A stretch of DNA of 48,218 bases from assembly GCA_905235535.1 (NCBI GenBank), contig CAJOLS010000008.1, positions 1-48,218 on the forward strand. The letters are read 5' to 3'. Each line of letters begins with the position of its first letter. The first letter of the stretch is position 1. The notes below the pieces were generated by a model, which was not told the DNA's origin, did not search any database, and saw nothing but the letters and a program-made list of their open reading frames with translations. This document shows, one piece after another, positions 1 to 48,218 of the stretch. The stretch is from an uncultured Bacteroidales bacterium. GTDB lineage: Bacteria; Bacteroidota; Bacteroidia; Bacteroidales; UBA932. Position numbers and translations under genes: made by a program.

Positions 1-1278
1 ATGATGTCATAGACATCCATCCCGGCCAGGTACATCAGGGTTGCTCCGGTACGCCGGGCCGTGTGCGAGTGAATCAGTTTGTATTTTTCATATTTGACGG
101 TGGTCTTGGTGCCGCCTTTGGTTTCGACCATTTCAACCATTTCGTCAATGCCAGCCATTTTGCCGATTTCTTTGATGTAGCGGTTGATGACCTGGTCGGC
201 CAAGTGGGGCATCTGGTAGTTGTAGCGTTCCAGGATGTTCTTGAGCTCGGAGGAGCATGGCACGGCAACTTTGGCGCCGGTCTTGTGCTGGCGGATGTTG
301 ATGTACATTACCTCGCGGGTCTGGATTTCGGCCTTGGTCTTGCCGGGATGTTCAGGATCCGGAACGTCCACGATGGTGCGTTTGGTGTAGGACTGGATGG
401 CGTCGCGGGAGATGTTGTTGTAGTCGGAGACGCGCTGGGCGGTCCAGCAGCCGACGAGGAAGATGTCACGCGCCTGCTGGCTGGTAGCCGACGGGCATCT
501 TGGAGAGGTCCACGGCGCAGAATTTCTCCAAGTCTTCTTTGGTGAGGTAGATGGAATCCACTTCGATGCGGGTGCCCTTGAAGCGTTTGTCCTTGTATTT
601 TTGGCTCTGATTATATCCTTCAGACTCGGCCGAATGAAGAATCCCTTTAAGGTGGGCGATGTGCTTACCAATAGTGTTGATGGAATATTGCCTATTTTTC
701 ATCCATTCGGTGTATTTGAAATACACGGTGATGTCAATGTCGTTGAAATCATAGCTTGTGTGTGTCTCCTCCTGGAAGGTTTTCCAGACGGTCATTGATT
801 CACGGAAGGTTTTGGCGGTACCGTGGGCAAAGTTATTGCCTCTCTCAGTTTGTCTGGCTCCTGAGAAGATATCCTTGACGTACAGGTCTATGTACTTGGA
901 AAACGTCATTCGTTTGGCCTCTTCCTCAGCGCGGCGTTTGGCCTCTTCCTGACGAAACTGCTCTTCGCGCTCTTCACGATAGATGATTTCGTTGCAGATC
1001 TTCTTTACATCATCACTTGTTAGCGCCTGCCCTTCCTTTAAGCGTGAATCAACGGCATTGCGAATCTGCTCCATTTTGGTGTTTACATGGGCGCCGGACT
1101 CACTTTTGGCGTAATTCGCCCAGGCAGCGCCGTTACGATCCAGCCGCCACTTCTCTGCAGGAACGGATAAATCGGTCTTTACTCGAATGTTAATTTTAGG
1201 TTCCGGGTGCTGAATCCGGATGTACAAAGGGACGATTCCTTTTGCTTCTTTGTTGAGCAATACAAATGTTGTGGCCAT
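1..1278 (-). pseudogene. Tyrosine recombinase / phage-type integrase, frameshifted and truncated by the left window edge
   Basis: N-terminal part MATTFVLLNKEAKGIVPLYIRIQHPEPKINIRVKTDLSV... (ATG at 1278) with a SAM-like core-binding region. After a frameshift near 475 the other frame continues QQARDIFLVGCWTAQRVSDYNNISRDAIQSYTKRTIVDVPDPEHPGKTKAEIQTREVMYINIRQHKTGAKVAVPCSSELKNI... to HSHTARRTGATLMYLAGMDVYDI, which is the HxxRRTGAT catalytic box. Runs off the window at position 1. Confidence 0.85.
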
Positions 1279-1304
1279 AATCGATATGTTTAAATTTCGT
1301 ATTA

Positions 1305-1320
1305 CAAAGATACAAAGATA
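1305..1320 (-). promoter_or_regulatory. Two tandem Bacteroidota -7 boxes (TATCTTTG TATCTTTG) upstream of the integrase
   Basis: Plus strand CAAAGATACAAAGATA; the reverse complement gives two copies of TAnnTTTG, 27-42 nt upstream of the integrase ATG. Confidence 0.5.
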
Positions 1321-1482
1321 TTCCGAATAATGTACTGAAAATGTACTAAAAATCACGAAGAGCCACCGAAGGTGCCGAAGGCTCTTTTTCGTATTTTTGC
1401 TATATATCAATTAGTTATAAAATAATTTATTCGGAACAGAAGAAAAGATTTTCGGCAAATGCGGTTCCTCACTCACCGCTTC

Positions 1483-1511
1483 AAAGCCAGCAAATGCTGG
1501 CTTTTTGCGTT
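1483..1511 (+). terminator. Intrinsic terminator-like hairpin
   Basis: AAAGCCAGCAAATGCTGGCTTTTTGCGTTTT: near-perfect stem followed by a T tract on the plus strand. Confidence 0.5.
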
Positions 1512-1583
1512 TTCGTTCGGATTCGAACTTCAGCCCACGTCACCCTCACCCCCAACCCGCTTATTCCCTCACTTTTGGGGAAC

Positions 1584-1617
1584 AAAAAAAAACACCGATT
1601 TTCGGGTGAAATCGGTG
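1584..1617 (-). terminator. Rho-independent terminator downstream of the tRNA (minus strand)
   Basis: CACCGATTT-TCGGGTG-AAATCGGTG stem with AAAAAAAAA on its left, i.e. a T tract after the hairpin on the minus strand. Confidence 0.7.
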
Positions 1618-1666
1618 CAAGTTTTCGGGGTTAACTGATTGGTAATCAGGTTATTATCCCTCTTGT

Positions 1667-1740
1667 GAGGACACGCAGATTTGAACTGCGGACCTCTTGC
1701 CTGTCAAGCAAGCGCTCTAAACCAACTGAGCTATGCCCTC
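1667..1740 (-). tRNA. tRNA-Val (anticodon GAC)
   Basis: Reverse complement GAGGGCATAGCTCAGTTGGTTTAGAGCGCTTGCTTGACAGGCAAGAGGTCCGCAGTTCAAATCTGCGTGTCCTC folds as a cloverleaf: acceptor GAGGGCA/TGTCCTC, D stem GCTC/GAGC, anticodon stem CTTGC/GCAAG with loop TTGACAG, T stem CGCAG/CTGCG. CCA is not encoded. Confidence 0.9.
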
Positions 1741-1792
1741 AAAAGGATTGCAAATATAGGTAAAAAGAACGGATGCTCCAAATTTTTCTGCA

Positions 1793-2604
1793 TCACTTTA
1801 CCCGGTGACGACCATTTTCGAAAGAGACTTCGTCCATGGCGATGGGCTTGCCGCCGCCCAGGTCCACCAGTTCGTCGTGATGGGACTGCTTGTAGTCCCA
1901 GCCGTAGATATCGGCCGCCAAAACATCTACATACTCATTTCCCGGATAGAAATCGGCATACGGGAAAGCGTCATCATTCTCCTTCACACGCGGGGCGTTG
2001 GGGTCCCATACCCAGAGGAGGTTGTCCAGGCCCTTGCCGGTGAAATACTCGTAGGTCATGATCCAAAACCGTTTGAAACCCTGTTCGCCGGGCTGGTTGC
2101 CCCACCAGAACCAGGCGCCGTTCATCTCGTGGTACGGGCGCCATAGCACGGGAACCTAGGCCTCCTTCAGTTGCAGAAGGTACGGAATAACCGTATCCAT
2201 TTCCCGCTCCCAGGCATTGTGCAGGGGTGTTCCGGGAGTACAGAGCGCATCCCATTCCTCGGCCGAAGGGCCCTGGTCCATGGTCCAGACCTTGTCTCCG
2301 TTGCAATCGTTCCCATCCGTGTAACGAGGGTCGCAGCAGTGCCACATAAGGGTGATGATTCGGCCCCTTCCCCTATGTCGTTGAAACTGAAATCGCTTCC
2401 CCATACTACCGGAAGCTTCCCGGTAATGTCCAGCACCTCGGCATCGTACCTTTCCAGATCGCTGGAGAAGTTGTGTTCCCCCGCCAGGGTGTACTGCCCG
2501 CTGATAGAATACAGAAAGCCCAGCAGTTCACAGGCTTCGGGGGTGGCGTTGGAATTCACGGGAGGGGACCCGACCTCATTTTTGTCAGGGGCCAGCGACA
2601 AAGG
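1793..2604 (-). pseudogene. GH26 (beta-mannanase-type) glycoside hydrolase remnant
   Basis: Fragments in different frames: ATPEACELLGFLYSISGQYTLAGEHNFSSDLERY..ITGKLPVVWGSDFSFNDIG, then IITLMWHCCDPR...VWTMDQGPSAEEWDAL...LLQLKEA*, then VPVLWRPYHEMNGAWFWWGNQPGEQGFKRFWIMTYEYF...NLLWVWDPN. The in-frame TAG sits between EA and VPVLWRPYHEMNGAWFWW. No signal peptide. Confidence 0.75.
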
Positions 2605-2626
2605 AACGAACAGAATGACGAAAACC

Positions 2627-2664
2627 GTCGCCGGTCCCCCCCCTATTTTGCGGACCGGCGACGG
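2627..2664. repeat. Perfect 13-bp inverted repeat (hairpin)
   Basis: CCGTCGCCGGTCC (2627-2639) and GGACCGGCGACGG (2652-2664), 12-nt loop. Confidence 0.8.
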
Positions 2665-2692
2665 AAATGCCGGGGACCAGCAACGAGAGGCA

Positions 2693-2721
2693 CAAAAAAG
2701 GGCCGACCGGTGGGGTCAGCC
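2693..2721 (-). terminator. Intrinsic terminator downstream of tpiA
   Basis: Minus strand GGCTGACC-CCACC-GGTCGGCC followed by CTTTTTTG. Confidence 0.65.
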
Positions 2722-2731
2722 TTGTAGATGG

Positions 2732-2829
2732 CCTCAAAGCCAGGCTCAGAAGCAGGTGGCGACGATCAGGAAATCATCGGCCTCAAAGCCAAACTCAGAA
2801 GCTGGTGGCGATGGCCAGGAAGTCATCGG
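2732..2829. repeat. 49-bp imperfect tandem direct repeat covering the 3' end of tpiA
   Basis: 2732-2780 CCTCAAAGCCAGGCTCAGAAGCAGGTGGCGACGATCAGGAAATCATCGG versus 2781-2829 CCTCAAAGCCAAACTCAGAAGCTGGTGGCGATGGCCAGGAAGTCATCGG; 42 of 49 positions identical by hand count. Confidence 0.85.
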
Positions 2830-3550
2830 CTTTGAGGGCGGCGCCGCCGATGAGGCCGCCGTCAATGTCCTTCTCGGCGAAGAGTTCCTTGGCGTTGGAG
2901 GGCTTGCAGGAGCCACCGTAGAGGATGGTCATGTCGTCGGCCATCTGGGCGCCGAACTTCGCCTCAATCACGTTGCGGATGCAAGCGTGGATTTCCTCGG
3001 CCTGGGCGGCAGTGGCGGTCTTGCCGGTGCCGATGGCCCAGACGGGCTCGTAAGCGACGACCACATTCTTCATATCCTCGGCGGTGAAGTTGTAAAGGAC
3101 GTTCTTGGTCTGGGCGGTAACCACCTCGAAGTGCTTGCCGGCCTCGCGCTCGTCCAGGTTCTCACCCACGCAAAGAATCACTTTCAGGCCTGCGGCCAGG
3201 GCCAGCTGGGTTTTCACAACCAGCTTCTCGTCCGTCTCACCATAGTACTGGCGACGCTCGGAGTGACCCAGGATGGTGTACTGGCAACCCAGGGAAGTGA
3301 GCATGTTCACAGCCACCTCTCCGGTGTAGGCACCTTTCTCATGGTCTGCGCAGTTCTGGGCACTCAGCTGCACCTTGGAGCCCTTGAGGACATCGGCCAC
3401 GCAGGCCAGGTGGGTGAACGGAGGAGCCACTACCAGCTCTACATTGGCGGGAAGGTTCTGGGCCTTCTCAACTACAGCTTTGGCGAGTTCTACGCCTTCG
3501 GGCACGGTGGTGTTCATTTTCCAGTTGCCCGCTACAATGAATTTTCTCAT
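2795..3550 (-). CDS. tpiA: Triosephosphate isomerase
   Basis: MRKFIVAGNWKMNTTVPEGVELAKAV...LGHSERRQYYGETDE...VAYEPVWAIGTGKTATAAQAEEIH...ILYGGSCKPSNAKELFAEKDIDGGLIGGAALKADDFLAIA: all TIM signature motifs. Confidence 0.97.
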   Translation of the reverse strand: MRKFIVAGNWKMNTTVPEGVELAKAVVEKAQNLPANVELVVAPPFTHLACVADVLKGSKVQLSAQNCADHEKGAYTGEVAVNMLTSLGCQYTILGHSERRQYYGETDEKLVVKTQLALAAGLKVILCVGENLDEREAGKHFEVVTAQTKNVLYNFTAEDMKNVVVAYEPVWAIGTGKTATAAQAEEIHACIRNVIEAKFGAQMADDMTILYGGSCKPSNAKELFAEKDIDGGLIGGAALKADDFLAIATSF

Positions 3551-3558
3551 CTAACTAA

Positions 3559-4464
3559 TTATTTTACAGACATGACTGCCGAAGCAATCGAATTTAATTT
3601 CACATCTACGGAATCTGCGCGGGAGGCCAGGATGCAGGGAACCTTGGTACCCACCAGGAAACCGGCCTGACGCACGTCTTTGGCCAGTTTGGAATTGGTC
3701 TTCCAGAACACGTTGGCGCTTTCGATGTTGGGGAACAGGAGGCAGTCGGCGTCTCCGGCCACGGGGCTCTTGAGCTTCTTAATCTCTACAGACTCCTGGT
3801 CAATGGCCACATCCAGGGCCAGAGGGCCGTCTCCGATGGCCTTGATCTGGCCACGGTCGCACATCTTGGCCAGCATGGCACCCTCGATGCAGGCCGGCAT
3901 GGAATCCAGCATCTGCTCGGAGGCGGCGATGAAGGCAATCTTGGGCGTAGCAATGCCGAAGCTGCGGGCCACGCCGGTGACAAAACCGGCCATCTTCACC
4001 TTCTGGCGGAAGTCCGGAGCCGGAATCACAGCCATGTCGGTAATGAAGATTAGCTTGTGGTAGTTGGGGTTCTCGATAACGCCCACGTGGCTCAGGAGGC
4101 CCTTCGGGGGCAGCAGCCCCACTTCCTTGTTCAGGATGGCTCGCAGGAACTTGTCCGTGGAGCACAGGCCCTTCATGAGCACGTCTCCCTCTCCGTCATG
4201 GACCATGCGGACAGCCTCGGCCACGGCCTTGAGCTCATCCTTCACATCCACGATGGTGAACTTGTCAACATGGATCTTGGAAGCCTTGCATACATCGGCA
4301 ATCATATCGGCATCTCCCACGAGGGTAACCTTCACAAAGCCCATGTCGCTGGCCAGGGAAGCGGCCTCGATGGTGTGGGAATCCACGCCCCAGGCGGCAA
4401 TCATGCGCTTGCAGATGCCTTGTGCCTTGAGTTCGGCAAACAGATCGTTAAAATTGGTAATCAT
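3559..4464 (-). CDS. Phosphate acetyl/butyryltransferase family protein (Ptb-like)
   Basis: 301 aa; ...DVLMKGLCSTDKFLRAILNKEVGL...LLSHVGVIENPNYHKLIFITDMAVIPAPDFRQK...GPLALDVAIDQESVEIKKLKSPVAGDADCLLFPNIESANVFWK, typical of Ptb-type PTA_PTB proteins. Confidence 0.88.
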   Translation of the reverse strand: MITNFNDLFAELKAQGICKRMIAAWGVDSHTIEAASLASDMGFVKVTLVGDADMIADVCKASKIHVDKFTIVDVKDELKAVAEAVRMVHDGEGDVLMKGLCSTDKFLRAILNKEVGLLPPKGLLSHVGVIENPNYHKLIFITDMAVIPAPDFRQKVKMAGFVTGVARSFGIATPKIAFIAASEQMLDSMPACIEGAMLAKMCDRGQIKAIGDGPLALDVAIDQESVEIKKLKSPVAGDADCLLFPNIESANVFWKTNSKLAKDVRQAGFLVGTKVPCILASRADSVDVKLNSIASAVMSVK

Positions 4465-4467
4465 GGT

Positions 4468-5682
4468 TTATTCTTGGTTTTCTAATACAATATGCATGGT
4501 GTCGCGGGCAATGACCAGTTCCTCGTTGGTGCAGATGAGGGCGGCCTTCACCTTGGAATCCTCGGTGGTGATGATGGCGTCTTCCGCAAAGGCCACGTTG
4601 GCTTCATAATCTACCTTGAGGCCGATGTAGGAGAAGTTCTCCAGCACACGGCGGCGCAGGCGGCTGTTGTGCTCTCCGATGCCGCCGGTGAAGACGATGA
4701 GGTCCACTCCGTTCATGGCGGCGATATAGGAGCCGATGTTCTTGATGATGTCGTAGGTGAACTTCTTGAACACCAGTTTGGCCTTGGGGTCTCCCTCGTT
4801 GGCCAGCTCGTTGAGCTCCCGGGCGTCGGAAGATTTGGTGGAAACCCCCAGGAAGCCGGATTTGCGGTTGAGGATGGTGGTCATCTCGTCCGGGGTTACT
4901 CCCAGTTTCTTCTCCAGGTACAGGACGGCGTTGGCGTCGATGTTGCCCACGCGGGTGCCCATGATCATACCCTCCAGCGGGGTGAAGCCCATGGAAGTAT
5001 CCACGCACTTGCCGTTCTGGATGGCGCAGATGGAGCTGCCGGCGCCCAGGTGGCAGGTGATGATCTTGGACTCATTGATATCCAGGCCGGCCAGCCTGGC
5101 GCCCACACCGGCTACAAACTGGTGGGAAGTGCCGTGGGCACCGTAACGGCGCACGCGGTATTTCTCATAATACTCGTAAGGCAGGCCGTACATGTATGCA
5201 TAGGCGGGCATGGTCTGGTGGAAGGCGGTGTCGAAGGTGACCACCTGGGGCACGCTGGGCAGGGCGTCCTGCATGGCATGGATACCCAGCAGGTGGGCCG
5301 GGTTGTGCAGCGGGGCAAAGTCTGCGCAGAAGGCAATCTTGTCCAGGACATCCTGGTTCACCAGCACGGAGCCGGAGAAAAAGTCTCCTCCCTGCACGAT
5401 GCGGTGACCCACGGCCTCGATGTCTTCCAAGGACTTCAGGACGCCGGTTTCCGGGTCTGTGAGGGCCTTGAGGATGAGTTTCATGCCCTCCTTGTGATCC
5501 GGGATGGGCACATCCAGCACAATCTTTTCCTTTCCAGTGGGAGCGTATTGGAGAATGCCGGCAGGCAGGCCGATTTTCTCTGCAATACCTTTGGCAATTA
5601 CGTCAAAAACGTCGTCGCTTTTCATGTCCAGAAGCTGGTACTTGATGGACGAGCTTCCGCAGTTGATTACGAGAATGATCAT
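4468..5682 (-). CDS. ackA: Acetate kinase
   Basis: MIILVINCGSSSIKYQLLDM...GHRIVQGGDFFSGSVLV...PLHNPAHLLGIHAMQ...VVTFDTAFHQTMPAYAYMYGLPYEYYEKYRVRRYGAHGTSHQFV...FTGGIGEHNSRLRR. Start taken at MIILVIN rather than the longer ORF start at 5712. Confidence 0.93.
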   Translation of the reverse strand: MIILVINCGSSSIKYQLLDMKSDDVFDVIAKGIAEKIGLPAGILQYAPTGKEKIVLDVPIPDHKEGMKLILKALTDPETGVLKSLEDIEAVGHRIVQGGDFFSGSVLVNQDVLDKIAFCADFAPLHNPAHLLGIHAMQDALPSVPQVVTFDTAFHQTMPAYAYMYGLPYEYYEKYRVRRYGAHGTSHQFVAGVGARLAGLDINESKIITCHLGAGSSICAIQNGKCVDTSMGFTPLEGMIMGTRVGNIDANAVLYLEKKLGVTPDEMTTILNRKSGFLGVSTKSSDARELNELANEGDPKAKLVFKKFTYDIIKNIGSYIAAMNGVDLIVFTGGIGEHNSRLRRRVLENFSYIGLKVDYEANVAFAEDAIITTEDSKVKAALICTNEELVIARDTMHIVLENQE

Positions 5683-5713
5683 ATAGGTTGTAAATTTAGT
5701 TCGGTACGTCATG

Positions 5714-5721
5714 CAAAGATA
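5714..5721 (-). promoter_or_regulatory. Candidate -7 box for the ackA transcript (TATCTTTG)
   Basis: CAAAGATA on the plus strand in the ackA/comEC divergent intergenic region. Confidence 0.4.
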
Positions 5722-5747
5722 CGAAATTATTGCTAATTTCGCTACGT

Positions 5748-6830
5748 ATGGCCGATACTAAAAGCATAGAGGCCCTGTCGGCGGTTTTCACCGCGGGCGT
5801 GGTGGCGGGAACCCTGGTTTCGGCCCGCCTGGCCGGTCCCGTGAGCGCCGTCCTCTTTCCCCTGCTCCTGCTTCCCCTCCTTTTCCGGGAAAAGCTGCGC
5901 CTGAGCCCGGAGAAATGGGCCGTGGGCGTGTGCTGGCTGGCCTTTTTGCTGCTGGGCCTGTTCTGTGCCACCTCGCGCGCCGTTCCCGGAATAGAGGAGC
6001 CTTCGGCCCTCCAGCTATGGGCCCTCAAGGCGGCCGACGCCCTCCGCGCCCGCATAGACGCGCTCCCGTTCCGGGCCAACAGCACCGCTCCCCTTCTCAA
6101 AGCCTTCCTCACCGCAGACCGCAGCGGGCTGGAGGCCCGGACCCTGGCCACTTTCCGCACCAGCGGGGCCTCCCATCTGCTGGCCCTGAGCGGCCTGCAC
6201 ATGGGCATCCTCTACGTCCTGTTTGACAAGCTCACCCTGCCCTGGGGCGGGTCCCGTACGGCCGCCATCATCCGCTTTGTTCTCTTCGGCCTGGGCGGCG
6301 GCTTCTTCACGCTCATGACCGGGGCTTCCCCCTCCATCGTACGCGCCTACCTGTTCATCCTCATCGGGGAAATCCTGCGGGTGAGCGGAAGGCCCAGAAA
6401 GTCCTCCCGGGTGCTTTGCCTGGCCCTTCTGGTGCAGCTGGTGCTGGACCCTTCCGTTTTCCGGACGGTGGGCTTCCAGCTTTCGTACCTGGCCATGGCC
6501 GGCATCTTCCTCCTCTACCCCGTCCTGGAAAGCTGGTACCCGGCAGGAAGCCGCTGGAACCCTTTCCGCCGCATCTGGCAGGCATCGGCCCTGGCCATCA
6601 GTTGCCAGCTGTTCACCGGTCCCCTGGCCTGGCTTCGCTTCCACTCTTTTCCCCGGCACTTCCTCCTCACCAACCTGCTGGCCATCCCCGTCACTTCCGC
6701 GCTGCTCTCATCGGCCGTGGCGGCCCTGATGCTGGACACCCTTCACTTGTGCCCGCCCTTCCTGATAACAATAACAGACGGCCTGGGCCGCCTGCTACTA
6801 TGGATGCTGCAAGTGATTGCAAGTATGTGA
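5748..6830 (+). CDS. ComEC/Rec2-type competence-domain membrane protein, short form
   Basis: MADTKSIEALSAVF...; ATFRTSGASHLLALSGLHMGILYVLFDKL...GASPSIVRAYLFILIGEILRVSGR...DPSVFRTVGFQLSYLAMAGIFLLYPVLES; multiple hydrophobic segments; ends without a metallo-beta-lactamase domain. Confidence 0.85.
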   Translation: MADTKSIEALSAVFTAGVVAGTLVSARLAGPVSAVLFPLLLLPLLFREKLRLSPEKWAVGVCWLAFLLLGLFCATSRAVPGIEEPSALQLWALKAADALRARIDALPFRANSTAPLLKAFLTADRSGLEARTLATFRTSGASHLLALSGLHMGILYVLFDKLTLPWGGSRTAAIIRFVLFGLGGGFFTLMTGASPSIVRAYLFILIGEILRVSGRPRKSSRVLCLALLVQLVLDPSVFRTVGFQLSYLAMAGIFLLYPVLESWYPAGSRWNPFRRIWQASALAISCQLFTGPLAWLRFHSFPRHFLLTNLLAIPVTSALLSSAVAALMLDTLHLCPPFLITITDGLGRLLLWMLQVIASM

Positions 6831-7865
6831 TTACTTCTTGAGGACGAAACCGGGGGAAACCCATTCCTTCATGTTACCGTTGTCGTCCGTGTAGATGAGA
6901 TATCCTTCCAGATTGGGGTCTCCCAGGATGAGCACCTGGGCGCCGTGCAGGCCCGTTACCATGCACCAGGTGGCGACGGCGTCCGACTCTGCGGCGTTGT
7001 TGGAAGAAACCACCGTGGCGCTGAGGAGGTTATGCTCTACAGGATAACCGGTGCGCGGGTTGATGGTGTGTGCATATTTGCGCCCGTTACGGATGTAGAA
7101 CTTGCGGTAGTTGCCGGAGGTTACAATGCCGGCGGGCTTCCCCTCGGAACTCCAGACGCCGCTGAGGCCTTCCTCTCCTCCCTGGCCGTCCGGCTGGTCT
7201 ATGGGACGGTCCACTCCCACGGACCAGGGCTGGCCGGAGGGACTGAGACCGTCACACCAGATTTCCCCGATGTCTATGAGCATGTCCTTCACACCCAGGC
7301 TGTACAGGTATTTGGCAATGATATCGCAACTGTAGCCCTGTGCAATGGCGTTGTAGTTGAACCGGGGATATCCCATGGAGGCCGGATTTATGTAGCCGTC
7401 CACCACCGGAAGTTCTGCCGGAAGATGTCCCATTCCGCCCTGGGCAAGGAGCCTGGCAATCTCTTCATCCGTGGGGAAGGTACTGTTGCGGAAACCGAAG
7501 CCCCAGGCATCGTAAAGGGCGGCGGCCCCAAAATCCAAAGCACCGCCGGAGCGCTCCCACAAACGGTACGCCATGCGGTACATATCCAGGAACATCTGGG
7601 TGGAGGGAATCTTTTCCCCGCTGTTGAAACGGGAAAGGAGGGACTTCTTGTTATAGCCGGAAAGGGTGGTGTCAATCTGGACTATGAGGGCATCTATACT
7701 GTCCCGCACGGCTTCTACCGGGAGACTGACACCCTTCATGTTCATCTTGACGCGGTAACTGTTGCCCTGGGCATAACCACTGATCTGAACATATTCATCC
7801 TTCTGTTCCCCGCAAGAGGACAGCAACAGCAGAAGAAGGCCTGATATGAACAAGAGCTTTTTCAT
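6831..7865 (-). CDS. apbE: FAD:protein FMN transferase (ApbE), lipoprotein
   Basis: MKKLLFISGLLLLLLSSCGEQ (lipobox); GGALDFGA..., INPASMGYPRFNYNAIAQGYSCDIIAKYLYSLGVKDMLIDIGEI, SGNYRKFYIRNGRKYAHTINPRTGYPVEHNLLSATVVSSNNAAESDAVATWCMVTG. Confidence 0.92.
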   Translation of the reverse strand: MKKLLFISGLLLLLLSSCGEQKDEYVQISGYAQGNSYRVKMNMKGVSLPVEAVRDSIDALIVQIDTTLSGYNKKSLLSRFNSGEKIPSTQMFLDMYRMAYRLWERSGGALDFGAAALYDAWGFGFRNSTFPTDEEIARLLAQGGMGHLPAELPVVDGYINPASMGYPRFNYNAIAQGYSCDIIAKYLYSLGVKDMLIDIGEIWCDGLSPSGQPWSVGVDRPIDQPDGQGGEEGLSGVWSSEGKPAGIVTSGNYRKFYIRNGRKYAHTINPRTGYPVEHNLLSATVVSSNNAAESDAVATWCMVTGLHGAQVLILGDPNLEGYLIYTDDNGNMKEWVSPGFVLKK

Positions 7866-7943
7866 ACTTCGGTTGTTATCTTGGCAAGATTTTTGCGCAA
7901 ATTTACAAAAAAATAGCGATATTTGCGAATTGAACGAAAAAAG

Positions 7944-8894
7944 ATGAAAAATACCATATTCTACACCGTACTCTTATTGGCTGCCTTATCGGCATTTAGC
8001 TGCAAAAAGAAGGACGATGACACCACCAAGCCTTCCCTCACAGGTCTCAGCATTATTTCCGACCACGACAACTACATGGGAGAAGGCGCAACGGTCCATG
8101 TTCAGGCCGATGTTTCCAAGCTCACCACCTCCGACACCAAATATTCCCTGCCAGATAAAATCGGCATCTATTACAGCGTGAACGCCAAGCGGGACACTGT
8201 TACCACGGATGTCAATGCCTCCAACCCCACGTTCACCTTTGAGGTGGAAGAAGCCGGCACCTATACCGTTTACTGCTACGCCTTTGCCGGGGACGATTTC
8301 TACAATGCCTCCACCAGCATCTCCTTTACAGCCGTAGATCCGGCAACCGCCATCGGAGGCCTTCCGGAACTGCCCACCATAGAAATTGACGGCCACTCCT
8401 TCCTAACCATAGAGCAGGGAGGCAAAACCTGGATGGCCAACAACCTGTACGGAACCACCTCCGGAACGGATTACCAGGATTCCGAAATCCTCACCTCCGT
8501 TTTTGGAAAATACTATTCCTGGGAAGAGGCGCAGGAAGCCTGCCCCGAAGGCTGGCACCTTCCCTCCGCCGAAGAGTTTGACCTGTGCCTGGGCTCCCAG
8601 GCCGGAGACCTCATGGTAGATGCCACGTTTGTGAACAGCACCCTGTGGAGCTACTGGCCGCAGGTCAAGATTACCAACAGCGCCCAGTTCTGCGCCCTGC
8701 CCGTGGGTTACCGGGACCTCACCAACGAAGACAATCCCGAGAACGGGTTCAAGAAATACGCCTGCTTCTGGACCAGCGACGAAAGGGAAAACCTGGGCGT
8801 GTTCCGCTCCATTTACGAAGACAATGCACAGGTACAAAAAAGCCAGGGAGATAAACAGACCCTGGCCCTTAGCGTACGCTGCGTAAAAGATTAA
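7944..8894 (+). CDS. FISUMP-domain (Fibrobacter succinogenes major paralogous domain) lipoprotein
   Basis: MKNTIFYTVLLLAALSAFSCKKK (lipobox); C-terminal GGKTWMANNLYG...YYSWEEAQEACPEGWHLPSAEEFDLCLG...FCALPVGYRD...ACFWTSDERE...LSVRCVKD. Confidence 0.85.
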   Translation: MKNTIFYTVLLLAALSAFSCKKKDDDTTKPSLTGLSIISDHDNYMGEGATVHVQADVSKLTTSDTKYSLPDKIGIYYSVNAKRDTVTTDVNASNPTFTFEVEEAGTYTVYCYAFAGDDFYNASTSISFTAVDPATAIGGLPELPTIEIDGHSFLTIEQGGKTWMANNLYGTTSGTDYQDSEILTSVFGKYYSWEEAQEACPEGWHLPSAEEFDLCLGSQAGDLMVDATFVNSTLWSYWPQVKITNSAQFCALPVGYRDLTNEDNPENGFKKYACFWTSDERENLGVFRSIYEDNAQVQKSQGDKQTLALSVRCVKD

Positions 8895-9415
8895 CGCAAA
8901 TCCGTTATCAGATAGCCGGAAAGCGATTTCTCATCCAAAGAGAAGTCGCTTTTTCCTTCCCTGGGCAAAAACACAATGTCCTTGAGGACAAAGCGGGCCT
9001 TGGTTTCTGCATCCAGGGTTAGGGTGACATCCAGGGAATCGGAGCCGGAACTGTTTACCTGGATACGGTCCAGATAGTTCTTATAAGAGCCGATAAAAAG
9101 GGCGGGATTGGTAAAGATATCTTCCTGCTCCACCTTCTCCACCATGGCTTCCCCGGCTTCCCGGTCCAGCGTCCAGCGGGTGGTGCCGTCACTCACCACC
9201 TCCATGCCCAGTCCCTGCAGGACGAAGGCATTGTCCTCGACAGTCACCTCCCCTTCGGTAACGGGAGTGAAAGGAGCCCCTTTCCGGGACAGGCTGTAAG
9301 TGTACCGGAAAGTAACCCTGTGCCCCTGAACCTTGTCCAGGAGAGGGATATTGCCCTGCGCACGGGCGCCCAGGGCCAGGGCCGATAAAATCAATATGCT
9401 TAAAAGACGCTTCAT
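8891..9415 (-). CDS. LolA-like outer-membrane lipoprotein carrier family protein
   Basis: 174 aa, signal peptide MKRLLSILILSALALGARAQ; VTFRYTYSLSRKGAPFTPVTEGEVTVEDNAFVLQGLGMEVVSDGTTRWTLDREAGEAMVEKVE. Adjacent to ftsK. Confidence 0.7.
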   Translation of the reverse strand: MKRLLSILILSALALGARAQGNIPLLDKVQGHRVTFRYTYSLSRKGAPFTPVTEGEVTVEDNAFVLQGLGMEVVSDGTTRWTLDREAGEAMVEKVEQEDIFTNPALFIGSYKNYLDRIQVNSSGSDSLDVTLTLDAETKARFVLKDIVFLPREGKSDFSLDEKSLSGYLITDLR

Positions 9416-11787
9416 GGGTTCATGAAATGCTGCAGGATTTCGTCCAGTTCGGCCAGGTCTTTTACCAGAACCTCCCTCGGCTTGGCCCCGTTCTGCGGGC
9501 CCACGACGCCGGCGGCTTCCAACTGGTCCATCACCCTTCCTGCCTTTGCATATCCCATGCCAAGTTTGCGCTGCAAGTCCGAAGTGGAGCCCCTCTGGTT
9601 AAGCACCACGGTACGGGCCGCCTCTTCAAAACGCTCGTCCAGCGTCTTCATGTCCACCATTCCGCCAGGGCCGTCCTCGTCCCCGGTAGGGGCAGGCTCC
9701 GGCAGGTAATAAGGCGTATTGTAGCTCTTCTGATAGCCCATCTGTTCCCCCACGGACTTGGTGAGGTCGTTGATTTCATCGTTGCCGATGAAGGCGCACT
9801 GCACGCGCTCCATCTCCACGCCGCTATAAAGGAGCATGTCTCCCCGGCCTATGAGTTTGTCTGCCCCCGGCTGGTCCAGGATGGTGGAGGAGTCTATGCG
9901 GGAAGTGACGCGGAAGGCGATGCGCATGGGGAAGTTGGCCTTGATGAGGCCGGTTATCACATCCACCGTAGGGCGCTGGGTGGCCAGAATCACGTGCAAA
10001 CCGGCCGCACGGCCCTTCTGGGCCAGGCGAATCACCGAAGTGGTGATGGACCGGGCCAGGGCCTTGGACTCCGGACCGGCTCCCACGGACATGGTGAGAT
10101 CTGCATACTCGTCTATTACCACTACTATATAAGGAAGGAAGTGATGGCCTTCATCGGCCCTCAGATGGTGTTCCTTGTATTTGGCGTTGTACAGCTTGAT
10201 ATTGTTCACCAGGGCCTTGGACAGGAGCTCGTAACGGGCATCCATCTCCACGCACAGGGACTGCAGCACGGCGGCGGCGTCCTTGGCGTTCTTGACGATG
10301 GCTTTCTCCTTTTCCTCCTCTGCGCTGCCGCAGGGCAGCACGGCCAGGTAATGGTGCAGCAGTTTGCCGTATGCGCTGAATTCCACCATCTTGGGGTCCA
10401 CGAACACGAACTTGAGCTCCGAGGGGTGCTTGGAATACAGCAGCGAGGCCACTATCACGTTCAGGCCCACGGACTTACCCTGTTTGGTGGCGCCGGCCAC
10501 CAGAAGGTGCGGGGCATCGGCCAGGTCGAACACTTTCACCTGCTGGGAGATGGTGTAGCCGATGGCTACGGGCAGTTCCGCCTTGCTGTAGCGGAAAGAA
10601 TCGTCGTTCAGGAGGGATTTGAGCGGGACGATGGAGGCTACGTCGTTGGCCACCTCAATGCCCACGGAATCCGACAGGGTGGTGATGCGCACGCCGCGGG
10701 CGCCCAGGCTGATGCCGATATCTTCCTGCAGCTGCTTGATGGCGGCAATCTTCACACCGGGGGCCGGATACACTTTATACAGCGTAACGGTGGGCCCCAC
10801 GATGGCCGTCACATCCTTCACCTGGATCTTGTAATTGGCCAGGGTGTTGCGGATTTTGGTGTTGTTGCGGACCAGCTCGTCCTGCGACACCTCGTGGCGG
10901 GCGTTGATATAGTCTCCCAGGATATCCAGACCGGGGGTTTTGTATTTGGGAAGGCCGTCCGGAGGGTCCAGTCGGTTGTCTATGGGCTTGAGCGGCACCT
11001 TCACCTCCTGCTCCAGGGTGTCGTCTTTCACTATGTTGATGCCGGCTTCTTCCTCACCGGCCGATTCTTCCTCCTGAGGATGCGTAGGTGAAGTTACAAA
11101 CCGGGGGGCCGGAGGAGCCTCTTCCACTACGTGAGGGACCACGACGGGGGCGGGTTCCTCTTCCCGGGTGTCTGAAGTCTCTACCGGAAGTTCGTCCACG
11201 GGCTCCGGATCTTCCACTTCGGGTTTACGGCCCGTAAGCCAGTCCGAGAAACGGCGGCTCATGCAGTAGCACCAGAGGATCAGAAGAAGGAGCAGGGCAA
11301 GCCCGGTCACAATTTCCCCTACCTTGGAAACGCAAAGGCCCACCAGCGCGGCGCCGGCCCGGCCTCCCATGCCTCCTCCGAAAAGGAACTCCCAGGGCGT
11401 GAACATGTCTGCCAGGGAAAGGATCCAGGAAAAGAGGAAAGTGAAGGTGAGAAGGCCCAGGAACCAGCGTCCCATACGGATGCGGGAGCCGCTCCAGATG
11501 AGCTTTACCGTCCAGCCCGTCAGGAACACCACCACGCAGAGAGCAGCCAGGCCGAAACTTTCCGTCACCAGGAAGTGGCCGATGGAAAGGCCGCCGGAAG
11601 CGGCTGCATTGTGGACATTCTCCCCGGACGAGAGGGCGCTCTGGTCCGGCTGCCAGGTGAAGACGTAGGAAACGACCGACACGGTAACCAGCACCGTAAG
11701 CACCAGTACCACGGCGATGCCCACAAAGCGAAGGCCTTCCTGCCTTCGCTCACTCTGACGGTTCCACCACTTTCTGACGGGATTCAT
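9412..11787 (-). CDS. ftsK: DNA translocase FtsK/SpoIIIE
   Basis: N-terminal membrane segments; DLADAPHLLVAGATKQGKSVGLNVIVASLLYSKHPSELKFVFVDPKMVEFSAY...VVVIDEYADLTM...LAQKGRAAGLHVILATQRPTVDVITGLIKANFPMRIAFRVTSRIDSSTILDQPGADKLIGRGDMLL; C-terminal gamma winged helix (STSDLQRKLGMGYAKAGRVMDQLEAAGVVGPQNGAKPREVLV). Confidence 0.97.
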   Translation of the reverse strand: MNPVRKWWNRQSERRQEGLRFVGIAVVLVLTVLVTVSVVSYVFTWQPDQSALSSGENVHNAAASGGLSIGHFLVTESFGLAALCVVVFLTGWTVKLIWSGSRIRMGRWFLGLLTFTFLFSWILSLADMFTPWEFLFGGGMGGRAGAALVGLCVSKVGEIVTGLALLLLLILWCYCMSRRFSDWLTGRKPEVEDPEPVDELPVETSDTREEEPAPVVVPHVVEEAPPAPRFVTSPTHPQEEESAGEEEAGINIVKDDTLEQEVKVPLKPIDNRLDPPDGLPKYKTPGLDILGDYINARHEVSQDELVRNNTKIRNTLANYKIQVKDVTAIVGPTVTLYKVYPAPGVKIAAIKQLQEDIGISLGARGVRITTLSDSVGIEVANDVASIVPLKSLLNDDSFRYSKAELPVAIGYTISQQVKVFDLADAPHLLVAGATKQGKSVGLNVIVASLLYSKHPSELKFVFVDPKMVEFSAYGKLLHHYLAVLPCGSAEEEKEKAIVKNAKDAAAVLQSLCVEMDARYELLSKALVNNIKLYNAKYKEHHLRADEGHHFLPYIVVVIDEYADLTMSVGAGPESKALARSITTSVIRLAQKGRAAGLHVILATQRPTVDVITGLIKANFPMRIAFRVTSRIDSSTILDQPGADKLIGRGDMLLYSGVEMERVQCAFIGNDEINDLTKSVGEQMGYQKSYNTPYYLPEPAPTGDEDGPGGMVDMKTLDERFEEAARTVVLNQRGSTSDLQRKLGMGYAKAGRVMDQLEAAGVVGPQNGAKPREVLVKDLAELDEILQHFMNP

Positions 11788-12455
11788 TGCTTCTTGCCTT
11801 TTTTACCTCTGAAGTTGCGGTTGAACTTGCCGTTTTTGCCTCCTCCAAAGTTCAAGTTCATGCCCGGGCGGTTGAAGTTGGCATCGGCCGCTATCTTGGA
11901 AAGTTCTATGCCCTCGGGGACGCGGACGCGGCCTCCGGAGAGGCGCTCGATGTCCTGGAAAATGGTGGCATCGGCCACGGTGTCCTTGTTCCAGATCAAA
12001 TACTGCTGGCGCATGTAGATGGCCAGGGAGCGGATCATGGCGGTTTTGGTTTCCCCTTCCGGTTCCCTGGCTATGAGCTCCAGGATGCTCTCTATGTTGC
12101 GGCCGTAATGGCGGGCACGGATGGGCTTGGTATTGAGCGGAATAGGGTCCGGTTTGCTGTTCACCACTTCCGGAATGGGCTTGGGATAGGGAGAATCCAC
12201 GTCCAAGTCGTAGCCCGCTATGATGAAAAGGTGGTCCCAGAGTTTCTGGGCAAAATTCTCCTGCTGGTGAACCTGGGGATTGAGGCTCTCCATCACCTTT
12301 ACCACGGCCCGGGCCTGCTCCGAGCGCTTGGCCCTGTCCGGGATATCCTTGAGCTGCTCCACCATCTTGAGCACGTTGCGTCCGTACTCCGGCATCTGCA
12401 GCTTTTCCACTTCTGTATTGTAATAGAGTTTGATAGAATTATCGGATGCTTCCAT
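11784..12455 (-). CDS. DUF4290 domain-containing protein
   Basis: LYYNTEVEKLQMPEYGRNVLKMVEQLKDIPDRAKRSEQARAVVKVMESLNP...QKLWDHLFIIAGYDLDVDSPYP; basic glycine-rich tail. Confidence 0.85.
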   Translation of the reverse strand: MEASDNSIKLYYNTEVEKLQMPEYGRNVLKMVEQLKDIPDRAKRSEQARAVVKVMESLNPQVHQQENFAQKLWDHLFIIAGYDLDVDSPYPKPIPEVVNSKPDPIPLNTKPIRARHYGRNIESILELIAREPEGETKTAMIRSLAIYMRQQYLIWNKDTVADATIFQDIERLSGGRVRVPEGIELSKIAADANFNRPGMNLNFGGGKNGKFNRNFRGKKGKKQ

Positions 12456-12468
12456 ATAGATATTGTCT

Positions 12469-15441
12469 TTAGCTCACAAAGATAATCAAATTATCTTCCA
12501 AATACCAGATATACCCCTCAACTTTTTTGTAACCCATTTTCTTATAAAGGTTTACATATTGCCTTACTTGATACTGGTATTTCTCTTCCCGCTGGCCAAA
12601 CTTGTAATCGATCACCTGCACCGGGCCGTCCGGGTACAGGACCACCCGGTCCGGCCTGAATTCCCGTCCTCCGGGGGCAAGGATGGAAGCCTCGCTGAGA
12701 ACCCGTACACCGGCCGAGAACCAGCCGCGCTCCTTCACGGAGGCTATGCGGGCGCCCAGGAGCGCCAGGGTGTCTTCCTGCATGGCCAGCGGGAGGTCTC
12801 CGGACAGGATGGCCGCCTGCACGGCGCCGGGAAGGTCTTCCGGCACCACCACAGACTGCAGGATGCCATGCAGCACATTGCCGCGGATGCGGGCCGATGC
12901 CGCCGGTCCCACCAGGCCGTCTTCCCCGAAGTAACCGGCCGCCTCGGGGCTGAAACGGAGGCGGCTGCCACTGTCGGCCGCATAGGACACATAGTCCACC
13001 TCCAGTTCCTCCACCTGGTTTTCCCCGCGTTGGAGCCGGTGGAAATCGTAAGGCGTACCCACCTTGTAATCTGCGGTTTGCAAATAATCGTACAGGAACT
13101 GGGAGAGGTTCTTCCAAGTCAGTTTCCGGGGCGGCGGCGCGGCTATCACCTTCAGGCCGTATTGGGCGCGCGTAAAGGCCACATAGAGCACGTTGATATT
13201 GTCAATGGCCTGCAGTTCAAGCTCTTCCAGGTAGTCTTTCCCGAAGAAGGAATCGGCCGATGCCTGGTCCAGCTGTACGCGGAACAGCCCTCCGGCCTCC
13301 TCCTCCAGGGCCGATCCTTCCACCTGGGGACGCGCCCAGACGGTGGGGGCCTTGTACAGGTTCACTTTCTCGGCAAACGGGACTATCACGAAGGGAAATT
13401 CCAGGCCCTTGGACTTGTGGACGGTCATTACGCGCACGGAATCTCCCGCCGCGGGGGAAGCAATCTTGGGCTTGGCTTCTTCCCAGTGGCGGAGGAAGGC
13501 GTCCAGTTTGTTGCCGCCGGTGGCCGTCCATTCCTGCAGGTAGTCCATGAAAGACTGGATGTAGGGAACTTCGGCCCGGAACTGGTCCGGGTCTGCCTTC
13601 CGGAGGTCCCGGAGGATGGATTCGGCCAGTTCCACCAGCGAGTGGTACTGCGCGGGAACCTCCACTTCCAGGGAGCGGGCCATGTAACCGGCCACGTCGG
13701 GCTTTCCGTCCCGGGGGGCGGTTCCCACCAGCGAAAGCTGGGACACCAGGCGGCGCACCGTGACAGAAGTCTTGATATAAAGGGAATCGTCGGAGACCAC
13801 GGGGTAGCCACGGGCCACCAGTTCCTCCGCCACCCGGGCCCCTTCGTCGTTTCCACGCACCAGGATGGCCACATCGGCCCACTTCCCTCCCCTTTCCCTC
13901 ACCTGGTCCAGGGTTTTCAGGATTTCGGCCAGCTGGTCTTCCGTGAAGATCACCTCCACGGAGCCGGGGGCCGTATCCTTGAAACGGACCTCCTGGCACA
14001 CATCGGCATACAGGCGGGAAATTTGATCCGTTCCCAAAAGGGCATCCAACTGGGCAGCAAGATATTGGAAGAAGCCGTTGTTGAACTCCACAATCTCCCG
14101 GCAGGTGCGGTAATTACCGTCCAGGACTTCCATCTGCGGCTGGCGGAATTCCTGCTCCAGGCGGCTTCCCAGCAGGTTCCAGTCGCTTCCCCGCCAGCGG
14201 TAGATGCTCTGCTTCACATCTCCCACCACCAGCGAGTCGTTGCCGGAATCTACGCTTCCGTGCACCAGCGGCCGGAAGTTGTCCCACTGGATGTCGGAAG
14301 TGTCCTGGAATTCGTCCAGCAGGAAATCTTCATACCTCACGCCCATCTTCTCGTAGATGAACGGGGTGTCCGTTCCGTCAATGATTTTTTTCAGGATGGT
14401 ATTGGAATCCTCTAAGGAGAGGACATTCTTCTCTTTCTGGATTTGGGCAAAGGCGTCCCTCAGTTCCCGCGCCACGCCCAGGCTGTAGAGCTGCCCTTTC
14501 AGGATAACGGCCGTGTTGTACTCCTGGTAAGGCCGGCCGAAAAGGGCCAGGTATGCCTGCAGCGGGCCTTCCAGCACGGGGCGCACGGCAGGCAGCAGGT
14601 GGGCCTTGGACTTGGCAAACCAGGAATCGGGGTCCTGCGCACTGCGCACAAAGGCCGCAGAGGGTTTTTCCACGCCGTCCAGGTTTTTGCGGACGGCCTT
14701 CAGGAAACCGCGGTTGGTATCTTCCGGCGCAACCCCTACGCTCTCCAAGGCCTCCAGAATGGCGTTCACAGCCGCTTTCAGTTTTTCCGGGAAGGCGTTT
14801 TCCACGTTGGTACACAGCTTCCGCAAACTGTCCATGGCTACTTTGTCATACTGGATTTCGCCCTCCTGCACCTTATAGAGGTCTTTCGCCATCTTCTGCA
14901 GGCCGTCTTCCAAGCCGATTTTTCCCTTTTCCTGCAGGTTCTCCCGGGCACTTCGCGTGAGCCAGTCCAAAAGGGGTGCGTCCTTTTCCGACAGGCCGTC
15001 CAGCACACGGTCCACGCTCTCGGAGATAAGGGACTCGCGGTCCACCTGCACCTGATAGGAGGCAAACTGGCCGATTTCCCTGGAAAAGGCGCGCAGCGTC
15101 TGCTGGAAAAAACGGTCTATGGTGCTTACGGCAAAGGCCGAATAGTCGTTCAGGATGCCGGAGAGCTGGCGGGCCGCCCGCTGCTGCAGGGAAGGGATGT
15201 CCGGCAGCACCGCCGGCACCAGGTCTCCCACATACGGAGACTGCTGCGGGTCTTTGGACAAGACAAACAATTCCTTGAGGATGCGCCTTTTCATCTCGTC
15301 CGTGGCCTTGTTGGTAAAGGTGACCGCCAGCACGTGCCTGTAGGCATCGGGCTGGTCGCTTCCCACTACCAGACGGATATATTCCCGCGCCAGGTTGTAT
15401 GTCTTGCCGGACCCTGCCGACGCCTTCAGTATTTTGAGCAT
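12469..15441 (-). CDS. UvrD/AddA-like superfamily I helicase with C-terminal PD-(D/E)XK nuclease
   Basis: MLKILKASAGSGKTYNLAREYIRLVVG (Walker A), AVTFTNKATDEMKRRIL, FLLDEFQDTSDIQWDNF, VVGDVKQSIYRWRGSDW, VRVMTVHKSKGLEFPFVIVPF, NVLYVAFTRAQYGL; C-terminal FRPDRVVLYPDGPVQVIDYKFGQ...YQYQVRQYVNLY nuclease motif. Confidence 0.9.
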   Translation of the reverse strand: MLKILKASAGSGKTYNLAREYIRLVVGSDQPDAYRHVLAVTFTNKATDEMKRRILKELFVLSKDPQQSPYVGDLVPAVLPDIPSLQQRAARQLSGILNDYSAFAVSTIDRFFQQTLRAFSREIGQFASYQVQVDRESLISESVDRVLDGLSEKDAPLLDWLTRSARENLQEKGKIGLEDGLQKMAKDLYKVQEGEIQYDKVAMDSLRKLCTNVENAFPEKLKAAVNAILEALESVGVAPEDTNRGFLKAVRKNLDGVEKPSAAFVRSAQDPDSWFAKSKAHLLPAVRPVLEGPLQAYLALFGRPYQEYNTAVILKGQLYSLGVARELRDAFAQIQKEKNVLSLEDSNTILKKIIDGTDTPFIYEKMGVRYEDFLLDEFQDTSDIQWDNFRPLVHGSVDSGNDSLVVGDVKQSIYRWRGSDWNLLGSRLEQEFRQPQMEVLDGNYRTCREIVEFNNGFFQYLAAQLDALLGTDQISRLYADVCQEVRFKDTAPGSVEVIFTEDQLAEILKTLDQVRERGGKWADVAILVRGNDEGARVAEELVARGYPVVSDDSLYIKTSVTVRRLVSQLSLVGTAPRDGKPDVAGYMARSLEVEVPAQYHSLVELAESILRDLRKADPDQFRAEVPYIQSFMDYLQEWTATGGNKLDAFLRHWEEAKPKIASPAAGDSVRVMTVHKSKGLEFPFVIVPFAEKVNLYKAPTVWARPQVEGSALEEEAGGLFRVQLDQASADSFFGKDYLEELELQAIDNINVLYVAFTRAQYGLKVIAAPPPRKLTWKNLSQFLYDYLQTADYKVGTPYDFHRLQRGENQVEELEVDYVSYAADSGSRLRFSPEAAGYFGEDGLVGPAASARIRGNVLHGILQSVVVPEDLPGAVQAAILSGDLPLAMQEDTLALLGARIASVKERGWFSAGVRVLSEASILAPGGREFRPDRVVLYPDGPVQVIDYKFGQREEKYQYQVRQYVNLYKKMGYKKVEGYIWYLEDNLIIFVS

Positions 15442-15509
15442 GGGACAAAAATAGCCATTAATTATTAAAAAAACTCTACAAAAACTGTACAACGAATAAA
15501 AATAATTGA

Positions 15510-15517
15510 TATATTTG
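15510..15517 (+). promoter_or_regulatory. Candidate -7 box of the susC-like transcript (TATATTTG)
   Basis: Matches TAnnTTTG about 75 nt upstream of the susC-like ATG; followed by an imperfect hairpin AGGCG-TTTT-ACT-AAAA-CCT-CGCCT in the leader. Confidence 0.45.
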
Positions 15518-15592
15518 GAGGCGTTTTACTAAAACCTCGCCTAACCTGATGTAAAAGCTACAACATCTAACCCTAATATTAACTAATTCTTT

Positions 15593-18500
15593 ATGGTAAA
15601 ACGATTCATTATGGTAACCCTTGCATGCCTCGTAGTGGGTGTGCAGGCGTTCGCTCAGAGTGTCGTATCCGGTAAGGTCATCGATGCGAAGGGCGAACCC
15701 GTGATCGGTGCCGGAGTCCAGATCAAGGGCTCCACCACCGGCGTTGCAACCGACTTGGACGGCGCTTTCAGCATCCGCGTGGATGACAACGCCACCCTCG
15801 TAATCTCCTCCATCGGCTACAAAACAGCCGAAATTGCCGTCCGCGGCAAGAAGACTATCAACATCGTGCTGGAAGAAGACACCCTTTTCCTGGACGATGT
15901 AGTGGTTGTCGGTTACGGCACCGCCCGCAAGCGTGACGTATCCGGCGCCATCGCCAGCGTGAACTACGGTAACGATTCCAACGTAGCCTCCCTGCCCAAC
16001 CCCAACGCCTTGTCGGCCCTGTCCTCCAAGGTGGCAGGTCTCAGCTACGATCCTACCAGCAGCGCTTCCGGCGACAACACCCAGACCATGACCATCCGCG
16101 GTAAGAACTCCATTCCTACCGGCGGTTCCATGTCTTCATCGGCCCAGAGCGTCAACCAGCCCCTGCTGGTGGTGGACGGTGTCCTTTCCTATGGCTCCAT
16201 CAACTCCATCAACACGGCCGATATCGAGAGCATCGATGTGCTGAAGGATGCATCCGCAGCCGCCATCTACGGTTCCCGTGCCGCTAACGGTGTTATCATC
16301 ATCACCACCAAGCGCGGCACCAGCAATGCCCCCACGGTGAACTTCAACGCCCAGGTGAGCATCTCCGACTGGAACCGCATGCCCCAGATGGTCACCGATA
16401 AGGAAACCTTCCTGAAGAACCGCTTCTACAGCAAGCAGGGCGCGAAAAATGCGGACTATATTGATAAAGACTGGTCCATGTTCTCCAGCCTGAACGATGC
16501 CGCCAGCTACACCGGCATGCTGGGCGCCCGCGAGCTGGAAGCCTGGAACGAAGGCAAATGGGTGAACTGGCTGGACGAGATTTCCCGCAAGGGCGTGGGC
16601 CAGAAATATGACGTGTCCGTCAGCGGCGGCAGCGACCGCGTAACCTACTACGTCTCCAGCGACTACACCCGTCAGCAGGGTATCCGCAAGGGTGACGACT
16701 ACGAGAAGTTCGGCGCCATGGCCAAATTGGATTTCAAGGTTACCGACTGGCTCTCCCTGGGTGCCAAGGCCAACTTCCTGTCCTCCAACAGCTGGGGTCA
16801 GCCCGCCAACATCCGCTATGCCATGTGGTACACCCCGCTCTCCTATGTCTATGCCCGTCAGCAGGGCTTCGAGGACTGGTACAACAGCCATCCGGACAAC
16901 AATACCGCAAGCCCCTTCGTCGGTTCCGGCAAGAACGACTCCTACGCCTATACGGACCGCCAGAGCAAGAGCACCAACCTCAACGGCGTGGCCTATGCCC
17001 AGGTTGACTTCCCCTTCCTCAAGGGTCTGAGCTACAAGATCACCCTCCAGGGTCAGCGCAATTCCGGTTATGGAGATGTGTACAATAGGCCGGAAATGTC
17101 CGTGAACACGGAAGACATCACCCAGATGCAGGATCCGATGCAGTATATCGGCAGCGTCACCGGCCAGATTTCTTCCTCCGACTACTTCGCCTGGAACATG
17201 GACCAGATCCTCACCTTCAACCGCGACTTCGGCCGTCACCATGTGGACGCCACCGTCGGTTACACCCGTGAGGCTACCAACAGCAATTCCATGGGCGCTT
17301 CCTTCACCGGTTATCCCACTCCCACCACCCTGGGCGTGTATAACATCGAGGCTGCCAACTCCACCACCGACATCTACCGCAACCGCGTAGAAACCCAGGC
17401 CGTGGGTTACCTGGCCCGCCTCAACTACAATTTCGCCAACAAGTACTACATCACCGGCAACTTCCGCCGGGACGGTTTCTCCGCTTTCGCCGATGGCCAC
17501 AAGTGGGGCAACTTCTACGGCGCCAGCGCCGCCTGGGTACTGAGCAACGAGCAGTTCATCAAGAACATGAACTTCTTCGACTTCCTTAAGCTGCGTGTTT
17601 CCTGGGGTCAGAACGGTGCCCGTAACATAAGCGCCGGCGCCACCCAGGCCACCATCAGCAAGGCCACGTCCAACAGCGGTGCTGCCACCATGACCTGGCT
17701 GGGAGATGTCAGCACCCTGGGCATGACCCTCACCAACCTTCCCAACCGTTCCCTCACCTGGGCAACCGTGGAGAAATTCAACGTGGGTTTGGACTTCGCT
17801 TTCCTGAACAGCCGCATCAGCGGTGCCGTGGACGTTTACTCCGGCCGCACCACCAATATGCTGGTAGCCCGTTCCGCCCCTTACATCTCCGGTTTCAACG
17901 ACGTGAACGACAACGTGGGCCTGGTGACCAACAAGGGTGTTGAAGTTTCCATCAATACCATCAATATCAATGGAGACGGCGACAGGACCTTCCGCTGGGA
18001 AAGCAACATCGTCTTCGACCACAACTCCAACAAGCTGGTTTCCCTGTTCGGCCCGGACTACAACGGCAACGAAGCCGACGACGTGGCCAACGCCGTTTCC
18101 TACGGCCGTGAATCCTACTATGCCCTCCAGGTGGGACGTCCCCTGGGCGCCGCCTACGACGTGAAGCTCCTGGGCATCTTCAACAGCCAGGCCGAGATTG
18201 ACGCCTATACCTGGACCAATCCCCAGACGGGTGAAGTCAAAAAGATTCAGCCCGATGCCGAGCCCGGAGACCTCAAGTTCGAAGACTTCAACAACGATGG
18301 CGTCATCGATTCCGACGACCGTCAGTACATCGGTTCCCCGGATCCGCTGTTCACCCTCAACTTCGGCAACACCCTCCGCTGGAAGAACTTCAGCCTGTAT
18401 TTCAACTTCCGCTGGGCCCAGGGTAACAAGGACCACTTCATCGGCCTTGACCCCTATGCCTTCGGAACCAATATGGGCGGCGGCGCCCAGCTGGCCCGCG

Positions 18501-19285
18501 TACAGCCCTGGACCAAAGACAACCAATCCCAGGTATTCCCCCGCTACGGATATTCCAACTACATGGAATACCAGTACTGGAACAGCCGCTCTTTCCTGAA
18601 GCTGAAAGACCTGGTGTTCTCCTACACCATTCCTTCCAAGGTTCTGCAGCCTTCCGGCATCAGCAACCTCCGTATCTATGTGGCCGCTACGGACCTGTTC
18701 ACCATTACCAACTGGTCCGGTCTGGATCCTGAAACCGGTGGTACCATCGCCGCCGGCGCCGCTTCCAGCCGCTTTGGCAGCAACGGTTCCTACAAGACGG
18801 TCACCTTCGGTGTGAACCTCACCTTCTCCGCTCCCGGCAAGAAGAAGAACGTTGCCGCCGCCGCTCCCGTGCAGGAAGTGATCAAGGAAGTCATCAAGGA
18901 AAGAATCGTTGAGAAACCCGTGGAGAAGATTGTGGAGAAAGTCGTGGTCAAGGGCGGCCTGGAAGGCAGCTATGAAGACAACCTGTTCTTCCTCATCGGC
19001 AAGGCCGAACTCCGTCCGGACGAGGCCTTCAAGCTGGGTCAGATTTGCCAGATCCTGAAGGAGAACCCGGATGCCAAGATTGCCATCTCCGGTTACGCCG
19101 ACAGCGCCACCGGCACCAAGGCCATCAACCAGACCCTCTCTGAGAAGCGTGCCGCCGTTGTGGCCGACATGCTGAAGAAGGCCGGCATCGCCGCTGGTCG
19201 CATCATCACCTCCGCCGTGGGTACTGACAGGAACGCTTCCGCCGCTCCCGCCTCCAACCGCGTCGCCGTATGCATTGTTAAATAA
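15593..19285 (+). CDS. SusC/RagA-family TonB-linked outer membrane protein with C-terminal OmpA-like domain
   Basis: Carboxypeptidase-regulatory-like N-terminus ([37 protein letters not shown]), plug ([32 protein letters not shown]...[33 protein letters not shown]), barrel ending VTFGVNLTF. Then linker [27 protein letters not shown] and [83 protein letters not shown]...[10 protein letters not shown] (OmpA-like). Confidence 0.95.
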   Translation: [1230 protein letters not shown]

Positions 19286-19295
19286 TTAACGCGCA

Positions 19296-21326
19296 ATGTC
19301 TATGAAAAAGTATATAATCATTCTTCTCGCAGCTGTTCTGGCCGTTTCTTGCAACGACAAGAAATTCCTGGAGGAGCGCACCTACGAGGACGATACCCAA
19401 AGCTTCTTCAAGAACCAGGGTTCCATCGAAATCGCCCTTGCCTCTGCATACTCCGAAGTCCAGTACATGGTATTCGGCAACCAGCGTGGCGGTTCCGAGC
19501 ACAACTGGATGCTCTTCGGCCTGGGCCTGGATACTATTTCCACCACCGGTGGCAACACCCAGTTCTCCAACTGGACTCTCATGAAAGACGACAGCGGTTA
19601 TGCCCGTCACTACGGAGAGTATATGTACAAACTTTCCAACCGTGCCAACATTGTGGTTGACATGATTGACGAGCATCCTGAAATTGAATATACCTCTGAA
19701 AGCATGAAGACCACCCTCCGCGCAGAAGCCGTGTTCCTCCGCGCCTGGGCCTTCCGTGTTATCACCGGTATGTTCGGCCAGGTTGTGTACTCCGACCACA
19801 TGACCCAGGAAGCCCGCTACGACTACGTAATGAATACCCGCGAAGAGGCTTGGGAGAAGATTGCCGCAGACTTCGAGTATGCCGAGCAGAACCTCCCCTC
19901 CACCCCCCGTCTGATGGGTACCGTGACCAAGGCAGCCGCCGCCCACTATCTGGCCGAGACCTATCTCTGCCTGGGTAAGTTCAAAGAGGCCGAAGATGCC
20001 GCTTCCCGCGTCATCAACAAGACCGACGGCAACTACGAAATCATGACCACCCGTTTCGGAAACCGTGCCGACCAGGCCGAAGACCGTTATGGCAACTCCC
20101 TCGCCGCCCCTCAGGGCGCCTATTGGGACCTCTTCCGTTCTTCCGGCAAGACCAAGGTGGGTGACTTCGCCGACGACTCCAACCCCAACGATCCCGGTAA
20201 CCGGGAAGCCATCTGGGTGGCCCAGATTGACTACGAAGCGGGTGTGGACAGCTGGCCCCTCGGCGGTTCCGGAGACTCCTGGTGGCGTATGCACAAGCCC
20301 GTTCTCGAATCCACTTTCGCTCCCTGGGTTCCCATGGGTGGAAAGAACGGTCAGAGAAAAGGCTCCGACGGCAAGAACTACTATGTTTTTACGGCCGATG
20401 CTGTCTGCTACCCTGTGGGCGTAGCTCCTGCCGGTGCCGGTGATCCTCCTGCAACCGTTGACGGTGAAGATCTGGAAGGACGTAAACTTGCCTATAACCT
20501 CTCCACCAGAATCGACTCCCTCGCCTGCCGTGCTCAGGGTGATGGTGCCGCCACTTCCCTGGGCCTGCTGCCCTCCGAATGGGTGGTTCGTCCCGCCGGC
20601 GACATCCTGGGTTCCTACTGGGACGACCCCAACGATTTCCGCGGTAGCGAAATCATGATCCAGCGCGACTACTACACCCCTTCCGGAAAGAAGTGGTCCG
20701 AGGTCAAGAAGGAGGTCCAGGCCCGTGTAGATGCCGGACTGTATGAGATAACCGCCGGTGATACCATCAACATCACCCCCCGTTTCTGGAAGTTCTCCGA
20801 CGACCGTCACATCTTCGACGCCGGCAACGCCTACTATGATACCGACTGGTACATGATTCGTATTGCCGAGACCTATCTGCTCCGTGCAGAGGCCCGTCTG
20901 GCCCAGGGCAACAAGGCCGGTGCCGCCGAGGACATCAACGTCCTCCGCAACCGTGCCGGCGCCAAGCCCTGCGCCGCCGACCAGGTGAACATCGACTACA
21001 TTCTGGACGAACGCGTACGTGAGCTCTTCGGTGAGGAGCAGCGCTGGATTACCCTCAGCCGCCTTAGCTGCAACCCGAATGCCACCTACGTCAGCGATTG
21101 CTATCCCACCCAGAACAACACCACTTCCAACACCTTCTATGAGCGCACCCGCAAATATGGTGTAGGCTATGAGAATGAAGACCGTGGCCGTGATGCTTAT
21201 ACCGACGCAATGGGTAACACCCGTCACCGTCCCAACGTCATGCCCTACAACTACATCCTCCCTATTCCTATCCAGATTATCCAGTCCAACAAGGACGTGA
21301 AGATTGACCAGAACTACGGTTATTGA
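19296..21326 (+). CDS. SusD/RagB-family nutrient-binding outer membrane lipoprotein
   Basis: MSMKKYIIILLAAVLAVSCNDKKFLEERTYEDDTQSFF; ...LRAEAVFLRAWAFRVITGMFGQVVYSDHM...YLAETYLCLGKFKEAEDAASRVI...IAETYLLRAEARLAQGNKAGAAEDINVLRNRAGA...ILDERVRELFGEEQRWITLSRL; immediately downstream of the susC-like gene. Confidence 0.96.
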   Translation: MSMKKYIIILLAAVLAVSCNDKKFLEERTYEDDTQSFFKNQGSIEIALASAYSEVQYMVFGNQRGGSEHNWMLFGLGLDTISTTGGNTQFSNWTLMKDDSGYARHYGEYMYKLSNRANIVVDMIDEHPEIEYTSESMKTTLRAEAVFLRAWAFRVITGMFGQVVYSDHMTQEARYDYVMNTREEAWEKIAADFEYAEQNLPSTPRLMGTVTKAAAAHYLAETYLCLGKFKEAEDAASRVINKTDGNYEIMTTRFGNRADQAEDRYGNSLAAPQGAYWDLFRSSGKTKVGDFADDSNPNDPGNREAIWVAQIDYEAGVDSWPLGGSGDSWWRMHKPVLESTFAPWVPMGGKNGQRKGSDGKNYYVFTADAVCYPVGVAPAGAGDPPATVDGEDLEGRKLAYNLSTRIDSLACRAQGDGAATSLGLLPSEWVVRPAGDILGSYWDDPNDFRGSEIMIQRDYYTPSGKKWSEVKKEVQARVDAGLYEITAGDTINITPRFWKFSDDRHIFDAGNAYYDTDWYMIRIAETYLLRAEARLAQGNKAGAAEDINVLRNRAGAKPCAADQVNIDYILDERVRELFGEEQRWITLSRLSCNPNATYVSDCYPTQNNTTSNTFYERTRKYGVGYENEDRGRDAYTDAMGNTRHRPNVMPYNYILPIPIQIIQSNKDVKIDQNYGY

Positions 21327-21345
21327 TAATTTAGATCGCTTTTTT

Positions 21346-21377
21346 CGGCCCCCGTTTCCCGGGGCCGTTTTTTTTTG
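21346..21377 (+). terminator. Rho-independent terminator after the SusC/SusD pair
   Basis: CGGCCCC-CGTTTCCC-GGGGCCG followed by TTTTTTTTT. Confidence 0.85.
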
Positions 21378-21407
21378 TTCCAAAAATGATTAACTTTGAG
21401 AGTCTGT

Positions 21408-21439
21408 TTTGAAATGATTCAATAAATTCTTTATGTTTC
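21408..21439 (+). promoter_or_regulatory. Candidate rightward promoter: TTTG-N20-TATGTTTC inside the inverted-repeat element
   Basis: TTTG at 21408-21411 (inside the left repeat), 20-nt spacer, TATGTTTC (7/8 match to TAnnTTTG) at 21432-21439, about 107 nt upstream of the ATG at 21547. Confidence 0.4.
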
Positions 21440-21469
21440 TTTTTGGTAAATTTTCCTCAAAAATTTCCA

Positions 21470-21502
21470 CAAAAATAAACTATAAATAAAAATATCATCA
21501 AA
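21470..21502 (-). promoter_or_regulatory. Candidate leftward promoter: TTTG-N21-TATTTTTG inside the inverted-repeat element
   Basis: Minus strand TTTG (21502-21499, inside the right repeat), 21-nt spacer, TATTTTTG (21477-21470), a full TAnnTTTG match. Confidence 0.4.
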
Positions 21503-21546
21503 ACAGACTCTGAATTGAGTAATTGTCCTGTCAAATTTTAAGCCCC

Positions 21547-21999
21547 ATGAAAAGGATAGTACCTCTGTTGCTAAGTGTTTTTCTGGCCATGGCCTGGGCC
21601 TGTTCCAGCCGGCCCGCATTGGAAAAAGAAGCCTTTGACCGCCTGCCCAAGGCGTTGGAAAAGGCCATGGAGGAGCAGATGTCCATGCCCGGAGGGGCAG
21701 AGATTGTCTCCCCCGAGGTAATGTATTCCTGCGACAGCCTCTGCATTATCCAGTTCAAAGCCGTTGCCAAGGACCCCCGGAGCGAAGGTTTCAGTTTCCC
21801 GGTGCGCTATGTATTTTTAAAGGATGTTATCATGAGCCACGCCTACGGACATCCTGTCTTTGCAGAAAGAGTGTCCGGCTGCCCGGAAATGACGCCGGAG
21901 GAAATCCAGGAAACCAAGGACCAGTTCCTCAAAGACGCCGATAAGATTTATCCCTATTACGCTTCCGTTGCCAGCTTGATAACCCCGGAAGACTTATGA
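21547..21999 (+). CDS. Small lipoprotein of unknown function
   Basis: MKRIVPLLLSVFLAMAWACSSRPALEKEAFDRLPKALEKAMEEQMSMPGGAEIVSPEVMYSCDSLCIIQFKAVAKD...; 4-nt ATGA overlap with the next gene. Confidence 0.8.
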   Translation: MKRIVPLLLSVFLAMAWACSSRPALEKEAFDRLPKALEKAMEEQMSMPGGAEIVSPEVMYSCDSLCIIQFKAVAKDPRSEGFSFPVRYVFLKDVIMSHAYGHPVFAERVSGCPEMTPEEIQETKDQFLKDADKIYPYYASVASLITPEDL

Positions 22000-23672
22000 T
22001 GGACCGCTTTGCACTCGCCTTCAGGGAACAGCAGCAACTGTTCTTGCTGGACAAGACTTATCTTGTGCAAAGTCTGTTCACCGTGGGAGGAGTGGCAACG
22101 CTGTCCGGACGCTTTTTGGTCCAGTTTTTCTGGAACCCTGCCTTTGCGGTCCTCATTACCTTGGCTTTGTTGGGACTGGGGGCCTGGCTCCTCTGGTTTT
22201 CCGTGCGGGAAACGCGGGCCGACTGGCCTGTCCTGCCGCTCTGCCTCATTCCCTTCGCCTTCCTGTCGGCCTCCCTGTCGGAGAATGCCATGCACTACAG
22301 CGTGCTCACGGCCTGGCTCCTTGCGCTGGGGGCCCTTTGCGGCTATTCCCGCATCCGTTCCCATAGACTTGCGTGGGGCATCCTGCTCACCATGGCCACC
22401 TACCTGGCCGCCGGGCCCGCCGCCCTCCTCTTTGCAGTCTGTGCCGCGGTCTTGGACTTTTTCCGGAAAGAGTGGGCATCGGCCCTGTACATCCTTGCAG
22501 CCCTTGCATGCGGCCTGGGGGCCTGGCTGCTGGCTTGGACGCCCACTTTGGGGCGGGCCCTGACGCCCTCTTTCTACTACGACCTGGACGCCCCCATGCC
22601 TGTGGCCCACTGGATTCCCTGGATGGTCCTGCCCCTTTCGGTAGCGGCCTGCCGGGCAGCCCAAAAGCTTCAAGGCAAGCGCTTCCTGGTTCCGGGCGGC
22701 TGCACCGCCGTCTTCCTCCTGGCGCTTCTTCCCGCCTTCCGGATGGCCCAAAATACCGAGGACAGGCAGCCCGGAATCACTTATGAATATGAGTATTACG
22801 TAGCAAACGAAGACTGGGACGGGCTGCTCAAGGCCTGCCGTTCCCACGAATGGATTCCCCATACCGCCCAGTACCTGAACCTGGCCCTGTCCTGGAAAGG
22901 CCAGCTCCTGACAGACCTGCTCAAATACGACCAGCGGGGCCCCACGGGTCTCATGATGATGAGCGAAGGCCGCGGGGTGGAGACCACCCAGGCCCATATC
23001 ATGTTTGCCATGGGCAATATGGCCGCCGCACAGGACGTAGCCTTCAACACCCTCAACTCTACGGAAGGCTTCTGCCCCACTATGCTCAAGATGAATGCCC
23101 AAGTGGAACTGATGAGAGGCACCTACGCCGTGGCAGACAAATACCTTTCCCTCCTGGAAAAAGCGCCCCACTACCGGCGCTGGGCCCGGGAGCAAAAGCG
23201 CTTCCTCTATAATGACCGGGCCGTGGAGGAGGATTCCCTGCTGGGCAACGGACGCCGCAGCTGGCCCGTCATGGACGGATTTGCCATGTTCGGGAACCCC
23301 CTGGAGGAAATCATGCGGGTCATCGACGCCAATCCTTCCGACAAAAGGGCCCTGGAATATGCCCTGGCGTATATGCTCCTGGCCAAGGACATCAAGGGAG
23401 TGACCGGAGTGGTGGACCGCTATTACGGGAAACCGGGGCTGCCTTCCCTTCCCGTTTCCGTGCAGGAAGCCGTCCTGTTTTACAGCGAATACACGCGCAA
23501 TATAGGCGGGAACAACAACCTGGGCCCGGACTGGTGCGCCGCCCACGGGGTTGCGGAAGGCACCTTCCGCCGCTTCCAGACCTTCCAGGAAGAGAGCCTC
23601 AAAAGCGGAGGCAAGGCCCCCAAAGGGTACAACTCTTCCTATTGGTATTATTTAGTATATAAGGAGATATGA
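21996..23672 (+). CDS. DUF6057-like multispan membrane protein with soluble C-terminal helical-repeat region
   Basis: 558 aa; about half is hydrophobic segments (YLVQSLFTVGGVATLSGRFLVQFFWNPAFAVLITLALLGLGAWLLWF...), followed by TPR-like ITYEYEYYVANEDWDGLLKACRSHEWIPHTAQYLNLALSWKGQL. Family name is from memory. Confidence 0.7.
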   Translation: MMDRFALAFREQQQLFLLDKTYLVQSLFTVGGVATLSGRFLVQFFWNPAFAVLITLALLGLGAWLLWFSVRETRADWPVLPLCLIPFAFLSASLSENAMHYSVLTAWLLALGALCGYSRIRSHRLAWGILLTMATYLAAGPAALLFAVCAAVLDFFRKEWASALYILAALACGLGAWLLAWTPTLGRALTPSFYYDLDAPMPVAHWIPWMVLPLSVAACRAAQKLQGKRFLVPGGCTAVFLLALLPAFRMAQNTEDRQPGITYEYEYYVANEDWDGLLKACRSHEWIPHTAQYLNLALSWKGQLLTDLLKYDQRGPTGLMMMSEGRGVETTQAHIMFAMGNMAAAQDVAFNTLNSTEGFCPTMLKMNAQVELMRGTYAVADKYLSLLEKAPHYRRWAREQKRFLYNDRAVEEDSLLGNGRRSWPVMDGFAMFGNPLEEIMRVIDANPSDKRALEYALAYMLLAKDIKGVTGVVDRYYGKPGLPSLPVSVQEAVLFYSEYTRNIGGNNNLGPDWCAAHGVAEGTFRRFQTFQEESLKSGGKAPKGYNSSYWYYLVYKEI

Positions 23673-25105
23673 GAAAGCTAATCCCCATCCTGCTGTCCGG
23701 AGTCCTGCTTCTCTCGTCGTGCTCCGGGAACATACACCCTTCCGGAACCATCGGCAGCCTGCCGCCCTTGGAGCCGGACTACAGTTTTGTGACGGTTCCC
23801 CGCAATATAGCACCTCTCAATTTCTCCTATACCGGAAGCGAAGAATGCGCCCTCCAGGTAGAGGGACACACCCTTAGGGGCCGGGAGGGCCTGTTTTCCT
23901 TCCCGCTCCGCCTGTGGAAGGAGCTGATGACCCGGGACCAGGTGGAAATGACCGTCCTGGTGCGCCAGGAGGGGGAATGGAAAGCCTTCCAGCCCTTCAC
24001 CATTACCGTGAAGGAAGATATAGACCCCTACATATCTTACCGCCTCATCCCCCCCGGCTACCAGGGCTGGCAGAAGATGGGCATTTACCAGAGGGACCTG
24101 ACAAGCTATAAGCAAAGCGCCATCCTGTCCAACGACCTCACGGACGGAAACTGCATGAACTGCCACACCACCCTGGGCGGAGACCCGTCCAAAAGCGTTT
24201 TCCATGTAAGGGCGGCCCACGGAGGAACCATCCTGACAGACGGAAGCTCCATAGAAAAACTGAACACCCGGACGGACTCCACCATCAGCGCCCTGGTGTA
24301 CCCTTACTGGCACCCGTCCGGAGACTATATAGCCTTCTCCGTGAACAAAACCCTCCAGTCTTTCTACAACCACGGGGAAGACCGGATAGAAGTGTATGAC
24401 ATGGCTTCCGACGTGGTGGTGTATGACGTTCACGGCAAAGAAATTGCCTGGAGCCCCCTCACCAAGGGCAAAGACCATTTTGAGACTTTCCCCACCTTCT
24501 CCCCCGACGGCCAATGGCTGTACTTCTGTTCGGCCCGCGCCGTGGAGATGCCCAAAGACTTCAAGCAGGTGCGTTACGGCCTGTACCGCATTGCCTTCAA
24601 CGCCCGGGACATGAGCTTCGGGGACCGTCTGGAATGCCTCTACGACGCCCCGGCCGAAGGGTACAGCGTCTCTTTCCCCCGCATTTCACCGGACGGACGC
24701 TTCCTTTGCTTCACCCGCCACGGCTACGGCAATTTCTCCATCTGGCACAAGGATGCAGACCTTTGGATGATGGATTTGGAAACCCTGGAAAAATGGCCCT
24801 TGGAAGCCGCCAATTCCCCGGAAACGGACAGTTTCCACAGCTGGAGCGGCAACGGCCGATGGATGGTTTTCAGCAGCCGCCGGGGAGACGGCCTCTACAC
24901 CCGCCCGTACTTTACCTACATAGACGAGGAAGGCAAGGCTTCCAAGCCTTTCCTCCTGCCCCAGAAGAATCCCGGGGCATATTACAAACGCCTTATGGAC
25001 TCCTATAACCTGCCGGCCTTCCTGAAAGGGCCCATGAAAATGTCCAAACACAGGATTGTTTCCGAAATCAGGGAATCCTCTGGAGTGGACGTACAAGTGA
25101 AATAA
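23669..25105 (+). CDS. Lipoprotein with TolB/PD40-like beta-propeller repeats and a single CxxCH motif
   Basis: MRKLIPILLSGVLLLSSCSG (lipobox); NDLTDGNCMNCHTTLGGDPS (CMNCH at 24152-24166); repeated YWHPSGDYIAFSVN, TFSPDGQWLYFCSAR, RISPDGRFLCFTRHGYG, SWSGNGRWMVFSSRRGDG blades. Confidence 0.8.
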   Translation: MRKLIPILLSGVLLLSSCSGNIHPSGTIGSLPPLEPDYSFVTVPRNIAPLNFSYTGSEECALQVEGHTLRGREGLFSFPLRLWKELMTRDQVEMTVLVRQEGEWKAFQPFTITVKEDIDPYISYRLIPPGYQGWQKMGIYQRDLTSYKQSAILSNDLTDGNCMNCHTTLGGDPSKSVFHVRAAHGGTILTDGSSIEKLNTRTDSTISALVYPYWHPSGDYIAFSVNKTLQSFYNHGEDRIEVYDMASDVVVYDVHGKEIAWSPLTKGKDHFETFPTFSPDGQWLYFCSARAVEMPKDFKQVRYGLYRIAFNARDMSFGDRLECLYDAPAEGYSVSFPRISPDGRFLCFTRHGYGNFSIWHKDADLWMMDLETLEKWPLEAANSPETDSFHSWSGNGRWMVFSSRRGDGLYTRPYFTYIDEEGKASKPFLLPQKNPGAYYKRLMDSYNLPAFLKGPMKMSKHRIVSEIRESSGVDVQVK

Positions 25106-25115
25106 ACTGTTTACC

Positions 25116-27500
25116 ATGATAAAAAGAACTACTCTGCTGGCAGCCCTGCTGCTTGTTTCCTGCCTGGGAGCCCTGGCCAACCCCATCCACCAGGTAAAAC
25201 TGGCCGACGGCACCACCGTGGGCATTGAAGTATGTGCCGATGGCATTTTCCACGTACAGATTTCTCCCGGCGGCACCTTCTCAGAAACCCTGATGACCCG
25301 TTACGGCATCACCCGCAGCGACTGGCCGGAAGTGGACTACACCCTGGAGCAGCAGGCCGGAGCCCATGTCTTCCAGAGCGCCAAAGCCTGCCTCACCCTT
25401 TCCCAGGAGGGCGTTATCACCCTCAAGGACGCGGAAGGGAAGACCATCGTCCGCCAAATCTGCTTCCTGAGGCCGGGAAGCGCCCCGGTAAAGGTTTTGG
25501 CCGATGCCGTGAACCAGAAATTCGCAGACCTCTTCGTGCCCGTGAACAACGGCATCATCGGAGACGATGAGGGCAAGCTTTCGGGAGGCGCCCGGCTGGA
25601 CGCCGGAAACCCCGAAGTGGCCAGCGGCCTCTCCCTGACCATGGAAGACGGAGAGCGTTTTTACGGAGGCGGCAGCACCTCCCGGGAGCACATCCAGCAC
25701 CGCGGGGAGCTGCTGAGGATGTGGACCACCTACCAGCACACGGAGATTCCCATGCCCTTCATGATGAGCTCCCGCGGCTGGGGCATCTTCAACAACACCT
25801 CCCGCAAATGCCATTTTGACGTAGGGTACACCAACCCGGACGCCTTCAACATTTACAACACCTTCCCCGAGGCCGATTTCTACCTCATGCTGGGAACGGA
25901 CATGCCTTCCATCCTCAACCTCTACACCCAAATCACCGGCCGAAGCTATGTACTTCCCCGCTGGGCGTACGGCTTTGCCTTCGGCCCCAATATGAGGGAA
26001 GACCAGTGGGCCATCCTGAACGACGCCGCGCACTTCCGCGAGATGGGCGTTCCCGTAGATCTTTTCTGGCTGGAGCCTCAGTGGATGGCCAAGCGCTACG
26101 ACTTCTCCACCAAGAAATCCTGGAACTACGACCGTTTCTCCCCGGAGCCGTACTGGGTGCAGGACCAGATGCCCAAGAAATACTATCCCCGCCTGTTTGT
26201 GGGCAAGCTCAACAGCATGGGCATCCGCCTGGGCCTGTGGCTGTGCGAGGAATACGACGCCAGCATCATTGAGGAAGACCTCATTGCCGTGCGCGAAGGA
26301 AGGGACACTTCCGGCCTGGAACACTGGCCGGACCACCTCACCACCTTCATGGACATGGGCGTGGCCGGTTTCAAGCTGGATCCCGCCCGCACCATCGACG
26401 CCCATCCCACCTGGAGCTACCACAACGGCCGGGGAGACGACGAGATGCACAACATCAGCCAGGTGCTCATGCCCAAGCAGATTGCCCAGATGACGCGCCG
26501 CCACACCGGCAAGCGCAGCTGGCACCACTACTGCGGCGGCTGGGCCGGCAGCCAGCACTGGAGCGCCGCCAACAGCGGAGACAACGGCGGCGGAATAGTG
26601 GCCCTCTTCGACCAGCACAACCTGGGCAATTCCGGCTTCATGAACATGAGCTGCGACGTGATGAGCGTCCCCCGCGAGCAGGAAATGCCCGGCCTCCACT
26701 TCGGCGTCTTCCTCCCCTGGCTGCAGGTGAACAGCTGGTTCAGCATGATGCAGCCCTTCTATTACCACGGCGTGGAGAAGGAAATGTACAAGTTCTATAT
26801 CGGCCTGCGCTACTCCTTCATTCCCTATATCTATTCCAATGCCCTGGAAGGCATGCTTACCGGTATGCCCATGGTGCGTTCCATGCCCCTGGAATTCCCC
26901 GAAGACCGCAACTGCGACGACATGGTGTTCCAGTACATGTTTGGCAGGCAGTACTGCGTAAGTGCCTTCTCCAACGACATTTACCTGCCGGCCGGGGAGT
27001 GGATCAACGTGTGGACGGGAGAACTGGTGGAAAGCCGCGGGGAAACCATTTCCCGGGAACTTCCCCACAACCGGGCCGGACAGCTTTTTGTGCGCAACGG
27101 AGCCATCGTCCCCACCCGTCCGGTGGTGGATTTCATTGGCACGGAGCCCCAGAAAGACATTATCCTGAAGGTATATCCCCACGGGAATACCAGCTTTACC
27201 ATGTATGACGACGACGGAGAAAGCTATGCCTACGAAGACGGCGCCGTCTGCTCCACCCTCTTTGAATGCCGGGAAAACGGCAAGAGCATACACGTCACCG
27301 TGAACCCGGTGGAAGGCAGCTACGAAGGCCTGCCGGACAGCCGCAACTACAGCTTTGAGCTGCGCTGCACCTCCAAGCCCCGGAAGGTGAGCCTGAACGG
27401 CACGCCCGTCAAGGACTGGAGCTGGGAGAACAACACCCTTCAGGTGAATGCCGGAGAAACTTCCATCACCCAAACCCTTACGCTTACCGTACAGTTATAA
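25116..27500 (+). CDS. GH31-family glycoside hydrolase
   Basis: RFYGGGSTSREHIQHRGELLRMWTTY...LPRWAYGFAFGPNMREDQWAILNDAAHFREMGVPVDLFWLEPQWM...MGVAGFKLDPARTIDAHP...HYCGGWAGSQHWSAANSGDN...RYSFIPYIYSNALEGMLTGMPMVRSMPLEFPED; C-terminal DUF5110-like region. Confidence 0.88.
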   Translation: MIKRTTLLAALLLVSCLGALANPIHQVKLADGTTVGIEVCADGIFHVQISPGGTFSETLMTRYGITRSDWPEVDYTLEQQAGAHVFQSAKACLTLSQEGVITLKDAEGKTIVRQICFLRPGSAPVKVLADAVNQKFADLFVPVNNGIIGDDEGKLSGGARLDAGNPEVASGLSLTMEDGERFYGGGSTSREHIQHRGELLRMWTTYQHTEIPMPFMMSSRGWGIFNNTSRKCHFDVGYTNPDAFNIYNTFPEADFYLMLGTDMPSILNLYTQITGRSYVLPRWAYGFAFGPNMREDQWAILNDAAHFREMGVPVDLFWLEPQWMAKRYDFSTKKSWNYDRFSPEPYWVQDQMPKKYYPRLFVGKLNSMGIRLGLWLCEEYDASIIEEDLIAVREGRDTSGLEHWPDHLTTFMDMGVAGFKLDPARTIDAHPTWSYHNGRGDDEMHNISQVLMPKQIAQMTRRHTGKRSWHHYCGGWAGSQHWSAANSGDNGGGIVALFDQHNLGNSGFMNMSCDVMSVPREQEMPGLHFGVFLPWLQVNSWFSMMQPFYYHGVEKEMYKFYIGLRYSFIPYIYSNALEGMLTGMPMVRSMPLEFPEDRNCDDMVFQYMFGRQYCVSAFSNDIYLPAGEWINVWTGELVESRGETISRELPHNRAGQLFVRNGAIVPTRPVVDFIGTEPQKDIILKVYPHGNTSFTMYDDDGESYAYEDGAVCSTLFECRENGKSIHVTVNPVEGSYEGLPDSRNYSFELRCTSKPRKVSLNGTPVKDWSWENNTLQVNAGETSITQTLTLTVQL

Positions 27501-29779
27501 TGAAAAAAGCCCTTCTCTTTGCCGCCTTCCTTGCCCTCGCCTCCTGTGCGGCCGGGGACTGGCGGGATGCATCCCTCCCCGCCGGAAAGAGGGCCTCTCT
27601 CCTGCTGAAGGAGATGACGCTGGAAGAAAAAATCGGCCAGATGTGCCAGTACGTGGGTCCCTGCTATGTTCCGCCGGACCAGGGGTCTCCATATAAGAAT
27701 ATAGACGCATCCGACGAGAATCTGGGCAATCCCCAGCTGGCCCGTCGCATCCGGGAAGGAAAGGTGGGGGCGTTCCTGCACGTGCTCACCGGAGAAGAGG
27801 CGCACCAGTTGCAGGTGATGGCCGCCGAATCCCGCCTGGGCATTCCCCTGCTGCTGGGCATTGACGCCATACACGGCAACGGCCTAAGGATGGGCTGCAC
27901 GGTGTATCCCGGTAACATCGGCCTTGCCTCTACCTTCCGTCCGGAACTGATGGAGAAGATTGGGGCCGAAACGGCCGAGGAAATGCGCCAGACCGGCATG
28001 TACTGGACTTTTGCACCCAACCTGGACGTGGCCCGCGACGCCCGCTGGGGCCGCATGGGAGAATGCTTCGGGGAAGACCCCTGGCTGGTGGCCCAGATGG
28101 GAAAATATGAAATCTGGGGCCTGCAGGGCCGGGACGGCAAGTTCTCCGAAGGGAAAGTGCTGGCCTGCGCCAAGCATCTGATTGGCGGCGGAGAACCCGC
28201 CGGAGGCCTCAACGCCGCCCCCATGGACATGAGCGAGCGCAAGATGCGGGAACTGTACCTCCCGCCCTTCGAAGCGGCCGTGAAGGAAGCCGGTGTGGCC
28301 ACGGTAATGACCGCCCACAACGAGCTCAACGGCGTTCCCTGCCACGCCAACAAGTGGCTGGTAGAGGATGTCCTGAGAAAGGAAATGGGCTTCGAGGGCT
28401 TTGTGGTAAGTGACTGGATGGACATCGAGCGCCTGCACAGCATGCACCACCTGGTTCCCAGCGAAGAGGAGGCTTTCCTGGTCTCCGTGGAATCCGGAAT
28501 TGACATGCACATGCAGGGAGACCATTACTTCGAATCTGTACTGCAAGGGGTTCGGAGCGGCCGCATCCCGGAAAAGCGGATTGACGAGGCCGCCCGGAAA
28601 ATCCTTACCGCCAAGTTTGCCCTGGGCCTGTTTGAAGAGCCCGTTCCTCCCCTCCCCACGGAGAGAGGCTTTGCCGGAAATGCCCGGCACAGGCAAACCG
28701 CTCTGGAAGCGGCCCGCGAAAGCATCGTCCTTCTCAAGAACGACGGCATCCTGCCCCTCAAAAACTACGGCCGCATCTTCCTCTGCGGGCCCAATGCCAA
28801 CAGCCAGACCCAGTTGGGAGACTGGGTGGTTCCCCAGGCCGATGAAGACGTAGTCACCGTGTTCGAAGGCCTGCAGGAAGCCTTCCCGGAAGCCCGCATA
28901 GACACCCTTTTCTTCGGAGGGCGCGTGACGGGAGTGGACCAGGCCGGACTGACAAAGGCATCGGCCCTGGCCCGTCTGGCCGACATCAATATCCTCGTCC
29001 TCGGAGACAATTCCCAGCGCTATTCATCCTACGGCCGCACCTGCGGAGAGAACTGCGACCGGGACAACATAGACCTTCCCGGACGTCAGCAGGAGCTGCT
29101 GGAGGCGGTGGCGGCATCGGGCCGTCCCACTATCCTGCTCCTGATGAGCGGCCGCGCCCTGGGTGTGGAATGGGCGGCGGAAAGCCCTTCCGTCCGGGCC
29201 ATCCTCAATGTCTGGGAGCCCGGCCAGATGGGAGGAACGGCCATCGCCGAAATCCTGACGGGGGCCGTGAACCCTTCCGGCAAGCTTCCCGTCACCATTC
29301 CCCGCAACGTGGGCCAGATCCAGTGCGTGTACAACCACAAGCACTCCCAGTATTCCCGCCACTTTGCCCTGGCCGAACAGGGGCCGTTGTACCCCTTTGG
29401 CATGGGCCTCAGCTATACCCGCTTCGAATACGGACAACCGCAGCTTTCCAAGAGCGTGATTAACGCCGGTGAAAGCGTACAGCTCACCGTGGAGCTCACA
29501 AACGCCGGCCCCTGCGACGGCGCAGAGGCCGCGCAGCTCTACATCCGGGACGAATACGGTTCTGTTACCCGTCCCGTGAAAGAGCTGAAGGCCGTGCAGA
29601 AACCTTTCCTGAAGGCCGGGGAAAGCACCACGCTGGTATTTGAGATAACCCCCGCCATGCTGGCCTGCTGGGGGGCAAAAGAAAAATGGGAAGTGGAACC
29701 CGGTGAATTCACCATCATGATTGGTTCCACTTCCGCAGATGAAGATTTGCAAACTGTCTCTCTGACCGTCAATACATGA
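27500..29779 (+). CDS. GH3-family beta-glycosidase, lipoprotein
   Basis: MKKALLFAAFLALASCAAGDWRD; LLLGIDAIHGNGLRMG...TFAPNLDVARDARWGRMGECFGEDPWLVAQMG...GFEGFVVSDWMDIERLHS...SIVLLKNDGILPLKNYGRIFLCGPNANS...C-terminal fibronectin III-like domain. Confidence 0.95.
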   Translation: MKKALLFAAFLALASCAAGDWRDASLPAGKRASLLLKEMTLEEKIGQMCQYVGPCYVPPDQGSPYKNIDASDENLGNPQLARRIREGKVGAFLHVLTGEEAHQLQVMAAESRLGIPLLLGIDAIHGNGLRMGCTVYPGNIGLASTFRPELMEKIGAETAEEMRQTGMYWTFAPNLDVARDARWGRMGECFGEDPWLVAQMGKYEIWGLQGRDGKFSEGKVLACAKHLIGGGEPAGGLNAAPMDMSERKMRELYLPPFEAAVKEAGVATVMTAHNELNGVPCHANKWLVEDVLRKEMGFEGFVVSDWMDIERLHSMHHLVPSEEEAFLVSVESGIDMHMQGDHYFESVLQGVRSGRIPEKRIDEAARKILTAKFALGLFEEPVPPLPTERGFAGNARHRQTALEAARESIVLLKNDGILPLKNYGRIFLCGPNANSQTQLGDWVVPQADEDVVTVFEGLQEAFPEARIDTLFFGGRVTGVDQAGLTKASALARLADINILVLGDNSQRYSSYGRTCGENCDRDNIDLPGRQQELLEAVAASGRPTILLLMSGRALGVEWAAESPSVRAILNVWEPGQMGGTAIAEILTGAVNPSGKLPVTIPRNVGQIQCVYNHKHSQYSRHFALAEQGPLYPFGMGLSYTRFEYGQPQLSKSVINAGESVQLTVELTNAGPCDGAEAAQLYIRDEYGSVTRPVKELKAVQKPFLKAGESTTLVFEITPAMLACWGAKEKWEVEPGEFTIMIGSTSADEDLQTVSLTVNT

Positions 29780-32591
29780 CCACCGGTCCTATGAGGCCGG
29801 CCGGTATGAGCGGCGTATTCCTGCGCAGGATAAAGCGCTGAACCACCCGGTTGTCCGGAAGCGTCTGCAAGTAATTGCTCATCAGGGTGGTAACCTTCAC
29901 CTCAAGGGTGTTGGCACCCGGTTTCAAAAGCCCGTCCACTTCCAGTACGGCATTCCCGTACCAGTGAAGGCCGGCGGGTTTTCCGTTGATGGCAACCTCG
30001 GCTATATAGCCCACCTTCCCCAGGTTCAGGTAACGGGGCATCTTGCCGGAAGGAAGGTCCACATCGGCCGTGTAGGTGACTACGCCCATGAAATTCTGGT
30101 AGGCGGGAAGGTCTTTCAGGTCTGAGAGCGTATCCATCACGGCGGGCGGGACATCCGGCACTTCGGGGTTCTGGAAGCTCACCTTCCAGTTTCTCACCTC
30201 TATGCCTCCGGTAGAAACCTGGGGGGCCTTCCATTCGGGAGCCTTGCCGCCCATCTTGTTGAACATGAACACAAAGCTCTCGGAAGGGCCAAAATCAAAG
30301 TGGAGCTTTCCGTCGGCCGGAATCTTCAGGGAATAACGCTTCCCGGTGGCCGGGTCGTACAGCCAGGCCTTGCGGCCACGGGTGACGCTGGCCGGGAAGG
30401 TGATGTCCGTGCTCTTGCCTTCCACACGGCTGGCGTTCACAAAGAGGAAGAAGTTGCTGCCGTCGTCCATCACATAGCGGTTCTGGAGCAGGAAGCGGTC
30501 CGGCTGGGAAAGGGTGAGGGTGTGCGGCAGGGAATACTGCTGCATGATATCTGCATACCACTCCAGGAAGCGGTTGTCCTCGGGTTTGGGCAACAGGACA
30601 AAGCGTCCGGTCTTTTCCAGTTCCTTCACAATCTCTGCCACACGGGCGTTGCGGGCGTCGGCATCGGCCATTCCCACAGACTTCTCCGGATAGGTTTCTA
30701 TGCAAAAGACACGGCCGCCGCCCAGGACAAACTCCCGGATTTTCTCCATGGCTTCCACCGTGGTTCCCCTCACCTCCACGGTGAAGAGCACACTGTATTC
30801 CTTGGGACCGTAGCAAAGTTTTCCATTTTTCACGGTAGCGCCCTCCAGGATGCGTTCAGAGACATAATCGGCCCCGCCGCCGTTCTTGTGAATGGCTTCC
30901 CATACCAGGGAGGTGTAGGGCACATTCAGCTTCACGGGAAAGGGCTCCGTCTGCACGCCCATGGTGGACCAGAGGTCTGCATTGGCGGGGAGGATGGCCA
31001 TGTCCGTGTACATATCGGCATTCCTCACCAGCGCACCCATGCGGGCCCGGTAGTCGTTCAGGAGCTTGAAGTAAGGCCACCAGGTGTTTTTCTCGTTGTA
31101 GTAGCTTCCGTAGCGCACCCAGCCCGGGAAGGGAGCTTCCTTGGGCGAGTAATTGAACCCGTGCCACACGGAATGGGTGATGCCGGAGATGCACGTCATG
31201 TCGGACCCCACTTTCAAGTATTCCAGCGAGGTGGAGAATACATTATAAGTATTGGTCATCTCCTCGGCACTTACCAGGCGCTTCCCCTGCAAGTGGGCGG
31301 CCGACGAAACATACTTGTCAATCATGGTGTAGGCCCTGCCGCGGCGGTAGTCCTGGTCTCCCATTTCCTCTCCCACCACGTGGCGCAGCCAGTTGGTGGT
31401 CCAGGACTCCCCTTCCGGAATGTCCACAGTCATGGAAGTCTCCAGCGGGAAAAATCCGCAGCCATAGGCCTGGGCGCGGGCTTTCACCCCATGTTCGTTG
31501 CACCATTCGCGGTACACCCGGAAGAAGCGCTCTTCCAGCAGCTCGGCCTTGGTGAGTTCGAAATCGTAGCGGGCGCGGTTCACCTGGTCCTGGAACTTTT
31601 CTCCCTTGGCGCAGCCGTAGTTGAAGTTCTCCACTTCTCCCAGGCGGCGCAGCTTGAACATGGTGAAGGGCAGCCAGGGCAGGATGTCATAGCCGCGGCG
31701 GCGGCGGAACTCATAGGCAAAATCGGCCGTCCAGTTGGCTCCCTCCAGTTCCATGCTGTCCACAAAGAACGCGCGAAGATACTGGGACAGGGGGCCGAAA
31801 CGGGCTTCCAGCTTATTGGACATGCCATCCAGGTATTTCCTTACGGCAGCGGCATTCATGTGGTCCAGGATGGGACCGGCGGCGCCCGGGGCGCCGTTGA
31901 TGACACTGGCGAAGGAATTGTACTTGACCATGTAATACACCTGCCATCTGCCCTCCGGAACTTCCATGGTAAGGAGGCCGTCCTTCACCAGGGAGGTAAT
32001 GTCCCGGGCCTCGGAAAGGTCGTTGATGGGGTCCGGCACCAGGAGCACTTTCAACAGCTCCGGGGTGCGGCTGGGATGGGGCGTGGTGGCCTTGGGATCC
32101 AGTTCCTTATATACATGGAAGAGGGACTGGTCGTAGAGGGTGCCCGCCTTGGCCGTGGTGTCGCAGTACGTGAGGATGACGGAAGCCCTTTCCTCGCGGG
32201 GAAGGGATTCGGCCCCGAAAGGCCAGCCGGAACCCACGATGAGGTCGCAGGTCATGCCCAGCTTTTTGGCCTCGTCAAAGGCCACCGCCAGCATGTCAAT
32301 CCATTCGTCGCTGAGCCAGGTGAGCGAAGGAAGCTGCAAATCGTCCACTCCTTCCTTGCCGGGGTATGCCACCGGGTTAATCTCCACACCGGCAATGCCC
32401 GCTTCTTTCAGGAGGTTCAGCTCCCGGCGGATTTCGCTTTCCTGCACCTTGTCTCCGTTCCACCACCAGCGAACATAAGGCCGATAGGCGTCATCGGGGT
32501 TCTGGAAAGCCTCCCAGACTTTCTTGGAGTTGTCACCGAAAAGGGGCAGGCATGCCATTGCAGCAGCCAGGGTAATCAGGATTCTTTTCAT
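29769..32591 (-). CDS. GH106-like (alpha-L-rhamnosidase-type) glycoside hydrolase
   Basis: MKRILITLAAAMACLPLFGDNSKKVWEAFQNPDDAYRPYVRWWWNGDKVQESEIRRELNLLKEAGIAGVEINPVAYPG...GMTCDLIVGSGWPFGAESLPREE...SMELEGANWTADFAYEFRRRRGYDILPWLPFT. Confidence 0.8.
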   Translation of the reverse strand: MKRILITLAAAMACLPLFGDNSKKVWEAFQNPDDAYRPYVRWWWNGDKVQESEIRRELNLLKEAGIAGVEINPVAYPGKEGVDDLQLPSLTWLSDEWIDMLAVAFDEAKKLGMTCDLIVGSGWPFGAESLPREERASVILTYCDTTAKAGTLYDQSLFHVYKELDPKATTPHPSRTPELLKVLLVPDPINDLSEARDITSLVKDGLLTMEVPEGRWQVYYMVKYNSFASVINGAPGAAGPILDHMNAAAVRKYLDGMSNKLEARFGPLSQYLRAFFVDSMELEGANWTADFAYEFRRRRGYDILPWLPFTMFKLRRLGEVENFNYGCAKGEKFQDQVNRARYDFELTKAELLEERFFRVYREWCNEHGVKARAQAYGCGFFPLETSMTVDIPEGESWTTNWLRHVVGEEMGDQDYRRGRAYTMIDKYVSSAAHLQGKRLVSAEEMTNTYNVFSTSLEYLKVGSDMTCISGITHSVWHGFNYSPKEAPFPGWVRYGSYYNEKNTWWPYFKLLNDYRARMGALVRNADMYTDMAILPANADLWSTMGVQTEPFPVKLNVPYTSLVWEAIHKNGGGADYVSERILEGATVKNGKLCYGPKEYSVLFTVEVRGTTVEAMEKIREFVLGGGRVFCIETYPEKSVGMADADARNARVAEIVKELEKTGRFVLLPKPEDNRFLEWYADIMQQYSLPHTLTLSQPDRFLLQNRYVMDDGSNFFLFVNASRVEGKSTDITFPASVTRGRKAWLYDPATGKRYSLKIPADGKLHFDFGPSESFVFMFNKMGGKAPEWKAPQVSTGGIEVRNWKVSFQNPEVPDVPPAVMDTLSDLKDLPAYQNFMGVVTYTADVDLPSGKMPRYLNLGKVGYIAEVAINGKPAGLHWYGNAVLEVDGLLKPGANTLEVKVTTLMSNYLQTLPDNRVVQRFILRRNTPLIPAGLIGPVVMY

Positions 32592-34096
32592 TTTTTGTCC
32601 GTAAAAATATTGGCAAAACCAATGACGAGGTCTATGTCGGAAGGCTTCTCGGTCCAGTTAAAGGACACTTTGTGCTCTCCCGGAGGAAGATCCCAAATCT
32701 GGCAGAGTTCCGTTCCCCTGCCATTTCCGGATGTGGGGAGGAAGACGGTCTTGTAGGGAGCGCCGTCCACCAGGACCTCCACCCGGGCTTTGTAATCCGT
32801 TACGGAATAGTCTTTGGGGAGGACAAAGCGGTAGGAAAAGACCGCCCCGCTGCCTTCGAAACTGAATTCCCCCAGATCGGCCAATGTTTTGTTGATACTC
32901 TGTTTGGCAACGGGCCATAACCCTTCGAAGCTCTGCTCCAGCCGTACGGGTTCCGGGACTTGCGTCCGTATGGTGACGGTGCTGCCCTCCGTGGAGCCAC
33001 CCTGAAGGGCAATGACCTTCAGGGCCTGGTTGAAGCTCATCTGGCAGGCGCGGTTCAGGGAAATGTCCGTGTATTTGAAATCCACATCCGCCACTTCGTA
33101 AAGGGGTGATTTCCAGCGCTCCGGAATCTTGTCAAATCCCAGGACAGTGCCCAGGATGCCGCCGGCCGAAGCCGGATTGCAGTCCGAATCCTGGCCGCAG
33201 CGGGTGGCAATATCAAGGGTGCGGAAGAAATCTCCCTGGCCGTACAGCAGGCCGATGACGATATACGCGCTGTTGATGACCGCGTCTATGTTGAAAGGGG
33301 CATTAAACCCGCCGGGACAGCCGATGTCGTAGCCGTAATGCTCATTGGCCAGCGCCCAGGTTATGTGCCAGTCGTCGGGGTACTGCTTCCACCAGCGGAT
33401 GACGTCACGGATGCACCTGTAGTATTTGCTTTGTTCGGGAATGGTCCTGAGGGCCTCGCTCACGATGTAGGGGATGTCATCGCTGATAAAGGCCAGGGCA
33501 TACATGGCCGCCACGTAAACGCCGCCATACCAGCCGTCTCCATAATTCATGATATGGCCGATACCATCGGTAAAATCCGTTGCGGCATTCACCATGCCCG
33601 GGGCCATGATGCCGGCATAATCGGCCTCAATCTGGAAGTCGATGTCATCGGCATGGGCGTTGTTGCGCCAATGCCCCGACTCGGGAGGCATGATACCCTC
33701 CCGTATGTTGTAGCGGGCCTGCAGGTTGGCGTGCCACAGGGGGTATCCGGCTTCGGCAAAGGCCTTGGCAAAAGATTCCACAGGAGCGTCCAGTCCCTCC
33801 TGTTCAAACACCTCCACGAAGGTGAGGTCCATATAGACGTCGTCGTACAGGCCGGGCGAATGGTCGTACCACCACTTCACGCTATGCTCATTCCAGTCAA
33901 TGGCATATTCGTCGGAGATGAAAGTGGGGAATTTGAATTCCGTCGGCCCTCCATAAGTACAGCCGATGACCTGTCCGGCCCAGGCCCCGCGAATCTTGTC
34001 CATCAGGACGTCCTTATCCAGGGTAACCTGGTTCCGGGGCTGTGCGCAGCCTATGGCAAGCAGCGCACAAAGGACTAATGGGTATCTGTGAAGCAT
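32588..34096 (-). CDS. Exported ADP-ribosylglycohydrolase-fold protein, predicted lipoprotein
   Basis: MLHRYPLVLCALLAIGCAQPRN (lipobox); DKIRGAWAGQVIGCTYGGPTEF, GLYDDVYMDLTFVEVFEQEG, CGQDSDCNPASAGGILGTVLGFDKIPERW (ADP_ribosyl_GH metal-site-like DD and DxD motifs). Confidence 0.85.
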   Translation of the reverse strand: MLHRYPLVLCALLAIGCAQPRNQVTLDKDVLMDKIRGAWAGQVIGCTYGGPTEFKFPTFISDEYAIDWNEHSVKWWYDHSPGLYDDVYMDLTFVEVFEQEGLDAPVESFAKAFAEAGYPLWHANLQARYNIREGIMPPESGHWRNNAHADDIDFQIEADYAGIMAPGMVNAATDFTDGIGHIMNYGDGWYGGVYVAAMYALAFISDDIPYIVSEALRTIPEQSKYYRCIRDVIRWWKQYPDDWHITWALANEHYGYDIGCPGGFNAPFNIDAVINSAYIVIGLLYGQGDFFRTLDIATRCGQDSDCNPASAGGILGTVLGFDKIPERWKSPLYEVADVDFKYTDISLNRACQMSFNQALKVIALQGGSTEGSTVTIRTQVPEPVRLEQSFEGLWPVAKQSINKTLADLGEFSFEGSGAVFSYRFVLPKDYSVTDYKARVEVLVDGAPYKTVFLPTSGNGRGTELCQIWDLPPGEHKVSFNWTEKPSDIDLVIGFANIFTDKK

Positions 34097-34656
34097 CCCG
34101 ATTCGCTGATTTCGCTGTTAACGGCCTCATAGAATTTCCCGGGAGTTGCCGGATTGCGGTACAGCACCTTGTCCAGGACAATTCCCTTGCAGTTTTCGAA
34201 GTAGAAGAGGGTGGGAACGGGCGTATCGCCGCCGATATATCCCTTGGCCTTCTGGTCTTCGTAGCTCTTGAGCACCAAAGGCGCGCGGCCGTCCACCACG
34301 CCGTTGCCCCGGGTTGCATAGATTTTCACGTTCTCCACGCCGATGGCGTTGAAAATGGCCTTCTGACCCTTGTAGTCGTGGATATTGTCCGACCCGATGA
34401 TGTCGGCGGCGGCATCCAGGCGGATATTCACGCCGCTTTTCAGATAGACGGCGCCCGTCACATAGCGGCCCACGCAGAAAGTGAGGGTGCCGCCTCCCTT
34501 TTCGGCAATGATATCGATGGCCTTCTGGATGCTGGTGGTATTGTCGATGATGCCGTTGCTCTTGATGCCGAAATGGGATGCCTGATATTCCTTATCCTGT
34601 GCAAAAGCGCCGATGGAAACGAGCGCGGCAAGGATGGTTATAATAATCTTTTTCAT
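34075..34656 (-). CDS. Short right-handed beta-helix protein (N-terminal GH28/pectate-lyase-like region), possibly truncated
   Basis: MKKIIITILAALVSIGAFAQDKEYQASHFGIKSNGIIDNTTSIQKAIDIIAEKGGGTLTFCVGRYVTGAVYLKSGVNIRLDAAADIIGS; only 193 aa; 3' end overlaps the next gene by 22 nt. Confidence 0.75.
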   Translation of the reverse strand: MKKIIITILAALVSIGAFAQDKEYQASHFGIKSNGIIDNTTSIQKAIDIIAEKGGGTLTFCVGRYVTGAVYLKSGVNIRLDAAADIIGSDNIHDYKGQKAIFNAIGVENVKIYATRGNGVVDGRAPLVLKSYEDQKAKGYIGGDTPVPTLFYFENCKGIVLDKVLYRNPATPGKFYEAVNSEISESGCFTDTH

Positions 34657-34662
34657 ATCCGC

Positions 34663-36159
34663 TTATTTTTTGTTCTTGAACTTTTTCACGTTGTTGGTGA
34701 CAATCTGTTTTTTGCCCTTGGGCGCACTGTCCTGGACGATGGTGACGCCCTGAAGGGAGAGGCCGTTCACGTCATCGGCAACGATGGCGGGACGGTAATC
34801 CACATCCTTGACGCAGACTTTCACGTTCTTCATCACCAGGTTTTCGGCGTGACGGATATAGAACCCCCAGGCGGGAAGTTCCTTCCAGTTGGAGAATTCG
34901 GGATAGCTCTCCTCCAGCTCCGGGATGGCCTCCAGTTCGGCCTTGGAGGTGCCGCAAAAGGCATATCCGGGATTTGCCTTGCCGGGATAGACAATCTCTA
35001 TGTTCTCCAGGGTGAGGTTCTGGATGGGCATGCCGGGAATGCCCTGGATGCCGCTGGGGCACACATTGCGGGGCAAATCCTCCACCGGGCCCTCGTACAT
35101 GTAGCCGGCATCCGGCTTGTCGAAAGGAACTTCGGCATAGACGTTCCGGATGATGATGTCCTTCATGTAAGGATTGTCGCCGGCACGGCGGGAACCCGTA
35201 CGGATGAAGATGGGGTTGCCGGTATTGATGCTCTGCACTCCGTCAATCAGCACGTCTTCAATCTGGGCGCCGTCCACCGTGGCAATAGTGATGGCCGACC
35301 GGTAGGTGTCGTAGATATAGACGTTCCGGAAGGTGAAATGCTTGAATTTTCCAAGGGTGTAGGTGCCGAATTTGATACCGTTGGCGCTGGAGCGGCCGCG
35401 GCAGTTCTCCACCAAGATGTTCTCCGAAACGCCGTCCTTGCTATGACTCTTGAAGCAATAGACGTCATCGGCCGCGTCAAAGTCGCAGTTGCGGATTATC
35501 ACGTCGGAGCAGTCCACGATATCTATGCCGTCGTTGTTCCAGTAGGACTTGGCGTCCACTTTCACGCCGTCCACCAGAATGTTGCGGCATTTGTCGTACT
35601 GCTGGTTCCAGCTGGCAGGGTCCCGGAGCGTAATGTCTTTGACCGTAATGCCGTCACATTTGTAGAAATGAAGATTCTCGGGGCGCTTGCTTTCCTGGAG
35701 ACGGTCCAGTTTGAGCGGGTCTTCAATCAGTCCCATATGCACATAGTCCACGCCCTTGGTGGCCACCAGGAAGCCGCGGCAGTTGATTTCGCCTTTTCCG
35801 GTGATGCCCACATTCTTCTGCATGACGGAGAAAACCATCGCGGTCCAGTTGGCATCCTTGTCCCTTACGTAGTCCCAGGGATTGAGGGAACCCAGGAGGC
35901 GGGCATCCTCCTCGATGTGCAGGGTGACGTCGGACTTGATGTAGATGGAACCGGTTACAAAGTCTCCGCCCTTGAAGACAAGCCGGCCTCCCCCGTTGGA
36001 GGAGATATAGTCAATGGCAGCCTGGATGATGGCGGTGTTGAGGGTTTCACCATCGGCCTTTGCACCAAAGTCGGTGGCGAAATAATCCTTGGCGGCGGCC
36101 GATAAGGAGAATGCTCCGGCCAGCGCAAGAGTCCATGCAAGTTTGATGAATGTCTTCAT
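34663..36159 (-). CDS. GH28-like right-handed beta-helix glycosidase
   Basis: FATDFGAKADGETLNTAIIQAAIDYISSNGGGRLVFKGGDFVTGSIYIKSDVTLHIEEDARLLGS...SYWNNDGIDIVDCSDVIIRNCDFDAADDVYCFKSHS...CRGRSSANGIKFGTYT; signal peptide. Confidence 0.82.
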   Translation of the reverse strand: MKTFIKLAWTLALAGAFSLSAAAKDYFATDFGAKADGETLNTAIIQAAIDYISSNGGGRLVFKGGDFVTGSIYIKSDVTLHIEEDARLLGSLNPWDYVRDKDANWTAMVFSVMQKNVGITGKGEINCRGFLVATKGVDYVHMGLIEDPLKLDRLQESKRPENLHFYKCDGITVKDITLRDPASWNQQYDKCRNILVDGVKVDAKSYWNNDGIDIVDCSDVIIRNCDFDAADDVYCFKSHSKDGVSENILVENCRGRSSANGIKFGTYTLGKFKHFTFRNVYIYDTYRSAITIATVDGAQIEDVLIDGVQSINTGNPIFIRTGSRRAGDNPYMKDIIIRNVYAEVPFDKPDAGYMYEGPVEDLPRNVCPSGIQGIPGMPIQNLTLENIEIVYPGKANPGYAFCGTSKAELEAIPELEESYPEFSNWKELPAWGFYIRHAENLVMKNVKVCVKDVDYRPAIVADDVNGLSLQGVTIVQDSAPKGKKQIVTNNVKKFKNKK

Positions 36160-36177
36160 TTTTTATGTGTTCGTTAA

Positions 36178-37935
36178 TTATTGTTGGATTTGAAACCATG
36201 TTGTGCGCCACTGCGGGCCGTCATCGAAAGGGGGTGTCAGCGCAATGGGCTTTAGGCAGAGGGCTCCGGCCAGAAGTTCTCCGTCCTGGCCCAGGCGGGC
36301 CGTGGCTATTTCCTCCCGCGTCAGAAGCAGGGAGTCCGGCTGCCCGAAGTCGTCCCTGTGGTTGGTGGCATAGACCAGGGGACCCGCGCAGAAAGTAACG
36401 TAGTGCCGCGTAAAGCCGTTGTACCAGTTGGAGAAGTTATACTCGTTCTTACCGCCATTGCGGTATTCCCAGCTCCTTTCCAGGGTGCGTATCTCCACAG
36501 GGAACTCGATTTCCAGACGGTCTCCATCCTTCCAGGAGCGTCTGACACGGATATATCCGTCCTTTTCCTTCGCCGTCAGCGCCTTTCCGTTCACTTTTAC
36601 CGTGAAGGACTCCGCCCATCCGGGCCGATGCACCGCGAGGGTGAAATTCCCCCGGCCGCCTACCTCGAAAACCGCCCTGCCGCTGCGGGCATAATCCGAA
36701 CTCTGGCAGATTTGCACCGGATTCCCTTTTACGGACGTCTCATAGGAGGACTCGGAGATGATATTCACATAAACGCCGTCCTTCCGGGTATCGTACAGAT
36801 AGACGGGAATGTCTTCCAGGGCCGTCATTCCGCTGCTCCAGCAGCAAGCCCAGTCTCCCTTGGGGGTAAGTTCCCCGTTGGTGCGTACGTAATACTCCCA
36901 GCGCAGGCCGTCTTCGGCACGCGCGGCCATCAGGGCATTGTAGGCGCTTTTCTCCAGCTCCTCCGCATATTTTCCGTCTCCGCTGATGCACAGCATTTCC
37001 CAGGTGAAATGCATCCATTCCATTACCGAGCAGGTTTCCGTACACTCGTAGGGGGCCCACTCGGCCGGACGGTTGAACACCTCCAGGCACACATTGATTC
37101 CTCCCCAAGGCCCTCCCAGGGTGGTAAGGTGGTTGCTGCGGATGCTTTCCCAGGCACGGGTGCAGGCTTCCAGCAAGCGTTTGTCCCCAAACAGCCGGTA
37201 TGCTTTGGCCAGCCCCGTGAGGCAACGGTTCATTTCATAGATTTTCCCGTTGCCGATGAGAGAGACGTCGTACCCCTTGCCGGCCAGGGAAATGAGCTGG
37301 AGGCAGGGTGTATTGTCCAGCTCGAAGATACAGCGGTCTATGAGTTCCTTCACCAGGGGGTCCGGCCTTACTTGATAAAGGTCGCAGAGCGGGTCCAGGA
37401 TTCCGCAGCCGGCCATGCCGCTGTGCTGCCCCGTCTGGGCCAGCTTGATTCCCTGGTCAAAGACGCTCCAGTGCAGGAATCCGGCTATCCGCAGGGCGCA
37501 GTCGGCATAACGGGGCTGGTCCAGCGCCACGCTGGCCTGGGTAAAACCCTTGATAAGGTACGCCATAATCCAGGTGTCCCAGTCCACCTTCATCTCTTCC
37601 GGTCCGGGGCGGTGATAGTAGCGTTTATCCTCCCGGTAACAACCCAGGTAGCCGTTCTCTTCCTGCAGCGAAGCCAGATAATCTGCAACGGAGGCCAGTT
37701 TCTGCCCCAGCACAGGGTCTCCCGTGCGCTGACAGGCCCTTGCGGCCGTGTACATCCACTTGCCGGCATGTTCCCCCTGCCAGCCACCTTTTCCCTGGGC
37801 CACCACTTCCGGACTGAACAGATGGATGGCATAACTGTCCGGTCCCGTTATGTACTGGGAAAGGCGGCCGTCGTAGCCTGCATCGACAGCGTGGCCCAGA
37901 AGGCCGCCGATGGTAATTACAAGGAGAAATTTCAT
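36178..37935 (-). CDS. GH127-like (beta-L-arabinofuranosidase fold) glycoside hydrolase
   Basis: GWQGEHAGKWMYTAARACQRTGDP...YECTETCSVMEWMHFTWEMLCISGDGKYAEELEKSAYNALMAA...GDWACCWSSGMTALEDIPVYLYDTRKDGVYVNII (E/C/CC zinc-site-like pattern). Confidence 0.78.
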   Translation of the reverse strand: MKFLLVITIGGLLGHAVDAGYDGRLSQYITGPDSYAIHLFSPEVVAQGKGGWQGEHAGKWMYTAARACQRTGDPVLGQKLASVADYLASLQEENGYLGCYREDKRYYHRPGPEEMKVDWDTWIMAYLIKGFTQASVALDQPRYADCALRIAGFLHWSVFDQGIKLAQTGQHSGMAGCGILDPLCDLYQVRPDPLVKELIDRCIFELDNTPCLQLISLAGKGYDVSLIGNGKIYEMNRCLTGLAKAYRLFGDKRLLEACTRAWESIRSNHLTTLGGPWGGINVCLEVFNRPAEWAPYECTETCSVMEWMHFTWEMLCISGDGKYAEELEKSAYNALMAARAEDGLRWEYYVRTNGELTPKGDWACCWSSGMTALEDIPVYLYDTRKDGVYVNIISESSYETSVKGNPVQICQSSDYARSGRAVFEVGGRGNFTLAVHRPGWAESFTVKVNGKALTAKEKDGYIRVRRSWKDGDRLEIEFPVEIRTLERSWEYRNGGKNEYNFSNWYNGFTRHYVTFCAGPLVYATNHRDDFGQPDSLLLTREEIATARLGQDGELLAGALCLKPIALTPPFDDGPQWRTTWFQIQQ

Positions 37936-38759
37936 TCCAGAACAGCAACTACGGGATAATGGTCGGAAACGAAGGGCACGTTGTCATAAGACTGGGTGAC
38001 GCGGGCCAGGCTGGTGCACTTCGGGAAACCGGAATAGAAGATATAGTCTATGTGGCGGGTGCCGGAAACCTTGCCCCAGTCGTGCCAGGTGGGGCCTTCG
38101 TCAATTTCCGGAGCGGTTTCCCAGGCATCCGTCATCATTTTGCGCAGATCCGTCAGGCAAGGGTCTTCAGGATACACGTTGAAATCTCCCGTGAGAATCA
38201 TGGGATTGCCATTGGGATTCATTTTGCCTATCCTTTCCACGATGAGGGCCAGGCCGTTTTGGCGGGCCACCTCTCCCATGTGGTCCAGGTGGGTGTTCAC
38301 AAAGAAGAATTCCTTGTTGCAGGAAAGGTCTTTGAGGAGCGTCCAGGTGGCGGTGCGCTTGCAGGCGGCATCCCAGCCTAAGGAAGGCACATCCGGCGTT
38401 TCGGACAGCCAGTAGGTTCCCCAGTCCAGCAGGGCGATGCGGGTGGTGTCGTAGAAGACGGACATGTGCTCGCCCCCCTTCACGCCGTCCTCACGGCCTA
38501 CGCCCACGCACTGGTACATGGGGCACTGCTCCAGGAAATAATCCAGCTGGAAATCTACCGCTTCCTGTACGCCGAAAACGGCCGGACGCTGGTCCAGAAT
38601 CATATCGGCAGCGGCCTTGCGGCGGTACTGCCAGGAGTTTTCATGGTCGTTTGCCATGCCCACCCGTACATTGAAGGTCATTACTTTGAGGGGCGTCCGG
38701 GAAGGGCTGCAGGCCAGAAGGGAAAATGCAGCCACAACGAATAACAGGGTTCTTTTCAT
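37932..38759 (-). CDS. Endonuclease/exonuclease/phosphatase (EEP) family lipoprotein
   Basis: MKRTLLFVVAAFSLLACSPSRTPLKVMTFNVRVGMANDHENSWQYRRKAAADMI...VFGVQEA...FFVNTHLDHMGEVARQNG...MILTGDFNVYP...HIDYIFYSG...SDHYPVVAVLE. Confidence 0.92.
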   Translation of the reverse strand: MKRTLLFVVAAFSLLACSPSRTPLKVMTFNVRVGMANDHENSWQYRRKAAADMILDQRPAVFGVQEAVDFQLDYFLEQCPMYQCVGVGREDGVKGGEHMSVFYDTTRIALLDWGTYWLSETPDVPSLGWDAACKRTATWTLLKDLSCNKEFFFVNTHLDHMGEVARQNGLALIVERIGKMNPNGNPMILTGDFNVYPEDPCLTDLRKMMTDAWETAPEIDEGPTWHDWGKVSGTRHIDYIFYSGFPKCTSLARVTQSYDNVPFVSDHYPVVAVLE

Positions 38760-38773
38760 GATTAGTATGGTAT

Positions 38774-40108
38774 TTACAGGTTAATTTCCACAATGTAGTC
38801 TATGCTGCAGTCTGCGTCTGCAGGCAGCTGGACGGTAAAATCGGTCTTGCCTTTCTTGAAGCTGAGCGGGGCGCCGCCGGCAAAAGCCTTCACCCTGCCC
38901 TTTTTCACCTTGAGCGGGAAGGGAAGGGTGATGGTTCCGTTTTCGGGCATTTCCATCACGTGCAGGAAAATCTTTCCCTCCTTGTGGGTGAGGACGCCCC
39001 AGGGCTGGGGCTTGAGCATAGTGGCCCGGGTGCCGTAGATGGTTTCCCCGTTGGCGGCCATCCATTCTCCCATGGCGGCCAGGCGGGTTACGCTGCCCTC
39101 GGGGATGGTGCCGTCCGGGCCGGGTCCCACATTGAGCAGAAGGTTGGCATTGCGGCCGGCAATGCTCACCAGTGTGCGGAGAAGATCCGGAACCGTTTTC
39201 CACTGGGGATCCCTCAGGTTGTAGCCCCAGTTGTCGTTGAGGGTCTTGCAGGTTTCCAGGGCCAGGTCCTGGCTGATGTGGCTGGTGCGGCTGTAGCCGG
39301 CGCCGTTCTCTCCGGGGATGTCCCGTTCAAACACCTGGATATCCTCTCCCGGGATGGGGTTGCGGTGGTGGTTGTTGGCCACCAGGCAGGAAGGCTGCAA
39401 CCGGTGGATGAGGTTGTAGATTCTCTCATAGCCCCAGTCAAAGTCCACCACCAGCTCCTTCCCTTCCTCGGGCTTCTTGATCTTGGCCCAGTCCCCGTCA
39501 AACCAGATGCAGCCGATGGGGCCGTAGTGGGTGAGCAGTTCCGTGATTTGCTCGCACATGAAGTCCAGGTAATGGGCATAGTCGGCCTTGGGATTGCCGT
39601 CCCCGCGGGGATAGTCCTCCCGGCCCCAGTCCAGAAGGGAATAGTAGAAATTGAGGCCGATTCCCTCTGCGTGGCAGGCATCGGCCAGCTCCTTGAGGGG
39701 ATCCCGGCCGAAGGGAGTGGCGTCCGCCACATTGTAGGGGGAAGCCTTGGTGGCGAACATGGAGAAACCGTCGTGGTGGCGCGAAGTGATGGTGATATAC
39801 TTGGCACCGGACGCCTTGATCTGGCGCACCCACTGGGCGGCGTCGAAACGGGACGGATAGAAACCGCCGGGATACTTGGAATATTCCTCGTAGGGAACGT
39901 TCTGCTGGTGCATCACCCATTCTCCCTGGGCCAGCATGGAATACACGCCCCAGTGGATGAAAACGCCAAATTTATTGTCCCGGAACTGCTCTTTGGCAGC
40001 CACGGCTTCCGCAGAAGGCACATAGCCTTTGACGCCCTCTTCCACAACGGGAACAAGGGGGCTCTGCGCCAGGCCCAGAAAGGCCGATAACAGAATAGTG
40101 GTTAGCAT
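38774..40108 (-). CDS. GH29 alpha-L-fucosidase
   Basis: KFGVFIHWGVYSMLAQGEWVMHQQNVPYEEY...FDAAQWVRQIKASGAKYITITSRHHDGFSMFATKASPYNV...IGLNFYYSLLDWGREDYP...GPIGCIWFDGDWAK...GRNANLLLNVGPGPDGTIPEG. Confidence 0.95.
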   Translation of the reverse strand: MLTTILLSAFLGLAQSPLVPVVEEGVKGYVPSAEAVAAKEQFRDNKFGVFIHWGVYSMLAQGEWVMHQQNVPYEEYSKYPGGFYPSRFDAAQWVRQIKASGAKYITITSRHHDGFSMFATKASPYNVADATPFGRDPLKELADACHAEGIGLNFYYSLLDWGREDYPRGDGNPKADYAHYLDFMCEQITELLTHYGPIGCIWFDGDWAKIKKPEEGKELVVDFDWGYERIYNLIHRLQPSCLVANNHHRNPIPGEDIQVFERDIPGENGAGYSRTSHISQDLALETCKTLNDNWGYNLRDPQWKTVPDLLRTLVSIAGRNANLLLNVGPGPDGTIPEGSVTRLAAMGEWMAANGETIYGTRATMLKPQPWGVLTHKEGKIFLHVMEMPENGTITLPFPLKVKKGRVKAFAGGAPLSFKKGKTDFTVQLPADADCSIDYIVEINL

Positions 40109-40109
40109 A

Positions 40110-41480
40110 TCAGTTTGTGTTAGAATTATTTACATGGAACTCACACGTTATGGGCTCGCTGGAGGCATCCCAGGAATCCACCCCTACGATGGCAGCGGTG
40201 TACTCCCCTTCCTCCAGGCCTTCCAGCGGAAGCTCGTACAGGGGCTTCATCCCCGAAGGGAGCGGCGAAGCGTAAAAATCGGCCAGAACCTTCTTTTGGG
40301 CAACGGGAACCCCGTCCCGGCTGATGGTGACCAGATAATGGTGTACGAATTCGTCGTCTTTCCCGGCCTCGAAGCACAGTTTGCCGTCCTGGAACCGGGC
40401 CGACGAAAGCGTGGGAGCTGTATTGCGTGCCTTCAGGGTTTCGTGGTTGTAGCGCTGCAGATGGGAGCCGTTTGCCTTGGGCGCAGGGAGTTCCCAGGGC
40501 TCACCTATCACCGCCCTGTGGTAGAAATCCATGCGGGTGAGGCGGGCGTTCCCCTTCCTGTCAAACTGCAGCAGCAGGCCCTGCGAGAACTTGCCGGCTC
40601 CCTTCATGGTGGTGAGGGTGGCCATATCTTCATACCCGCCGTTGTCTATGGCCATGTAGCTGGTGGAGGCGGTTCCAACGGCCGTGAAACTCCCCTGCCA
40701 GATGCTGCGGGGGTCGTTCAGGGGGAAGTGCAGGTGGCCTCCGAAGGTAATCACCTGCGGATAGCGGGAAAGGATGCCGCCCAGCTCCTTGGTGGCCCAG
40801 TATTCCCCCAGCCGGGTGTACGTATCCTGTAGCACGGAGCCGTAGCAGGTGCCGTAAATCATGGGATGGGTGAGGAGGAGGACATATCGGCCCGGATCTT
40901 TTTCCGTAATCTCCTTCAGGCGGGCCTCCAGCCATTCCAGGGCCGCGGGGGCATAGGTTATAGGGTTTGTGTTGTCCGGGGTGATGCAGAGGACATGATA
41001 AGGGCCGAAGACGCAGTGCCGGCACTCCAGCGAATCCCGCATGACAGGGTCCAGGTCTGTCTGGAAGAAATTCTCTCCGAGGACGGTGTGGAAGGCGGAA
41101 TTCCAGGCCACGCTCTCCTTTGTCCAGCGGTAACCCGGATTCATATCGTGGTTGCCCACCGTATAAACCATGGGAACCTCTGCAGGGTTTAGGACGCTTT
41201 CGTAAATTTCCCTGAAGGCGGCAATCTGGGGGGCCGATGCGGTATTGACCAGGTCTCCCGCCACCAGGACAGCGGCCAGATTGCCCTGCGAAGCCTCCTG
41301 CAACTGCGTCAGGGCCTCCTTGAATTTCTCTTCCGAACCGTATCCGTTGCCTATGTGCGTATCGCTGATGACGCCCAGGGAAAGGACAATCTGATTCTCG
41401 TCAAAACGGGCGGCCCGCGGCCCGCAGGCAAACAGGAAAGGAAGGGTTAGAAGGCCGATGGCAAGAGGAAACATTTTCAT
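40110..41480 (-). CDS. Metallophosphoesterase (calcineurin-like) lipoprotein
   Basis: MKMFPLAIGLLTLPFLFACGPRAARFDENQIVLSLGVISDTHIGNGYGSEEKFKEAL...AVLVAGDLVNTAS...MVYTVGNHDMNPG...LLTHPMIYGTCYG...ITFGGHLHFPLNDPRS. The 1210-aa ORF extends antisense into GH92; the real start is MKMF with signal peptide. Confidence 0.9.
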   Translation of the reverse strand: MKMFPLAIGLLTLPFLFACGPRAARFDENQIVLSLGVISDTHIGNGYGSEEKFKEALTQLQEASQGNLAAVLVAGDLVNTASAPQIAAFREIYESVLNPAEVPMVYTVGNHDMNPGYRWTKESVAWNSAFHTVLGENFFQTDLDPVMRDSLECRHCVFGPYHVLCITPDNTNPITYAPAALEWLEARLKEITEKDPGRYVLLLTHPMIYGTCYGSVLQDTYTRLGEYWATKELGGILSRYPQVITFGGHLHFPLNDPRSIWQGSFTAVGTASTSYMAIDNGGYEDMATLTTMKGAGKFSQGLLLQFDRKGNARLTRMDFYHRAVIGEPWELPAPKANGSHLQRYNHETLKARNTAPTLSSARFQDGKLCFEAGKDDEFVHHYLVTISRDGVPVAQKKVLADFYASPLPSGMKPLYELPLEGLEEGEYTAAIVGVDSWDASSEPITCEFHVNNSNTN

Positions 41481-41513
41481 AGCATAAATATAGTGAAAAA
41501 TTGGCATTATTGT

Positions 41514-41521
41514 TATCTTTG
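41514..41521 (+). promoter_or_regulatory. TATCTTTG (-7-like box) immediately upstream of the first GH92 gene
   Basis: TAnnTTTG match 4 nt before the ATG at 41526. Confidence 0.3.
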
Positions 41522-41525
41522 AGGT

Positions 41526-43841
41526 ATGAAAACGCATTTTTTTTCTTTGGTCTGCTTTCTGGGCCTGTGCCTGAACCTCCAGGCCCAGCACGTTCAGTAT
41601 GTGAACCCCTTCATCGGCACCGCCGGAATGGGGCACACTTTCCCCGGAGCCTGCGTTCCCTTTGGCGGCGTGCAGCTGTCTCCGGACACGGAAATGATTC
41701 CCCACAACATCCGGGGAACCTACCAGCCGCGCACCTACGAATACTGCGCCGGCTACCAGTATGAAGACTGCACCATCGTGGGCTTTTCCCACACGCATTT
41801 CAGCGGAACGGGCCATTCGGACCTGGGAGACATCCTGCTCATGCCCGGCACGGGAGAGATACTCCTCACCCCCGGCACGGCGGAAAACCCGGAATCCGGA
41901 TACCGCCAGCGCTTCAGCCACAGGGATGAATCGGCCGGAGCCGGCCACTACGAGGTAAAACTGGAAGACAGCGGCATCCGGGTGGAACTTACCGCCACCC
42001 AGCGCGTGGGCGTGCACCGCTACACCTTCCCGGAAGGGGCCCGGGGCCACATAGTGTTGGACCTGGACCACGGCATCTACAACTACGACGGAAAAACCCT
42101 CTGGGCCGAGGTAAGGGTGGAAAGCCCCACCCTGGTCACCGGCTACCGCATCACCAACGGCTGGGCCCGCACCAATTATACGTATTTTGCCATCCGGTTC
42201 TCCAGCCCCATCGTGGAATATGGTTACGAGGACAAGGCACCCGTCTATTACAAGGGCGGCTATGCCAAATTCCCCCAGTACCACAATTTCCCGGAGATGG
42301 CGGGCCGGAAGCTGGCCGCCTGGTTCCGCTTTGACACGGCCTCCACGCCGGAGGTTACCGTGAAAGTAGGCCTGTCGGCCACCGGCACTGCGGGCGCCCT
42401 CAAGAACCTGGAGGCCGAGGCCGGGGACAAAGGCTTCGACCAGCTTAGGAAGGAAGCCAGACAGGCCTGGGAAAAAGAGCTTTCCTGCATGGAGATAGAA
42501 GGCAGCGAGGAGCAGAAGACCATGTTCTACACCTCGCTCTACCATACCATGATCAACCCCTCCGTGTATATGGACGTGGACGGCCTCTACCGGGGCCTGG
42601 ACCACGAACTGCACAAGGCAGAGGGCTTCACCAACTACACCGTTTTCTCCCTCTGGGACACCTACAGGGCGCAGCATCCCTTCCTGGCCCTGGTAAAACA
42701 GCACCGGGACGAAGACATGGTGGCCTCCATGCTGGCCCACTACCGGCAAAGCGTGCACGGCATGCTGCCCATCTGGAGCCACATGGCCAACGAGAACTGG
42801 TGCATGACCGGTTACCACAGCGTAAGCGTCCTTTCCGACGCCATTGCCAAGGGCCTCAAGGTGGACGGGAAGGAAGCCCTGGAGGCCATGGTCTCCACCT
42901 CCAGCGTACCCTGGTACGGAGGCCTGGGAGAATACATTGATCTGGGCTACGTGCCCTTGGAGGCCACTTCCACGGCCGCCAGCAACACCTTGGAGTATGC
43001 CTACGACGACTGGGCCATAGCCGCCGCGGCCGAAAGGCTGGGAGACGGGGAAACGGCCCGCCGCTACTATGCCCGTGCAACCAACTACAAGAACGTATTC
43101 GACAGCAGCATCGGCCTGTCCCGTCCCCGCTACAGGGACGGCAGTTTCAAGGCCGATTTTGACGTCAAGCAGACGGTGGGACAGGGATTCATCGAAGGAA
43201 ATTCGCAGAATTTCTCCTTCCACGCGCCCCATGACGTAAACGGCATCAAGCAGCTGATGGGCGGGGACAAACGCTTCACAGCCACCTTGGACGACCTTTT
43301 TGGCACCCATCTGCCGGAATACTGCTATGCCGACAACGAGGACGTGTCCGAAGACTGCCTGCTGGGAGGATATGTGCACGGCAACGAACCCAGCCACCAC
43401 ATCCCCTACCTCTATGCCTGGACGTCCCAGCCCTGGAAAACCCAGTACTGGCTGCGGGAAATCATCAACCGCTTCTACAAGCCCGAAATCCGCGGCCTGG
43501 GCGGCAACGACGACTGCGGACAGATGAGCGCCTGGTACATCTTCTCGGTGATGGGCTTCTATCCCGTGTGCCCCGGAACGGACCAGTACGTTATCGGCGC
43601 TCCCTTCCTGCCGTACGTAAAATTGCAACTTGAGAACGGGAACATCCTGGAAATCAAGGCCCCCGGCGTAAGCGACGCCAAGCGTTACGTCCAGGCCGTC
43701 AAACTGAACGGAAAGCCCCTGGACCGCCTCTACCTTACGCACGAAGAGCTGACGAAGGGCGGCACGCTGGAATTCACCATGAGCAAGACTCCCAATAAAC
43801 GCCGCGGAATTGCCGCAGGCACCAAACCCTACTCGCTATGA
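41526..43841 (+). CDS. GH92 alpha-mannosidase
   Basis: HVQYVNPFIGTAGMGHTFPGACVPFGGVQLSPDTEM...FSHTHFSGTGHSDLGDILLMPGTGE...YTVFSLWDTYRAQHPFLALV...NDDCGQMSAWYIFSVMGFYPVCPGTDQYVIGAPFLP. Confidence 0.97.
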   Translation: MKTHFFSLVCFLGLCLNLQAQHVQYVNPFIGTAGMGHTFPGACVPFGGVQLSPDTEMIPHNIRGTYQPRTYEYCAGYQYEDCTIVGFSHTHFSGTGHSDLGDILLMPGTGEILLTPGTAENPESGYRQRFSHRDESAGAGHYEVKLEDSGIRVELTATQRVGVHRYTFPEGARGHIVLDLDHGIYNYDGKTLWAEVRVESPTLVTGYRITNGWARTNYTYFAIRFSSPIVEYGYEDKAPVYYKGGYAKFPQYHNFPEMAGRKLAAWFRFDTASTPEVTVKVGLSATGTAGALKNLEAEAGDKGFDQLRKEARQAWEKELSCMEIEGSEEQKTMFYTSLYHTMINPSVYMDVDGLYRGLDHELHKAEGFTNYTVFSLWDTYRAQHPFLALVKQHRDEDMVASMLAHYRQSVHGMLPIWSHMANENWCMTGYHSVSVLSDAIAKGLKVDGKEALEAMVSTSSVPWYGGLGEYIDLGYVPLEATSTAASNTLEYAYDDWAIAAAAERLGDGETARRYYARATNYKNVFDSSIGLSRPRYRDGSFKADFDVKQTVGQGFIEGNSQNFSFHAPHDVNGIKQLMGGDKRFTATLDDLFGTHLPEYCYADNEDVSEDCLLGGYVHGNEPSHHIPYLYAWTSQPWKTQYWLREIINRFYKPEIRGLGGNDDCGQMSAWYIFSVMGFYPVCPGTDQYVIGAPFLPYVKLQLENGNILEIKAPGVSDAKRYVQAVKLNGKPLDRLYLTHEELTKGGTLEFTMSKTPNKRRGIAAGTKPYSL

Positions 43842-46060
43842 GAAAGACCTTTCTAACCCTGGCCCTGCTTGCCTGCACGGCCGCCTTTGCGCAGGAGCGC
43901 CTCATCGACTATGTGAACCCCTTCATCGGAACGGACGGCTTCGGGAACGTATATCCCGGCGCCCAGATTCCCTTCGGCGGCATCCAGATAAGCCCGGACA
44001 CGGACGATTTTGACTACGACGTGGCGGCCGGCTACAAATACAACAAGCCCACCATCATGGGCTTCAGCCTCACCCACCTGAGCGGTACCGGCATTCCGGA
44101 CCTGGGAGACTTCCTCTTTGTTCCCGGCACCGGTTCCCTGAAATCGGCCACAGGAACGGAAGAGGACCCGGACAGCGGCTACCGCTCCCGTTTCAGCCAC
44201 CAGCGGGAATGGGCCGGGCCGGGTTACTACACCGTAGATTTGCTGGATTACGGAGTCAAGGCCGAAATGACGGCCGCCGCCCGCAGCGGCATCCTCCGTT
44301 TCACCTATCCGGCGGCCGATTCGGCCTACGTGATGGTGGACCTGAACCACACCCTCCGCTGGCCCTGTGAGTGGTCTTCCGTGCGCCTGTTGGACGAATA
44401 TACCATCATTGGCAGCAAGATTGTGGCGGGCTGGAACCCGGACCGCCATGTATATTTTGCCGCCCGTTTCTCGGAGCCCATCCGGGATTTCGTCATTCTG
44501 CAGGAAGGAGAGCCTGTCATCTATAATACCAAACGCTTCCGCAGCAGCCTGGAAGCCTGGGGAAAGGGCCTGCAGGCCTGCGTGCGCTTCAGCACCCGGG
44601 AAGGGCAGACGGTCACCGTAAGGACGGCTGTATCGGCCGTGGGGACGGACGGCGCCCTCCTCAACCTTGGGGAAGTGGAAGGAAAGAGCTTCGAGCAGGT
44701 GCGCAGCGAGGCGGAAAAGCTGTGGGAAGAAGAGCTGGGCAAATACCAGCTGGACCCTTCCTGTGACCGGGCCACCAAGGAGACATTCTACACCAGCGTG
44801 TACCGCACCGCGCAGCATCCCTTCCTCTTCCAGGATGCCGACGGCCGCTTCCGGGAGCACGACAAAACCATTGGCAAGGCGGTGGGCTTCACCAACTACA
44901 CCACCTTCTCCCTCTGGGACACCTACCGGGCCTTCCATCCCCTGCTGAACCTGGTGAACCAGCCCCTCCAGGCCGATATCGCCAATTCCATGCTGGCCCA
45001 CTACGACAAAAGCGCAGAGCACATGCTGCCCATCTGGAGCTTCTACGGAGGGGAAACCTGGTGCATGATAGGCTACCACGCCTGCTCCGTCTTGGCCGAT
45101 ATGATTATGAAGGACGTAAAGGGTTTTGACTACGAGAGGGCGTACCAGGCCATGAAGGCCACCGCCACCAACCCCCATTACGACTGCATCCCGGAATATA
45201 CGCAGCTGGGCTACGTTCCCTTCGACAAGGAGAAGGAATCCGTTTCCAAGACGCTGGAGTATGCCTACGACGACTGGTGCATAGCCCAGGTGGCCAAGAA
45301 ACTGGGCCACTGGGAAGACTACGAGTTCTTCCTGAGGCGCAGCAGCAACTACCGTAACCTCATAGACCCCGAGACCAAGTACATGAGAGGCCGGGATTCC
45401 AACGGCAACTGGCGCACGCCCTTCGCCCCCATCGCCTACCAGGGCCCCGGCTCCGTGAACGGCTGGGGAGACATTACCGAAGGCTTCACCATGCAGTACA
45501 CCTGGACGGTGCCCCACGCCTTTGAAGACTACATGGACATAGCCGGGAAAGACTTCCTGCTCAAGCGCCTGGACAGCATCTTCGAACTGGAAATGAGCGA
45601 CGACATCCCCGGCGCCCACGACATCTGGGGCCGCATCGGCGGCTACTGGCACGGCAACGAGCCCTGTCACCACGTGCTGTACCTGTACAACAAACTGGGC
45701 AAGCCGCAGGCCTGCCAGAAGTGGGTGCGCTACGTGGCAGACCACTTCTACGGCAACACCCCGGACGCCCTGAGCGGCAACGACGACTGCGGCCAGATGA
45801 GCGCCTGGTACATCTTCAACTGCATGGGCTTCTATCCCGTGTGCCCCGGAAGCGACGAGTACGAGCTGGGCTCCCCCTGCGTTCCCGGCGTGAAAGTACT
45901 GCTATCGGGCGGCGGCACCCTTACCGTGCGCACCCGGAATTGGTCTAAGAAAAACGTTTACGTGAAGGCCGTTTACCTGAACGGGAAGAAACTGAAAGGA
46001 ACCACCATCCGATATGGGGACATAAAGGATGGTGGAGACTTGCTGTTTGTTATGAAATAG
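43838..46060 (+). CDS. GH92 alpha-mannosidase (second tandem copy)
   Basis: RLIDYVNPFIGTDGFGNVYPGAQIPFGGIQISPDTDD...FSLTHLSGTGIPDLGDFLFVPGTG...YTTFSLWDTYRAFHPLL...GNDDCGQMSAWYIFNCMGFYPVCPGSDEYELGSPCVPG; 4-nt ATGA overlap with the preceding GH92. Confidence 0.97.
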   Translation: MRKTFLTLALLACTAAFAQERLIDYVNPFIGTDGFGNVYPGAQIPFGGIQISPDTDDFDYDVAAGYKYNKPTIMGFSLTHLSGTGIPDLGDFLFVPGTGSLKSATGTEEDPDSGYRSRFSHQREWAGPGYYTVDLLDYGVKAEMTAAARSGILRFTYPAADSAYVMVDLNHTLRWPCEWSSVRLLDEYTIIGSKIVAGWNPDRHVYFAARFSEPIRDFVILQEGEPVIYNTKRFRSSLEAWGKGLQACVRFSTREGQTVTVRTAVSAVGTDGALLNLGEVEGKSFEQVRSEAEKLWEEELGKYQLDPSCDRATKETFYTSVYRTAQHPFLFQDADGRFREHDKTIGKAVGFTNYTTFSLWDTYRAFHPLLNLVNQPLQADIANSMLAHYDKSAEHMLPIWSFYGGETWCMIGYHACSVLADMIMKDVKGFDYERAYQAMKATATNPHYDCIPEYTQLGYVPFDKEKESVSKTLEYAYDDWCIAQVAKKLGHWEDYEFFLRRSSNYRNLIDPETKYMRGRDSNGNWRTPFAPIAYQGPGSVNGWGDITEGFTMQYTWTVPHAFEDYMDIAGKDFLLKRLDSIFELEMSDDIPGAHDIWGRIGGYWHGNEPCHHVLYLYNKLGKPQACQKWVRYVADHFYGNTPDALSGNDDCGQMSAWYIFNCMGFYPVCPGSDEYELGSPCVPGVKVLLSGGGTLTVRTRNWSKKNVYVKAVYLNGKKLKGTTIRYGDIKDGGDLLFVMK

Positions 46061-46064
46061 GAAA

Positions 46065-46976
46065 CTATTTCCAATAACCGGAGGCCTGGATGGCTGCTTT
46101 CTGCAGAATCCGGGCTTCTTTTTGCGTTATCTCGTTCTCGGTTCCCTGGTTGCGGAAGGTATTGCCCTGGACGCTTACCCCGAAAACGGGGCGCACAAGG
46201 GTTTCAAACCATACGCAGGCCGTCAGATAGCGGCCATATTTGTAATCCATGTGAAAACCGTCGCGGGTGAATTCCCTTTCGGTGTGCACCTTCCCTGCCT
46301 TGCGCAGGTTCTGCACGGCCACGCCGGAAGCGATGACCACGGGGATGTCATAATCCCGGCGCAGTTTTTCCACACAGGATTCAATGCAGGCATACATCAA
46401 CTCCTGATTATAGGTATAGTTGGCAAAGCTGCGGCTCTGGTAGTCGTGGGCATAGGCCCAGGTCTGGTGCCATACGATGGCCGCATTCGGGTTTTGGCAA
46501 TTCTGCCGCACAATCTCTATCAGGCGGGCCAGCCAGGGGTCGTAACTGTCCCACCGGCCGCTTAGGGGAGAACCCTGCTGAAGGGTAATGATGTCCCAGG
46601 GCTCGTCCCCCACTCCGTCCATGAAACTTCCCTCCTGGTAGCGCTTCACCGTTTCCCACTCATTGGCCACGGACTTCCTGTACACATATTCGTGGCCCTG
46701 GGTTTCGAACTCCGTGCAGTGCCTTTCCAGGGTGCAGCCTCCTATGTAGAGGCGCCCCAGGATGACATTGCGGATGCCGGCGGCCTCCATCAGGCCGGGC
46801 AGGTATTCCGTGGCGTCGTCGGAAAAAGAGTTGCCGATGGCCAGGATCCGGAGCGTATCCGGCCGCTGGGGCAGCGGATGGTTGGGAAACAGTTCCTGCG
46901 CCCTTACCGGGAAGAGGAACAGGACAAAAAAGAAAAAGCTGAGGAAAAATACTTTTCTGAGGATTGTTTTCATCAT
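46065..46976 (-). CDS. DUF4886 (SGNH-hydrolase-like) secreted protein
   Basis: MMKTILRKVFFLSFFFFVLFLFPVRAQ (signal); TLRILAIGNSFSDDATEYLPGLMEAAGIRNVILGRLYIGGCTLERHC...WDIITLQQGSPLSG...IVWHQTWAYAHDYQ. Confidence 0.85.
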   Translation of the reverse strand: MMKTILRKVFFLSFFFFVLFLFPVRAQELFPNHPLPQRPDTLRILAIGNSFSDDATEYLPGLMEAAGIRNVILGRLYIGGCTLERHCTEFETQGHEYVYRKSVANEWETVKRYQEGSFMDGVGDEPWDIITLQQGSPLSGRWDSYDPWLARLIEIVRQNCQNPNAAIVWHQTWAYAHDYQSRSFANYTYNQELMYACIESCVEKLRRDYDIPVVIASGVAVQNLRKAGKVHTEREFTRDGFHMDYKYGRYLTACVWFETLVRPVFGVSVQGNTFRNQGTENEITQKEARILQKAAIQASGYWK

Positions 46977-47182
46977 TCTTCGGGTCTGTATTCCAATATG
47001 TCCGCCGGTTGGCAGTCGAGGGCGCGGCACAGGGCTTCCAGCGTACTCAGGCGGATGGCCTTGGCTTTGCCGCATTTGAGGATGGAAAGATTGGCGGGAG
47101 TAATGCCGACTTTCTGTGCCAGCTCGCCGGAAGACATTTTCCGGCGGGCCAGCATGACATCGATATTGGTGATGATCGGCAT
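46973..47182 (-). CDS. XRE/Cro-type helix-turn-helix transcriptional regulator
   Basis: MPIITNIDVMLARRKMSSGELAQKVGITPANLSILKCGKAKAIRLSTLEALCRALDCQPADILEYRPEE; overlaps the DUF4886 start by 4 nt. Confidence 0.88.
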   Translation of the reverse strand: MPIITNIDVMLARRKMSSGELAQKVGITPANLSILKCGKAKAIRLSTLEALCRALDCQPADILEYRPEE

Positions 47183-47188
47183 ACGCAC

Positions 47189-48218
47189 TTACTTTTCGGG
47201 CTGGGGCTGCTCATCGGCCTTCTGGCCTTTGAGGTAGGACGGGAGCTCCATGCCGGCCATTTTGAAGAGGTCATCGAGCGGGGGGACGCTCTTCATCATA
47301 CCGGAGATGAAGTTGGACGTGGCCGTTTTGCCTTCGGTGCCGCTGCCGGTGTCCCAGACGGTGACCTTGTCTATGTTGATGCCCTTGACGGCCTCCACCT
47401 GCGTTTTCACCAGTTCGGGCAGTTTGTCGGCAATCATCATGAGGACGGCCTTCTGGGCGTCTCCCTCAGCGGCGGTGACCAGGCTCCTGAAACCATCGGC
47501 CTGCTTGGTGAGGATTTCCAGCATACCCTTTGCCTGGGCGTCCATCTTGGCGAAGATGGCGTCGGCCTCACCCTTGGCCTTGCGGCGGATCTGCTCCGCT
47601 TCGGCCTCGGCCTCGATGATCTTCTTCTGCTTGTCAATCTCCGCAGCTACCACGATGTTGGCCTTCTGGGTGGCCTGCTCCCGCTCGGCACGGGCCAGTT
47701 CGGCGTCACGCTCACTCTGGTAGGCCTCTTCCAGGGCCTTGGCGGCCTGCACCTTTTCGGCGGCTACGGCTATGCGGTCTGCCTCGGCGGTCTTCTGACG
47801 GCGGAGGGCGTCGGAATTGGCAATCTCAATCTTGGCTGCGTTTTCACCCTTGACGGCGTCTGCATCGGCAGCGGCCACATTGATGCGGGTGTCCTTGTCG
47901 GCATTGGCCTTGCCGGTTTCACCGAAACGGTTCTGCTCGGCCACGCTCTTCTTGGCGTCGTTGATGGCCTTGGCGGCGGCTTCCTTACCCAGGGCCTCGA
48001 TGTAGCCGGATTCGTCGCGGATATCCGTCACGTTCACGTTGATGAGCTTGAGGCCAATCTTGCGCAGTTCGGCTTCCACATTGGTGGAAACGTTGGCCAG
48101 GAACTTGTCACGGTCGGCATTGATTTCCTCGATGTCCATGGTGGCAATCACCAGACGCAGCTGGCCGAAGAGGATATCCGTGGCGATGTTCTGGATGCTG
48201 TCCACGCTCAGGCCCAGC
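47189..48218 (-). CDS. Flotillin/SPFH-domain protein (5' end beyond the right window edge)
   Basis: SPFH C-terminal part (ILFGQLRLVIATMDIEEINADRDKFLANVSTNVEAELRKIGLKLINVNVTDIRDESGYIEALGKEAAAKAINDAKKSVAEQ) and long Ala/Glu coiled coil (AEAEAEQIRRKAKGEADAIFAKMDAQAKG). Confidence 0.93.
   Translation of the reverse strand, partial: LGLSVDSIQNIATDILFGQLRLVIATMDIEEINADRDKFLANVSTNVEAELRKIGLKLINVNVTDIRDESGYIEALGKEAAAKAINDAKKSVAEQNRFGETGKANADKDTRINVAAADADAVKGENAAKIEIANSDALRRQKTAEADRIAVAAEKVQAAKALEEAYQSERDAELARAEREQATQKANIVVAAEIDKQKKIIEAEAEAEQIRRKAKGEADAIFAKMDAQAKGMLEILTKQADGFRSLVTAAEGDAQKAVLMMIADKLPELVKTQVEAVKGINIDKVTVWDTGSGTEGKTATSNFISGMMKSVPPLDDLFKMAGMELPSYLKGQKADEQPQPEK

Follow-up and report, generated by a model that had tools for sequence, protein, structure and literature searches.

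An apparently undescribed gene pair of Bacteroidales encoding a DUF6057 membrane protein and a CxNCH propeller lipoprotein

Results

Organization of the locus

The window, a stretch of 48,218 nucleotides from an uncultured Bacteroidales bacterium (contig CAJOLS010000008.1), carries genes for a small lipoprotein, a DUF6057 membrane protein, a propeller lipoprotein and GH31 and GH3 glycosidases behind a SusC/SusD pair, all on the forward strand (Table 1). The open reading frame coordinates, the 4-nt overlaps, the 10-nt gap to the GH31 gene and the 1-nt GH31/GH3 overlap given by the first-pass annotation of this DNA were all found to be exact, with the two 4-nt overlaps formed by ATGA sequences at 21996-21999 and 23669-23672. 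The OmpA domain that had been read in the upstream SusC was confirmed by a domain match and is C-terminal.

The terminator previously reported behind SusD was recovered by a scan of the window as a 7-pair all-GC stem (21346-21367) with a T tail reaching 21377. An equivalent hairpin trails SusD in 4 of the 4 closest relatives of the locus (L078-L081), and the terminator is therefore not a chance feature. A TAnnTTTG box, seen by eye in the sequences and considered a candidate, was also observed 3' of the terminator in the window and in L078, L079 and L080; among the four relatives inspected it was absent from L081.

Table 1. Features of the locus, in coordinates of the window.
Feature	Coordinates	Strand	Remarks
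SusC with C-terminal OmpA domain (context)	15593..19285	+	OmpA domain also in L078
SusD (context)	19296..21326	+	
Intrinsic terminator 3' of SusD	21346..21377	+	Parts the module from SusC/SusD transcription; equivalent hairpin in L078-L081
TAACTTTG, Bacteroidota -7-like (TAnnTTTG) box, possible promoter	21391..21398	+	Motif also in L078, L079, L080
Small lipoprotein (150 aa)	21547..21999	+	No Pfam/NCBIfam match; orthologues in L078-L081 only
DUF6057 protein (PF19529), 558 aa, subfamily without TM1	21996..23672	+	Predicted 8 TM helices between an N-terminal loop and a TPR-like domain, both periplasmic
TPR-like superhelical domain of DUF6057, aa 258-558	22767..23669	+	Part kept in short family members
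PD40 six-bladed propeller lipoprotein, 478 aa, N-terminal beta domain	23669..25105	+	
C162-M-N-C-H166 codons of the propeller	24152..24166	+	Predicted inner strand, blade 1
GH31 glycosidase	25116..27500	+	Local partner; co-transcribed judging by layout
GH3 glycosidase	27500..29779	+	Local partner; 1-nt overlap with GH31

Conservation of the DUF6057-propeller pair

The DUF6057 profile and an alignment of the propeller were each searched against 198 Bacteroidales genomes, and above strong thresholds both families were observed in an identical set of 21 genomes, with weaker matches of both, below threshold, existing outside this set. About one in ten of the sampled Bacteroidales genomes carry the pair, with as many as seven copies in a genome. 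DUF6057 also occurs elsewhere in the phylum at low frequency (cut-off exceeded in 6 of 396 genomes), and one distant family has proteins of some 410 aa with a DUF6057-like match that is weak and below the cut-off.

In 117 of 144 DUF6057 loci the next gene 3' on the same strand was that of the propeller, with a median gap of 3 nt. Among these the two genes overlapped in 44 cases and lay within 30 nt in 108, and many of the loci outside the 117 were situated at contig ends or had broken frames. The layout of the pair was drawn from the flanks of 40 loci together with 80 named genome loci. Pairwise distances of the two proteins were strongly correlated (Mantel r 0.84, a value reached in 0 of 500 permutations). 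Where loci occur in tandem, each protein best fitted its own neighbour (22 of 22). Part of the Mantel correlation is owed to shared descent, but the tandem-locus result is not. Carriers include the cultured gut species Parabacteroides distasonis, in which one pair, annotated as a "DUF6057 family protein" and a "PD40 domain-containing protein", lies between pfkA and meaB and a second is found two genes after SusC/SusD.

What is conserved is a unit of two genes, not three: those for DUF6057 and the PD40 propeller lipoprotein. A three-gene module had been proposed from the window, but in a check of neighbourhood conservation the small lipoprotein was confined to five closely related loci.

Variable neighbours and relation to SusC/SusD loci

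Relatives of the small lipoprotein were found in L078-L081, from Bacteroidales of the rumen, reticulum and omasum whose propellers range from 80% to about 60% identity; none was found outside the five loci in the set examined, and none in plasmids. The 4-nt overlap of the small lipoprotein and DUF6057 genes was seen directly in L078, as in the window. The same five loci, and exactly these, encode the DUF6057 proteins without TM1 (5 of 69). Downstream, GH31-GH3 was observed in L078 and GH28-GH31-GH3 in L080 and L081, with neither arrangement in L079. The small lipoprotein and the coupling to GH31-GH3 are a trait of one rumen clade. In other loci the upstream slot is occupied by a lipoprotein of about 283 aa whose acidic signal resembles one for surface export (23 loci) or by a DUF4369 lipoprotein (14 loci), and a chorismatase-like/RidA protein recurs downstream of the pair (12 loci). 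Redox genes were not recurrent among the neighbours of the pair.

Of 41 testable loci, 19 had a SusC on the same strand no more than 8 kb upstream and 4 had one downstream; 17 had none. Because of these 17 loci we regard the pair as a portable module and not as a Sus component, which would be obligately linked to SusC/SusD. The pair is often, but not always, found behind sugar-uptake genes in gut Bacteroidales, as a portable two-gene module often inserted in glycan-uptake operons. Obligate coupling to GH31-GH3 or to SusC was considered and rejected on the variation among neighbours and on the loci that have no SusC. The earlier suggestion that the system works with the GH31/GH3 pair is not supported on the same grounds, with such neighbours present only in a few relatives and one P. 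distasonis pair placed between pfkA and meaB.

Predicted structure of the DUF6057 protein

The window protein, described at first as DUF6057-like, proved to be a true member of the family, matching positions 26-569 of the 569-position profile at 400.3 bits against a cut-off of 29.8 (E 2.3e-119). A sequence search against the PDB returned nothing. AlphaFold (AF2) modelling (pLDDT 93) gave the window protein eight TM helices, where the family has nine, followed by a helical C-terminal half. The fold neighbours of this half in a Foldseek search of the PDB were TPR superhelices, none of them below E 0.001, and included the periplasm-related TPR proteins LapB and LbcA. Mean K+R content alternates from loop to loop (2.4, 0.3, 2.8, 0.0, 2.8, 2.4 for the long loop, and 3.4), a pattern that assigns both the first loop and the TPR-like domain to the periplasmic side. 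Both the AlphaFold model and the charge bias thus predict a periplasmic TPR-like domain.

Some members of the family consist of one TM helix and the TPR-like domain only, and are still encoded beside a propeller. Examples are P0002, from the same genome as the window, and L101:3101-4066, which by its coordinates overlaps the propeller gene by 4 nt. Since these short members keep the TPR-like domain without the membrane half, we consider this domain to be the core of DUF6057. The membrane half is also much less conserved than the propeller.

The propeller lipoprotein and its CxNCH motif

The window propeller matched PD40 at 70 bits against a cut-off of 20.9, and was modelled by AlphaFold (AF2, pLDDT 94) as an N-terminal beta domain followed by about six blades, a count that depends on the reading of the strands. 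Its Foldseek neighbours were propellers of the prolyl oligopeptidase type, of cd1 and of thiocyanate dehydrogenase, all with low TM-scores. TolB of the Tol-Pal system was tried as an identification and rejected, the TIGR02800 score being 37.3 bits against a cut-off of 343.15.

The lipobox cysteine (Cys18) was present in 72 of 72 aligned sequences. Two or more acidic residues follow the lipid cysteine in 11% of propellers versus 74% of SusD proteins, and the window propeller, which reads CSGNIHPSG from this cysteine, does not carry the acidic surface-export signal. Because this signal is missing, unlike in SusD, the propeller is probably oriented towards the periplasm, where the TPR-like domain of DUF6057 is also predicted. 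A role as surface sensor, one of the two sensor locations proposed previously, is accordingly unlikely.

CxxCH was retained in all 141 near-full-length propellers, and 139 of these had the form C-x-N-C-H. In the 72 aligned propellers C162, N164, C165, H166, H179, R181, H215, D244, N382, H390 and R405 were invariant. We consider a c-type haem or metal site likely from sequence, because both the CxxCH and further histidines are invariant. In the apo AF2 model CxNCH forms part of a beta-strand (162-169), unlike in known c-type cytochromes, where CxxCH lies in a helical turn. No cytochrome c domain or family was found in the propeller, save for a weak Paired_CXXCH match in 2 of 72 sequences. Covalent c-type haem is the leading but unproven role for the motif, ahead of a non-haem metal and then of a structural role.

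Of the carriers, 49 of 50 and 21 of 21 had a CcsA-like cytochrome assembly gene (PF01578), present as a fragment in the window's own genome. Among non-carriers the figure was 143 of 177 (Fisher p 0.0015 and 0.028, for genomes that are not independent). The association is weak, since the gene is common in some clades and ancestry is shared. A CcsA-like gene was counted in 136 of 149 genomes (91%) of the genus to which one Prevotella carrier belongs, and a test within Prevotella consequently has no power.

Discussion

The pair is a real, conserved and apparently undescribed two-protein envelope module whose function can be proposed from its predicted structure and conservation. We found no paper on the DUF6057-propeller pair in the literature searched, and neither the libraries nor the papers searched gave a clear match of the membrane protein and the propeller to a characterised pathway, in agreement with the first-pass annotation. 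The core of that interpretation, an envelope unit that is translationally coupled, set off by a terminator of its own and composed of a non-canonical membrane protein with a CxxCH propeller lipoprotein, is supported by our analysis, while its third gene, its partnership with GH31/GH3 and its surface sensor were not retained.

Our preferred reading, which we hold tentatively, is that DUF6057 joins the CxNCH propeller in a two-subunit envelope complex with a cofactor site, acting in a periplasmic redox or cofactor-dependent step, beside pectin-type glycan uptake in the window. DUF6057 would be anchored in the inner membrane with its predicted TPR-like domain presented to the periplasm, and the periplasm-facing propeller lipoprotein would dock on this domain. 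The cofactor site may be formed by CxNCH and the invariant His179, His215 and His390, and would most likely hold a covalent c-type haem, or otherwise a bound metal. The complex would then probably perform its redox or cofactor-dependent step in the periplasm. In the window the pair is placed behind SusC/SusD and ahead of GH31-GH3, a position suggesting that it acts alongside the uptake of a plant (pectin-type) glycan. Of the elements of this reading, the pairing, the co-divergence and the constancy of the motif are observations and the fold and topology are predictions, whereas contact between the proteins, the haem or metal, the redox role and the glycan link are inferences.

A possible but rather unlikely alternative is that the pair has no catalytic function and serves in assembly or bridging, as BamB/YfgM or TolB do. 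In this case an inner-membrane TPR protein hands over the outer-membrane propeller, or couples it, to SusC-type receptors, with the cysteines and histidines serving structurally (disulfide or zinc). Both folds are classic for protein-protein interaction, LapB and LbcA are among the fold neighbours, and the position of SusC (upstream on the same strand in 19 loci versus downstream in 4), together with the OmpA domain on the window's SusC, would fit such a role. However, 17 of the 41 testable loci have no SusC, a P. distasonis pair sits amid housekeeping genes, and of those checked only the window and L078 have the OmpA domain. The invariant polar residues (C, N, H, R, D) are also more than a scaffold needs.

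A glycosyltransferase role is unlikely. Here DUF6057 would be a GT-C-type enzyme selecting protein acceptors through its TPR-like domain, the propeller would be its partner or acceptor, and envelope proteins such as lipoproteins would be glycosylated. In animals, TMTC and TMEM260 are GT-C glycosyltransferases that pick protein acceptors via a TPR-like domain. The order of TM1, a loop with two amphipathic helices and TM2, followed by a C-terminal periplasmic TPR-like domain, is consistent with this fold. An hhalign comparison of DUF6057 with the PMT_2 set gave 72.8% probability, with positions 16-188 co-linear with 6-179 from TM1 onwards; a true GT-C pair scored 96% and reversed profiles up to 43%. 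A glutamate of the first periplasmic loop (E11, in 63 of 69 members) aligned on the GT-C "DE", and the window protein matched DUF2142 weakly. Against this, there was no PDB match at E<0.001 and no GT-C fold among the 50 best Foldseek matches of DUF6057, the one-TM members are still paired with a propeller and have no such loop, the window subfamily lacks TM1, and the membrane half is poorly conserved compared to the propeller. The fold search, the weak GT-C profile similarity and the absence of the membrane half from some propeller-paired members therefore leave the channel or glycosyltransferase of the first-pass annotation not established. A distant GT-C ancestry is possible from the profile comparison, but since some members do without the membrane half, a role in catalysis is doubtful.

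It is highly improbable that the propeller acts as a carbohydrate-active enzyme in the window's pectin-type locus, for instance as a lyase whose metal is bound by His, such as the PL22 oligogalacturonate lyases: it is a PD40 propeller with several invariant histidines, and GH28, GH88, GH106 and GH31 occur near some copies, but the window protein matched no CAZyme family (PL22 included) at E up to 1, most loci lie outside CAZyme clusters, and the obligate membrane partner would be left unexplained.

Within our preferred reading of a cofactor-bearing envelope complex, a bolder version, somewhat improbable at present, is that the propeller represents an undescribed class of c-type haemoprotein, with haem in the first blade of a six-bladed lipoprotein propeller and with an inner-membrane TPR partner of its own, the two making up a redox complex repeatedly installed by Bacteroidales near glycan-uptake loci. 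If haem or metal in the propeller and its binding to the TPR-like domain are true, a redox component would join the envelope systems near polysaccharide utilisation loci, and DUF6057 would gain its first function. The exact pairing and the invariant CxNCH make the question cheap and clear to test, and the pair is present in cultured gut species as well.

Comparison with known systems

The window protein matches DUF6057 (Pfam PF19529), a family without known function, over its full length; it and its four closest relatives differ from the family in lacking TM1 and in being preceded by a small lipoprotein. TMTC/TMEM260 and PMT proteins (GT-C with or without TPR) resemble DUF6057 in having a membrane half, an extracytoplasmic TPR-like domain and an acidic residue in the first loop, whereas the profile similarity is weak and some DUF6057 members have lost the membrane half. 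The propeller shares with monohaem c-type cytochromes an invariant CxxCH in an exported protein, and its carriers have cytochrome c assembly genes, but its motif is predicted in a strand and it has no cytochrome c domain. Nitrite reductase cd1 and thiocyanate dehydrogenase, both among the Foldseek matches, are likewise propellers holding a redox cofactor, and differ from it in blade number and ligands, with no sequence similarity and TM-scores of 0.27-0.38. As in SusC/SusD polysaccharide utilisation loci, the pair often lies 3' of SusC-SusD on the same strand, although it stands outside the canonical Sus set and many copies lie apart from any SusC. Finally, PD40/TolB-like propellers (PF07676; TolB) share with it the PD40 repeats and the character of a periplasmic propeller lipoprotein or envelope protein, in the window near an OmpA-domain protein, but where TolB has the Tol genes, the window propeller has CxNCH and a DUF6057 partner.

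A mobile-element candidate beside the lipoprotein gene

The spacer between the SusD terminator and the small lipoprotein gene of the window was observed to hold an AT-rich repeat element, with about 40 near-identical copies in the 2-Mb genome. The element was not found in the equivalent spacer of L078, one of the four closest relatives of the window locus. The element resembles a MITE whose target sites are of the TA type.

Variants and neighbors of the DUF6057-propeller pair

A natural short DUF6057 protein was observed in locus L038, with one transmembrane helix and, besides this, the TPR-like domain alone; a propeller and a GH5 gene lie downstream in the same genome. Several Prevotella-type loci (L125, L131, L133, L135, L139, L142, L149, L151) carried tandem DUF6057-propeller-DUF6057-propeller duplications, placed behind SusC-SusD and a lipoprotein of ~250-500 aa. 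A chorismatase-like protein, composed of an FkbO/Hyg5-type N-terminal part and a RidA-type part, was a recurrent neighbor in 12 loci, mostly directly downstream of the pair. The SusC proteins of L079-L081 (1072-1084 aa) were shorter than the OmpA-fused SusC of the window and L078. The gene content of a further block in the window suggests a pectin-type or complex plant glycan as its target.

Coordinates of the features discussed
Feature	Location	Details
AT-rich element, inverted ends	window 21399-21511	113 bp; ends AGAGTCTGTTTTGA...TCAAAACAGACTCT
Short DUF6057	L038:12419-13489 (G000 contig C4)	356 aa
DUF4369 lipoprotein	L038:11876-12415	upstream of short DUF6057
Chorismatase-like protein (examples)	L111:11420-12571; L123:11515-12702; L118:3758-4933	
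SusC with C-terminal OmpA domain	window 15593-19285; L078:2063-5719	OmpA domain peptidoglycan-binding
Further gene block	window 29769-46060	GH106, ADP-ribosylglycohydrolase, GH28-like, GH127, phosphatase-like, fucosidase, large metallophosphoesterase, GH92
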